From Bolinopsis microptera (lineage: Eukaryota > Ctenophora > Tentaculata > Lobata > Bolinopsidae): a DNA stretch of 64,000 nucleotides. The notes beneath the pieces were generated by a model. The model worked only from the letters and a program-made list of their open reading frames with translations. It was not told the origin of the DNA and made no database searches. Both the position numbers and the translations under genes were made by a program. Of the stretch, positions 1-64,000 are shown piece after piece (the stretch's first letter is position 1; the number at the start of each line of letters is the position of its first letter). The DNA lies in NCBI RefSeq assembly GCF_026151205.1, contig NC_087074.1:1488001-1552000 (forward strand), given 5' to 3'.

Positions 1-52
1 CGTGGTGAGTGGTGAGTGGTGAGTGGGTGAGTGGTGAGCGGGTGAGTGGTGC
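1..52. repeat. GGTGAGT-type short tandem repeat at window edge
   Basis: The first ~50 bases are imperfect copies of a 7-8 bp unit (GGTGAGT with G insertions). The array is cut by the window edge, so its full length is unknown. No gene is evident between here and 1547. Confidence 0.7.
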
Positions 53-610
53 CACGTGCTTCGTGGTAGTGCTTGATAGTAATACTTTTACAGTATGTTA
101 TAATAAGTCGGGATTGTGTAGTCTGTACTGTAGTAATTTTACTTTTATTTAATTACAGTTATAGTATAAATAGCACAATCGTTGAAGTATAATTTTAATG
201 TTAAGCTGTATTTTCAATTTTCTATAGTGCGTAGCTAGCTAAGTTGTATGCATTAACGAAGAGTAGCGATCAATATTAGAAAAGTGACTACTAAACTGCA
301 CAATTTTGGGGCAGACGATTTTATGTCACACGAAGAGGTGGTATTTCTCAGTGCAAGTGTGTCGGAGTTCTTAAATTAAAGATTAATTATCTTATATCTT
401 AATGAAAGGAGAGAGAGCTGTCAGTATTGAACGGGAGCGGAATGGAGAAACTTGTTACGTCGTTCAGAAGATCTGTAGTGTGCATTTTGTGTATGATGCA
501 GTGAAGCAGGCAACTCCAACGACTAGGAGGAGACCTCTTCATGTAGCATGTATGTAGGTAGCTGCCAACTCTAACCATTTTTTGTTTAAGCAGTTCTTGG
601 TTTGGTGTTT

Positions 611-679
611 CAGTCGAACCTCTATATACCGTGCGCTTTTCGTTTCCCTCGAGAGGCCCGGTATATAGAGGTTTTACTG
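611..679. mobile_element. Short palindromic MITE, pogo/Tigger-like ends
   Basis: A 69-bp near-palindrome begins CAGTCGAACCTCTATATACC and ends with its inverse (GGTATATAGAGGTTTTACTG). CAGT..AACCTC ends are typical of pogo/Tigger-type elements of the Tc1/mariner group; that assignment is from family knowledge. A TA target duplication is not obvious. Confidence 0.5.
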
Positions 680-1546
680 TAAATAGTGAGTAAGGGACTA
701 CAGTACGTTTGCCGGTACTGAACACACTGTGACCTGTGACTTTTGTCATCATGACTTTTGACACGAGTACTGGCGTCTGGCACGACCTCAAACACACTGC
801 ACTGTGACCAAATTCATAGTGGGACTAGAAGTTTAAGTGCAAATGACCCACCTATAATCACCTGTAACTAAACCATTATCTAATTATTGATTATGTGATA
901 AGCAGCTATTATGTCAGGAAGTGTTTAAATACCAGAGTTTATTTACAAAGTACTTGAACCACGTGTAATCGACACTAAAGATACCGTGTAATGATCTTAA
1001 CTCTGAGAAGCCATGACTTTCATTTCCTGTTGGCGACTTTAAACAGATATAATGTAGCGTCACAGCAATTACAGACCCCATTATTAAGACCCAGCCTACC
1101 AACCTGGTCCAATAGTCCCTCTCCGGAGAGGACATTAGCCTTGACTCCGAGTTTACTGACCAAGCATTAATAAAACTTTTATACTAAAGAGTTTGCTTTT
1201 CTTATATCTTTAACTTTCATCTTTATCTGATAAAGTTTATCAATCATTTATCTGTTAGCCACTTAAAGTGTCTAAACTTGTGCTTAGGTTTGAGGTTTGT
1301 GTCTTTAACCGATTATAATTGGTAAGAAGACGTCGAAAATCTCCCCTTATGACGGCCGTAATCATTTAAAAGACCGTTTTATGTTGACAAAAGACGGCGG
1401 AGGAGTAAGTGAAGGGCTGAGTGCTGACTTTAAATACCTTTATTATCTCATCTTCCGGTACCTACAGGGTTTAGGATGAGCTCGTAACGAGCAATTCCAT
1501 TTAACTACGAGAGTGACACGTTTGTTGGTTGAGGAGGCTTGGTGGC

Positions 1547-1994
1547 ATGACTCGGGGCAACAATTACGATTATGAGGAGGAGCCGAAGCGAAACGAATTA
1601 GAGTTCAGACTTTATATGGTGAGTTTTATTCCCTAAGTACTGTACCTGTTTCATTCTATTTAGCATATAAAGCTGCTTCAGCTTTAAAGTTTTTATTTCC
1701 CTATGAAAGTTAAAGTTTGTCTTTCTTTAATATATATCGGCAAACCAATTTATCAGTTTTATTAACATTTTGAGCTATCATCAGCATTGTTAGGAATCTG
1801 ATTGCTGATTACATATTAATAAACTCTTCTACATTCTACAGTTACAATCTGATTGCTGATTACATATTAATAAACTCCTCTACATTCTACAGTTAGAGAG
1901 GAAGCTGGATGTTTATCTGAGATCGGTGGAGAGATACCGGCTAATAGTGGCGGAGATAAAGGACGTCAACTCTAAATACTCCATGGGAATGTAG
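1547..1994 (+). CDS. Small coiled-coil protein, copy 1 (57 aa, two exons)
   Basis: The exons are 1547-1618 and 1893-1994, joined in phase 0 (ATG|GTGAG donor, TTCTACAG acceptor). The 57-residue product has an acidic N-terminus (DYEEEPKRNE) followed by a charged heptad-like helix containing LERKLDVYLRSVERY. An in-frame stop at 1514 precedes the single ATG, and an AATAAA lies at 2056-2061, 62 bases after the stop. I do not recognise the family. Reality is supported by the paralogue at 2876-3331, which has the same intron position and shares F-R-L-x-M, LER-x-L, YL-x-S, RY and IKD-x-NSK. The intron ends with a 51-bp direct duplication that includes the acceptor. Confidence 0.6.
1795..1892 (+). repeat. 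51-bp duplication of an intron 3' end with its acceptor
   Basis: Two near-identical 51-bp copies, each ending TACATTCTACAG|TTA, place two splice acceptors (ending at 1841 and 1892) before exon 2 of the small coiled-coil gene. Using the upstream one would keep phase but read into an in-frame TGA, so the downstream acceptor is the productive one. Confidence 0.75.
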
Positions 1995-2055
1995 CTCTGG
2001 AATGTGGTGTAACGAGGTTCTGGAATGAAGATACAAGATAAGAAGGACATTGAAC

Positions 2056-2061
2056 AATAAA
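2056..2061 (+). terminator. AATAAA polyadenylation signal of the 57-aa gene
   Basis: A perfect AATAAA hexamer lies 62 bases after the stop codon at 1992-1994, in the gene's orientation. Confidence 0.5.
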
Positions 2062-2821
2062 GGGTCGGAACCAAGTTTGCAGTTAGAGTTGGCGATACGT
2101 TCGATGGAAGGACAAAAGGCAAAGGAGCGATGTTGGTCGGAATTTATGTGTCGAATGAACACTGGTTTATGTGATGTTACAATTAAATCAACCCCGATTA
2201 TTATTTTCCCCTAACAGATAAGGTATAGAGTAATCCAATTTGATCTGTGATCATATATCGTACAGAACTTGTCCAATTATCATCAATTAATAAAAATAAC
2301 GGTGGAGTTTCATTTTCTGCGCATTCTTTCACTCTGTTTACTGTAATGACTTGCAGTTATGATTAATTAAATATAATTATATCAAACTAAAATTTAGCTA
2401 ACTTAATCAACTATCTTGAGTTCATTGCTGCTAGCAATTGCAACTTATACTTGGCTTCGAAATTGCCTAAGCTATAAATCTTTAGTTATTCCCTTAAATA
2501 TAGGGCATAAATATAAATTTATACCGACTTCAGGCATGGGCAGTTCCAAAGTATTGTTCTAATTTAGTTCTAAACTCCGATTAGAAGTGGAGTAAACAAT
2601 AAACAAACATATCACAGCCATGCAGGAAGTAATGGCTCAACATATCGATATATAATGACAGTGATCGCTAGCTGTAACTTTCCCATATCATCATTATAGA
2701 AGTAGCATTTTACCAGATGTTGTTTGTTCGCGTTTCTTCTTTCAAAGTTTTCATTTCGGATTTGAGAAGAGCCGCCGTAAAGGCGGTTCTTAGTCCATGA
2801 GTTTGGAAGTCGCCCAGAAGA

Positions 2822-2875
2822 GAAGGAGACAGAAGATACAGAGGAGACAGAGGAGACAGAGGAGACAGAGGAGAC
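2822..2875 (+). repeat. 9-bp GGAGACAGA repeat in 5' leader
   Basis: About five GGAGACAGA-like units run directly up to the ATG at 2876. They lie in the presumed 5' untranslated leader of the second coiled-coil gene. An overlapping frame from 2799 is open through the repeat, but it does not give the conserved product. Confidence 0.6.
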
Positions 2876-3331
2876 ATGAACCCGGAGGTAGTGTTCCGAC
2901 TTCAGATGGTGCGTTATTTACAGCACTTCGGTTATATTTCACTTGAAGTCTGCTTTCGTACCGGATTCAGCTAACTACTCAGCTCATTATAATATATATA
3001 TATATATATTATATATTATATATATGATGTTTGTTTGGAGAAATCCACTTTGAAGAGTGCTCTACCCGGGAGGGGAGCGTTTTACTCGTTGTTTTTCTTA
3101 TATATATACATAGTGTTTACAACTACTATATATTTACTATATTTGTCCAACGATTTGTGAGTTTTACTGACTCTTCTTCAGCTGGAGAGACAGCTGGAAA
3201 TTTACCTGAATTCCATAATCAGATACAAAAATATTCTTGGGGATATCAAAGATTCCAATAGCAAGATATCGCAGCAGCAACATCAGATTGACGTAGCGGC
3301 GAGGAAACGAAGAACCTTATTAGAAAAGTGA
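2876..3331 (+). CDS. Small coiled-coil protein, copy 2 (60 aa, two exons)
   Basis: The exons are 2876-2908 (11 codons) and 3182-3331 (49 codons plus TGA), phase 0, with donor ATG|GTGCG and acceptor TCTTCTTCAG. The product is 60 aa: a short start (MNPEVVFRLQM), a helix with LERQLEIYLNSIIRYKNIL, and a basic C-terminal tail (ARKRRTLLEK) that copy 1 lacks. The start was chosen because the frame matches copy 1 across the splice (about 20 identities in 33 positions) and a TGA precedes it in frame. The genes are tandem, 0.9 kb apart, and may lie inside the last intron of the minus-strand Tudor gene. The family is unrecognised; a coiled-coil adaptor is only a guess. Confidence 0.6.
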
Positions 3332-3742
3332 CAGAACCCGCCAGACTCGAGAGCCTCTATGATGAGAAGTTTCACGAGACTAAAATTGAATTCGTATTTA
3401 ATCACTCTTGATCTGTTATAGATAAGGGGACGCTTGTAATCGGTGATCACAATAACGTGTTTTTGGTTACAATTTCACAACTAATCACAATAATAATCAC
3501 ATTCCCACCGCTTATCTATTTTCTTATCTGTTGTCTGTTCGACTGTTCTTGTTGGATTTTGAAAATAATTTTAAATTTTATCAACATATTATATAAGTTG
3601 CTTATTAGTTTCAAGATCAATCTCAGAAAAGTGGTGGGGAGTCATCAGCCTCTACCCGCAACCCCCAGCCCTTCACAGCAAAATGTTAACTGTTTACAAT
3701 TACCTCTATCGAGGATCGCCTAAAGTAAAATACGATGTACAC

Positions 3743-3748
3743 TTTATT
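3743..3748 (-). terminator. Possible polyA signal just past the last Tudor exon
   Basis: Reading on without splicing after 3774 gives five codons, a TAA (3758-3756) and then AATAAA (tttatt on the plus strand). This could be a premature 3' end that truncates Tudor 4, or chance in AT-rich intron sequence. Confidence 0.3.
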
Positions 3749-3773
3749 AAAGATGTTAAGAAGGAGTCGTTAC

Positions 3774-3887
3774 CTTTCCGTCCGGGTAGACTTGTTGAAC
3801 CCTGGCTCTGTACCATCCCTGATATTGGTCACAGTAGGCTACACACATATCGTTCGTCTTCCACAGCTGCTCTCTGCAATCTAACGG
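3774..3887 (-). CDS. Tudor gene exon 20: first half of Tudor 4
   Basis: The 38 codons follow a pyrimidine-rich acceptor (CCGCTCCTTTTCAG) and contain MCVAYCDQYQGWYRARVQQV, the WYRA core strand of a Tudor barrel. The donor AAG|GTAACG is phase 0. The expected next exon with the DYG strand is not seen in the remaining 3.7 kb. Confidence 0.75.
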
Positions 3888-6800
3888 CTGAAAAGGAGCG
3901 GGTTTACTGGCTGAACTTCTTAAATTAAATAAACTACAATTACATACAGTAAAATTATTATTGAAGTATATAAATATCCTTTTCAATAATAATAGGTAAA
4001 TTTTATAAACGCTAATGTTTAAATTTTATAAATGCTATGTTGTGGGGATCCAATGGACATGGTACAGTAAAGGATGATACAAGACCTCAGTAAATTTAGT
4101 AAATAAGTCGTCCGACCCTCCCAACTCGATGCGTCCAGCTCAATATTACTTATCAAAGCTATTTGAAGAACAAATCACATCCATTTAGAATATACTGAAT
4201 ACACCGTTAAATACTGAATCTACCGTTAAATACTGAATCTACACTACAGAACATAGGGAACATATCCTCTCAGAATTGCAGAGTTTCCAATAACAAACCT
4301 GAGAGTAGAACGTATTCATTTCCTCCCCCATGATCCGGAACTGCTCGTGAAACTCTCTACTCTGGAAGAACCAAGAGTAGGGGTTGTCCACGTGGGAGAT
4401 AAGAGCCTCAGCTTGGCGTTGTAGTGAGAGCTTGGGTATGGAGTTCTGATCCAATACTATGTCCTGTGGATCTGTGAGGGGGTGAGAGGAGGTGAGATAC
4501 TGAGAGTTAGTTTCAGTTTCTGTCAGAGATGTGAGATACTGAGAGTTAGTTTCAGTTTCTGTTAGAGATGTGAGATACTGAGAGTTAGTTTCAGTTTCTG
4601 TTAGAGATGTGAGATACTGAGAGTTAGTTTCAGTTTCTGTTAGAGATGTGAGATACTGAGAGTTAGTTTCAGTTTCTGTTAGAGATGTGAGATACTGAGA
4701 GTTAGTTTCAGTTTCTGTTAGAGATGTGAGATACTGAGAGTTAGTTTCAGTTTCTGTTAGAGATGTGAGATACTGGGAGTTAGTTTCAGTTTCTGTTAGA
4801 GATGTGAGATACTGAGAGTTAGTTTCAGTTTCTGTTAGAGATGTGAGATACTGAGAGTTAGTTTCAGTTTCTGTTAGAGATGTGAGATACTGAGAGTTAG
4901 TTTCAGTTTCTGTTGGTGTGAGATACTGGGAGTTAGTTTCAGTTTCTGTTGGTGTGAGATACTGGGAGTTAGTTTCAGTTTCTGTTAGAGATGTGAGATA
5001 CTGAGAGTTAGTTTCAGTTTCTGTTAGAGATGTGAGATCCTGAGAGTTAGTTTCAGTTTCTGTTGGTGTGAGATACTGGGAGTTAGTTTCAGTTTCTGTT
5101 GGTGTGAGATACTGGGAGTTAGTTTCAGTTTCTGTTAGAGATGTGAGATACTGAGAGTTAGTTTCAGTTTCTGTTGGTGTGAGATACTGGGAGTTAGTTT
5201 CTGTTGGAGGGTTTTGGAATTGTTATATTCGATGTATTTCAGGGCTTATAACTTTATGATCAGTTATTATGTTCAGTTATTTGGTAAGTGAACCTTCTGG
5301 AGGTATACATTTAGGAGGTATACATTTAGGAGAACGCAGTATACATTTAAGAGAACGCAGGGGCTCCACATTTGTCAATGACGAGTCTAAATGCTAAATA
5401 AGTTACAATTTGACCATTATTTCTTGGACCCCTAAATATGCTGAGTAAATAATAACAAAGCTTTGTAATTACCAGTGGTCACTGGTCAGGGATGAGACCA
5501 ACCTATACTGTTAATGTTCATAAATATGGATGATTTTGGCAAAATTTGAAAAGTTTCCAAATGGTTGTATATTAAAGTCACTATTGTGACGGTACATTAG
5601 AACCAGACAGAAACAAAGTGTGAAGGACCTGAACCCCTCGGTTTCAGTTCCTTGTTTAACACTGTCGTTCAGCAAGGACATAAGTCATAACACTCACTTC
5701 TTATCAGATCAAGCAAACTGAGAATAAACTTTTTTAGGACCACTATAGTTTGAAAATGATTATTGAAATAATTTCAAGGAATTCTGTTATGAATTCTATA
5801 TATGAGTATGGCTGACAATTTCACGGCGACGAGTTTGTAATCTCGAAGAAAATCACAGTTGTTCTAAAATCTGTCATATCTTGTCAAGTTATGATTAATG
5901 AAGCGATCGTCAACTCCCAACATTTTCTCACTCACCATCACTGCCAAATCAAAATTATGCAATCAAAATCACTATAGACCCACGATCATATGATCAAAAC
6001 ACAAAGCTTTGAAATATACTTTTTTTCTGTTTGAGATTTGAATAACGTTACTGTAATGTTCCAAATTATACTTTAAATGTTCAAATGAAGTAATTTTAAC
6101 TCCTTGGGTTTGGAGTTTGGACATAACAATAAACCATAACTTAAGAAGCTGTTTGTAAACAAATTTAAGGATAATTAAATCTGAGAAGTGAAAACCTTAT
6201 TGATATTTATTATTATTATTTTTAGATTATGTCACTATGTTTGCAATATCTCTTGTTGCATATTTCATTTTCTACGAAATTTTTAATATCGGCTAAATAC
6301 CAAACATTCTAACCAATGAAAGTCGGGTTAGCGAAGTTCAGGTTGCCCAGATTCAAACCCAGCTGCTCAGTTTCCGGAAGAGTTGCTCGAGTTTGAAACA
6401 GATTTCCGTCGCCCGAGAGCAGGTTGTTTAGACATTTAAGATCTTCATCCGGTCCGAAGTAGATACGAACCAGAGGAAACGCCTCTTCTGCCACCTCCTC
6501 TGATATCTGGGGAGGAAACCTGGTTACTAACTGGTTACTAACTGGTTACTAACTGGTTACTAACTGGTTACTAACTGGTTACTAACTGGTTACTAACTGG
6601 TTACTTACTGGTTACTTACTCTTCTGCCACCTCTTCTGATATCTGTGTGTTTTTGTGTGAAGGAGAGCGTTTTTAGAGGCAACACTCGGGTTCGGCGCGT
6701 TTTCGTGAAGTTTGGAATATCGCAAATAAAGTTGCAGAAAATATGCAATAAATGTATAGTAGCGGTCAGTGATTTGGCGAAATTGTGTCATACAGCTATC

Positions 6801-9800
6801 CACTAAAAATGCAACTGCTTAGAGAATTCTAGAGAATTCGAGTGGTGATCTTTAGGAAGGGAGCACCTACCATTGTTGAAACCTAAAGAATTATAATAGA
6901 CAAATTGTAATGCAGTATTTATGGATCAAGGTAAACCTATGATGCAGCTGTTGCTGAATTTTATGAAGGGAGCAACATATCCAATATTGAAGAATTAGGA
7001 CAAATTGTATTGTAGTATAATTCATGGATCAAGGAAAACCTTGTATTAGACCGTGATGCAACTCGCCGTATATAGAAGGGACATTCTTTCAAGAAAGTTT
7101 TTTAGAAATTTTCTTGAAAGAATCATCAAATGAGACCCAACACGACTCAATCAGATTAAAAGGGACATGTTTTTGTCTCACTATGCAGGACACCCTAGCC
7201 TTACTTGTGATTGAACACATTTCGTAGAGTATTTAAATACATGGTTTGTCACTAGTGACACACATGGTTTGGCATAGTCAGCGTGTTTTTAATCAGTTAT
7301 GTAAATAATAAATATGCTTGTGGTCGTTCAAAAGATACAAAATTCCCACTGAATTCCTACTGAATTTGATATTTTAGGCACATATCCAACTACGAGACGA
7401 AATAAATATGAGTGAAAATACCAACAAATAAAACATGAAAATTGAAACAAAATAATACGCACCACAGCTTGAATTTGGTTCTGATCTTTGGTGTAACCTT
7501 TGAGTGTCTCAACTTCTTTTTCCGTCCAGTTAGCTGGGGACGTGGGCAAATCTGCCAGCATGACAGGGTACGCCTGAAGGGAGGTGGAAATGTAGGGGTA
7601 CACATTATGTAGGGAGGTGGAAATGTAGGGGTACACATTATGTAGGGAGGTTATTGATTCATATTCCGTTAGTTATCAGTGATATAGTATTTCTTGTAAT
7701 CTGATATATTAATAGACTGACATTTCCTGACTGATATAATATATTAAAGTCATTATTGTAACGGTATATTAGAACCAGACAGAAACAAAGTGTGAAGGGC
7801 CTGAACGGAACCCCTCAGTTTTGAGGCTTGAATAAATTTATAGCACAATATTTATAGTGAATGACATATAATTAGTATTATTATATTTCCAGTAGTGTGT
7901 ATATATAGTGTGTATATATTTATAGCACAATATTTATAGTGAATAACATATAATTAGTATTATTATATTTCCAGTACCTGGAATGGCAGTCTGCTGATGT
8001 TAGGTACAGCTATAGCAGGCTCTCTGAGCTTTGACCTTGGGATGATCTGGGTGTTGCCATAGTCAACAAACGTTACTTCCACTGAGTGGTCACTGACGTT
8101 CCCTGGGGAGGAAACTTGGTTACTAACTGGTTACTAACTGGTAACTAACTGGTTACTTACTGGTAACTTACTGGTTACTAACTGGTAACTAACTGGTTAC
8201 AAGTACTGGTTACATACTCGTTACTAACTGGTAACGTACTGGTAACTAACTGGTTACTAACTGGTTACTAACTTGTTACTGACTGGTTATTGAGTTGCTA
8301 TTAATTTTTACTAATTGGTCACTTAAGACTGACTGGTTACTTATGTTATGGAATTTGTTCAGGTTTTTGGAACCTGTCGAGTTATGGTTTTTGCATTATG
8401 TATCGAATAACAGAGGAATTTAATTCTCCCTTTGAATCAATCAAGCTAGATGATTTGTTGTAAATACTGAGATCAAACTATCAATTTACAGGCTATCGTC
8501 AAACATGTTGCAAGGCGTCATCTTCAGTGACATAAGCCTAAAAATTGTAAAAAGTTAGTAAAACCCTAAATTCCTTTAAAAATCTGAACACTCTTAAAAC
8601 GGTTATATAAAAATGTATGTATCGAATAAATCAAATCTTAGTTCCTTTGAAGTCAAAAATGTCGTTTTGACACTTCGGTCTTCGTGACAACGATTACCAA
8701 AATGACGACCTACCTATTAATGGATAGGTCGTCATTTTGTAATGAAACTAGTAATGATCCTCGAAAAATCGTGTAATTTTCTGAATGTAAGGTTATCACT
8801 AGGAACCGACCGGAATGGGCTTTTGGCTGCCGGACCGGATTTTGCCGGATATCAATCTATAATCTGGTTAGTTAGCCGGATTTTGCCGGACCGGAACCGG
8901 CAAAATAAAAGGCTGCCGGAACTTGCCGGAAAATTTAAATGAATCCTTATTATCGGGCTTTTGTAATTATCAATTATGATATTAATCCATTATAAGCCAT
9001 AGTTTGTAATTACATAATAAGTTCCGCATTTCTAAGAGCTATACGACTAGACCGATGATCTTTGCTGTTTAGGCCTAGCAGTAGACATAGGTCAAAGATC
9101 AAATCAACAAGCTGTAAGTTGTAACCAGAGTAAACAAGAAGTAACAAGAGTCGACAAGTTATTTTCAGAAATGATATGCAATTGGCATATCCTACACAGT
9201 TGTTCCCTTTTTTTCATGCAGGTCTGAATACCAATCAGTCTTATCGCCGACCAAGAAATTATTGTGAACTAGAATAGCTTAATTAATCAACCTTTTCTCC
9301 TTTTAATAATAGTATACTGTTCAGTATGATTTCTTATTCGTACCACCCCATCGCCGTGTTCAACTTATGCATCTTCTTCTGTGCTATTTGAATAGTTTCA
9401 AATCAAATCAACACCCCTTTAAGAGTTGCTTTTTTTCTGAAGAACCTTTCACGGCATTTCGCCGACACTAACTTTACTGTGGTGCTTTCTTTGATAATGT
9501 TGAAAGAAAATGGACTTAAATAATGCACTTTGGGGCTAATGGCGCTTTTATGTCTATTTTTAAATTTTAAAGCCCATTTATTACCTGTGTTGGGTGTCGA
9601 GGGTGGATTGTCAAAATATTTAAAAGTGTGATATTGCTGGAAATTAAGGCTGTTATTGTTATGAAATTTCCTAAAAATGAACTTTAAAGAGGCACTTTAA
9701 GTCTAATGGTCCTTTCACACTTATTTTTATTTTAAATTTCGCCCTTTTAATTTTATAACTTGTGTCACGAGCGCATTTTAATTTCTTAACGATATAATAT

Positions 9801-12800
9801 TGTTATACAATGACAATCTACATGTGCCAGTCAAAGTTTTGAATAAAAAGGAAGATGGTTGTCCACCTTTTGCCTTTTTGGTGTATGGTGTAGTAAAGTT
9901 TAGAGAACCCCCTCCCCCTGTCCCCCAACTTACTGTTAATCACCGTCCTGTACCATCGTCTCTCTCCGTCCACCAGTAAACTGGAGCAACAGATCTGACC
10001 CTGTTGAGGATCAACTATGTAGTCGGAGGCTTTAGCGGCTTTCTCCTCGTAGTGATCTCTTAGCTCCTTCATCAGCTGGGAGCAGGGCAAGTGGTTAATT
10101 AATTAATTAATTAATTAAGCAGATTCACCTTCTTTAATAGATTTGTTTAATAGATTTAATAGATCGGTACTTCATGGAGTGTGCAATGATAATATTAGTG
10201 GTGACTTTATGAGTTAATAGTTAATCTAAAATGCTCGTGAAAACTTGACATTTTGTGAGTTCTTACTTTGAGTCGCTCATTTGATATTCTTAAAACTTTA
10301 GTTAGAACCATCTAATAAATTCTCACGCTCTGAGTAAATCAGTAAATGCTCATCGAAAACACCCAAGAGTTATTTTAATATCAGAATGTTTCAGGGACAA
10401 AAGGAAATCGCGGCATGTACGGAATCGCGATTTTTCCGATTATTTGCGACAAATTTTATGTATAGTTTAATATACCGCGAAATGTAATTCGCAGTATCGC
10501 GATTTTTGGCCAAAATCGCCGCGAAATCCTTTTGTCCCTGGAATGTTTTGCGACATAGTTTAAATAGGTGCACATATAATTATAATGAAACTGCGGCAGT
10601 GCTTTAAAATTAAACCAATGCTAACAAATTCTTCGGTTTGATAGTGGTTTTTGTTCAAGAACCGATTATTCGCTAAATCATTCCAATACAGTCATGTTTC
10701 CGGTTTCAGTTCAAGTTGGTTGAACGGTTATTATTGCTTAACCATTGCACCAATTTTGCAGGCGGAATAATGTTCTTATTTCGATTGAAGGGATCTAAGA
10801 GAGGTCCTAATTGCGATAGGGACTACCGGTGGAGCATGAATTTGTAATGTTCCAACAGCATCTTGTTCTCTTCATTGTGCTGATTCCGGGAAGCATTCTC
10901 ATCACACTCTCATCATATTAAGAATTGAGATATCGGTCATTTAAAAGCTCATTTGTTTAAAAGGTTGCAATAATATTGCAACCTTAAAAAAAAACCTTAA
11001 AACCAGTGCGATTTCTAAATTATTCCGTTTTCAAACATTAAAGTTTACGAACGTCGAACAGGCATCGGTCAACAGTATTGGCAAATAGTAAAAAAGCACT
11101 TTAACCTTATTCCGCTACATTTTTGCTTAACATTATACTGGTCGCTTTTAATTCAGTGCACGGCTTAGTTCTTTTGCGTAAACGCAGATGTATTTTAAAT
11201 TTCCAACGTACTTATTTCCAACACATATATATATATATATGCAACTTTAGAAAACCTAACATAAGTAATACTTATAATGATTAAATCAAGATTATAGTCT
11301 GATGATTGACTGACTGATTCTGTGCTATTCTAATATTTTCGGTGACATCGCATTCATGACATAAATAACGGGTCGGCTCACTTGACGATAACAAAAGTAT
11401 AATCAGAACAATTCCGCGGTCATCACTCCGCGCGAAAATCGAAGAAAACTTCAATAAAAGGTGAGAAACCTGGCCTAGAGAAGTAATACCAGGACCGTCT
11501 ATCTGGAGAGACAACACCCCCTCTGGAGACACGTCTGTTAGCTTGACCAGGTGCTTCTCCCCGTCATGAGGTAGTCGGGGGCTCAGGTTCCTGATGTCTT
11601 GTGAGAGGAACAGTTCGTTCATGTTGTCACCAGTATCTGTTCTGATTTCCACGCTTAGCGTCCTCTCGTTAACTCTGCAAATGTTCAGGGGTTATTATAG
11701 TGTTCATGTTGTCACCTGTATCTGTTCTGATTTCCACGCTAAGCGTCCTCTCGTTAACTCTGCAAATGTTCAGGGGTTTATAACCCCGGGTAATAGTGCA
11801 CATGTTTCAGGGAATATGGGGAGGGGTAAGGAAGGGGATCCTAACCGTGGCCTGGCCCAGGCCTGTTGCTGAGATTTGAGACCCTAGGGACTAGATTCTT
11901 ATCGTAAATAATCGGATCCAGATAAATTACAAGGGGATTCGGCCCGAGAAAAATAAACAGTTGTAGAGGTAATCCTACGCTGTAGCTCAAGGTTATCACG
12001 CGATACACTCTTCAACATGTCATTTGATCAGAAATTAATTGAAATCTTTCGCTCTTACATGTCCTTAATTCTGACGGTAAATTTATGTTCTTCTATTTCG
12101 TTTCTAATGAAATCTGTCAGAGATTCGGCGTGGATAATCTTCTCCAGTCCGTATAAACTGCACGACAGCGCCTGGGGAAGTTAGTGGATTAGAAGATTCT
12201 ATAAGTGCCCACTGCCCTAGTTTATTTACATTTGCATTATTTTAGAGAGAAATAAATTTGACTGGTGATATTCATGATGAGTATTATTCATAGGGCTAAG
12301 CTAGATACCGTTATCTAACAGAAACTTACTTGATAAGGCAGTGTTAAGAATCTGGAGTCCAGGTGATAGAGCTCGTCAATACGGTACATCTGAGTGTCGC
12401 CATAATCCAGCATTAGAACCTGCCAGGAGATTCAGTCAGTTCCATTACAATATTAAATTCAATAGATCTGAATATTGGTGGGGATAAAAATAGGGTCATA
12501 AAATAAGACAAATTTTAGCTACCCATTTATTGAATAACTTTTAAAAAATACGCATTTGAGCATTTTAGATTTGCACTTGAATATAACTTTTAAGAGTCAT
12601 CTGTCATTTGCAGTATTTATTCATATATTTGAATATATAAATGTGGTCAGTTTAGACTTATCCCACACGTTTCTAGACTGGCCAAAATCAGTTTTTAGTC
12701 ATTAAAATTAAATTAACCATTTTTGGCATATAATATTGGTCCAAAAGTTGTATATAATTATGGCCATTGTGATCATTTGAGCCATTTCTTTATTTTAAAA

Positions 12801-15800
12801 TTAATATTCTGAATATAATGCGTTCAGCAGAATAGTCTTATTATCCTACCGAACAGAAGAACGGGTCATACTCATAATACTACTCACAACGAGTATTAAT
12901 AAATAAATATTATTACTATTTAGCCAGTTGACTTATAAGTATTACGTTCCCTAAACTATCGTCTGGGAGCAAGGCAACTGAGCAAGGATATGTCGAGTGA
13001 AATCTCAGATAGCAATTGTCACTTACCCCGTATACTGGGATTTACAAGCGATCAAAGTCCATTAAGTTGAGACTTGTGCTACCAAATCACTTAGGATCTA
13101 TCAAAAACATGTACTGGCATGTATTGGCAGTAGATAGTGACAGTTGCATTGGTATGTGTCAGTTACGCTAAAACTCCCCATAACCAGGTTTCTCGGGTGA
13201 AGTTAAATTTTCAGGGCTCATTTTCCCTTTTAAGATCCCGGTAAAATGGGATTTTTATTTACGTGCCGTGAGTGTGTGGCTTAACAGTGCCTTGAGTTTC
13301 TGCGAGTTGAGTAACCCTTGTGTGTTATTCGTGCCTTAACTGTGTCTTAAATATCCCGTGAGTGTCCTCGACAGATTATATCTCCGAAACAAATAATAAA
13401 ACATAGTCGATAAAAGCTTCGCTTAATTTCGTGCTGCGCTCAATAGCCAAGGTATTATAATTCTAATATAATAAATAATATAATAAATCAACCCTCGCAC
13501 TTCATTATCGGGACCGAAGGAATAAACATGTTTGTTTAATACGCCAATACGGACTCTTCTCATTGCTACACCACAATGTGCTCTGAATCATGTGACAACA
13601 CAGCTCGTGGTATACTGGTGTATCACGTGACGTGAAATCACGCGACATATCACGCTTCACTAAAAGGTGAAGTGCTTGCAAGAGAGGCCATGTTAGGTCA
13701 ATTATCACACAATCTTCAATTTCAAATAATTTAATCTGTCAATTTATAATATTACTCGCTTGCTCGCTGTTTGGACGTAGCTGAAGTAAAAATAGACATT
13801 CGGTAATGATTAGATCAATTATTGTATTGCATATTCAGTGGTGATATTACAGTGGTGTGTCTCATGTTTGATCCTCGAAAATTTAATCTCAAGACGTTTT
13901 AACTCCCGAAAATAGGTCTGAAAAACAACCGCGCCACCAATACATTACCCTAACCAGAAATTGTTCCAAGACATAATCCTAATCCAAGCTAGTTAATTAA
14001 TCCATCGTTTGAACTCATTCGTATAATTTTAAAAACTTGTCCATACATTAATAGATTAATGATAATGTTCCTCTCCCTGGAGTGAATGCAGCTCAGAAAG
14101 ATATCTAAATCAGGACCTAATAACTCCCAGTAAAATCATATCTTTACAGCCACACAACCTGCCAGATATTAATATTCACATATCGATGAAGTGGCTAATG
14201 ATAATAATATGATATTCACATAGATATTCACTAGATATCCAGGAAAACATTGAGTCTGATATTGATGAAGTGGCTTGGTGTGAGAGCTCTGCAGCAAGTT
14301 AATTTACGAGTAACTTCATACACAGATGTAATCTCCTGTACCTCTATTTCTAGTACGTTGTTATGTGTTACCTTCTGATATCATAAGCATCTTCCTCGGC
14401 AGTTTGTTTTCGGGTATTATCAGTGAAGTCAACTCATGGTGGTACTGGTAATTGGCATACCTTTTTATCCATCTTAAAGGTAATATCGTTATTTGTTCGT
14501 GTTCATATAAGCTTTCGACGTTTAATGTTTATACTTCATAAACGTTGTGAGATAAGTGTATTGATATAAACAGATAAGTATATAAATAGAAGGTGCTATC
14601 AAATGATACAATAGCTTTTGTGATATATAAATTGACTGCTATAAATTAAACGATTAAATTGTAAATTTCCAAATATCTAAATTCAGTGAACAGTAATTCA
14701 CTCTGACTCTCTCTCTCTCATTCCCTCTGCACCGTGCAGGGACTAATAAGACTGTGTATATCTAACAAGTGAAACAGTATGTTGTCACCTAAGGGCTGAC
14801 CTCTCTCCAGTTCATTATAAGTGGATTTACACAACACGGTCACGGATCAGCTAGTGGTATAGGGTTCGGTCATTAAGGAGGAAGTTACAAGCAGTTTGAA
14901 ATTGTAGCCTTCTATTTGATACCTACTAAACCGTATTCACTGTTCCTATTTAGGTCTATTTAAATGCTTAAAGACGGATCTCTCTGTAGTATAGGAGGGT
15001 TAATGCTTTTTAAAGACCGTACCCGGGTCCCGGTTGCTTGTAGGTTTGATATCACCTAGCAGTAGTTATATCCGCTAGGTACTGCTAGGTGATATCATAC
15101 CTATCGTTCTTCGTTGTGGATGGATAACAGAACTTGTCAGTTGTCTATTTAAACAACGTGTCAGGATACCTTGATCGAGGATACCTTGATCGAGGAAATT
15201 GATAGATACAGCGGATGGATAAGCGGTTAAAATTATAATTGGGGTTGCTGTTTTATCAATGGTTGGATTTTGTGCACGTGGTAAACGCCGGCCAATGACT
15301 GCGCAAAGAGATGCTTGATCAAGCAGACTTTATGTCCGCAGAACTTTGCTTTTTGATGTCTGACAGATGAGTATTAGTTTGCTTATACTGTTATTATATA
15401 GTTTATTGAAAGTATCAACTATTAACCGAACTTTGCTTAATCAAATAGATGCTTCACGTAAATAACATGACAGTTTCAAGACAGTTTCGTAACAGTATTT
15501 CAACGATCTAACCTTTCTCAGTAACATGATCTTGACCCAGGGAATGCAGCTAGAAATATAATATCTTCTGCTGCTGTAGCAAAGCTAATATATTTGATGA
15601 TGCCATGGGGTTACTAAATCATATATTTCACGCGTGAAGCTAAATCACCTTCAAATCAACTTTATTTTACAACACTGCTCCTTAACTGACTTTCTGTGAT
15701 TCTAAGAATTTGTTTGTGTTTCACTACATTTAAAATTGGGTTTAATTGCAGAATCAACATTTATTTGACAAATTGTGTCAAAATAACGCGTGAGTATAAT

Positions 15801-18800
15801 CAGACAGATATGCTCAAAGGTTATCAATCGTTCACTGCGACGACGCCCGTCGATGATTGGGAAGTGAAAAATTTAGCGACTAGGAAGTGCGTTGTTATAA
15901 TCAATATCATGAATGCATGTCACGCGAAAATCACTTCAATTATGAAACGTACGTCGTAGAATTGATCTGCGAACTTATATTTTGAATTTTTTTGATCAAT
16001 GTTTTAAGGTAACCACTTGTTTATTGCGACTCGAGGAATTTTTGATTAAACCTTAAATTCGATGCCCATTTCGCCAAAAGTTGAGGAATAAATGGGCATC
16101 ATTTTCCGATCAAAATGGAACAAGAATTGCGCCCGTTGTTTTGTTTTGGCGGACGCTAGATTTCCATTTCACATTTACTATAAATTTAAGTATAAGCTCC
16201 AATCAGCTCACTTCAATCTTCATGATAATAATATTGATAAATTATGCATCAAATACGGGAAACACTTGAAATTCAGTTCAATTGCCGTAGAACTTAACTT
16301 GTATCTGTAATTCAAGAAATTATCAGCAAAGGTAAACTATACTCGTGTACACATCAATACACTATGCGTGCCACGTACAAATTGGGCGTATTACCTAATA
16401 GTAATATTATACATTACATGCATCATATACATTAAAACACAGTCGCGCCGCGCATTCATAGATCACAGGCTATCTATACATCACATCTCCGCAAGCAATC
16501 CTCGCGCGCGCGCAACTTTTTCGTTGCATGGTAACGGACGGAATGACATCATATTCAGACCCGCCTACTGCTATCTCCAAAATCCACGTTTTTCTGCAAA
16601 AACCTCCATTCGTAACCTTTCACTATTGCCTTTTTTCAAAAGGGTGAAAAGGAAAAAATCAAACATATATATTTCTGATACCATGCCCTATTTAGCTAAT
16701 GTAGCTGTACTGGCTAGCTACTTACTAGCTGTAGAAGACGGCGAGCACAATGGTGATGTTCATTTTCATCATAACTGAAACGAAGATTTCAAGCCTTACG
16801 TTGTGTGTTTCCCTTCGTGTCCAAAAGCATTATAAGTTTGATTATTAGTTCACTTTCCGTAAGTAGTATTCCAACAACTTAGAGACTTAGCTTGTCGTTT
16901 AAAAGACAACCACTCCATTTAAAACACGTGATACACGTGATATACACGTGATACACGTGATTCAACGGACCGTTATATTATTAACGGTGTTATTTAAATT
17001 CTATTTATTGGCTGTTCTATTCAACTTGGTTAAATTTAATTTTCGAACTAAACCTTAAATTTCTATCCAGTGTGGTCCTGTTTCTTAAGTTGCTCGTTCT
17101 CGCTATCATTACCACGTGTGTTGACAATGTGATTGCCCTACAAAGCGTCTCTTCAACTAATACACAATTGCGTCACGGGTATTGCTTCTATTATATTATG
17201 ACAACTTCCTATTAGTATTCGTCGATTGTAACTTCGCTAATTCATTTTAAGGAGGTGTTTGTGACTAATTTATGGATTTAATGCGCAGCACAGAATCCAG
17301 TACGTAATCATCAATTCGGGAAAGGGAAGGATCAACAAAATATTTCGTGGACAAGATGTCAAAGGGAAGCATAGTCTCACGCACTGTATACGATGGTGAT
17401 AGTGAAGCGAAACAAACCAGATCAGTAAAATGCAGATGCTTCCTAGCAACAGAAAAATATAGTAACGAGACCATTAGTGCCGGGAATAATCACTAAAAAT
17501 GTCCGGCAAATTGCAAATTTCGGCTGCAATTGTTTCTGATGGTTCTTATGGACAGTTTTTGACCCAAAAACAAACTTTGTGAATTTAGCACATTTGTCAG
17601 AAAACGGCAGAAATTTCATTGCTTATGGCAATTATATCATTGAGAACAAAATTGTAATCAGTATTAAATTGGGTGATTATTTCTGAGTCTTAAATAGACA
17701 TGGGCGCCGCCGCTAGACATTGTCGCCAAATTTTGCATGATGCTTAAAATTTTGAAAATACTTTATATTTTCAAATTCGATTTTTAAAGTATTGAGTGAT
17801 TCATCCCCAATCATTTAAATGTAGATTTGCATGACAAGGCATAATATGTAATTGATGTACATAAAGGAGTTGAAAAGCTCAGCAAAAATCAAGCTATGGC
17901 TGCCTCAAATTTAGTCCACGACGCCGTCACACCGTTGCTGCCGAGCAAAATGGCTCTACGCTGCAGCCGGATCATCTATAATCTAACGGCGGCAGTCTGG
18001 TTTCGGGGAATCTCTTTTTGTGCTCCCCCTCACCGCTTGACAGTTCGTTAATGAATGCATGACAGAACTTTTATAGAATTTCGTATAGATTTTTATTGAC
18101 AAATTTCGGTGTCAACTGTCAATATGGGAAGTGGGGAACTTGTCCTAATAGAACAATCTAATATTGAAATGCTTAATTCAATTTCATATAATTAATTCTG
18201 GCACTATCATAATGAATGATATTATTATATTTATTCATAACCTGTTGACCTGCGGTGTTAGTGCGACGTTTGAAACCCTCGTGTGTAACACATAACAAAC
18301 ATCGCTCATTTTGTCTTTGGTCTAAATCTTGAATCGCAAACAAGTTTTTTGAGTGAGCCACATGCCGTGAGAGTGTTATGGTTTGGACCGATACTGACTA
18401 TAAAAACAGTTTAAAGATTATATATGAAAACCACCCAGAACTTGAAGCTCTACTTTTAAATGATTTATATTCAGATTCGTCAAAATCAGCTGTATCTTTA
18501 AAACCAACACAACATCTTTGGTCAAATGTCCAAAACGTTTAGCAGTTTTCCCTCCCTTAACTTTAGCAAGATGACCTCTACTCCCCATCAGATCCAGATT
18601 TAAAACTCGTTGGGTGGTTCCTAAAACTATGCACAACACATTCCTGCAGAAAACTGCTTCTCGCAAATTCTTTCCCAGATAGTTCTGTATTTATGTTAAT
18701 TATCCCGAGCTATTAGTACCATACTTTAAAAACTATTCGAAAAATGTAGAATTCATAAATACAAATAAGAGATTTCCCAGCAAATGCTCATTTTGTACGT

Positions 18801-21800
18801 CCTTGTCACAATGTCACTCCCGCTACCCTCCAATTCTCAGAATCTTTGTCGAAATAATCTGTTAGTATCGTCTGCAGGGTTGACCCGTCTCAATTTAACT
18901 GACAGTTTAGCTGGCTGAGGAGAGAGACTGGAGGGAAAAGGTGGGACACACACGTCGTTATAAAACGTTTTTCTATGGTGGTACTGCAGAACAACGCCAC
19001 AAACGCGAGCATATTATTCATCATAAACGTATCCCTGATCGAGTTTATACCGTGAAGTAAGGATGATATAGTATAGCTGAGCGAGTTTATAGCGTGAAGT
19101 AAGGATGATATGGTATACCTGAGCGAGTTTATAGCGTGACGTAAGGATGATATGGTATCCCTGAGCAAGTTTATAGCGCGAAGTAAGGATGATATGGTAT
19201 CCCTGAGCGAGTTTATACCGTGAAGTAAGGATATGATGATATGGTATCCCTGAGCGAGTTTATACCGTGAAGTAAGGATGATATGGTATCCCTGAGCAAG
19301 TTTATAGCGTGAAGTAAGGATGATATGGTATCCCTGAGCGAGTTTATAGCGTGAAGTAAGGATGATACGGTATCCCTGAGCGAGTTTATAGCGTGAAGTA
19401 AGGATGATATGGTATCCCTGAGCGAGTTTATACCGTGAAGTAAGGATGATATGGTATCCCTGAGCGAGTTTAAACCGTGAAGTAAGGATGATATAGTATA
19501 CCTGAGCGAGTTTATAGCGTGAAGTAAGGATGATATGGTATCCCTGAGCGAGTTTATACCGTGAAGTAAGGATGATATAGTATACCTGAGCGAGTTTATA
19601 GCGTGAAGTAAGGATGATATGGTATCCCTGAGCGAGTTTATAGCGTGAAGTAAGGATGATATGGTATCCCTGAGCGAGTTTATACCGTGAAGTAAGGATG
19701 ATATGGTATCCCTGAGCAAGTTTATAGCGTGAAGTAAGGATGATATAGTATACCTGAGCGAGTTTATAGCGTGAAGTAAGGATGATATAGTATACCTGAG
19801 CGAGTTTATAGCGTGAAGTAAGGATGATATGGTATCCCTGAGCAAGTTTATAGCGTGAAGTAAGGATGATATGGTATCCCTGAGCGAGTTTATACCGTGA
19901 AGTAAGGATGATATGGTATCCCTGAGCGAGTTTATAGCGTGAAGTAAGGATGATATGGTATCCCTGAGCAAGTTTATAGCGTGAAGTAAGGATGATATAG
20001 TATACCTGAGCGAGTTTATAGCGTGAAGTAAGGATGATATAGTATACCTGAGCGAGTTTATAGCGTGAAGTAAGGATGATATGGTATCCCTGAGCGAGTT
20101 TATACCGTGAAGTAAGGATGATATGGTATCCCTGAGCGAGTTTATACCGTGAAGTAAGGATGATATAGTATACCTGAGCGAGTTTATAGCGTGAAGTAAG
20201 GATGATATGGTTTCCCTGAGCGAGTTTATACCGTGAAGCAAGGATGATATGGTATCCCTGAGCGAGTTTATACCGTGAAGTAAGGATGATATGGTATCCC
20301 TGAGCGAGTTTATACCGTGAAGTAAGGATGATATTGTATACCTGAGCGAGTTTATACCGTGAAGTAAGGATGATATGGTTTATAGCGTGAAGTAAGGATG
20401 ATATGGTTTATAGCGTGAAGTAAGGATGATATGGTATCCCTGAGCAAGTTCATACCGTGAAGTAAGGATGATATGGTATCCCTGAGCGAGGTTATAGCGT
20501 GAAGTAAGGATGATATGGTATCCCTGAGCGAGTTTATAGCGTGAAGTAAGGATGATATGGTATCCCTGAGCAAGTTTATAGCGTGAAGTAAGGATGATAT
20601 GGTATCCCTGAGCGAGTTTATAGCGTGAAGTAAGGATGATATGGTATCCCTGAGCGAGTTTATAGCGTGAAGTAAGGATGATATGGTATCCCTGAGCAAG
20701 TTTATAGCGTGAAGTAAGGATGATATGGTATCCCTGAGCGAGTTTATAGCGTGAAGTAAGGATGATATGGTATCCCTGAGCGAGTTTATACCGTGAAGTA
20801 AGGATGATATGGTATCCCTGAGCGAGTTTATACCGTGAAGTAAGGATGATATGGTATCCCTGAGCGAGTTTATACCGTGAAGTAAGGATGATATGGTATC
20901 CCTGAGCGAGTTTATACCGTGAAGTAAGGATGATATAGTTTATACCGTGAAGTAAGGATGATATGGTTTATAGCGTGAAGTAAGGATGATATGGTTTATA
21001 GCGTGAAGTAAGGATGATATGGTTTATACCGTGAAGTAAGGATGATATGGTTTATAGCGTGAAGTAAGGATGATATGGTTTATAGCGTGAAGTAAGGATG
21101 ATATGGTATCCCTGAGCAAGTTTATAGCGTGAAGTAAGGATGATATGGTATACCTGAGCGAGTTTATAGCGTGAAGTAAGGATGATATGGTATCCCTGAG
21201 CGAGTTTATAGCGTGAAGTAAGGATGATATGGTATCCCTGAGCAAGTTTATAGCGTGAAGTAAGGATGATATGGTATCCCTGAGCGAGTTTATAGCGTGA
21301 AGTAAGGATGATATGGTATCCCTGAGCGAGTTTATACCGTGAAGTAAGGATGATATGGTATCCCTGAGCGAGTTTATAGCGTGAAGTAAGGATGATATGG
21401 TATCCCTGAGCGAGTTTATAGCGTGAAGTAAGGATGATATGGTATCCCTGAGCGAGTTTATACCGTGAAGTAAGGATGATATAGTATACCTGAGCAAGTT
21501 TATAGCGTGAAGTAAGGATGATATGGTATACCTGAGCGAGTTTATACCGTGAAGTAAGGATGATATGGTATCCCTGAGCGAGTTTATAGCGTGAAGTAAG
21601 GATGATATGGTATCCCTGAGCGAGTTTATAGCGTGAAGTAAGGATGATATGGTATCCCTGAGCAAGTTTATAGCGTGAAGTAAGGATGATATGGTATCCC
21701 TGAGCGAGTTTATAGCGTGAAGTAAGGATGATATGGTATCCCTGAGCGAGTTTATACCGTGAAGTAAGGATGATATGGTATCCCTGAGCGAGTTTATAGC

Positions 21801-24800
21801 GTGAAGTAAGGATGATATGGTATCCCTGAGCGAGTTTATACCGTGAAGTAAGGATGATATAGTATACCTGAGCAAGTTTATAGCGTGAAGTAAGGATGAT
21901 ATGGTATACCTGAGCGAGTTTATACCGTGAAGTAAGGATGATATGGTATCCCTGAGCGAGTTTATAGCGTGAAGTAAGGATGATATGGTATCCCTGAGCG
22001 AGTTTATAGCGTGAAGTAAGGATGATATGGTATCCCTGAGCGAGTTTATAGCGTGAAGTAAGGATGATATGGTATCCCTGAGCAAGTTTATAGCGTGAAG
22101 TAAGGATGATATGGTATCCCTGAGCGAGTTTATAGCGTGAAGTAAGGATGATATGGTATCCCTGAGCGAGTTTATAGCGTGAAGTAAGGATGATATGGTA
22201 TCCCTGAGCGAGTTTATAGCGTGAAGTAAGGATGATATGGTATCCCTGAGCGAGTTTATAGCGTGAAGTAAGGATGATATGGTTTATAGCGTGAAGTAAG
22301 GATGATATGGTATCCCTGAGCAAGTTTATAGCGTGAAGTAAGGATGATATAGTTTACAACTACCGATTTTAAAGGCACAAAAGTTAAAAGAACACAAGGA
22401 TATATCTTGTGAACTTGGCTAGTATATATGAAACATTTGATATGGAGTTGTAGAGGGAGTTATGTGCCTCGCCGGGCTAAAGTAGTGGATGACCTTGCTG
22501 TACGGCAAGTTAAACAAGGATCTGAAACTACTAGGTTCCGTACAGACTCAACTCTGCACCCGTGTCAATATGTTCATTATATGCAAGCCTCTTGATTTAT
22601 AATCACCGAGTCTAGTAATTGTTTAAGAGAGTTCTCTGGCAGTTACGAAACTCGAGAGACTGTGGGATACTGAAGGGAAAGGAAGCAGTTCTAACGAGCT
22701 CTTCTCATACACAAGGATATATCTTGTGAACTTGGCTAGTATATATGAAACATTTGATATGGAGTTGTAGAGGGAGTTATGTGCCTCGCCGGGCTAAAGT
22801 AGTGGATGACCTTGCTGTACGGCAAGTTAAACAAGGATCTGAAACTACTAGGTTCCGTACAGACTCAACTCTGCACCCGTGTCAATATGTTCATTATATG
22901 CAAGCCTCTTGATTTATAATACACATTTATAAGGGAATCGTTAAGTTACAACTTATATCATAAATTCTAGACTTCAGTATTTATATTCTAGAGAAGTATT
23001 TATATCCTAGAGAAGTATTCATATTCTAGAAAAGTATTTATATTCCGCTACAAAATAACAGACAGCTTGGATCTAGCCGCTTTATTAGATACAAAATTCC
23101 AAGCTGTTGCCCGTGTCTAGTCACCGATAAGCAAATGCGATCTGTTCGTTTCCTGCAGAGAAATTTAGGCCAGGGCTTGTTCGTAAAAATATGAGCATTC
23201 TGACATGGGTTAAACGAATGCTCTCGATGAAATTATAAGCTGTCTGTTTGTAATATTTAATCTAAGGATACAATGTTGTCCGATAAGTCTGAGTGCTAAA
23301 GTCTGCACTTTGCACGTTTATCTCTCAGTCAATATTGGCCAAATTCGTTCTGATATGAATTGCTTCCATCATTCAATCAGTTAAAACATAAATGAAATCA
23401 ATTTTTTCGTCGTACCCCTTCCCATAAATAATTAATGCTTTTTAATTTTGATATAAATTCTTATTCCTTTTCACTATCTTTGTCTAACCTAATAAATTGA
23501 ATAGTAGATCTAGTAAGTTATTGGCCAAGGTGCCGATTCTCCTAACTCCTTTCCTTTATGATTCGCTCGTGGTCCTAAAGATGCCAGCACGGCCGAAGCA
23601 AACCCGAATTTCCTGTTCTTCTCACGGTAGCGTTCTCTTTCAACAAGGTTTTTTAATGCACCGAATCCGGATGCGCTATTGGATTGAAAAGTTCATCCTG
23701 GCAAGCCAAGGGGAGGGGGGTGTCTTGGTTTGTGCAATCCTCTAAAGAACTGTAAACAGAAACTGAACTATGCCTCTATAAGTTTATGTCTGGAAAGACT
23801 TTTGACTTCTGAGGCATCTGTGGATGGATGGGTTCTGATGTGCAAATGATAATATGGTGCTCGTCATTTGTTTGGAATGCACCGGACTTGTATTTAGTAG
23901 TGTCCTGACTATTTTATAGATATCCTGGGATTTCTGATCCTTTTATGTTTTTACTGTAATTAGTTTGCAGTCTTGGTGCTTGGTCCGCTTGACATTTGGT
24001 CATAGCAGAGGATTATATTTCCGATTTCGTGGTTTGTTTTAAAGCTGTGGTACGACCTTTTTCGGGCTGCTTATTATGTCCTGTATTGGTATGACATGAT
24101 ACGTTTTTTCTAGGGAGAAAACCTCTAACTGATCTAATTTTCGGAGGTCAGCGATTTGAAATAAATGTTGTTGGGTTGTATAATATATAGGTTGGCATCC
24201 ATTTTTTCCTTCTTAAGTTCTCTTGAAGTATTGGTTGAAATCTACATCTTGCCTTGTTAACATATTATATAGACACGGCACTATGGCCGTCCTTATGGGG
24301 TTCCTAGCTGGGCCACCCACGAATTCCAGAGGTGACTGAGCTTGCTAATCCAGGAAGCTCCCGAGTCCCGGTGTGATAGGCAGACTATTAATACTTTTAA
24401 TACTTTCAAAATAACCACCTTGCAACGTACAAAGGACTAAGCCGTTGAACAAGTTCGGAAGGAACTTACTTGAATATCATTAATCATATCAGTACTATTT
24501 GCAAAGTTATTTAGATTTGCGATTTCTGACTTACTATAGGTGTAGGCCGTTGCACCTCAGGTCATATTATCCAGATGTGTCATAGGAGGCATCTGTGGAT
24601 GGATGGGTTCTGATGTGCAAATGATAATATGGTGCTCGTCATTTGTTTGGAATGCACCGGACTTGTATTTAGTAGTGTCCTGACTATTTTATAGATATCC
24701 TGGGATTTCTGATCCTTTTATGTTTTTACTGTAATTAGTTTGCAGTCTTGGTGCTTGGTCCGCTTGACATTTTGGTCATAGCAGGGGCCAGTAGGATTGT

Positions 24801-27800
24801 ATTTCCGATTTCGTGGTTTGTTTAAAAGCTGTGGTGCGACCTTTTTCAGGCTGCTTATTATGTCCTGTATTGGTATGACAATTGACATAATACGCTTTTT
24901 TCTAGGGAGAAAACCTCTGACTGACCTAATTTTCGGAGGTCAGCGATTTGAAATAAATTTTGTTGGGTTGTATAATATATAGGTTGGCATCCCTTTTTGC
25001 CTTCTTAAGTTCTCTTGAAGTATTGCCATTGGTTGAAAGCTTCATCTTGCCTTGTAAACATATTATATAGACACGGCACTATGGCTGTCTTCACGAGACA
25101 GACCTTATCCCCGGTCGATGGGCATACAACGACCATTAATGATCATTTGCAACGTACAAAGGACTAAGTCGTTGAACAAGTTCGGAAGGATTACGTCTTG
25201 AACCAGCAGGAACCAATAGTGGAGCCAATCATGGGCAGTTACTGAATGATCTATCAAAGCATTTTCAGGTTGCACTCTGAACACCTTGCAACTCATGAAC
25301 TCATGGAAGCTTCAGTAGTTCAGATCAGAAATGGAGGCTTCATGGAGGCTTCAGTAGTTCAGATCAGAAATGGAGGCTTCATGGAGGCTTCAGTAGTTCA
25401 GATCAGAAAGTAGTTCAGTAGTTCAGATCAGTAAACAGCCCCGACAGCAGAGATAGGTGATGATGTCTTCTCGATTGTCAACCGTTGATAAATTTGATAT
25501 TTAAGTAAGGAAGTAAGCGAATAATCGTTTGATAAATATTTATAAAACAATTGTTCGAGCCATTTTTCGACAGATTTAATACGATATATTTGGATTTGTC
25601 AGGTCAGACTGCCATTTAACTGCGCTTACTTGAATATCATTTATCAAACTGGTAATATTTGCAAAGTTATTTTGATTTGCGCTATTCGATTTTATATGGA
25701 AAACATTTTCAAAATACATATATAATTATCATATATATATGTATGTTTTAATACTTTCAACACTACTATATAACAAATAATTTGAGGTATCGAATTATTA
25801 CAAAGCAGTTGTTTAGTTTTTTTAAGAACTGACAATTTGTCATTTTGTCTTTCGGTCCTTGATCTTTGTAGCAGGGTGTTTAGCATGGAAAAGATGGAGT
25901 TAGACCTGAAAAAGATGGAGGAACAATTGGAAAAGATAAACTGCAATACTCTTCCGCTGATGTTGAGAAGTATTACTGATACCAACTGTTTCAAGCGAAT
26001 GTTAAAGAATCATAATTTATATAATCAGTTCTGATGTTTCTTCTTTGCATTGTCTTCACTTTGCAAGACACGTTGGCTTTTATTTTTTACCGCACTCCAT
26101 TTTATGTCGTGATCTCTAACTTTCTAGGATCTGTCTCTATCTTGATTGATTATGTCACTGTACTTACCTTTATTATACCTACATGTATTGTATGGTTTCT
26201 GCTTCTTTTTAGTTTAGTGTGGTTTGCAATAAAATATGTTTTAATTTTGTCTTTGCCATATGATGAGTTATACTTTTACATATTTGCTCACATCACTCAC
26301 AGTCAGCCGCTCTGACATGGTTAACCACCTTCCTTGTGTTGTTGGTTAATCATATGAGTGGGATATAAATACCTCATTTCATTTCATATCATTTCATTTC
26401 ATTTCATTTCATTTCATTTCATTTCATTTCATTTCATTTCATTTCATTTCATTTCATTTCATTTCATTTCATTTCATTTCATATTAAACGGTATATAAAC
26501 CAGACAGAAACAAAGTGTGAAGGACCTGAACCCCTCGGTTTCAGTTCCTTGTTTAACACTGCCGTACAGCAAGGAAATTCACCGAGTTAGCCAAGGATGG
26601 GCACATATTCAACCACTTACCATAATAAAAATACTAACAACCAAATAAAGTTTTTTTAATAATTATATACAATCACCAAAGAATATTTCCTCAAGTTTAC
26701 TTCTAGCTAACTAATTCGTGGTTTAAGCTCTTATTTTATTTATGATTAAAGGAATGTAAAATACAACTTTTCGTTTCATTGACTCAAAGTGATCAGATCG
26801 TCATCCCCCAACATGCTCGGTACCGCCTAATGAGGCTCATTAATGCACGCTAGCGAATAACAATGATCATTTATCAACGGTTACTCCATAGGTTACATCC
26901 AAGGGTTACAATCGTGATCAAAATAACTTTGCAAATATTACCAATATGATAATATTACCAATATGATAATAATACCAATATGATAAATGATATTTAAGTA
27001 AGCGCAGTTAAATGGCAGTCCTATTATATCGTAGTAAATCCTATTATATCCTATTATATCGTAGTAAATCTGTCGAAAAATGGCTGGAACAATATATTGT
27101 TCGAGCCATTGTTATCAGCCACCGTAATAAAATTAGTCCCCACAATCAAAGTCAATAACTCAACCTTTGAATAACAAATAAATGACAAACTATTTCTTTG
27201 CCTACAGACGTGTTTCCCTTGATATGACTTTGATCCAATAATCTCCAGCTAGTACAGTCAAATATGTGAATATTGAAGTTAAGTCTTCGTCGGAAATAAT
27301 TGGCAACATAGCGATTCCAACGTGGAATGGCCGGGACAGATACGTCAACGTTGGTGCTTTGTTCAAGGGGACTTTATCAAACTTTACCATAGTGATTGCT
27401 TATGAAAACTTTTTTGTGTCGTACTGTCTATCGTGAAACCAGCTTGATTTATTAAACCGAACATTTCAGGGTACTTTATTTATGATAGTACAATTATTTT
27501 CTGCATTTTTCGTCACGTGGCTAAATTTAGGATAAAGATACTCAGAAATTAGAAATTCAACATCTTTGAATGACACGTTGATATCAAAGACATGAACATA
27601 TTATGTCGAATTTCTAGAATATATAATTTCTGAGTCAAAGTTAATATAGTTAACGGTTAATACGATTTATATTTGATTCCGTTATCTGTTCGATTTTGAT
27701 TATATATTGAATTTTATTTTGATGAATGTTGTTGACGAAGTGAGAATCTCCACTCAGTGTTTTACCAGTATTGCTGGAGCTTTGAATTACAATTCTCTAG

Positions 27801-30800
27801 ACTTCTTAGACTTCATAGGCATTAAAACCACTAGTAGGAACCCGTGATTCTCTAAAGTGGTGTTAAGAGACATTAAGACATTAGACAGTGTTATTTATTT
27901 AATTTGTGATTATGACACCACCTAGGGGTCCATTTTTCGGGACCTTGGCCAATTTTGTATATCTTTATACTGACCAAAAGGCCATAAAAGCATTTGACAC
28001 AGCCAAAAAAGTTTCAAAAGTATATCTCTCACGGTTTTCGCGGAAGGTTTTGTTAAAGTTGAAGTTGTGGTGTCAGTAAAATGGTACCGTAGATTGGGGT
28101 AAAATCGCCGTGTCGGGGAACTTCGCCACTATTTTTCAAATAATCATTTTACTGTTTTGAATTGTTAGGAGATCGAGTTTTTGTATAGTATTGTGTTGAA
28201 AAAATGGTTATAAAGGTATTCCTATTCAAAAATAAACGTTTACTATGTTAATTAAACTCAGGCAACATGAAATAATGCAATAAAGTGGCTAAAATTTCCT
28301 GCTTGCATATTTCCCATATTTTACAATTATATCCTTAATAAATTCTGTGTGACATCATTAGCATATGTCCTGTTCATTTAAGGGCGAATTTAGTTCGCTG
28401 CACACAACTGATATTATAAAGTTTTCAAATTTGTGTGTGACGAAGTTACCCTCTTCTGATCCCATCTGTTCGGCGAAGTTTGGCGCGAAATTCGCGCGCG
28501 GCTGGTGAAGTCACGCACGTGTATTGGCGAAGTTTGACTACATTTCTACTTCATCCCGGCGATGTTACCCGCAGCATGGCGATGTTACCCCGGCGACCAA
28601 ATTGCCCATTGTAACACGCAGGCTAGAGCTAGATAAGTAAAATTGGCAGGTATATCAAGGAAATATAATTGAGTTTCGAGTGGTATGGTGCTTAGCACCG
28701 AATATGGTACAGTTTCAGAATGGCGAAGTTACCCCATATTGCAGGGTAACTTCGCCCTGATTTCAGTGGCACCAATCTAGCTGACTATTTATGCCTGGCT
28801 GATGTGGTTCATACGAAAACATTTGCTTTACCAATCCTGTTCATATGAGCTATAAACTTTTTCAAGTACTCGTGTCGTATTTTCTAAATAACATGAAATA
28901 GCTGTAAAACATGGCGAAGTTCCCCCATTCTACGGTAACAGATATATATATATATAAGACCAATGCTTGTTAAAAGGCACGCTAAAAGAATGGTTTCAGT
29001 GCTTGATTCTTGCTCGATGTTGTAACTGTCTTACCAGATGAACTTCGGTACGTGGATAGGGGTCGTTCACATCCCCTCAGCTCCGTAATCAACCGTAATC
29101 AAGACCCAACCCCCCCTCCTGACAACACTATTACGTAATCATGGCTTGAACCCCCCCCCCCCCCCCCCCCCCTTTTGACTTTTTTCCTTGAAAAAACCTT
29201 TCTTTACGCTGGATGCTACCCTGATCATAATGATCCGAAATCATTGTTATTATATCCGGAAAATTTTGATTACGTAATCAACAACCAAACCCCCCCCCCC
29301 CCCCCCCCGTAATCAACCATAAGCATTTGGAACCCCCCCCCCCCCCTTAGGCTGATTACATAATATGTGAACGACCCCATGGAGAATGATGAAGCGGACT
29401 GGTTGTTGGGTCTGGGGGTCCAGGGACTCAGGTCCTGGTTGCATAGAAATTGCGTAGAAACGCTTTATTCAGGATCGTTACTATATCGTTACTATCTGAA
29501 GCCCTACAACAAACGCAATTTAATTTATTTTACCTTCATCGTATATCAATGTGAGAGTCAATCCCTACCCCTCCAATGGATTATTACAGCAGTAGCTTAG
29601 GTTGTGGTTAGATACTCCGACTCGTTGCGGCCGAACAGAACCTACTTGTTTCTGTTACATTAAACTAGAAAGGGTTTAATACAATGCATTTATCATTCTC
29701 CCAAAAGGAAGCCTATCCCTTGTATGCAAACGCGAGCTGATTAATCATAAAATCCAATGACTAATTAAAGTTCAGAAAATATAACATAATAGGTCCCCCT
29801 TATTATAGTTGCGCCTTGCAGGATCATTATGTTCCTTCAGCTGAACAACGGATCAGCTAATGAGAGCCTCCTCTCGAGAAAGGAATCGTCGGTAACTCGG
29901 TAATCTGCCGATGCACATCTGGGGCACACCTGGGGCACACCTGGGGCACAAACTCGGGCACACCTCGGGCACACCTCGGGCACACCTGGGGCACAAAGCA
30001 CACCTCGGGCACACCTCGGGCAGAACCACCTGGGGCACACCTGGGGCACACCTCGGGCACATCTCGGGCACATCTCGGGCAAAATTCGGGCATGGTAATT
30101 GGGAAACCTTGGGAAAAGAACCTGGGCACATCTCGGGCACAACCACCTGGGGCACACCTGGTGCACATCTCAGGCACACCTGGGGCACATCTCGGGCAAA
30201 ACCACCTGGGGCACGGTCATTCGGGCAATTTGAATTATTATTTATTACTATGATGATAGATATCATTATTTATATTACTTATATTGGTGACAGTATTAAA
30301 CTATATGTATGAGCAATATAATTTTCAGGGACACAATTTTATTATTAAAAAAATTTATTTATTAACGAGCAATTGAAAAATACGATTGATCTGTTCGTAA
30401 TGTATTTAATAAATTTAATAGGTAAGCAATATTATATTATTAAAGTATCAATCGGAACATCTCATAACCATTAAAAACTATAAGTATTACTGTAACTACA
30501 AAATAAATCAGTATATCCTCTTGGGAGGGAGTGCTTCTCCTGAAGCGTGGAGTGTGCGAAGCACAGTTTGGTTCCGGTTGCAGATATCCCTGGCCACTGG
30601 TAGAAGGTTTTTAAGCGTGGGATTTATCAGCTGGAGGAGACCATGTCGGAGAGAAGGTAGGTCAATCCTCGCTGCCTCTGCTATGCAGCGCTTCCTGCCG
30701 AAAAAGGACTCAGATATCCCCTCTGCAGCGAGTGCCTCCTTCTTCGTAGCACCATTCCGGACACGTGCCAGGATCCTGTCGTACTTTGAAACTTCTCCGT

Positions 30801-33800
30801 CGATGGTGAAGGTGCGGCTCGAACCAGGATAATGGGCCGGAACAGGACCGGTGGGAGCTGTAGCGGCAGCCGGAACAGCAGCAGGAACAGTAGCCGGAGC
30901 TGGTACAGTAACCGGAGCCGAAGCGGGAGCCGGAGCGGGAACTGGAACATGTGCTGAGGTTACTGGAACGACAGGTCGAGGGGGAGGAGGAGGAAGAACC
31001 ACAGGTGCTGTAGGAGCAGCAGGGGTGTGAGGGGGAGGGGGAGACGGTCTGACGACAGGAGAGGAGTGTGTATCGCAGGGGTCTATCGTAACCACTATCT
31101 GCGTACCGTCTGGCTCGTTACTCTGTCCACTTCTGACTGTTCGGATGCAGTGGGGGCAGGTGAGGGCTGGGATAACAGGAGAGTAGGAGGATCGTGGACA
31201 CACTGTGTTGATGTGACCTCGTGCGCCACAATGACTGCAAGTTGGGGGAGGAATAGGTCGGGATAGTCGAAGTCCGGATCGTGTAGGCATGATGAGTAGT
31301 AGTAGATATGTTGTGGTAGTAGAACGAAAACTGGAATGAGGAACCTATGTGATAACAACCTTTATACCCGAGGGTTTTGGGATCAGAGCTTGTTAATTCA
31401 CGGTTCGGATCGCATTGATCGCATGGATCGCATGGCCCAACAAGATGGTAGCCATAACACGATAACATGGATCACGTGGTGAGTATTCGCAGCCCCTCTC
31501 ACGTGACGTTATGGCAAGAAATCAAAATGCCTTCGCCTCATCGACTGTTCGGTGGTAATCGGAATGTTTGATCTAGTTATGTGACGCGATAAGAAGAACA
31601 ACAAAGTCTTGCGATCGTGACAAATATAAGGTACTCTTCTGTGACGTCCCAGCAAGCAGTCAAAATTCCAGTCGAGATATATAAACATGAGCAAACAGCT
31701 AATACTATCATTCGATATGGCTCTCACTTTCCTCTCCTACGAAGATCTCAGAAGAACTGGAGTCCTCTCTTCAGAAGCCACAGCTCTACAGTACTGCCTC
31801 GATGTGGAACTCCTACGTCCTAACCATTTCTGTCCAGAGTGCCACACCTACATGGAGCTACGATCCTGCGCCTCCACAAAGTACAGCGATGGCTACTGTT
31901 GGTCCTGTCCTGGCGGTCAGCACCACCTCTCTGTCAGAGCAGGAAGTGTCCTCTACAACCGCAACATTACCTTTATCAACTTCCTCCACCTACTTTGGAT
32001 CTTTGTCAACGGTACCAGCGTTGCTGATGCAGCCAGAATCCTGTCGATGAACGAGAAAACAGTGCGATCCCTTTACAAAGCTATTCGACAGTGTATGGTG
32101 GAGGACCTTCTCGAGAACGGAGCAACGAGGAAGATTGGAGGACGCGGGCACATCGTGGAGATCGACGAGTCGAAGTTCGGCAAACGGAAGTACCACCGTG
32201 GACGACGAGTGATCGGGAAGTGGATCGTTGGAGGCTACTGCAGAACTACCGGCGAATGCTTCTTGGTGGAGTGCACAGACAACAAACGGAACCACCACAC
32301 TCTTCTTCGTCTAATCAAGCAACACGTCGCTCCTGGGACCATCATCCTTACCGACAAGTGGAAGGGGTACAACGCCCTCCGACACCACGGCTACACCCAC
32401 TTGGTCGTAAACCACAGCAGAGGCTTCGTCGACCCCGTCACCGGTGTTCATACGAATACATGTGAGGGCATGTGGTTTCACGCCAAGAGGCACATGCTAC
32501 GAGGACACGGCAGGACGCGAAGAGACTCCTCAGCCCTCTACATCGCCCTCGCTGAATTCATCTGGCTGAGAAGGAACCACCTGACCCGCTCCGGCCCTTC
32601 CGTCAGAAGATATTTTAACCAGGAGCTCCCGCAGTTGATGCGTAGAATTTTTGATTAGAATGTGTTTAATAGTTTTGTAAATATACCGATTGATTATGTA
32701 ATACATTGCTAACAGTTTAATGAAATTATTATGTACAGTTATGGACAGTTCAATCGTGTTTTTCACTTGTTCGTTAATAAATAGATATTAGATATGTGTC
32801 TCTGAAAATTATATTGCTCATATATATTATATTGCGATAGTATAATACTAGTATAACACTATCGCAAATATAAGTAGGTAATAAATGATATCATTGAGGT
32901 TAGTAGCCCAGCCATAATTCATTGCCCGAATGACCGTGCCCCAGGTGGTTTTGCCCGAGATGTGCCCGAGATGTGCCCCAGGTGTGCCTGAGATGTGCCC
33001 CAGGTGTGCCCCAGGTGGTTCTGCCCGAGGTGTGCCCGAGATGTGCCCGAGATGTGCCCAGGTTCTTTTCCCAAGGTTTCCCAATTACCATGCCCGAATT
33101 TTGCCCGAGATGTGCCCGAGATGTGCCCGAGGTGTGCCCGAGGTGTGCCCCAGGTGGTTCTGCCCGAGGTGTGCCCGAGGTGTGCTTTGTGCCCCAGGTG
33201 TGCCCGAGGTGTGCCCGAGGTGTGCCCGAGTTTGTGCCCCAGGTGTGCCCGAGGTGTGCCCCAGATGTGCATCGGCAGATTACCGAGTTACCGAATCGTC
33301 AACTTAATATTTCAATAGTTAACCTCAATTTTACGACAAACTAGGCGCTCTGGGGGGCTAGGGGTGTTGCGCGAGCGTCAGGTAGTACGTGGTCTGCCAA
33401 CTGGCAAAAATTTTTTACGACCTCGGACCCCCTGTGGCTTTAACTATGAACATCTAGCTTTTTAGAAGGGACCACTTGAGAGCTTATTATTGTATTTATA
33501 GGATCTCGTTGACTCTTGTTACAGGATATTATTTATAGCTGGGAGCAGATAAAGAATCTATTCTATGATCCCGTTTATTTTCAAAAGAACCACATGGCTA
33601 AAAAGTTCAATGAAGTGATGGTTGGAAGTATAATTTCTAACTATACGTAGTATGATTGAAAAAGTTGGACCCCCAAGTGGGGTCAAAAACGCGAATTAAA
33701 TAGGTAATAATTATTTTAGTTTCTTGAGTCTCCCCAAATCCTGGAGTCGGCCTCATTTTAGGGCACGCACACATTTGGGGTTGAGGTTCGATGTTTTGCA

Positions 33801-36800
33801 TAGAACGTACCATCGAGTCCAGTCGTTAATAACTAAACGTTAATATATACAAAACGTTAATATCATTTACATATGAAATGAGATTGCACTGAGCACTCAT
33901 ATTCCGCTTATATCCCGATCATATCGACAGTAAATATTCAGAGTTCACTCTGAGTTTATTCTTCATCCTCCACCAATACTTGTGTCAGTCGAGTTCATCT
34001 TGATTACCTCACCATGTCCAGTTTAAACAAGCTTTAATCTGATTGAGGTTGTGGCTAGTGCACGTTGTGGCTAGCGCACCTCGTGATTAGTGCACGTTAA
34101 CTGCCTCAGCTAACTTCTTCCAGTCGTGAAACTTTTGATCTCGGTCTTTCCTTCGTCCGACTGATCCAGGACCACCTACTTAAACTTGTAGTCCTTAACT
34201 CTCCATATCTTGGAAACACTCTGGGATGATATCTGGGACCTGTCCAGACTATATCCCGTTGAAATCGCTTTGTTACGAATTATTTCTGATTAAAATATAT
34301 ATTTGACTGTACTAATAAGGTGCTTTTGAAGCTTGAGGACGTTCTTCGAAATGTCAATCTGATCACATTTTAATCACACGCCAGTAAATAAAATCACGAT
34401 GATAAGTAAATGATATTACGACAATCAGTAAATACTAGACTAGACAACGTTCTTATATTTAGAAGTTAGTATCGCACTATCATTCGTGATCAAAGTAAGT
34501 ATCGTAGGTTATTTATCATATTAACATACTAATATTAATACCTTCATCATTAAACTCGACCATAAACAACCACTAATCAACTGGAGATAAAGTCAGTCAC
34601 TGAAGGGTTACTAGTCCCAAACCGAGCATATCTTCTGATCCAGCCTCTAGGTTTCCCTGGTTTTGTACTGATATCTAGCCGCTCCAGTACCATAGCTGAC
34701 GTATCTCCTAAAGTCATGTGACCGAACAATCGTCTAGTCATGTTACCGAATGCCCCACAGTCTCAGATTCTGCTCTAGTGTTTTTGTTACCGTTTTTCTA
34801 ATAATAAACCAATCGAACCCACTTAACGACGGCTTCAATCAACTAGCATAACGAACCTCTGTCTCTTGTGACGATACTTTGCTGTTCTGATGCTTTAGCT
34901 ACTTTATTTCAATGAATAGAAGGAACAAGCTGCAAAATCATTCAACATCAATCGTCAGCCGATCTTGCTTCTAAATATACCTCCCCTTCGACGACTGTAC
35001 TCGGGTGGTCTCGAATATCTGTTCTTTTTTATTCCCTACAATTATCTACCACTGCCACTATTCAGAATAATCTTCATAATAACTTAACTAAGATAATAAA
35101 CAACCGTTTACAATTCTACTCAATATCTCATTAAACAGTTTCGACGGTGAACGCAACATAATTTGAGCATAAGTAAATATTCATTAAAAATATTCATAAT
35201 ATTCATAATATTCATAATATTCATTATTAAACACAACACTACCTTGGTTGGTAGTGGCCTCCTCGGGTTAACGTTGGCGTGCAGTACGAAGTACCAGCTG
35301 AGATATTCTCACCATCATTTTAATATAAGCATAACGAATTTACTTAATCTCCACCAAGTTCTGATATTTATTTAATCCCATTTATTTGTCTCTCTAGAAT
35401 ATTTGTTTTAAGAAAAAAGTGCTTAAAGACCATGACCGGGGGGGGGGGGGGGGGGGGGGGCAATGGCATAAAATGGAGACTTTTTCTATGGAGAAAATGG
35501 AAAAAGTCACAAGGGTGGAGAAGTTTCCTTAGAAATCGATCGGATATCCGGCGTAAGTAGTTAAGAAGGTGCTTGGCCTGATATCAATCAGAAATTTCAT
35601 TAGTTTTCAGGAAAAATTCTCAAGGGCTAGGTCCCGAAAAATATTTCGGCTCATAATGATCAGAGTAACATGAACACTGGAGAAAAGTGTAGAGCATGAC
35701 AAGTAATCCTAAAATTAGTTTCCAAGGAAACGTTTCCACCGTTTTGTTAAACGGTCTGCAAGAAATTTGTGACTGAAATCTTTATGGGTCTGGAAATGTG
35801 AGCTTTGATTACCAGTGTGCGTCAGTTGTCCAGCCACCAATCCGTACGATAGAAACTAATTTTTATTGTGCTGTTATTTCTCCTATTTCTGCTGGTCGAG
35901 CAAACTGCTTAGTCCTTAAATTGGTAAACTCTGGAATTGGAGTTTATACTGTTTACCATTTGAAAAGATTTTGAATAAGACAATTTTCGGTCCGAGTCAT
36001 CCTCGATACGTACCTCTAAAAGCAGACTCCCCGCTTCCGAACTAGTATTGCATAGGGGAGGCCTGCCGAAAAACCCTTGAGTAATTCTCCATCTGTTTCA
36101 TTTTATGCCATTGCCCCCCCCCCCCCCCACAATGACCACTCACAAATCCGAGGTTTTCAAGCAATTTTGACACATTTATGACAACTTGTTGCATTTTACG
36201 CGGTTTCAAAAGGGGGTTTTTGAGAGCCGGCGGTTGGTTGTGATGGTTTGTGATGGTTTCAGGAATAGTTCTTGACCCAAAATAGAGATTTGGGTTAAAG
36301 AATTCAGAATTTCAAAATGATCTTTAAGCACATTTGTCAGAGAAAACAGCAGATTAGAGTTAAACAAATTCTTCATATTATGGAGCTAGGGTGTGGACTA
36401 AATTAAAAGTCAACTAATTCATGTCCTTGTCAAAATGGATCCTTCAAACTTGGAAGTCTCCCAAAAATTGCCACTCTGAGGCAGTGAGGCGACGTACCTA
36501 AGTGCCGCCCTCCCGTTGATTCTGTGTGTCGCCACTAAGTTCCAAAATGGCGCCTCATTTTTGCTAGATGCACTGTTAATATTGGAAAATTGTCCCACAT
36601 TATGTCGTCGGTTTAAATTTGACTTGTTATTATTATTGCATTCATGTAATATGTCAACACGTTTACTGGTTTTCTGATAGGCTGTGGAAAGTGGGCAGCA
36701 TATCCAGAAAATAGCCATAAAAACGAACCCTGTCTCATTATAGAGTTTTTAACGATCGTTTTGAGATCAAGTCATTATCTTAAGGAATCCAACATGTACA

Positions 36801-39800
36801 GAGTTTCAAGTAAGGTCTTCAGCTGAACAAAAGTTGACGAAAAATGAAGTCCGAAAATTTTCGTCGATGAAAGATTGATCGTCTTGATTAAGTTTTATTT
36901 GTTCAATGAACTATTTGATATTAGACTTCATAAAATTGCATGTTTCGTATAATTTGTTACTAGTATCGCTTTAGATGGCTTAGTTGGTTAAATCTTAGAT
37001 TTCAAAGCGGTCAAATAAACTTTAACTTATCATTTAAAATGTTCATCACAATTTATATAATATAAAACATCACAACTGACTTCCCCAAACTTAAATATAT
37101 TGTCGCGCCCAACATTATCAGTAACTTAAAATTTTATAGGTGCTTAGTAAAGATCACCCCTTGGTAGCACACCGTACAAAACTTAACAAAAAAGCAGACA
37201 AGGTAAATGTATTCCTCATATATTTTCGAAATAATATATTTTTAAACAAGTCCGATCTATGCCAGATAATCCCCTTAAAGTTAATAACTCAGGGTTCGCA
37301 ATTCCATACAAAGTAAAATGTTTCCATACAAAGTAACATTACAAAGAAATATTGCTGACCTTGCCCTTCCCTGAGATACCAAGCACGATACGCAACATTT
37401 TGTGTATGTCCCGTCCGAACTTTTCTTTTGATCCTTTGTCAGTGTCCATGTTTCTGATTCGTAGAGCAGTACCGATTCACAAGCCGCATATAAACAAATA
37501 CGATCGGATCCTAAGGTTACTTGAAAATTCAGATTTCCAGATGTTATTGAGTTTATGCTTAATTGCTTTTCTAACCCTGATCTCTCAATCTGTGCTCTCA
37601 ATCCAGGAGCCTCAGGCACGAAATCATCCACATTTTCTATGGTTTCTCCTGATTGACTTCAGAGGTCGCTGGATCAATCCTCCATATTCGGTGTCATAAC
37701 CTTGCTCTGCCATCGTTTATGAGTAGCACTACGCTCGCTGCTGCTGATTCTACTCGGAGCAGGAACTCACTAGCCATGTCCATTGTCCATGTCTTCGGAT
37801 GTTAATGTTTTGTCGTCCGAAAAGACCACATCGGTGATGATCTTGTGCTTTTTCGCTCCTCGTCATCACTTATGGCTTGCCTCATACAGAAGTAAATGAC
37901 AATTACAACGAGGTAGGGTGCTAAAGTATCACCCTGTATCACACCAGCTTGTTTCTCGAACAATTCTGTTTCTCCATCTGGTTGGCCATTGTCTTCTCAT
38001 AAATGAGCTGTGTGAGCTCTACGATTTAGACGGGGATGTCATATTAAGCTGTTAGTGTCTTGAATATTTTCCCACGGTGTACGCTGTTGAAACCGTTCTT
38101 AAAGTCTATAAATGTCAGAAGTCAGAACAGCTGGTGGTTTGCAACTCTTTAAACTCTCTATGAGACGCTTTATTAGTACCAGTATCTGACACCTTATTAG
38201 TACCAGTATCTGGCGGCATGTTCATCTGCCTGGTCTGAATCCATTCAGGTTTCTATGCAGAATGGTCTGGTCTCCATTTTATTATTTTTATTTTATTTTA
38301 TTCTATTTTATTTTATTCTATTTTATTTTATTTTATTTTATTTTATTTTATTTTATTTTATTTTATTTTATTTTATTTTATTTTATTTTATTTTATTTTA
38401 TTTTATTTTATTTTATTTTATTTTATTTTATTTTATTTTATTTTATTTTATTTTATTTTATTTTATTTTATTTCTGGTTTTAACCTGTTTAAGATCATCC
38501 TGTTGTTCATAGCCTTTGCTACTTACTAGGGATGACATGCTCTTTATTATCTCAACCAACCAAACTTTACTTATCCGTGCCTTTTAATAAGGCTGCTAAT
38601 ATTTACCAATATTCTCAACTGGAACTTTAAATGAGCATGTCCATATATAAGATGATTGGAACTGTATCACGGCCCAGGCAGACAGTAACACTGTCAATAT
38701 TGTGAACTTCGTAAACTCCACTGTCAACAAATATGACTGTACCAAATATAACTGTATCAAAATCAACAGATCTTTAAATTTGCCTAGTCTACCATCTATA
38801 ATAATGTCAAATCTCGTTGCCATCTTGTCTCGCCTGATTTGAACCTTTCACGACCTTTAAGATAACCCTCAGACATGAAGTGACGCTGTTATGTTGTTAG
38901 TATAAAACATAAATCTGATAAGGCCGAGGTTTTAATATTGTAACTACCCTCAGGCCTGAAGTGGCGCTATTTTTTATTAGTATAAAACATAAATCTGATA
39001 AGGCCTAGGGTGAGATTTTAATATTGTACGTTACGATTTAGGGAGCATTACTTGTTTAGGACATGTCTTTTGTCTGCCATAAAGCCGGGGCTCTTTTGGT
39101 TCACAATCCCTTCAAAAGTTAGGTCATGTGCTCTGGTAAGTTGTTAAACCGCTAACTCGAAATAAAGTTCCATAATTACATCGGGATAAACCCCTTCGGA
39201 AGAATCATAAAATTTACACTGTGTTGAGTAATTTTATCAATTTAATTAATTCTAAAATGTAAAAAATCATTAATAGATATTGAGCTTCTGTTAGAGATTT
39301 CTTGAAGTAGATTGAAGTATTAAATGTTACATTGTTACATACCAATATTGGTAAAACAGCGTTAAAAGTTTATCTTAAAGTATCTTGTCGGTAGTTTTTG
39401 TTTTGAAATCCCGGTATTTAACAAAAATTCGTCTCAGTTCAGTTTTCACCTTAAAAATTTGTCCAATTAAAAGCAGAAATGTTTAATTCTAAGCTCGCTG
39501 TTTTAGATTTAGAAGGCTTTTTTCCTTAAAAAGGTCTCAAACTAAAACTTTCTCAGTTTTTGTGAGCGCAATATCGAGCAATCAGACAGTGCCAATATCA
39601 TCAACTCTATAATCTATCAATCTTGACTATAACAAATCATTAACACTTGAACCACGTTCTAGCCAACTACTTTCAACCCATCAAATCGTGTCTAGTCTAA
39701 AATAATATTATCACATCATGATTGTAGTAAGTATAACGTACCAAAATCATCGGATCTTTAAATTGGCCTGGTCTATCATCTAGAGTTTAGATGATAATGT

Positions 39801-41620
39801 TGAATCTCACTTCTATTTTGTCTCGCCTGATCTGATCTACCCTTTAACTACCCCTTAGACCGGAACTGAGGTTATTATGTTGTTAAAACATAAATCCCAG
39901 ATGTGAATATTAATATTGTAAGCTTTGATAGGATGTATCTTGTTGGTAGTTGTCGTCTTGAAATCCCGGTATTTGTCTTTGAGTTTTCATATTGAATATG
40001 CCTTGTCAAAAATCTGTCCGATTAGAAGCAGAAATATTTATTGTTTAACACTAACAAAGAACTGTAGAGATAGTATTGCATATATCCACTCTCGAAATCA
40101 AGTTCTATAATTTCATCAGGATTAACTCCTTAAAGCCTCGTGTTGGTTGTTTTTGTCTTGAAATCCCAGTACTTGTCAATAAATCCCAGTATTGAATATG
40201 CCTTGTCAAAAATCTGTTCTAAATCAGACATATTTAATACTAATATTTTACATAATCTATATTATTATTATATAATTATAAGCTTGCAGTTTTAGAAAGA
40301 GTATTGCTTGCAATCGTGTATCGATTGACGGTATTATATAGAAGTGATGATAACAAACAGTGTGATTACCCGCGTTTTTAAGTAAATCAAGACATTGGTA
40401 ATGCTCGTGAGATCCAATAAACCGTGACGTGACGTATCTAGTATCGCGCCGCCTTCTCGTTTATTTATGTCAGTACGCTGAAGTGCCGATACAGTATGTT
40501 GATCTTGATTCATGCTAATTCTACTGTATTATGAATAGGAGCTTTTTGTATTCGACCTCTTGCCAACTCAGGGTAAAAATATGACACGAGGAAATTGAGA
40601 GTTGTGCATAAATGGTTTAAATAAGGTTGTTAAAAAATAGGTCCCAATAACAAGCCGGAGCCATTCTAAATGTAAACTAATATGCCATGCTTTTATTTGC
40701 ACATTTCTTTAGACGAGTATTCTAAGACGGTATTGTAGTATACAAATTTCAGATCAAGTTTCTGATGGAAGAGAGAGGCCCTGCTTAAGATTAACGCTTT
40801 TGATTTGCAGGATGACATTGTAGCTGACGATTTTCAACTTTGAATAACATAACTGCTGTGTCGGATACTCAAAAGATATACAAATTTCTGATGAAAAGAC
40901 GCACCTCGTCTATCTCATTATCTTTCTGCCGCCGCAAACTCGTATCATATCAATCATATTATCACATTATATTATCATATCAAAACCATCAGGGCCTCTA
41001 CCTACAATCATTAAATGATATCCTCTCCATGTCCCCACCCCCAAAACAATGGTCACCTCTGTTTGTTTGTTGTAGACAAGTTCATTCTCAGATAGGTACC
41101 CTAGGGGATGGTTCATCGGGGTGCAAGTGGTTTGAATTCTTGTTTTGAATTCTTGTTTTTTGTGTAACGCCGGAGCCATGCTAAATGTAAACTAATATGC
41201 CATGCTTTTATTTGCACATTTATTTAGACGAGTATTCTAAGACGGTATTGTAGTATACAAATTTCAAATCAAATTTCTGATGGAAGAGAGAAGCCCTGCT
41301 AACGCTTTTGATTTGCAGGATGGCATTGTAGCTGACGATTTTCAACTTTGAATATCATAACTGTTGTGTCGGATACTCAAAAGATATACAAATTTATGAT
41401 GAAGAGACGCACCTGGTCCATCTAATTATCTCTCTGCCGCCGCAAACTCGTATCATATCAATCATATTATCACATTATATCATATCAAAACCATCAGGGC
41501 CTCTACCTGCAATCATTAAATGATACTCTCTCCATGTCCCACCTCCAAAACAATGGTCACCTCTGTTTGTTTGTTGTAAACAAGTTCATTCTCAGAAAGG
41601 TACCCTAGGGGATGGTTCAT

Positions 41621-41655
<35 letters not shown>

Positions 41656-44600
41656 ACATAAAATGAAAGTTATAAATTTGAATTATACTTTTGAGCGTGC
41701 GGTTAAGGAATAAACTACTCGACGGAATGAATCCAATAGGGAAAACTGTCCTTAAATGCAAGTGTTTTGAATTCTTGTTTTGAATTCTTGTTTTGAATTC
41801 TTTTTTTTCTGTAACTAAACGCCTGATAATTTCTTGAAGTTGGATGATCAAAATAATGAAATATAATATAATACGTAGGGGTTGTTCTCATATTACGTAA
41901 TCAGCCGAGGGGAGGGAGGTTTCCAAATGATTACACTATAGTGTAGTTTTGACAAAATATCTATGTGTATTGTGTAAAACTGATTACAGAGGGGGAGGGG
42001 GGCTAAAAATTGTCCAAAAAGTGATTAAGTAATATTATGTGAACGAACCCATAGTAAATATTCATAGTTTTTTTTCTACCCACGTAGTAAATATTGAGAG
42101 GGAAGATACCTGTCGTGTCTGTACGTCTTCGCAATCCCGTGATATAATATTATTACCCATTATTAGTAGCGAGCATTTGATATCATTTATTAAGAGTATA
42201 TTACTTATGAGAATTAAGAATTATAGATTTCATTTAGATATATAAGTCATAAATCCGGATCCCGACGGCACTATCGTTGGCCTTGACTAAACCTGTCTCA
42301 CAAAATCCATGAACATCGTAATTAAAATATTATGTGAGCTTGTCTCCCCCACCGGATGACATTTTACTTAATACATATAGACACCGTACTGGGGGTGGGG
42401 GGGGGCAACCATATTAAAGGGTTTTTTCGATTTTGACCCGAGGATATATAATTTAATATGGTTGCCCCCCCCCCCCCCCTCCCCCCCTCCCGTACTACTC
42501 GAAATTAAAAGTTATAAACGGCTACTGGAGGGGGAAAATGACACATTAGTGAACAGACTGAGACAATATATTTTAATAAATTAATATCAAAGGTTCTAGA
42601 ATTCTCTGGCCCGTCTGGGTCTCTATAGCACTCAAGATGTCAGGGGAAGAAATACGAATGTGCATGTAACACCTTTAAGTAAAGATTAAATTTTCTGAGG
42701 TGGCTTAAAATTGTGGTTATAAAAGATAAAAATCTCACAGCATTGTGGGAATGATTGTTTATTTTGCAGCAGCCTCATTGGACACAATGTCAGAGTGTGT
42801 GTCTATACTTCTCTGATAGTGTATAGGAATGTTATTACAATTGTAAGAACATTTTTCTTTGTGAGCAAGGATAGAGAAATTCCGGCGTAGTTTATGTTTT
42901 GGTCGAAACTGAAATTTCATAATCTTTGCTCTTTGCAGTAATCAAATCAGGTTTTTTTTCATTTGTTTATTAATCTTCGGCTGAGTCGACCGAGGAGATC
43001 GCATAGATCCAATGGACTCTTAGCTAGTCCCTAGACTAGGTGACACTGGGATTCAAACCCTGAAACCTCTGCGCAGAAGGCGGATGCTCTAACCACTAGG
43101 CCACCTCTTTCAGTTACACTGGATGGTCGTGACCTGGACTAGGTTTAAATTGAAGGGAGTGATTATCTTGATCAACTTGCTTCTCCCACCGTAGACGAAC
43201 ATGTGGCACAAATTGGATTAGTTTCTTCATTTTCCCTAATTTTTGATTACTTTACCCTGGACCGTGTACGTGACCTTGGTTGGGTTTATAGCTGCCACGC
43301 AAGGCTTTCTATAGAATAGTATTAGGCAATGGTAGGACACCGGGCAGAAGATTTCACAAAAACTGCAACCTGTCCGACGTAGCCACTTTGCTAATTGCGA
43401 GCTCCGGATTACTTGTAATCCGGGTTATGTGACTGTATAATGGTCAGTTGGACCTCTATAAAATACATATATATACTGCTTTAATACAGATCACTTCAAA
43501 ACCTATCCATCCTAATAATATTGGCCTAACTTGTTCAGTTTTTCGTTTAAGAAAGTTCTGGATAACTTTAATATTTTTATGATGAAATAAACTTTGATAT
43601 GATTTTCCCCCTGAAATATTATTGATACACCTGGATGAAGGATATGGGACAAATTTTATTATTTATTTAACTTATAGTTTCCGATGATTACTACTATCTA
43701 AAAGTATCATACAGTAAATATTTTAATTTGATCAAAATCGTCTTGCCAACTTGTACTTTTAGAGCTGCCGAAACAATTTAGCAAAAATGTACGTTATTTA
43801 ACACGATCCCTGGTATTTAACAAGCCGCCGCTTCTTGACGTCTTCATTACTTACCCCGACACAGTAGTATTACTTCAGGAAGTTGCACCGTATTTTAAAT
43901 TCATCAAACGTTCATATAAAAATAAACATTATCTAATTCTTTGCTACTTTCCAAGAAAGTCAAGGCATATAATGGGAAACTCGGGAGAAGTCGACATAAC
44001 AAACGCAGTGACAGTAACCACCAGCGTAATGACTAGCAGCAGTGGCCTGGCAAGCGCCCAAGCTGACACCTACGCCTACCTGCTGGAACCCTATTTCTGG
44101 ATCAGTGTACCATGTGTACTGCTCAGCATCATGACTATAGTACTCAGCAGCTTCGTTATTGACCACTATCGCAAGAGCCAACTAACAGTGGTTCCTCTGA
44201 TCTATACTATCATATCAACAGTTGACATCTTGACGGCAGTTGGGGTGATATACCAGTCGGTAGTCACGGCGCTGTTTCATAAACGTATCATTAAAGACTG
44301 GAATGATGTGGACAGGTACCATGCTGTTATCAGCTACACACTCATTGCTGTAAGCTACAGATCCTCTATATTTAACAACTTGGCGTTGGCTGTTTACCGA
44401 ACTACTGTTATACTCCGACCTTTCCGGCTGATAAACATGAAAACAGTAATAGTGGCTTGTGCGCTGTATAGTGCAATCTGGGTCGCAATTGCAGGGATTG
44501 ACATTTATTTGTCGTTTGAGACAGCAGGAGGAAGACCAGGACAAGGATTTGGTTACCAGACATACATTAAGGCCACCACCATGGGCAAGGACATTGAAGA

Positions 44601-47600
44601 CTTGTTCGACTCGGACGAGTGTTACACCAAACTGGGGATAACACCATTCAGCATGAACCGCTTCAACTTCAAATCAGAAATCGCCCTGTGCGACTCAAAC
44701 TTATACTCAGTGCTAGAATCCACCCTCCGAGCGCTGTTCACGGTGGTGCCCTTCTTGGTGCCGGTTCTGGTGATCACCATGACCTGTGTGGTTCAGGTGA
44801 TTGTTCTCTACAAACCCAGGAGTTGTCCGACCAGCACAGAACAGAGACATGCCACTATCACCGTGTTCCTGATGTCGGTCCTGTTCGTGGTCTGTAACTC
44901 CGCGTATGCTATCTACACCCTTCTTCTTAAATTCAAGGTCATATTTGATCCCCAGATACTGACAATGGCCGTGTTGGGGACAGTGTTGCCCATACTGAAT
45001 GCAGCACTGAATCCTGTTATAATCATCTCCAGGTGTAGCGGACTGAGGGGCAAGTTTGTGGAGAAGCTGTCGATGAGAGAGAGGATGTCGGTTAGAGAGA
45101 ACACTATAGCACTCAGAAAAATATGAGGAATTGGGAGGTAAAACGATTGGACAAGATACATTATGTGCCAAGTCGTGTAACTCAAATATTTTGAGGATTG
45201 ATTTTAGGCCCGAGTTTTGTTTGTGTCTGTAAGAGAAATTTGAAGGGACGAGAAGAAAATCAGAAAAAATATATATCTATATGACTGTAAGCATATTGAT
45301 TATGATAGATTGATCATTAATGATTTATTGTTTGGTTGATAATATATTGATTAATATTACCTCTCATAGGGGTATATTATAAGGTTAAATTTATCATTAT
45401 ATTACATGTTTTTACCTCACGGACAAAAATTGGGCGGTTTTTAGTGACAATTGTGAATTGCGATTCAATTCCAGCGACCTAGTTTTTTATTTCATATATT
45501 TATTACAATCGTATCGATGAGAGCAAGTTTTTCCTTCCACATTTTTGTCCATGGGATGCTTTTTCGTGAGTCATATTTACAATTTTTTAATTCAGTCCCA
45601 AGCTTGGACTGGAAAACACGAAAAAAAGGTAAATGTTTTAATCGTTTAAAACTATTTTGTATGATCAGTATATTAATGTCTAATTCATTATCATTAGCTG
45701 AATAATATGTCTTTCTTCGATAAGTAATGGTGACAACTGACAGTGGTATAGTTCGAAATAAAAATTGTTTTCACTATCTGTTGCTAATCGGCAGTATAGT
45801 AACCATAATTTTATTCCATGGTTTGTACGCTAAGGTTTAGTTGAGATTGAGGGTTTTGAGTAAGGTTAGATAATGACTAATGATGGTTAAAGTTTTAGGT
45901 ACAAGAGATTAAGACACGTCTAAACCCAATCTGACTAAGTTATTATTTAAAAATGTAAGTTACAAACCTCCGCTCGATTGTTCTTTAGAAGTCTGAGAAC
46001 TTTAGCCCGATAGTAGTATTTCTCCGAGAGTACAGCACATAACGTGTCAACCTGCAAACAAACATTACATTATATGGATTCAGCTGACTACGATGGTATT
46101 AAGTAAAAAGCTGATAAGCTTAAACAGAGCATTACATCATGATTCTATTTTTAGTTTCATGGAACATCAAATTTCCAGAATTAAACCATTGATTGACAAT
46201 GCCAATTTCATTCCCAATGAAACGACAGGAATATTCTCTGTTTTTTTCCTCAGCAACCTCAAATTTGGCGCGAAAAAGCTAACCTGGACGGAGGTTAAGG
46301 GAGTTCCAGCATCGTTCACATATATCGTCAATTCATCCTCCATATCTGTCAAGATGTTGTCATTATCCCCATCAATGTTCCTCATACAGATGTTCTTGGG
46401 GCTCTGAACGTGAGTAATGTACATGTAGACAAGGTCTCCGATCTCTGGCAGCTCCACGTCGTCAGGTTCAACCTGTGCGGGACTGTACGAGGGCTCCTCT
46501 TCTTCGGAACTCATTGATTCTTCGTCGCTGGAATCTTCCACTCTGGGGGAGAGACAAAGGGGGTAATGGGTTTTTCGGGTAAAATCAAGTTGGAGCTCGT
46601 TTTTAGAGATAGGTTGCAAAACACACCATTTTTGGAGCAACACTTACTTAGAGATGTAGTTCTGATGTTATTAAACACAGATAATACTAATTATAAATTG
46701 AACTATTTCCGTTGTCCTGGAGACTTAATGAACTCTGTATTTGACGGTAAAACTGTGTTAAAATGGGTATTTCTTTATCTTACTTGTAGGAGACAGCCAT
46801 CTCAGACTTGAGAGTTGGGATTTCCGACAGATCCGGCTGTTTGGGGATGCAAATGTCGTATATTGAGGTGTTTGGGATCGCAACTCCGGATTCAACCTGA
46901 AACAAATGTCGTATATTGAGGTGTTTGGGATAGCAACTCCGGATTCAACCTGAAACAAATGTCGTATATTGAGGTGTTTGGGATAGCAACTCCGGATTCA
47001 ACCTGAAACAAATGTCGTATATTGAGGTGTTTGGGATAGCAACTCCGGATTCAACCTGAAACAAATGTCGTATATTGAGGTGTTTGGGATAGCAACTCCG
47101 GATTCAACCTGAAACAAATGTCGTATATTGAGGTGTTTGGGATAGCAACTCCGGATTCAACCTGAAACAAATGTCGTATATTGAGGTGTTTGGGATAGCA
47201 ACTCCGGATTCAACCTGAAACATTACGATAATACAAACCATAAACTTTAAGAGAATGTAACCAGACACTTTGATTCGGGTGTTGCTAATAACAGGTAAGC
47301 ATAGTTACTATTTAGAATGAGTTATATTACGGCAATGACACTAAAAGTTGCCAAACTTAATTCTGTTTTAAGTATAATTTCAGTTTGATATAGCGTATCA
47401 TTGCATCTACTTCTACTGTATGTACTTCTCATCAAATATATCATATTCGCACAAAACATACCAGAGATTTGTTGTAAGCTTCGTCTGTGTCTTTGTTTTC
47501 CAAAATAACTTCGATCCAATGAGCTGAAATGGTAGTATTTAAATAATTTAATTAATTTGGAATTGAAATAATATAACAAGAAACATTGGCGAGCCAGGGA

Positions 47601-49014
47601 CATGCCGGATGTTTTACGGTAAACAGCAGTCTGAATCAATTAAGTTAATTAATTGATTCAGACGAAAAAAAGAGGTCTTCAATATTTCGTTCGGGTTCAT
47701 GTTCATTTGGACCAATACCTTACGAGACATAATTATGTTCGTCATAATTTCGGTGACCTAAATGATTTGGGAACGAAAATATGGGAATCTTTTCCGAAAA
47801 CCGCCAAACTTTGTACCCCAAATTAAATCATGGTATAATGGGGGATTTTTTCCATCTCCTTATTTTACAAAATCGAAACACAATATTTGAGAACATTAAA
47901 TGCAAAGATCTTCCCTGATCAGCTGTTTCATCTTGTAAACAATTTCTCCGGAGCCTTTGGAAATTGACCTCAACTTAACTTCTAATCATAATCTAAGTCA
48001 TAATAAAGGAAAATACGCAAAAATAATTATGGTGACCTAAATTTTGGTAGTCTGAAAATATGGTGTTTTTTTTCGAAGAACCACAGACTTGTCTCGTAAG
48101 GTATATTAGGACGCAATGAAACTACCGGACCACGATGTATGGGGACTTGCCACCCCATGGCAACATTAAAATATATCGACTCTGTTACATCGTTTCCTCA
48201 ATTAATATAATAATAAATGTAATAGATTTGTAGTGTTGTAATTAGTTTAAAACTGCAATAAATATGAATTTATTGCAATATTTTGAAAACGCTTAAAATG
48301 CCATTTAGAAGTGTCAACTCTCCTGGCATTTGTTTAAAACGCACGTCAATAATCAATAATATATCAAATTAAAAAATGACGTTGGCATCGCTTAGCATCC
48401 AACATGAGTGAAATTTTATGGAACCCTTCAACCCTCGTCTGGAAATATATTGAGGGGCCGGGGGGGGGGGGGGGGGGGAGGAGGACCCCATTGCCTATTT
48501 TTGGTCACATGGACATCGGCTTTAACTTGAATTACGCGGTTCCGGGGCCCGGCCGGATTTTTTACCAAATCCCGGTCCCAGCAAAAGTACCAATTTTACC
48601 GGGATTTTAGATACAACTTCTATCAAGATTTTGAAAACAACTTGCAGCGTGACGGGGGAAAATTTCTAGTAGAAAATAGAAATCATATCATCTATAATAT
48701 GAAACTCAACAAATTTGTTATCACTTCCGCACTAATAGTTGATTCCGCTAAATTTTGTGTCCAAATAGATCCCGGTCCCGGTCAAAATTGACTGATCCCG
48801 GCCAATTTCAAATTGGATAAATGATCCCGGTCCCGGTCATTTCAAAATTCTTATCCTGGTTGTTTGCTGTTGAATTATGATGAACATTAACATCGTGTTC
48901 GCCGTCCTCTTATTAGTAAGTATAGCTACATTTCAGCTCAATAGAGCATCATATATACGTATTAGCATTATTATATCGGTAATCGGAAATGTTTATTTTT
49001 CGAACAAAGATAAG

Positions 49015-49049
<35 letters not shown>

Positions 49050-52000
49050 ATATATTTCCAGACAAGGGCTCCATATAATTCACTCTTCTCGGATGCTGAG
49101 CGATGCTGACGTCATTTCTTACATTGTTAATTTGATATAAAATACCGTAGAGCTTAGAAGATTAACAGGTTATTTAGTTATTAGCAATGAAACATCCGAC
49201 ATGAGTGAAATTCTATGGAATTCTAGTCTGGAACTAATAATAACTTATTACAACGTACATAAAACTGTCAATAAGATGATAAAAGCTAATTTCGACTGAC
49301 GCAATACAGTCTATACTAGTCATTTATGGACGTGTACCTGCAAAATTCTAGATATTCACGAAACTTTGCACATACCTTCCCAACGGTATGAATAAACGAT
49401 TTCCGAGTGAAGACATTTTTACCGTCGGGAAACCCCAGGAGGGCCACGCCCATGTTGACCCGATGATGCAACTGACACTTTGCTCCTGAAGGTCGTAGAG
49501 ACTTCAAAATGGGCAACAGCCAATACTTCGATGTCCCCATGTTCCAAAAATCTGGATACTCAGGAGGATTATTGGGACAAAATGGAACATTCTGGAACAT
49601 TGGTTACATCGGTTCTAGACATGCAGTGATTCCCAAACTTGGTTGTAGTGGTCCTATGACGAATATTAACTCGTTGCGACCAATTTTGAACCATTCGCAG
49701 CACTTTGAGGAGAATGTTCATTTTCGTTCATTTCCGTTCATTCCATGAACCTGGGTAATGTTATGCTACTTTCGATGGCTCTAGCCTAGCTTGCAACTAT
49801 ATCCATCGTTTACAATTATTTTTGGCACCATTCAAGGGCTTATTAGGGCAAATAAATGCATGTCCCATTTTTGTCCCCATGTTCCGGAAATGTTCCAAAA
49901 ATCCGGATTCATCAATTCTCGCGTAGAATGCAAAAGAACCGCAATTGGCACATTTATATACGACTTACGAAGAAACATATCCCTTGAAGTGCCAACTTTT
50001 TCGGTTATTGGCGAAAACTGATTTTCGGTACCAGAAATCAAATTAGTGCAAATTGTGCAGAATGGACATGTTTATGTACAACTGATGAAGCAACATGTAC
50101 CCTCAAATGCTTACTTTTCAAGTTATTAAAAACCAGAGAAAATTTGCACAAAATAGAGCAAACTTGGTTAAATTAGCCATTTTTGCTTCCAGTTCTATGT
50201 CCATAAATGACTGTAGTAATATACATATTATATAAAATGTATTACAAATTCACTTGACATGGCAGGATGGCCGAGCGGTCTAAGGCGCTGGTTTTAGGCA
50301 CCAGTTCGAAAGAGCGTGGGTTCGAATCCCACTTCTGTCAACAATAATTTTTTAGAAAATCCAGCTCGTTTGGAGATACGAGAATTAAAACTCCATATAT
50401 CCTTATGTTTGACGATAGGCCACTGAGGTGGCATATTAGTAAATTGAACTTCAAAAAGATAAACCTATTGTAGGGGGCCACTTATTAAAACTGTGAAAGA
50501 TTTCATGAAACTGAATACCCAACCAAAAGGTCTTAGCGAACTCAAATGATATATGGTACTACACGAACTTTAGCGTCTAAGGTAGCTGAACATCTTTCAC
50601 AATCGCCTTAACTGGTTAAGTCCCGAAGATAATGGACATCAACTTGACAGCCAAACCATAATTTTAGACTGCCCTTGTCTTTCTGACCGTGTGCTATCCG
50701 GTCCCGCGCAGCTGAAAAGCTTCATCAACTCCGCGCGCGGGTAAATGCGCGGGCCATATCAAACGGATTGGGCTTCGCGCGTTCCTTAAAAGACAACCTT
50801 TGTGGACCCATATTCGATTGCCGAATGAGGTGACAAGGTAGCCAAGTTTCAGGGTTGCTAATAATAGTCGTAAAAATATATTGCGATAGTTCACAACTGC
50901 TTCAAAAGGATGACAATCGACTATTACTCCTTTTGCAAAGATTTGTCGGACAAACAAGAACCATGAATCTAACAGCGAGGTCCTATCAAACTGTTTATGT
51001 ACGGTGAAATGAATATACCCGTACGTGTGCGACCCGCGACATGCATAATCATAAATACAGGTGGATTATTAACGTTATTACACCACACCATGGAACTTTT
51101 CTAAAGGTGTGTACCATTTTCTATTCAATTTGACCATCATTTGTTTCACCACTACGAAAGGTAACTTCAGATGGTTGCGGACATTATATAATTTTAAAGA
51201 GGTGATCACACTGCAAGTGTATACTCAGAGTAAAGTAATTTACTCTACAGATATCAGTCACACTTGACACATCATCTTGGAATATTCATCTCTACAGACT
51301 ACACATCAAATACAGAACGGCGTGATTATGCCAGCCAAAATGGAATCTTTGCTGGCAGAATCATAGATTTGACATAATTCTAATACAGTTCTTCTGTGTG
51401 AAGCTTTGTACCAAATAAAAATATAACTCTTTTTCTGAAGCTTCATAATTCTATATCAAGAAAAGGTATAAAATGGTACCTGGTATATCTTTAGAATCAA
51501 GAAGTGTAATATCCCAGTCTCTAATGACGAGTTGAGCTGCACTAGCTTCAGCGTCGTTCTTCTTGTTTTGATAAAAGCCTTGGTATGTTTTGTAGCCTTT
51601 CGTAGGATGCTTTATCGTACAACTGAAATAAAAAATTATTTAAATAAATGTTTAATAAAATGAATATTTCTACCGTATTAATAATGTGGAGTTTATTCAA
51701 CCTATTGGTTATTACGGCTGAACGAAATATAGTAGATAAACTCAGGTAAAGATAAGACTGCTGGTGAAAATAAGAATGTGAAGAATAATAATGTAAAGAT
51801 AAGAATGTGTAAATATAACAATAATAATGTAAAGAATGCTGACAGTAAAAGTACCTTGTTCTCCACCCACAGTCACTGTTCAGAGGTTTGGTGAATGTTG
51901 CGAACTCGTGCTTCCTCTTTTGACACCATTCCTGCCAGTCAAACGTACGTTAGCTTATCTTACACACAATATTCGTGACAGTCAAGTAATATCTCTAAAT

Positions 52001-55000
52001 ATTTTCTTCAGCAGAAATCTCAGAATGTTAAAAAATGAATGTTAATGTACCGGTAATCATCAAAATGTAATATACATAATCACTGAAACCATGAAACATA
52101 ATGAGTACATTTACCAACACTAAACATTATAGAGGATCACTATATCTGAGATTATCTCATGATAAAACAAGAGATAAGCAAAATAAACAAATAGCGTCCC
52201 CAAGAGACACTTACATTGAGTCTTGATTTGAAACCGTAGTGAGCCTTCTCGCTTTTAACAGCCTCAACAGTCATCTGGAGCGACTCACAGTCTCTGTTCT
52301 CTGTTATGTTCTTGAACACGTCACAAATCTCCTTACTCCACTCCTCCTAGTTAATTGGGTAATTAGTTAATTAGTTAACATCGATCAGTTAATTAAAAAC
52401 TGAGCTTAAATAAAATTATCCACAATCCAAAATATAGGTCCTTCATTTCTTATCTCTTGACTCTTTACTTATCTATTACTTACTTAACTCTTATCTATCT
52501 ATTATTTCCGTGTCATCGGTATTTACTTTAATTCAGTGTGTCCCGTTAAATAATATATAAACGGTCACTCAACAAACACTCTTACATTTTACTTGATTAT
52601 TTTTTTAAACAAAGAAAATGTGTGCCAGTTATGTGATAAGATATCAATATATACACCATATCCAATTACCATATCCAATTACATTGTGATATGAATTGTT
52701 AATTAAGACAAGCTGGTTAGCAATAGGAAGCCTCGTCAGGCAAAGCCATTAGTCTGTATCGTGCAATAAGGATTTAAGCTGATTGGTCACCCAATTAAGC
52801 TGATTGGGTGCCTGTTAACTGCGTGTTAACTAGGTTCAATTGGGTTCAGTTGTCGGTCACCCTGTCGATGTTTATTTAGACTCACTGATAGGATTTCATT
52901 AGAATGTTTGGAATTAAATAAACAACCACAAGCTCCACATTTCAAAAGGTTCAACGATCTGTAAACATGTACCACCTATACATGCTATAGTTACACTCAG
53001 AAATGATGTCTAAGGATGATTCTAGCTACGGACGGGTCATCAAATACACTAGCTAGGTAGTTGAAATACAAGTCTGTAGAAAAGTTGGTAAGAAAGTTCA
53101 GAACGGTTAAGTGCTGCTCAAGGTTCACATTTCAGCAGTAACTAAAACTACAAAGTAACCGAGAACTAACCTCCAATTTTATTAAAGTTTGTTTTTAAGA
53201 CCACACTCGAAGTTATTATAATACTCCTTTTTCAAGTTACAATCAACTAATAACTGCCATATAAGCTATAAGTTGCTGTATTTTGTTTCAATTAAAAACC
53301 ATTCAACAAGAGACAGGGGCAGAATGTTTTCTTGTTAAAACGATGTCACTACAATCTCATATGACAGCACTTCAGCTCGTTAATTATAATGTCTCAAGGG
53401 AATCAGTTTACCGTTACGGTTGAACAATACAACACGCACTTCGAGATGGCAGGGCCTACTCTCATGCTGTCTATATGTGATGACTAGCTCTGAAAAACTG
53501 GGGACAACTGGGGAATGATCCCAGAACCTCGACATATCGCGTGTCTTGCTCTACCTATTGAGCTACTGTCCCTGATTCTCAGAGCGAAATCACCACTCAT
53601 ATACAGCACAATTTCATGCTTTGTGTGGAGTAATGTAAATAGTGTGGATAAATGCGAATATATAATCTAATAACAATGCAACACGCACTTCAACAGGTTA
53701 CACAACTTTAAATTAATCCTCACAAACAAACCTTGGGTGTAATACTGCCGAGACTGCATCTTCAACAGGTTACACAACTTAATCCAAACAAACAAACCTT
53801 GGGTGTAATACTGCCGAGACTGCATCTTCAACAGATTACACAACTTAATCCAAACAAACAAACCTTGGGTGTAATACTGCCGAGACTGCATCTTCAACAG
53901 GTTACACAACTTAATCCTAACAAACGAACCTTGGGTGTAATACTGCCGAGACTGCATCTTCAACAGGTTACACAACTTAATCCTAACAAACGAACCTTGG
54001 GTGTAATACTGCCGAGACTGCATCTTCAACAGGTTACACAACTTAATCCTAACAAACGAACCTTGGGTGTAATACTGCCGAGACTGCATCTTCAACAGGT
54101 TACACAACTTAATCCTAACAAACGAACCTTGGGTGTAATACTGCCGAGACTGCATCTGAAAGCCTGGCCGTTAGGATACGGGAACTTCTTCCTGCGGATC
54201 CTATCTAACGTCACCCACTCAATGTTACCGTAATCAACAAAGAACAGCTTCACTTTCCAGGCGTCCCTCCATTTGAACTGGGGTGTTGGGCTGTTCGGCA
54301 GGAACAGAGCTCTGTAATGAGGACAATTGTAAGGTTTTAGAGAATATTAGCAATATATAATGATGGAGTATATTGTTATATATAGTTCAATATATTGACC
54401 GAGATATTAGCCCTATTGAAATTGGAGTAAGTTGGAACCACCAGTGAACAGGATGATCTTTAGTATGTTACCTCCAGCTAAGGTATGATAAGTAATTTAA
54501 ACCCTGTTTAATGAAACCTGGAAATATGCTAGGAATGTAGTGTACTTAATAAGAGTCAGATTACAGAAAAGCATGGGGCTCCAATCAAAATAATCCAGTA
54601 AAATACAACGAGTAATAAATAATCCACTCTGGGTAACACAGTAACAGAGTAACAGAGTAACAGAGTAACAGAGTAACAGAGTAACAGAGTAACAGAGTAA
54701 CAGAGTAACAGAGTAACACAGTAACACAGTAACACAGTAACAACAGAGTAACAGAGTAACAGAGTAACAGAGTAACAGAGTAACAGAGTAACAGAGTAAC
54801 AGAGTAACAGAGTAACGGAGTAACAACAGAGTAACATAGTAACAGAGTAACACAGTAACACAGTAACACAGTAACAGAGTAACAGAGTAACAGAGTAACA
54901 GAGTAACAGAGTAACAGAGTAACACAGTGACACAGTAACATAGTAACACAGTAATAGAGTAACAGAGTAACAGAGTAACAGAGTAACAGAGTAACAGAGT

Positions 55001-56747
55001 AACAGAGTAACAGAGTAACACAGTAACGGAGTGACGTACGGGTCGAGGGTATCCAGACAGCTGTCATGACTGGTCCCCACATCCAGTACAATAGCTCTGT
55101 ACCACTGCTGATCCTCCTCAAACAGTCCACATACCAGCTCGTTCACGTAGAAGCGACCGTGTTGTTCCGGGGGAGCTGCCTGACAACGGAAATACACATT
55201 TAACAGGGGGGGGAGGGGCAATAATGGGGTTAGCTCATCAAAATACTCCAGTAAAATACAATGAGTAATAAAAACTCCACTCTAGGTAACAGAGTAACAA
55301 TATACCAGAGTAACACCAGTAAACACAGTAACAGAGTAACAGAGTTAACAGAGTACGACAGAGTAAACAGAGTAACAGAGTAAACACAGTAACAGAGTAA
55401 CAGAGTAACAGAGTAACAGAGTAACAGAGTAACAGAGTAACACAGTAACTAAACAGAGTATCAGAGTAACAGAGTAACAGAGTAACGGGAGTAACAACAA
55501 GTAACATAGACACAGAGTAACACAGTAACACAGGTAACTCAGTAACAGAGTAACAGAGTAACAGAGTAACATAGTTAACAGAGTAAACAGAGTAAACACT
55601 GTGACACAGTAACATAGTAACACAGTAAAAGAGTAACAGAGTAACAGAGTAACAGAGTAACAGAGTAACAGAGTAACAGAGTAACTGAGTAACACAGTAA
55701 CGGAGGACGTACGGAGTCGAGTGTATCCATACAGCTTGTACCATGACAGGTCACCCACATCCATAAAATACTCTGTACCACTGTTGAACCACCTCTAACA
55801 GTCCCATAACCCATCTCGTTCACGTAGAATTCGACCGTGTGTTCCGGGGGAGCTGCCTGACAACGGAAATACACATTTAAGGGGAGGGGCAATAATGGGG
55901 TTAGCTCCTGAACATAATCATGATCGAATATTAATAATGAGCTTTTTTTTTTTCTTTCTTAAAGGTGCAAAATATTGAGTTTTACTTTTACACCAAAAAT
56001 ATAATATGTGTAGAAAAATTAAATAGAAGTTCTTTGGGGAACAAAATACAACATTCTTAGTTCAGATAATTGGAAGCTTACCTCGCAAGTGGTTTGCATA
56101 AGTTCGGTGATTTTGACCAGATCGTTGAGTTGTGGGCTCTTAATCTGTACCCAGAAATAAGAGGGGGAGTGAGCCAGGGTCACATAACAATCTGCTCTGA
56201 CTCCCAGCCAGGGTAGTGGTGCATGCACCATACCGGTCTGTGGGGGAATGTCGGATATAAGTATATATAATGCTTTTGGACACGAAGGGAAACACATAAC
56301 GTAAGGCTTGAAATGCCGTTTTGTGTGAACACTGAACACATCATTTATCATTACCTGGATCTAAGTTTATTAACATTATATGTGGTGATTTATGCGATCC
56401 ATATTTTATTTCTACTTTTGTTTTGTCAAATGCTGGAATATATGTATAATCAAATATGTTGACACTTGACTCAAGAGTCAAGACAGGATTTACTCTGACT
56501 CCACAATGTTCAGGATACTTGATGTTTGGTCTGCCCGGAGATGTGCCATTAGTAGCAACAGTTGTGACAGAGACTGGAAGCAGGGTTTCTGGATCGTCCT
56601 CAATCCCGTAAAGTATTAACTTGTTGCTGTTCTGACCGTAGGGTCGCTCTATTCGCAGCACACTCCCTTCCATCTGTAGGACTAGTTCTAGAAGGTTCGG
56701 CTCAGCCGGCTCCTTGAAGAATGTTTCGTACTCCGAGACCAATTTTC
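3774..56747 (-). CDS. Multi-Tudor, dsRBD-containing protein, TDRD5/TDRD7-like (957 codons in 20 exons, 3' end open)
   Basis: Exons (transcript order): 56494-56747, 56082-56237, 55040-55179, 54128-54311, 52215-52346, 51855-51931, 51480-51622, 47462-47523, 46784-46896, 46284-46542, 45968-46051, 12330-12419, 12059-12171, 11470-11674, 9934-10075, 7978-8102, 7463-7573, 6314-6506, 4299-4471, 3774-3887. Every internal junction is GT-AG and phase-matched. Tudor units carry FWVQI/WYRA/VDYGN (T1), YYRAKV/LDYGD (T2), WYRT/VDYGN (T3) and WFFQ/WYRARV (T4, second half not found). In known families Tudor pockets bind methylarginines of PIWI proteins in germ granules; that role is inferred here. Residues 290-362 form a dsRNA-binding-like domain between T1 and T2. 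The LOTUS exons upstream (57394-59108) are probably the 5' part of the same gene. Orthology to TDRD7 is likely, not proven. Confidence 0.8.
4299..4471 (-). CDS. Tudor gene exon 19: start of Tudor 4
   Basis: 57 codons plus a split Asp. The segment EALISHVDNPYSWFFQSREF is the classic first strands of an extended Tudor domain (HV-x-NP-x-x-FF-Q). The acceptor CCCCCTCACAG is directly followed upstream by the 39-bp minisatellite. Confidence 0.85.
4492..5215 (-). repeat. 39/36-bp minisatellite abutting exon 19 acceptor
   Basis: About 18-19 tandem units, mostly 39 bp (GATGTGAGATACTGAGAGTT plus 19 more) with 36-bp variants that start GGTGTGAG. On the coding strand each unit carries CTAAC, a pyrimidine stretch and AACAG, that is, an acceptor-like segment resembling the true intron end beside it. 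Confidence 0.9.
5221..6313. other. Intron sequence, one dispersed repeat
   Basis: No coding evidence on either strand. Positions 5568-5690 are one of three dispersed repeat copies (others near 7740 and 26490) sharing the core AACCAGACAGAAACAAAGTG. Short GTATACATTTAGGAG-type duplications lie near 5300. Confidence 0.6.
6314..6506 (-). CDS. Tudor gene exon 18: inter-Tudor linker
   Basis: 64 codons plus one base, between acceptor CCTCCCCAG and donor ATTG|GTTAG. It encodes an acidic stretch (ISEEVAEEAF) and a Leu/Asn-rich segment linking Tudor 3 to Tudor 4. Its phase fits both neighbours. No known domain is recognised inside. Confidence 0.8.
6515..6646 (-). repeat. 11-bp CTGGTTACTAA array and duplicated exon edge
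   Basis: About nine copies of an 11-bp unit begin just outside exon 18's acceptor. Beyond the array, 6620-6646 repeats the exon's own first bases (CTCTTCTGCCACCTC.TCTGATATCTG), so exon edge plus acceptor was copied across the array. Confidence 0.85.
7463..7573 (-). CDS. Tudor gene exon 17: C-terminal flank of Tudor 3
   Basis: 37 codons (AYPVMLADLPTSPANWTEKE and more), acceptor CCTTCAG, donor GTG|GTGCG. It follows LPFQ of exon 16, matching the usual 'lP.qA..c.L' continuation after a Tudor core. Confidence 0.8.
7566..7650 (-). repeat. 33-bp repeat beginning at exon 17 edge
   Basis: GGGAGGTGGAAATGTA plus GGGGTACACATTATGTA is repeated about 2.5 times directly outside the exon. The GGGTAC in each unit matches the first exon bases (GTACCC on the coding strand). 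Confidence 0.65.
7738..7977. repeat. Dispersed repeat and a duplicated intron 5' end beside exon 16
   Basis: 7738-7815 is a copy of the AACCAGACAGAAACAAAGTG repeat. Then a ~55-bp segment (TTTATAGCACAATATTTATA onward, ending TTCCAGTA) occurs twice, at about 7838-7892 and 7918-7976. The second copy runs into the real donor of exon 16. Confidence 0.65.
7978..8102 (-). CDS. Tudor gene exon 16: Tudor 3 second half
   Basis: Encodes VEVTFVDYGNTQIIPRSKLR, the diagnostic DYGN strand-turn-strand of a Tudor barrel, then LREPAIAVPNISRLPFQ. The split Arg codon joins exactly to exon 15. Acceptor CCCCAG, donor CAG|GTACTG. Confidence 0.9.
8110..8340 (-). repeat. CTGGTTACTAA-type array next to exon 16 acceptor
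   Basis: Degenerate 10-11 bp units (CTGGTTACTAA, CTGGTAACTAA) start at the acceptor. The junction block CTGGGGAGGAAAC.TGGTTAC is nearly identical to the one beside exon 18 (6507-6530), so two introns of one gene share an expanded 3' end. Confidence 0.8.
8698..8738. repeat. 41-bp hairpin
   Basis: CAAAATGACGACCTACC and its inverse flank a short ATTAAT loop. No adjoining gene; probably a remnant of a foldback element. Confidence 0.6.
9934..10075 (-). CDS. Tudor gene exon 15: Tudor 3 first half
   Basis: 47 codons plus one base: helix LMKELRDHYEEKAAKA, then GQICCSSLLVDGERRWYRTV, the WYR strand of the third Tudor. Acceptor CTGCTCCCAG, donor AACA|GTAAGT. A (TTAA)n run lies just outside the acceptor (10094-10119). 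Confidence 0.9.
10384..10548. mobile_element. 149-bp hAT-type MITE with 8-bp target duplication
   Basis: The element at 10392-10540 has inverted ends CAGGGACAAAAGGAAATCGCGG / CAGGGACAAAAGGATTTCGCGG (as read inward) and is flanked by identical GAATGTTT octamers (10384-10391, 10541-10548). CAGGG ends with an 8-bp duplication are characteristic of hAT elements. It has no coding capacity. Confidence 0.85.
11470..11674 (-). CDS. Tudor gene exon 14: N-terminal part of the third Tudor unit
   Basis: 68 codons preceded by a split Ile (AT|A from exon 13). It includes ELFLSQDIRNLSPRL and a strand-like stretch (GVLSLQIDG) as expected for the OB-fold half of an extended Tudor. Acceptor ATTTGCAG, donor CAG|GTTTCT. 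Confidence 0.85.
11617..11786 (-). repeat. 85-bp duplication of exon 14 start with its acceptor
   Basis: Bases from 11617 (inside the exon) recur at 11702 with few changes, including the exon's first 58 bp, the acceptor and part of the intron. A second acceptor with exon-like sequence therefore stands upstream. Confidence 0.8.
12059..12171 (-). CDS. Tudor gene exon 13: end of Tudor 2
   Basis: 37 codons plus two bases: ALSCSLYGLEKIIHAESLTD and KFTVRIKD. It follows LPYQ, the usual Tudor-to-flank transition (Ala-x-x-Cys-x-Leu). Acceptor TTCCCCAG, donor ACAT|GTAAGA. Confidence 0.9.
12330..12419 (-). CDS. Tudor gene exon 12: DYG strand of Tudor 2
   Basis: 30 codons starting VLMLDYGDTQMYRIDELYHL. 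The acceptor CTCCTGGCAG is phase 0 and matches the donor of exon 11 at 45968, 33.5 kb upstream. The two halves make a complete Tudor only when joined, which supports the giant intron. Confidence 0.9.
15041..15104. repeat. Hairpin with 24-bp arms
   Basis: TAGGTTTGATATCACCTAGC-AGTA and its near-perfect inverse flank a 15-bp loop. Probably a small foldback element remnant. Confidence 0.6.
16925..16959. promoter_or_regulatory. Four CACGTG E-boxes in 35 bp
   Basis: CACGTG occurs at 16925, 16934, 16945 and 16954 in a 9-11 bp tandem arrangement. CACGTG is the palindromic bHLH (Myc/USF/CLOCK-type) site. There is no nearby promoter, so it may be simply a short repeat. Confidence 0.35.
19030..22352 (-). 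repeat. Large 42-bp minisatellite with higher-order structure
   Basis: Roughly 80 units of 42 bp (GTGAAGTAAGGATGATATGG plus 22 more). Variants are AGCG/ACCG, TATCC/TATAC and GCGAG/GCAAG, and some 28-bp units lack 14 bp. Blocks of 9-10 units repeat (offset 378 bp between 21481 and 21859; 420 bp between 21241 and 21661). Because 42 is divisible by 3, ORFs up to ~420 codons stay open in two minus-strand frames; their protein (SLLHAINSLRDTIS unit) is not considered a gene. Confidence 0.95.
22392..22920. repeat. Identical 212-bp direct repeats
   Basis: 22392-22603 and 22709-22920 appear identical, separated by 105 bp. This is a very recent duplication, or short LTR-like ends of a tiny element; there is no coding content. 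Confidence 0.75.
23811..25091. repeat. Two diverged ~0.5-kb direct repeats
   Basis: 23811-24295 and 24586-25091 share long blocks (GAGGCATCTGTGGATGGATG at the start; GACACGGCACTATGGC at the end). Satellite fragments (TTGAACAAGTTCGGAAGGA) recur at 24445 and 25172. The source element is unrecognised. Confidence 0.7.
25301..25425. repeat. 39-bp tandem repeat
   Basis: About three copies of ATGGAGGCTTCAGTAGTTCA plus 19 bp. Confidence 0.75.
25548..27094. repeat. Complex inverted repeat around a hydrophobic ORF region
   Basis: Segments around 25551-25690 (TTGTTCGAGCCATTTTTCGA; TTTGCAAAGTTATTTTGATT) recur inverted at 26919-27094 but not in simple order. It looks like a rearranged foldback element about 1.5 kb long. 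The enclosed ORFs (65 and 93 codons) have no recognisable domain. Confidence 0.5.
26375..26482. repeat. (ATTTC)n pentanucleotide tract
   Basis: About 20 units of CATTT, directly after GGGATATAAATACCT. Such a tail is typical for the 3' end of a non-LTR retroelement, so 26034-26482 may be a LINE/SINE 3' fragment. The third AACCAGACAGAAACAAAGTG repeat copy follows it at 26490. Confidence 0.7.
28085..28937. mobile_element. 0.85-kb MITE with TA-flanked CCGTAGA ends
   Basis: Ends are TA|CCGTAGATTGGGG and CCCCATTCTACGG|TA (inverted). A TA duplication suggests a Tc1/mariner-type origin. GCGAAGTTACC motifs recur inside in both orientations, including a perfect 13-bp-arm hairpin at 28721-28754. There is no ORF of note. 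Confidence 0.65.
29059..29378. mobile_element. MITE with GGGGTCGTTCACAT ends and internal poly-C
   Basis: The inverted ends GGGGTCGTTCACAT are perfect, followed inward by GTAATCA-type motifs. Three C-runs (about 23, 18 and 14) lie inside. A related copy sits at 41878-42050. Confidence 0.7.
29911..30224. repeat. Left Merlin arm: 11-bp subterminal repeats
   Basis: About two dozen CACACCTGGGG, CACACCTCGGG or CACATCTCGGG units, interrupted by AATTGGGAAACCTTGGGAAA. They are presumably transposase-binding sites; the long ORFs across them on both strands are artefacts. Confidence 0.85.
30508..31290 (-). CDS. Second Merlin ORF: CCHC zinc-knuckle, Pro/Ala-rich, HTH-like protein (260 aa)
   Basis: A single open frame from ATG at 31290 to TGA at 30508. 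Near residues 18-31, CSHCGARGHINTVC is a perfect C-x2-C-x4-H-x4-C zinc knuckle (nucleic-acid binding). Residues ~75-155 are Pro/Ala/Val-rich and probably disordered. The C-terminal ~90 residues contain YDRILARVRNGATKKEALAA followed by EGISESFFGRKR, the pattern of a helix-turn-helix. It is divergently transcribed from the transposase with a 396-bp shared upstream region, and lies wholly between the arms, so it belongs to the element. Merlins are usually described with a transposase only; an accessory DNA-binding or capture role is inferred. It could also be a captured host gene. Confidence 0.75.
   Translation of the reverse strand: MPTRSGLRLSRPIPPPTCSHCGARGHINTVCPRSSYSPVIPALTCPHCIRTVRSGQSNEPDGTQIVVTIDPCDTHSSPVVRPSPPPPHTPAAPTAPVVLPPPPPRPVVPVTSAHVPVPAPAPASAPVTVPAPATVPAAVPAAATAPTGPVPAHYPGSSRTFTIDGEVSKYDRILARVRNGATKKEALAAEGISESFFGRKRCIAEAARIDLPSLRHGLLQLINPTLKNLLPVARDICNRNQTVLRTLHASGEALPPKRIY
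31291..31686. promoter_or_regulatory. Divergent intergenic region of the Merlin element
   Basis: 396 bp between the two ORF starts. It holds CACGTG and TGACGT motifs (around 31500 and 31640) and a TATATAA stretch (31677-31683) immediately before the first transposase ATG. Confidence 0.4.
31687..32658 (+). CDS. Merlin transposase (IS1595/ISXO2-like DDE), 323 aa
   Basis: An N-terminal zinc-ribbon (CPEC 49-52, CWSC 71-74) and a helix-turn-helix (about 108-131, SVADAARILSMNEKTVRSLY) precede the DDE core: D160 in EIDES, D223 in LTDKWKGY and E260 in HTNTCEGMW. All three catalytic acids are present and the frame is intact with a usual length for the family. It excises and inserts the element by recognising the terminal arms. 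The first ATG sits 4 bp after a TATATAA; if that is a TATA box, translation would start at Met11 (31717). Codon use is far more GC-rich than the surroundings, as expected for a mobile gene. Confidence 0.93.
   Translation: MSKQLILSFDMALTFLSYEDLRRTGVLSSEATALQYCLDVELLRPNHFCPECHTYMELRSCASTKYSDGYCWSCPGGQHHLSVRAGSVLYNRNITFINFLHLLWIFVNGTSVADAARILSMNEKTVRSLYKAIRQCMVEDLLENGATRKIGGRGHIVEIDESKFGKRKYHRGRRVIGKWIVGGYCRTTGECFLVECTDNKRNHHTLLRLIKQHVAPGTIILTDKWKGYNALRHHGYTHLVVNHSRGFVDPVTGVHTNTCEGMWFHAKRHMLRGHGRTRRDSSALYIALAEFIWLRRNHLTRSGPSVRRYFNQELPQLMRRIFD
32925..33285. repeat. Right Merlin arm: inverted 11-bp subterminal repeats
   Basis: Inverted counterpart of 29911-30224, with CCCAGGTGTGC/CCGAGGTGTGC units. 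It is slightly longer than the left arm because of extra units. Adjacent, 32834-32866 is a palindrome (GCGATAGT...ACTATCGC) absent from the left arm. Confidence 0.85.
33301..35437. other. Intron sequence without recognisable features
   Basis: Short degenerate repeats only (GTGGCTAGTGCACGTT near 34060; ATTCATAAT near 35190). No coding evidence on either strand. Confidence 0.5.
35438..36128. mobile_element. Foldback element bounded by G and C homopolymers
   Basis: Starts with a 23-base G run followed by CAATGGCATAAAATG and ends with the inverse, CATTTTATGCCATTG plus a 15-base C run; 691 bp. A second element with the same architecture lies at 42385-42495. The superfamily is unrecognised. Confidence 0.6.
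37300..38265 (-). pseudogene. Decayed non-LTR retrotransposon reverse transcriptase
   Basis: Fragments in several frames, in RT order on the minus strand: LNGFRPGR, a helix (ILVLIKRLIESLKS), palm motif A (TFIDFKNGFNSVHRGKIFKT), VIQGDTLAPYL, ITDVVFSDDKTL (the ADD box as SDD) and the C-terminal LLYESETWTLT near 37450. Frameshifts and stops throughout make it a pseudogene. The clade is uncertain. Confidence 0.8.
38278..38472. repeat. (TTTTA)n microsatellite, ~195 bp
   Basis: About 39 pentanucleotide units. ORFs reading FILFY repeats are meaningless. It adjoins the 5' side of the LINE remnant. Confidence 0.95.
38700..40250. repeat. Cluster of degenerate direct repeats
   Basis: Blocks such as CATCTAxA..TTGTCTCGCCTGAT (38800, 39810) and TGAAATCCCGGTATT (39405, 39960, 40160) recur with strong divergence. 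An old multiply duplicated segment; no gene seen. Confidence 0.55.
40653..41640. repeat. Tandem ~515-bp duplication
   Basis: 40653-41160 and 41169-41640 are near-identical (GCCGGAGCCAT.CTAAATGTA start; GGTACCCTAGGGGATGGTTC end). The second copy ends in a 32-base G run (41623-41654). Confidence 0.75.
41878..42050. mobile_element. Second GGGGTYGTTC MITE copy
   Basis: The ends GGGGTTGTTCTCATATTACG and its inverse (ATTATGTGAACGAACCC) match the element at 29059-29378. 173 bp, no ORF. Confidence 0.65.
42385..42495. mobile_element. Poly-G/poly-C-ended hairpin
   Basis: G run plus CAACCATATTAAA, a ~35-bp spacer, then TTTAATATGGTTG plus C run. Same layout as 35438-36128. Confidence 0.6.
42949..43106 (-). 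mobile_element. tRNA-derived SINE with A-tail
   Basis: On the minus strand it begins with a tRNA-like head (43106-43037): Pol III A box TGGCCTAGTGG, B box GGTTTGAATCC, and a 7-bp acceptor stem AGGTGGC/GTCACCT. A ~75-bp body (GGTCGACTCAGCCG) and AAAAAAAA follow. The anticodon arm is irregular, so it is read as a SINE, not a working tRNA. Confidence 0.6.
43972..45126 (+). CDS. Seven-transmembrane class A-like receptor, intronless (384 aa)
   Basis: Seven hydrophobic segments at about 41-63, 72-97, 119-146, 158-181, 248-279, 294-319 and 329-353, with an extracellular N-terminus of ~40 residues and a 30-residue basic tail. TM2 keeps the sodium-site-type Asp (D85, STVDILTA). TM3 ends in AVYR instead of DRY, TM6 lacks CWxP, and TM7 reads NPVII instead of NPxxY: a divergent rhodopsin-family receptor whose ligand cannot be inferred. 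ATG at 43972 precedes the first TM by a normal spacing; TGA at 45124. Codon use is more GC-rich than the flanks. It sits antisense in the 33.5-kb intron of the Tudor gene, 0.84 kb from exon 11. Confidence 0.88.
   Translation: MGNSGEVDITNAVTVTTSVMTSSSGLASAQADTYAYLLEPYFWISVPCVLLSIMTIVLSSFVIDHYRKSQLTVVPLIYTIISTVDILTAVGVIYQSVVTALFHKRIIKDWNDVDRYHAVISYTLIAVSYRSSIFNNLALAVYRTTVILRPFRLINMKTVIVACALYSAIWVAIAGIDIYLSFETAGGRPGQGFGYQTYIKATTMGKDIEDLFDSDECYTKLGITPFSMNRFNFKSEIALCDSNLYSVLESTLRALFTVVPFLVPVLVITMTCVVQVIVLYKPRSCPTSTEQRHATITVFLMSVLFVVCNSAYAIYTLLLKFKVIFDPQILTMAVLGTVLPILNAALNPVIIISRCSGLRGKFVEKLSMRERMSVRENTIALRKI
45968..46051 (-). CDS. Tudor gene exon 11: WYRA strand of Tudor 2
   Basis: 28 codons, VDTLCAVLSEKYYYRAKVLR and LLKNNRAE. 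Acceptor TTTGCAG, donor GAG|GTTTGT, phase 0. Completed by exon 12 after the giant intron. Confidence 0.9.
46284..46542 (-). CDS. Tudor gene exon 10: acidic linker and start of Tudor 2
   Basis: 86 codons after a split Lys. A Ser/Glu-rich stretch (VEDSSDEESMSSEEEEPSYS), likely disordered and possibly phosphorylated, is followed by EIGDLVYMYITHVQSPKN, the opening strands of an extended Tudor. Acceptor TCTCCCCCAG, donor CAG|GTTAGC. Confidence 0.9.
46784..46896 (-). CDS. Tudor gene exon 9: linker
   Basis: 37 codons plus two bases (VESGVAIPNTSIYDICIPKQ and more). Acceptor TTTGTTTCAG, donor ACAA|GTAAGA. Its first ~47 bases and the acceptor are amplified in the adjoining 53-bp minisatellite. Confidence 0.85.
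46850..47221 (-). repeat. 53-bp minisatellite made of exon 9's 5' edge and acceptor
   Basis: Seven near-identical copies of a unit containing TTTGTTTCAG|GTTGAATCCGGAGTTGC and further exon bases. Each therefore presents a splice acceptor plus exon start; only the one nearest the exon body leads into full coding sequence. Confidence 0.92.
47462..47523 (-). CDS. Tudor gene exon 8: short linker
   Basis: A 62-nt exon: HWIEVILENKDTDEAYNKSL after a split Ala. Acceptor ATTTCAG, donor CTG|GTATG; phase fits exons 7 and 9. Confidence 0.8.
47630..48115. repeat. 35-bp palindrome and a ~410-bp inverted-end element
   Basis: 47630-47664 is a near-perfect palindrome (GTCTGAATCAATTAA and inverse). Next to it, TACCTTACGAGAC (47716) and its inverse GTCTCGTAAGGTA (48092) bound a 0.4-kb MITE-like stretch. 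Confidence 0.5.
48400..49240. repeat. Homopolymer-flanked repeat region
   Basis: ACATGAGTGAAATTYTATGGAA occurs at ~48402 and ~49199. GTCTGGAAATATAT beside a G run (48438-48478) is inverted beside a 33-base C run (49017-49066). Several CCCGGTCCCGGTCA copies lie between. No gene seen. Confidence 0.5.
50261..50340 (+). tRNA. tRNA-Leu (anticodon TAG)
   Basis: A full cloverleaf: acceptor GGCAGGA/TTCTGTC (7 bp with G-U pairs), A box TGGCCGAGCGGTC, anticodon stem CTGGT/ACCAG with loop TTTAGGC (anticodon TAG at 50295-50297), a long variable arm typical of type II tRNALeu, and T arm GTGGG/CCCAC with loop TTCGAAT. The discriminator is A. A T6 Pol III terminator follows at 50348-50353. No intron. It lies in the intron between exons 7 and 8 of the Tudor gene, antisense to it. 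Confidence 0.95.
51480..51622 (-). CDS. Tudor gene exon 7: dsRNA-binding domain, second part
   Basis: 47 codons after a split Ser. GYKTYQGFYQNKKNDAEASA followed by AQLVI is the conserved KK-x-AE-x-x-AA helix of a double-stranded-RNA-binding fold. Acceptor TTTCAG, donor CCAG|GTACC. Confidence 0.85.
51855..51931 (-). CDS. Tudor gene exon 6: dsRNA-binding domain, first part
   Basis: 25 codons plus two bases: EWCQKRKHEFATFTKPLNSD and CGWRT, the first helix and strand of the dsRBD. Acceptor TGACTGGCAG, donor ACAAG|GTACTT. Confidence 0.85.
52215..52346 (-). CDS. Tudor gene exon 5: linker after Tudor 1
   Basis: 44 codons (EEWSKEICDVFKNITENRDC and more). Acceptor TTAACTAG, donor AAT|GTAAGT. Continues directly from Tudor 1 into the dsRBD. 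Confidence 0.85.
53500..53572 (-). ncRNA. tRNA-like sequence (tRNA pseudogene or SINE head)
   Basis: On minus: acceptor GGGACAG/TTGTCCC pairs over 7 bp, the A box TAGCTCAATAGG is perfect, and the T stem CTGGG/CCCAG pairs. The T loop (ATCATTC) breaks the B box and the anticodon stem has a mismatch (apparent anticodon CGA without a serine-type variable arm). Read as non-functional. Confidence 0.5.
53688..54154 (-). repeat. 66-bp minisatellite made of exon 4's 3' edge and donor
   Basis: About seven units, each with the exon end (CAGTCTCGGCAGTATTACAC-CCAAG) and the donor AAG|GTTYGTT plus the intron start. The exon's own donor is the first in the row. Since 66 is divisible by 3, ORFs run through both strands, but these are artefacts. 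Confidence 0.92.
54128..54311 (-). CDS. Tudor gene exon 4: DYGN strand of Tudor 1
   Basis: 61 codons after a split Pro: WKVKLFFVDYGNIEWVTLDR then IRRKKFPYPNGQAFRCSL, a complete second half of a Tudor barrel. Acceptor TCATTACAG, donor CCAAG|GTTCG. Confidence 0.93.
54632..55027. repeat. 8-bp GTAACAGA array beside exon 3 donor
   Basis: About 50 units of GTAACAGA/GTAACACA. It is open in several minus frames (CYSVTLL repeats), which are not genes. It begins 13 bp past the donor of exon 3. Confidence 0.93.
55040..55179 (-). CDS. Tudor gene exon 3: WYRA strand of Tudor 1
   Basis: 46 codons plus two bases: YVNELVCGLFEEDQQWYRAI then VLDVGTSHDSCLDTLDP. Acceptor CGTTGTCAG, donor GACCC|GTACGT. Joins exons 2 and 4 in phase. 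Confidence 0.92.
55287..55701. repeat. Second, irregular GTAACAGA array
   Basis: The same 8-bp unit as 54632-55027 but with many single-base insertions (GTAAACAGA, GTTAACAGA). Confidence 0.9.
55703..55862 (-). pseudogene. Degenerate duplicate of Tudor exon 3
   Basis: The same acceptor (GTTGTCAG|GCAGCTCCCCCG) and donor region (CTCGACTCC|GTACGT) as exon 3, but with several 1-bp indels and substitutions that break the frame (for example AACAACAC reduced to AACACAC). It is part of a ~665-bp tandem duplication together with the GTAACAGA array. It may be true decay or an unpolished assembly duplicate. Confidence 0.75.
56082..56237 (-). CDS. Tudor gene exon 2: start of Tudor 1
   Basis: 52 codons: RADCYVTLAHSPSYFWVQIK and the helix SPQLNDLVKITELMQTTCE, the opening of an extended Tudor. 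Acceptor CCCCCACAG, donor GAG|GTAAGC. Confidence 0.9.
56494..56747 (-). CDS. Tudor gene exon 1 (of the recognisable Tudor part)
   Basis: Two bases plus 84 codons from acceptor AATTCCAG: KLVSEYETFFKEPAEPNLLE and more; no known domain. The donor chosen is GTCAGA|GTAAAT because only it keeps phase with exon 2. The open frame continues to 56355 (donor CCAG|GTAATG) but in the wrong phase. A 5' exon must supply one base; 57143-57182 fits. Confidence 0.65.
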
Positions 56748-57142
56748 CTGGAATTTCGTTTTTAGTTGCAACACAACCATGTACAGATTCACTCTGCTAT
56801 ATGCACTCCAGGTTAGAAAGAGGTTGATAACACTTTGCACACAATTGTATGTAGGTAGTGTAGTTATACCGGTGAAAAAACCAATTTGAATTATACATTT
56901 AACCTCCACAATAACGCATATAATAAATCCATTATTTTGTAGTTGGTACGTCAGCATGTCCCCCAAGCCACCGTACCGCACAGCATGAGTAGGGATCAGT
57001 GTATCCATTGCATCCAGGCGCCAATAAGCACACCTACCATACCAAGCCCCAGTTGAACTCGGACATGAGGCTCCTTATTTTACCACACAGCACCGTCAGC
57101 GATGCACAGCCCGACTCACAGCTAGCTGACAGGGTTGGGTAC

Positions 57143-57182
57143 CTGGACTGCCTGTTACCACAGCGCTCTGAGAAGTTATACT
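57143..57182 (-). CDS. Candidate 40-nt linking exon between LOTUS and Tudor parts
   Basis: Bounded by AAACAG and GTACCC, it reads SITSQSAVVTGSP plus one base. It enters at phase 0, as the LOTUS exons would leave it, and exits at phase 1, as 56747 requires. Weak splice sites and short length keep this tentative. Confidence 0.35.
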
Positions 57183-57263
57183 CTGTTTGTAACCTGAGGT
57201 AGTTTTCCAAATCAATCAAAAAGAACAAATGAAATATTCCAGAAAAATAAGCAGTTCTCTTCA

Positions 57264-57269
57264 GTTTAT
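57264..57269 (-). terminator. AATAAA polyA signal after the LOTUS exon
   Basis: AATAAA (tttatt on plus) 125 bp past the TAA at 57396-57394. It supports a short LOTUS-only transcript. Confidence 0.45.
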
Positions 57270-57393
57270 TTGCGGTGAAAAAATATTTTTAGTACTCAAA
57301 TTCTATATTTTATCTAAGAATCGCTCAAAACTCTCGACTTATTGCACGTGAAACTGGGAAAACGAACAAAGAAAAACCACCGGAGGACAGTTA

Positions 57394-59108
57394 TTAATAT
57401 TGTCGGGTAAGTCCCCTAGGTGGAAGAGGTCTAGCCGGCTGAGTAACAGGTCTTGTGATGGGTTTCTGTACTGGTCTAGATACCGGTCTAGATGGGGCAG
57501 GTTTAAAGGCAGTTTGTGGAGCAGGTTTAAAAGCAGCGGGTCTACTGTTATAGGCAGGAGTGGGTTTATTATAGACGGGAGCAGGTCTGCTTGTTCTGCT
57601 GAACCCTCCTGAGGATACCCAGAGCTGTCAGGGTTATCTGCCCACACGACCTCCATTCTGGGGTAAAATAACAGTATTAATATGTGGGTCAACATCGTGG
57701 TAAAATAACAATATGATACATTATCACAATATAAAAATAACATCGTGGGTTATCGCTCGATGAAATTATAACTTCTGTCCAGCAAACGACCGCAAAGGTA
57801 CCGGGATCACGGTCGATCTCTGCTTCTGTCTAGTCTATAATATGCATTAACCAACCACGTCTCATGCATAGCAGTAGAATATACTATTTCAAAGAACACA
57901 GCAGAAAAATAAACTCACAGAGCTAAAGAACATTTTCTTGGCTCCAGCGGGTCTCCTGTTCTTCTTACTTTTGCCCTTCTCCTTGCTCTTCATCATTGCA
58001 ATGTGGGCTATCTTCTCATTTGCTACCACATAGAACACAATCTGACCCTGCACAATTCTATAGTTACAAGCTTTACAAGCTCTACAAGCTTTACAAGCTC
58101 TACAAGCTTTACAAGCTCTACAAGCTTTACAAGCTCTACAAGCTTTACAAGCTTTACAAGCTTTACAAGCTTTAAATAGTTTGACTTCGTGGCCTTTAAA
58201 GGATTAGATTACAATTCTAGTTCTGTCAAATTCAAAATATTTATAACAGCACTGATGGTGCAATGAACCTATTTTTAAGATATAAAGGGTTGGCCCAAAG
58301 TATCTGTCCACACGCAACCCTTTAAAAACTCACGCAATTCCGTTAGAAATGCACACACATTTTCGAGATGTAACCTTCTATAATGTTTTTATAATCGTGC
58401 CGATGGTAAGTGGTTTAATTGATGTTTTGTACCACAGATATGCAATTACATAATTAGGATTATTTGGCAGTGGATCATCCGCAAGATTACCTCTATGAAA
58501 TACTATAAGCCATATTAGGGGGCACTCAGAATGAAATTGGTTGTCTGTTATGGAATAAGTGAGTCCATACTTTTGCACCAAATTAACGACACTGTAATGC
58601 TATTTTCGTAAGAATAGGCGGGTTTTATACTTTTGTTAACTTGACAGCCCAAGGTAAGATTAAAAATACTAAATCACAAGTGCAGCTTTCTATATGATCT
58701 GAATTTTATTCAAGATTAGAACCACAAATACAAAATGAGAAGCTTAAGATTAAAATAAAAAAGATAAATCACGTACCTGGGCATTTCTCTCTGCTTTGAT
58801 AACGTCAGGCATCAATCTTGCTAAGTCATTGATGGACTTAACACCCATGGCCTTCAAAGGGAGTACCTGAAAACATCAGCCATTCAGTCGAAGAAACATA
58901 TTGATGAATTAATAAAACGCTTGACAGTGAACATCAAAATTAACCTACAAAACTTATAGGCTAAAGAGTTCAATACATTGCCCTAGTATCTACTCACGGA
59001 TCCTGTAGTGTCCTCGTACTCCTTGGGGAACTTCGTTGCCAGGACCCCGTAACTGGCTGTCATAAGGACACTCCGAATCATGGCTTTTATGTGATCCACG
59101 TCTGCCAT
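57394..59108 (-). CDS. LOTUS (OST-HTH) domain protein, 186 aa; probable 5' part of the Tudor gene
   Basis: Exons 58998-59108, 58777-58866, 57919-58047, 57394-57624, all phase 0 with GT-AG sites. Residues ~5-85 form a LOTUS domain: MADVDHIKAMIRSVLMTASY, LPLKAMGVKSINDLARLMPD, then VANEKIAHIA, the signature end of TDRD5/TDRD7-type LOTUS modules (these bind Vasa-type helicases or RNA). A basic stretch (KSKEKGKSKKNRRPAGAKK) and an Arg-Pro-rich tail follow to TAA. The first ATG after a stop-rich leader is at 59108. In TDRD5/7 a LOTUS module precedes Tudor domains, and the next minus-strand exons downstream encode exactly these. So this is either the N-terminus of that gene with an alternative short end or a split gene. 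Confidence 0.8.
58064..58174. repeat. 9-bp ACAAGCTTT/ACAAGCTCT array beside LOTUS exon 3
   Basis: About twelve units starting 16 bp outside the acceptor of exon 57919-58047. Confidence 0.9.
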
Positions 59109-59454
59109 GATCGGACTTGTAACTTACTGTTGTTACCGATAAAAACTTTATTCTGTATTGACTGGAGCTATAGAGAGAAGCTGATGTCAGGTTTATCGGG
59201 TAAATAGATCACAAAACAGGTTAAATGAATAGGTAGAAAATAATAGTTATTGATATGACAACTGAGGTTAGAGGAAATGACTTTAATTTGAAAGGATATG
59301 GAGTTTTCTAGATTTTAAGAAGGTATCATAAACTAAGACTTCAAACTTGCAAACAATTATCCGACACGTGGTGACTATTTGCTCATGTAACCAATGCACA
59401 TGATGATATTTAAGTAAGGGAAAGATGGAGAACGTTGACCAATACTCATTTTAA

Positions 59455-59926
59455 ACAAGTATGGAGACACAAGTTGGCCAGATCAGTCCCGAAACTTGGC
59501 AAAGAGAGCACACGAACAGCAACACAATTCCTTACTAGACATTGTGAACTAAACTAGGTCATATTAATAGGTGCAAGCCGACAACGGTCCCTAAAACTTG
59601 TCAACACTGTCTCATGGAAGAGGAGACAATGAACCACTTTATTGGTCAGTGCCGAAGTGGTCTTTCCACCGAGGAGGATACTTTGACTCCTTCTACCTTA
59701 ATATGACAGACACAGTGGAAAATTTCTCACTACCAAGGATCATCAGCTTCATACATGCAACAATATGATTCACTAAATGTGGAGAAAACAAAGTTTAACT
59801 TTTTTCTCCATTAAGAAATATTTTACCGGGGTAAGCACAGGGCTCCAATGCTCTATATTACACTTTACAGTGGTCATGATCTATCCTGTAGTGATAATGA
59901 CCACATCCCCCTACGAAGAAGAAGAT
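59455..59926 (+). mobile_element. 3' end of a non-LTR retrotransposon
   Basis: Broken plus-strand reading frame: TCQHCLMEEETMNHFIGQC, the Cys/His motif near the C-terminus of RNase-H-bearing LINE polyproteins. It is followed by a 3' UTR ending CCCTACGAAGAAGAAGA, a GAA tail typical of I/Nimb-like LINEs. 5'-truncated, with stops. Confidence 0.7.
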
Positions 59927-60261
59927 ATTCCAGTAACTACACAGTTGATGTAAATACATTAATATAAACTGTTGTAACCTTTAAGTATCAAGAAATATAA
60001 ATTGGGTATAAATTTAAAAACACTACTTTGTAAAAATTATAAAAATCCTCTGTTAAAAACTGCTAAAAATGTTTAAAAGTTTAAAATAAATTGTTCAATT
60101 TGATGTTAGTAAGCTACAGTAAAAAATAAGTCAAACGCTGTAAATTAAAAACATATTCAACTTTGATTAATTCAGATTAATTTCAAATTCTTTTTCTTCA
60201 ATATTTAATTCTATTCAAAATACTAAATTACATTAGAATTCTATTATTAATATAAAATTGA

Positions 60262-60267
60262 TTTATT
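60262..60267 (-). terminator. AATAAA polyA signal of the lysine-rich gene
   Basis: AATAAA on minus, ~30 bases past the TAA at 60299-60297. Confidence 0.5.
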
Positions 60268-60296
60268 TTGTTCATTACAGATTAGTTGTTATTAAT

Positions 60297-60752
60297 TTAA
60301 CATGGCCATCTTTCTGAACTTCCATCAAATATCTTTGGTTTCTTTGTTGATATCTGGAAGTGGTACTTTTCTCTGTCATTCTCGATGACAAGGATTTTTC
60401 CATTGGCTGGTAGCTTGTCCCTGCGATCTACTAGAATATTATCATTTTCTTCTGAAACATCAATGCCACAATTGTTCTCTATTTCTTCAATCTTCTCATT
60501 CATAGCTTCAACAACTTCTTCTTTGGTTTGGTAAGGACCAAGAGATTCATCAGAGAACATGATACGAGTACCATGGGAGGTTGTGTATGATTTCACCCAA
60601 AACTCTTTCTTCTTTACGATTTTCTTTACTGGAACTTTCCGGACTCGTTTATTTGACTTTTCAGCAGAAACTTTCTCACCAGATGCCTCTTTCCTTTTTA
60701 CAGCGATAGCCTTTTCCCCTGATTTCTTTTGTTTAGCAGGTGCTTTTTCCAT
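60297..60752 (-). CDS. Lysine-rich single-exon protein (151 aa), unrecognised
   Basis: A complete ORF from ATG at 60752 with a properly placed AATAAA. Residues 1-50 are very basic (EKAPAKQKKSGEKAIAVKRK and more), like a nuclear-localising or nucleic-acid-binding tail. Residues 51-151 are mixed charged and could fold (FWVKSYTTSHGTRIMFSDES, then GKILVIENDREKYHFQI). I do not recognise the family. GTGTCAACAAG just before the ATG follows TTATAG, a possible acceptor of a 5' leader intron. It lies 1.2 kb upstream of the LOTUS start on the same strand. Confidence 0.6.
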   Translation of the reverse strand: MEKAPAKQKKSGEKAIAVKRKEASGEKVSAEKSNKRVRKVPVKKIVKKKEFWVKSYTTSHGTRIMFSDESLGPYQTKEEVVEAMNEKIEEIENNCGIDVSEENDNILVDRRDKLPANGKILVIENDREKYHFQISTKKPKIFDGSSERWPC

Positions 60753-60849
60753 CTTGTTGACACCTATAATTTATCAGTTACATTATTTATTGGCAGTAGA
60801 CTTTAAAGTAAACTATGCAATTATATAGACTAGATTGGTGATCAATCTG

Positions 60850-61780
60850 GAGGTATACTGAAAATTCCACCCTTAAAATATATAGTGATATGACGGACTA
60901 AGGATCTATAATATGTGAACCATGTTTGTTTTGACATGGGAACAGATCGCTGTTACAAAACTTGAAGTTGACATGTCCATCTACAAATAACATTTAGAGT
61001 CCCCACTGGGAACTTCCCAAATTACAGGTTTAAGGTTACATTTCTGTCATGCATCAACAAGAAATAATTGAAAACATTCAAGAAGAGAACCGAACAACTT
61101 ATACAAATGTTACACGATTGCTTACAACTCAGGCTTGGCGATATTAAAATAAGCAACGATCGTGTTCTTTACTTTTAGAAAAACTAGTATTAGCGCTCGA
61201 TTTGTCGCAAATATTTTAGAAGTGTGCAAACATCTCGAGAATTGCGCGGCGTTTTTTTCATGCACAGTGTACGATATTTTTATCATACGTTGCAGACCTG
61301 CCGCGCACGTGTGCACTGTATTTAATATAATTGCTTTGGTAGATCGGCGAGATGCACCACTGGATCATGCAGTAGTGGGCCTTGCCGAGCTGCGAAGGAT
61401 CAGGATTGACATCGTGAATCCACTAATTTAATAAAGCCATAATATAATGAGATCAAATTGGATATGCTTAAACTTTTTCGAAAGGTTTCCCTGGCCCTTA
61501 TTTAACTGTTCAAATAAAATGTTATTAAAGCTTTTGTAACAAAATTGTTAAAATTGGACTAGGACAATGTTGTCATACGTTGTATGACCCGCCGCGCACG
61601 AAGTGCGCGGCTCCCCCTGTAGCGTCGAAGACGCTGCGCTACACTATAGTGAAGCGACCGTGGGGGTCACCACGTGATACAAGGACAATGGACATTAACA
61701 ATGGACAAAAATAAAAAATTAATGCTAAAATTACCATCATATACAATATAGTCATGGGTCAGTTTTCTATAATAACGGGT
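60850..61780. other. Intergenic, GC-rich patches, no gene
   Basis: ATACGTTG..GACC.GCCGCGCACG occurs at 61284 and 61575. 61580-61680 is GC-rich with small inverted repeats (GCGTCGAAGACGC). Probably old mobile DNA. Confidence 0.45.
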
Positions 61781-61789
61781 GATACTTTT

Positions 61790-62741
61790 ACATAGCCATG
61801 TGTATACGCGTACTGCGTGACGCGACGCGCTTGTTTCACAAGCGTGCCGCCTTCGGCGGTCGCGCGCTACTGCAAGCGAAAGGGCTCCAGTTAGAGCAAG
61901 GTGATATACTTGTAAAATATTTGTTTCAAATTAGGACCGTCGACGAGTCCAACTCGGCGCCCGTCCTGGTAGGTTAAAGACCTTAAAAGTTTGCTCGACT
62001 TATTGTCAATTGTTGACTATTGTTAATGATCTGGCCCGGCGCGTGCTACTTCGTAGCACTTCGAGTTGCTACACGTTGTATACCTCTAGTCTCGTGCACG
62101 CCGGCGCGCGATCAAAAGCGGTTGCAGCGTGTGTCAAACTTCGAGCACTTCCGAGAAGAAAGCGGCGCGCGCTACTTCGAAGAAATTTAGACGAGTAACC
62201 TGTAACATCCGTCAATGTCAATTGTCAATCTTACCTGTTACAATTACCTAGCTTACTCATGAAACAATTCAACCAATCAGAGTACAGCTAAATCTGCAAA
62301 GTTCAATTTGCAAACTTTTGATCGGCCCAAAATGACACTTTTCTGGAAATTTTATAAGATATTACTCAAAATCTCGAGCGTGCTAAATCACTTTACACAC
62401 TATATACAGTCGATCTTTAAGATTGTTCTAAAAGGGCCTCCGACAGTTGTGAGTTGAAACCAACTTCAATCGATGTATTTTGGATGATGATTAATCACTT
62501 AAAACTCGTGACTTTTTCAACCCGTTCGTGACTTTTTCAACCCGTTCTCTAGCTGGTCCTGAACGACTATTATATTCGAAACCCTAGTAACCCTCTAATC
62601 TTATCCCAACCTTAACCCTAACCCAATCCTTTGCTCTAACCGGAGCCCTCTCGCTAGCAGTAGCGCGCGACCGCCGAAGTCGGCACGGGAAACAAGCGCC
62701 GCGCGTCACGCAGAACGCGTATACGTACACATGGCTATGTG
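61790..62741. mobile_element. GC-rich foldback element with ~110-bp inverted arms
   Basis: Arms 61790-61899 and 62632-62741 are inverted copies (~85-90%): ACATAGCCATGTGTATACGC, then CCTTCGGCGGTCGCGCGCTA. The interior is partly GC-rich (62030-62170). No transposase; the superfamily is unknown. Confidence 0.7.
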
Positions 62742-63155
62742 AACCCAAACGCTCCTACTAAATAACTAAATCGCTCGCCCAAATTTTAAGAAAATTCTTG
62801 TGAAAAGGCCCTTTAGGCATGAAAGTGATTTTGGACGCTGATTCCGAATCACCCCCCATGACGTAGGGTTAAAATGCTTCCCTGGAGAGTTATGGGCAAA
62901 AAACCGTTTTGGTCACGTGACAGGCTGGTAAAACGTGAATTCGATTATTTAGGGCTCGGGTTAGGGTTGTGGTTAAGATTATGGATACTCATACAGGATA
63001 GCTTCGGGGTTATGGTAAGGGTTGGGATTAGGGTTTATGTAAAACCGTTTTGTAAGGCTGCAAAACCAAAAAACCAAAGTCATGTGAAATTTTTGGGCGA
63101 GCGATTTAGTAAGAGCCGAACCCAAAAGCATATGCTGAAACACTAACCCTAACGA
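62585..63155. repeat. Degenerate TTAGGG-like runs in both orientations
   Basis: 62585-62640 reads as CCCTAA-type variants (AACCTTAACCCTAACCCAAT), and 62950-63040 as GGGTTAGGGTTGTGGTTAAG-type variants on the opposite strand. Not a telomere; interstitial telomere-like DNA flanking the foldback arm. Confidence 0.55.
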
Positions 63156-64000
63156 CAGACGAGACATTTAATTAGACTAACTTCCTTATACGGTCATATC
63201 ACGTGATTGTAGCGCGATGCACTACTGGGTCGCGCGCGCATCAAATAATGCTTCTCGCAACCACAGTAGTGTGCAAACCAACATTCGAACCACCAGCAGC
63301 TGGTGGTCAATTTCCTACGAACGCGACTTAATTTTGGTTCAGACTGGAGTCGAGCGCTACGTTATAGCTGTATATATAGCTCGTTTCACGACGAAATCTT
63401 CATTTATTGAGTTTGTCTGTCGATTATGTTGGAGTTTGTACTTTTAATTTTGTACTCGAATACTGTTAATTTATTTTTATTAAATAGTTGTTTTTCGTAC
63501 CAGCACACTAGTACGTGATTCCTTTTGTTATTCTTACATAATTAGGAAGATTTTAAACTTCAATACTATAAATAATCAAATATTTACGAACACCGATCAT
63601 CGGTATGTACCCATTATGCATTATTGGTATCGAAGTCTTATGTTGAGCTGGATATCGAAAAATTTCAAAATGTAAGGCTGTAATTTTGTACTTGTTTAGG
63701 TGTAGAACTAGGATTAACAACTTGATTGCTAGGAGCTAGGAAGAGATTTTAGTAATGATGACCCTTTAAACTTAAACTATATCTCTAGTGCACTTCGATC
63801 GGTTTTCTTTTCAATTTTGATAAAACCTAGTCGTGATCTTTGTTTCAGAACTTCACTAATTTATTAAGTTTTGTAGTTTATATAGACGGAACATGAGCAG
63901 ATACCATTTGATTAATTATAATATATCCGATTTGAAATATTATTCTGTCGGAGTTTGAGTTCTACATGGACACATTTATTAACATCCCGCATGAATTTGT
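63156..64000. other. AT-rich end of window, nothing recognised
   Basis: No ORF with domain or splice context; short shadow ORFs only. Confidence 0.5.

Follow-up and report, generated by a model that had tools for sequence, protein, structure and literature searches.

A two-gene Merlin transposon of Bolinopsis microptera with a putative end-binding accessory protein

The Merlin superfamily of transposons was reportedly described by Feschotte in 2004. In the usual picture, which is stated for the related IS1595 family and for elements with terminal inverted repeats (TIRs) generally, the transposase is the sole gene. The main text of a Merlin survey (PMC8101967) describes tandem repeats within two Symbiodinium Merlin families and lacks the words "accessory" and "additional ORF", and no published report of a two-protein arrangement in Merlin elements was found. 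A second element-encoded protein is present in CACTA elements (En/Spm), which have TnpA and TnpD and whose two ends hold numerous short subterminal repeats that diverge in sequence between families; according to an excerpt of PMC2613891, both proteins of Spm/En are required and act in trans. PIF/Harbinger elements and their relatives combine a DDE transposase with a second ORF that has a DNA-binding domain (Myb/SANT, or YqaJ in ISL2EU), and, according to the excerpted text of PMC4482050, what the second ORF of two-ORF Harbinger-type elements does is unknown. In Kolobok, accessory proteins occur in lineages of one superfamily; those named in part of PMC9587614 are nucleases, a helicase and KolX, and that of KolobokP lies on the opposite strand.

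The window that was analyzed comprises 64,000 nucleotides of Bolinopsis microptera (GCF_026151205.1, NC_087074.1, positions 1,488,001-1,552,000, forward strand), and all coordinates count from its start. It contains an intact Merlin element of about 3.4 kb (29891-33292), the features of which are listed in Table 1. The element shares with the Merlin superfamily the DDE_Tnp_IS1595 transposase, the 8-bp target site duplication (TSD), the 5'-GG ends and the long TIRs, and differs from the usual Merlin by a second conserved gene, ORF2, and by long arrays of short units. The transposase matched PF12762 (DDE_Tnp_IS1595) with E = 2e-15 and 57.5 bits (cut-off 27). The intact DDE transposase between perfect TSDs described in the initial annotation was verified. 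Merlin TSDs have 8-9 bp, and perfect 8-bp TSDs were found for the window element and three further copies of its family (fam1). Merlin TIRs start with 5'-GG and have 24-462 bp, and the window TIR begins with GGTAACTC. The terminal sequences, GGTAACTCGGTAATCTGCCG, are identical between the ends at 20/20 positions. Over their outermost 253 nt, the arms pair at 99% (29889-30141 / 33042-33294, two TSD bases included), and a further 86 nt pair at 90% (30144-30229 / 32921-33006). Transposase matches to the nearest other family start at residue 14, and, thus, the real start may be the second Met at about 31717. D160, D223 and E260, assigned by motif, are presumably the DDE triad.

Table 1. Features of the window element
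Feature	Position	Strand	Remark
Left TSD, GAATCGTC	29883-29890	.	perfect 8 bp
Left long TIR and subterminal array of 11-bp units	29891-30229	+	21 units with at most 2 mismatches; unit CACCTSGGGCA
ORF2, 260-aa accessory protein (putative role)	30508-31290	-	ORF, genome matches, constraint
C-terminal HTH domain (predicted), CCDC106-like, aa 160-260	30511-30813	-	model and profile matches of relatives
Pro/Ala-rich linker, about aa 84-155	30826-31041	-	length differs among copies
Second Cys/His module C-x2-C-x23-C-x2-H, aa 45-75 (C45, C48, C72, H75)	31066-31158	-	invariant in 5/5 sequences
Zinc knuckle C-x2-C-x4-H-x4-C, aa 18-31 (C18, C21, H26, C31)	31198-31239	-	ligands invariant in 5/5 sequences
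Intergenic region between the divergent genes, 396 bp	31291-31686	.	no match to the 11-bp repeat
Merlin transposase ORF, 323 aa as called	31687-32658	+	PF12762 match
Right long TIR and inverted array of 11-bp units	32921-33292	-	24 units with at most 2 mismatches
Right TSD, GAATCGTC	33293-33300	.	perfect 8 bp

The window element resembles CACTA elements in its second protein and in its short subterminal repeats, which are present at both ends, missing from the interior and different in sequence between families. In contrast, the CACTA transposase is unrelated, the TSD is another one, and the CACTA proteins are spliced forms of one gene, whereas the window Merlin has two separate genes. Membership in CACTA was rejected, because the termini are GG and the TSD has 8 bp, instead of CACTA termini and a 3-bp TSD. 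The PIF/Harbinger layout of PMC4482050, as far as excerpted, is similar in pairing a DDE transposase with a second ORF that has a DNA-binding domain (predicted here), and differs in its TSDs and in the second ORF, which has Cys/His modules and a CCDC106-like HTH in Merlin. A Myb/SANT model was absent among the Pfam matches of 11 ORF2 sequences, which leaves room for an unmatched domain. Kolobok is a separate superfamily.

The reading of the locus as a two-gene Merlin was upheld, as ORF2 is present in each of the four fam1 copies in which the transposase is full length (its frame is broken in one of them). Perfect 8-bp TSDs flank these four copies (GAATCGTC, AAAACATG, ATAGTATA and ACTTAATT), three of the five fam2 copies holding both genes, and the clade-B copies L041 (GAGCACAG) and L042 (GAATATCC). 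The distinct TSDs show that the two genes moved as a unit. The genome contains 116 matches to ORF2, of which four, including the one in the window, are full length at 98-100%. Thus, ORF2 is no chance frame; nor is it a single-copy host gene, an option raised in the initial annotation. Related ORF2s sit with transposases that are 57-65% identical and also with those of a deeper clade (36-40% identical). An ORF2 match was found at most 3 kb from 45 of the 106 transposase places, while random placement gave a mean of 0.59 and a maximum of 4 (300 rounds). The genes are divergent in fam1-3, convergent in clade B1, and on the same strand in B2 and in degenerate fam4 copies. Order and strand vary, yet the linkage of transposase and ORF2 persists across deep Merlin clades. 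The proposed "new subgroup" therefore held with respect to the conserved second gene, but not as a subgroup alone, because a homologous ORF2 is present also in a much deeper clade. Counting against universality, one fam3 copy has an intact transposase and both arrays but lacks ORF2, and 13 of the 38 long transposase matches have no ORF2 nearby; copies without it include L056, which retains transposase and arrays, L033 and C5:242428.

Constraint was analyzed at the protein level, and pN was smaller than pS in all 39 between-family comparisons, in line with the dN/dS below 1 named as a check for ORF2. Taken together, 41 of the 42 comparisons had a lower pN than pS; for 39 of these, the Fisher test gave p values from 0.031 to 4.6e-18 (uncorrected). 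Purifying selection appears to act on ORF2.

The 260-aa frame with zinc knuckle, Pro/Ala-rich spacer and C-terminal HTH-like block was found as annotated. Helices were predicted at residues 163-178, 183-190 and 194-207, followed by a single long helix, and a three-helix model of the C-domain gave weak fold matches to HTH DNA-binding domains. The ORF2 of L041 matched generic HTH models, all below the cut-offs. The C-domains of the two clades are homologous (hhalign probability 95%, E 2.3e-8, a single comparison). The Cys/His modules presumably bind zinc. The second one, directly past the knuckle, had been missing from the initial list of features; clade B keeps its ligand order.

The left array had a lag-11 match of 0.59, compared with at most 0.36 in shuffles, and 45 of the 53 matches of the 11-bp unit in the window fall inside the two arrays, with zero in the rest of the element. 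Lag-11 periodicity was present in the end arrays of six families, the unit sequence differing by family, and two clade-B families have 14-15-bp palindromes. The window element is probably an autonomous-type two-gene Merlin DNA transposon, with ORF2 as an end-binding accessory protein encoded by the element. Gene 1 encodes the IS1595-type DDE transposase, and gene 2 the probable accessory protein with a pair of N-terminal zinc-type Cys/His modules, a flexible linker and a predicted C-terminal helix-turn-helix. We infer that ORF2 binds DNA, that the arrays are its target, and that it contacts the transposase. The HTH domain would bind the 11-bp units, at least 20 per end and inverted between the ends; as one unit is about one helical turn, many ORF2 molecules could coat both ends along one DNA face, and, by means of the zinc modules and the linker, ORF2 might hold the two ends together, bring in the transposase for synapsis and cleavage, or do both. 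By analogy, the best reading is that ORF2 works like CACTA TnpA or the second protein of Harbinger.

It is unlikely that the main role of ORF2 is to regulate or repress transcription of the element, at promoters instead of in the transpososome. The divergent genes with their short intergenic region would fit this role, HTH and zinc modules are characteristic of regulators, and TNPA of Spm/En holds both roles according to the excerpt of PMC2613891. However, the 11-bp unit is absent from the intergenic region of the window element, and gene order and strand vary between families, so that no shared promoter is maintained; the shared promoter of the initial annotation would fit the divergent genes of fam1-3, but not the families with other layouts. 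End binding is, thus, preferred over promoter regulation.

A gag-like nucleic-acid chaperone is improbable; in this reading, the CCHC knuckle would bind RNA or single-stranded DNA, and oligomerisation or protein contact would fall to the HTH-like domain. The window ORF2 has the perfect zf-CCHC (PF00098) motif CX2CX4HX4C, and its relatives gave matches with E 0.0026-0.015, all below the cut-off of 20.8 bits (best relative 18.2 bits, L023; the window protein had no match). In addition, the N-terminal modules are conserved between families no less than the C-domain (63% mean column identity in 5 sequences versus 53% in 6, from differing sets). Against this stand the second Cys/His module, the clade-B knuckle spacing of CX2CX3HX4C, and the strict end arrays, which suggest a double-stranded DNA target.

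Slightly more improbable still is another element function of ORF2, such as nuclear import, target choice or anti-silencing, with the arrays bound by the N-terminal region of the transposase. This region has a CX2C...CX2C set, residues 103-136 of the transposase weakly match the HTH-like Sigma70_r4_2 (E 6e-4, below cut-off), and L056 has transposase and arrays without ORF2. However, arrays of at least 20 short units would be more typical of sites for a separate repeat-binding protein.

A chance frame or a one-off captured host gene is largely refuted and hardly credible: frames with a host-like CCDC106 domain are present at C10:10831278-10845802 and in L043 (two there, above the Pfam cut-off), but ORF2 with both Cys/His modules occurs in five or more families of clade A and in clade B, the constraint is specific to its frame, and the two frames covered in L043 lack Cys/His modules.

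If end binding by ORF2 is true, Merlin would be a further superfamily, next to Harbinger and CACTA, whose elements encode a partner protein of their own. Proteins and 11-bp arrays that diverge in pairs within one genome would then be a natural experiment on the evolution of transposon DNA-binding specificity. In practice, a second protein may be needed when Merlin transposition is to be reconstituted in a test system.

CCDC106 is a vertebrate p53-interacting protein. Positions 114-219 of its model (PF15794) matched C-terminal domains of ORF2 proteins with E 6e-5 to 0.09, which weakly suggests that the HTH domain is related to CCDC106. The window ORF2 had no match, and the best single ORF2 protein reached 23.4 bits (L042), below the gathering cut-off of 30.2 bits, and, thus, the domain was labelled "CCDC106-like"; one C11 frame with repeated domains totals 32.3 bits, only with its neighbours in frame. 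It is possible, but rather doubtful, that the two-gene state is ancient in animal Merlins, with a zinc and CCDC106-type HTH protein as standard transposase partner co-evolving with family-specific end arrays, and that domestication of such a protein gave rise to vertebrate CCDC106 as well as to host-like genes, the C10 cluster among them. Through this link, a transposon origin would become testable for a vertebrate protein that is studied in cancer. The N-terminus differs, being a long helix in CCDC106 according to an excerpt of PMC10713525, and Cys/His modules in ORF2.

The Merlin element of the window carries a transposase gene and, on the other strand, a second gene, here named ORF2. The perfect 8-bp target site duplications (TSDs) and the DDE transposase described in the initial annotation were confirmed. 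Its plan for ORF2, 260 aa with a perfect knuckle and a Pro/Ala-rich linker, also stood, but a second Cys/His module had been omitted. The CX2CX4HX4C knuckle (aa 18-31) is followed by a CX2C...CX2H module (aa 45-75), the linker and a C-terminal domain. From these motifs, we infer that ORF2 binds zinc. The alignment of the transposase with that of the next family begins only at residue 14, and, therefore, the start codon may be the second Met near 31717.

Features of the window element and repeat units of the end arrays in six Merlin families (fam1, family of the window element)
Feature	Position in window	Strand	Unit	Remarks
Merlin element	29891-33292			long inverted repeats; perfect 8-bp TSD GAATCGTC at both sides
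ORF2	30508-31290	-		260 aa
Transposase	31687-32658	+		323 aa; PF12762, E = 2e-15
Array unit, fam1			CCTGGGGCACA	register by eye
Array unit, fam2			ATTAAGACAAC	register by eye
Array unit, fam3			CTTAAGAACCG	register by eye
Array unit, fam4			GCTACTAACCG	register by eye
Array unit, fam5			GTTAAGGCACG	register and strand by eye
Array unit, fam6			CTTGGGGCACA	register and strand by eye

The genome (264.65 Mb, 232 contigs), in which the window is C3:1488001-1552000, contained at least 116 matches to the window ORF2 and at least 127 to the transposase; 124 of 154 candidates of the transposase search were scored, and thus the counts are lower bounds. The initial annotation had raised the question whether other copies keep the second ORF. 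All four fam1 copies with a full-length transposase (the window's included, 99-100% identical) have ORF2 upstream on the opposite strand, 385-404 bp away; three of these ORF2 frames are intact, and that of locus L014 is broken. Each of the four insertions has a different, perfect 8-bp TSD (GAATCGTC, AAAACATG, ATAGTATA, ACTTAATT). Two further copies retain an intact ORF2. In L002 on contig C9, the transposase is missing its 5' part, and the flanks of this copy show no matching duplication. L004, 1.6 kb long, is a derivative that keeps both ends but no transposase; its flanks match at 7 of 8 positions. Inverted fam1 ends were also found paired just 0.1-0.3 kb apart (e.g., C9:9414940-9415262 and C13:833623-833845); these are short non-autonomous (MITE-like) derivatives.

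Apparent constraint on ORF2 in other copies, also raised initially, was seen in nearly all comparisons. Between the window ORF2 and the intact copies L002, L003, L004 and L008, the Cys/His part and the HTH domain, with the linker left out, differ by six synonymous changes and one non-synonymous change in total. Across 42 pairwise comparisons, each covering either the Cys/His part or the HTH domain, pN was lower than pS in 41, with protein-guided alignments and non-independent pairs both pushing toward low pN. Fisher p values ranged from 0.031 to 4.6e-18 (uncorrected) for the 39 between-family pairs; none of the three pairs drawn from within fam4 or within fam5 was significant, and one had pN > pS on few changes. 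Ratios in other reading frames were mostly near or above 1, with one antisense frame at 0.43-0.84 between families.

An ORF2 match lies within 3 kb of 45 of 106 transposase places, compared with a mean of 0.59 and a maximum of 4 in 300 rounds of uniform random placement, a null that ignores transposon clustering. When the 38 transposase matches with a length of 500 bp or more are taken alone, an ORF2 lies within 3 kb of 25 of them, placed upstream on the opposite strand (11), downstream on the same strand (10) or downstream on the opposite strand (4), and 13 have none; for one of these 13, C1:6155483, an ORF2 match is 6.4 kb away. Therefore, the linkage persists though gene order and strand vary, and it is not universal.

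Further families belong to this clade (clade A). In fam2, L031 has a transposase 65% identical to the window's, the TSD AAACCAAC and ends matching at 20/20 positions (GGCAACTTGTACGAACACCG). Its two genes are divergent, and its ORF2 (346 aa counted from Met) follows the plan of the window protein except that the linker is longer. Of six fam2 copies seen at both ends, three have perfectly matching flanks (L031, C6, C12), one matches at 7/8 positions (C11) and two show no match (C4 and L033, which is without ORF2). In fam3, a divergent ORF2 adjoins the truncated transposase of L034; in L056, the transposase (328 aa) is intact and arrays are present at both ends, with ORF2 absent. The degenerate fam4 copies L036 and L039 have ORF2 and transposase pieces on one strand. 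Internal deletions have made chimeras of L023 and L035, with parts of ORF2 fused in frame to parts of the transposase. Fam5 (L019, L020, L023, L027) and fam6 (L024) were recognised from ORF2 parts beside arrays, the fam6 transposase not being among the sequences read. At C7:2037408-2045858, N- and C-terminal ORF2 matches lie about 7.5 kb apart within very long open frames (731 and 2080 aa), which may reflect an enormous lengthening of the repeat-coded linker.

Because several ORF2s matched the Pfam model CCDC106 (PF15794) weakly (E 0.0057-0.088), the genome was searched with this model. Of the 30 matches, 18 lie within 600 bp of independently detected clade-A ORF2 matches; each of these is weak by itself (genome-wide E 0.8-3.8). 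One frame on C11 with repeated domains reached a summed 32.3 bits. Five matches fall in ORF2s of a distant Merlin clade (clade B, transposases 36-40% identical); a transposase match lies less than 1 kb from three of them and further from the other two. ORF2 is thus carried by this distant clade too, and not by that of fam1 alone. L041 has the TSD GAGCACAG and ends matching at 20/20 positions (GGCAGTATCGAGATAGCCCG); its transposase frame has 295 aa, and its ORF2, of 288 aa, is convergent with it. L042 has the TSD GAATATCC, ends matching at 17/20, a shortened transposase frame (266 aa) and ORF2 on the same strand. L040 has a 320-aa transposase frame and an ORF2 lacking part of its N-terminus. 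In L041 and L042, ORF2 has CX2CX3HX4C followed by CX2C...CX2H, the ligand order of clade A. The C-domain profiles of the two clades matched with 95% probability (E 2.3e-8 for this one comparison), and those of the Cys/His parts with just 11.5%.

The remaining seven CCDC106 matches lie elsewhere (five in a C10 cluster, one each on C5 and C12). L043 (C10:10830500-10833000) has two frames with CCDC106 domains over the Pfam cut-off; these frames showed no Cys/His modules, and their surroundings no Merlin transposase match. The genes are host-like and may be related to ORF2 of the transposons. A 385-aa frame at C5:7318077-7319225, with no Merlin transposase match near, resembles clade-B ORF2 in its N- and C-terminal parts and may represent another lineage of ORF2-like genes or a copy that was captured.

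The end arrays of the window element comprise 21 and 24 units with at most two mismatches from CACCTSGGGCA. These are 45 of the 53 such matches in the window, for which 11.3 were expected in all; none was found in the element outside the arrays. In each of the seven arrays measured, which come from six families, self-match over lags 5-30 peaked at lag 11 (0.51-0.79; best shuffle lag never above 0.43). The two clade-B arrays have periods of 14-15 bp (and 29) with palindromes GGTCCRYGGACC. The units differ from family to family, and fam4 arrays contain GTCTATGCAAC units as well. The units of fam1 and fam6 are almost identical, and in both families the presumed recognition helix contains SxSFFxRKR, a suggestive, if anecdotal, parallel; in fam2 and fam4 it has RSHFxRKR.

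The reading we favour has two proteins acting together: ORF2 would coat the end arrays and help the transposase, and copies with arrays but without ORF2 would be mobilised in trans. According to PMC2613891, TNPA of Spm/En recognises subterminal repeats and both Spm/En proteins are required. ORF2 would play a comparable part at the ends of the Merlin element. No description of a second Merlin gene was found among the papers listed in searches of open-licence PubMed Central, or in text from PMC8101967 and PMC4202319; earlier descriptions in databases such as Repbase may exist.

Elsewhere in the window, long tandem-repeat arrays at 19213-22323 and 53667-55744, open in several frames and including TISSLLHAINSLRD-type repeats, are probably satellites and not genes. 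A 384-aa frame at 43972-45126 (+) appears, judged by eye, seven-helix receptor-like.
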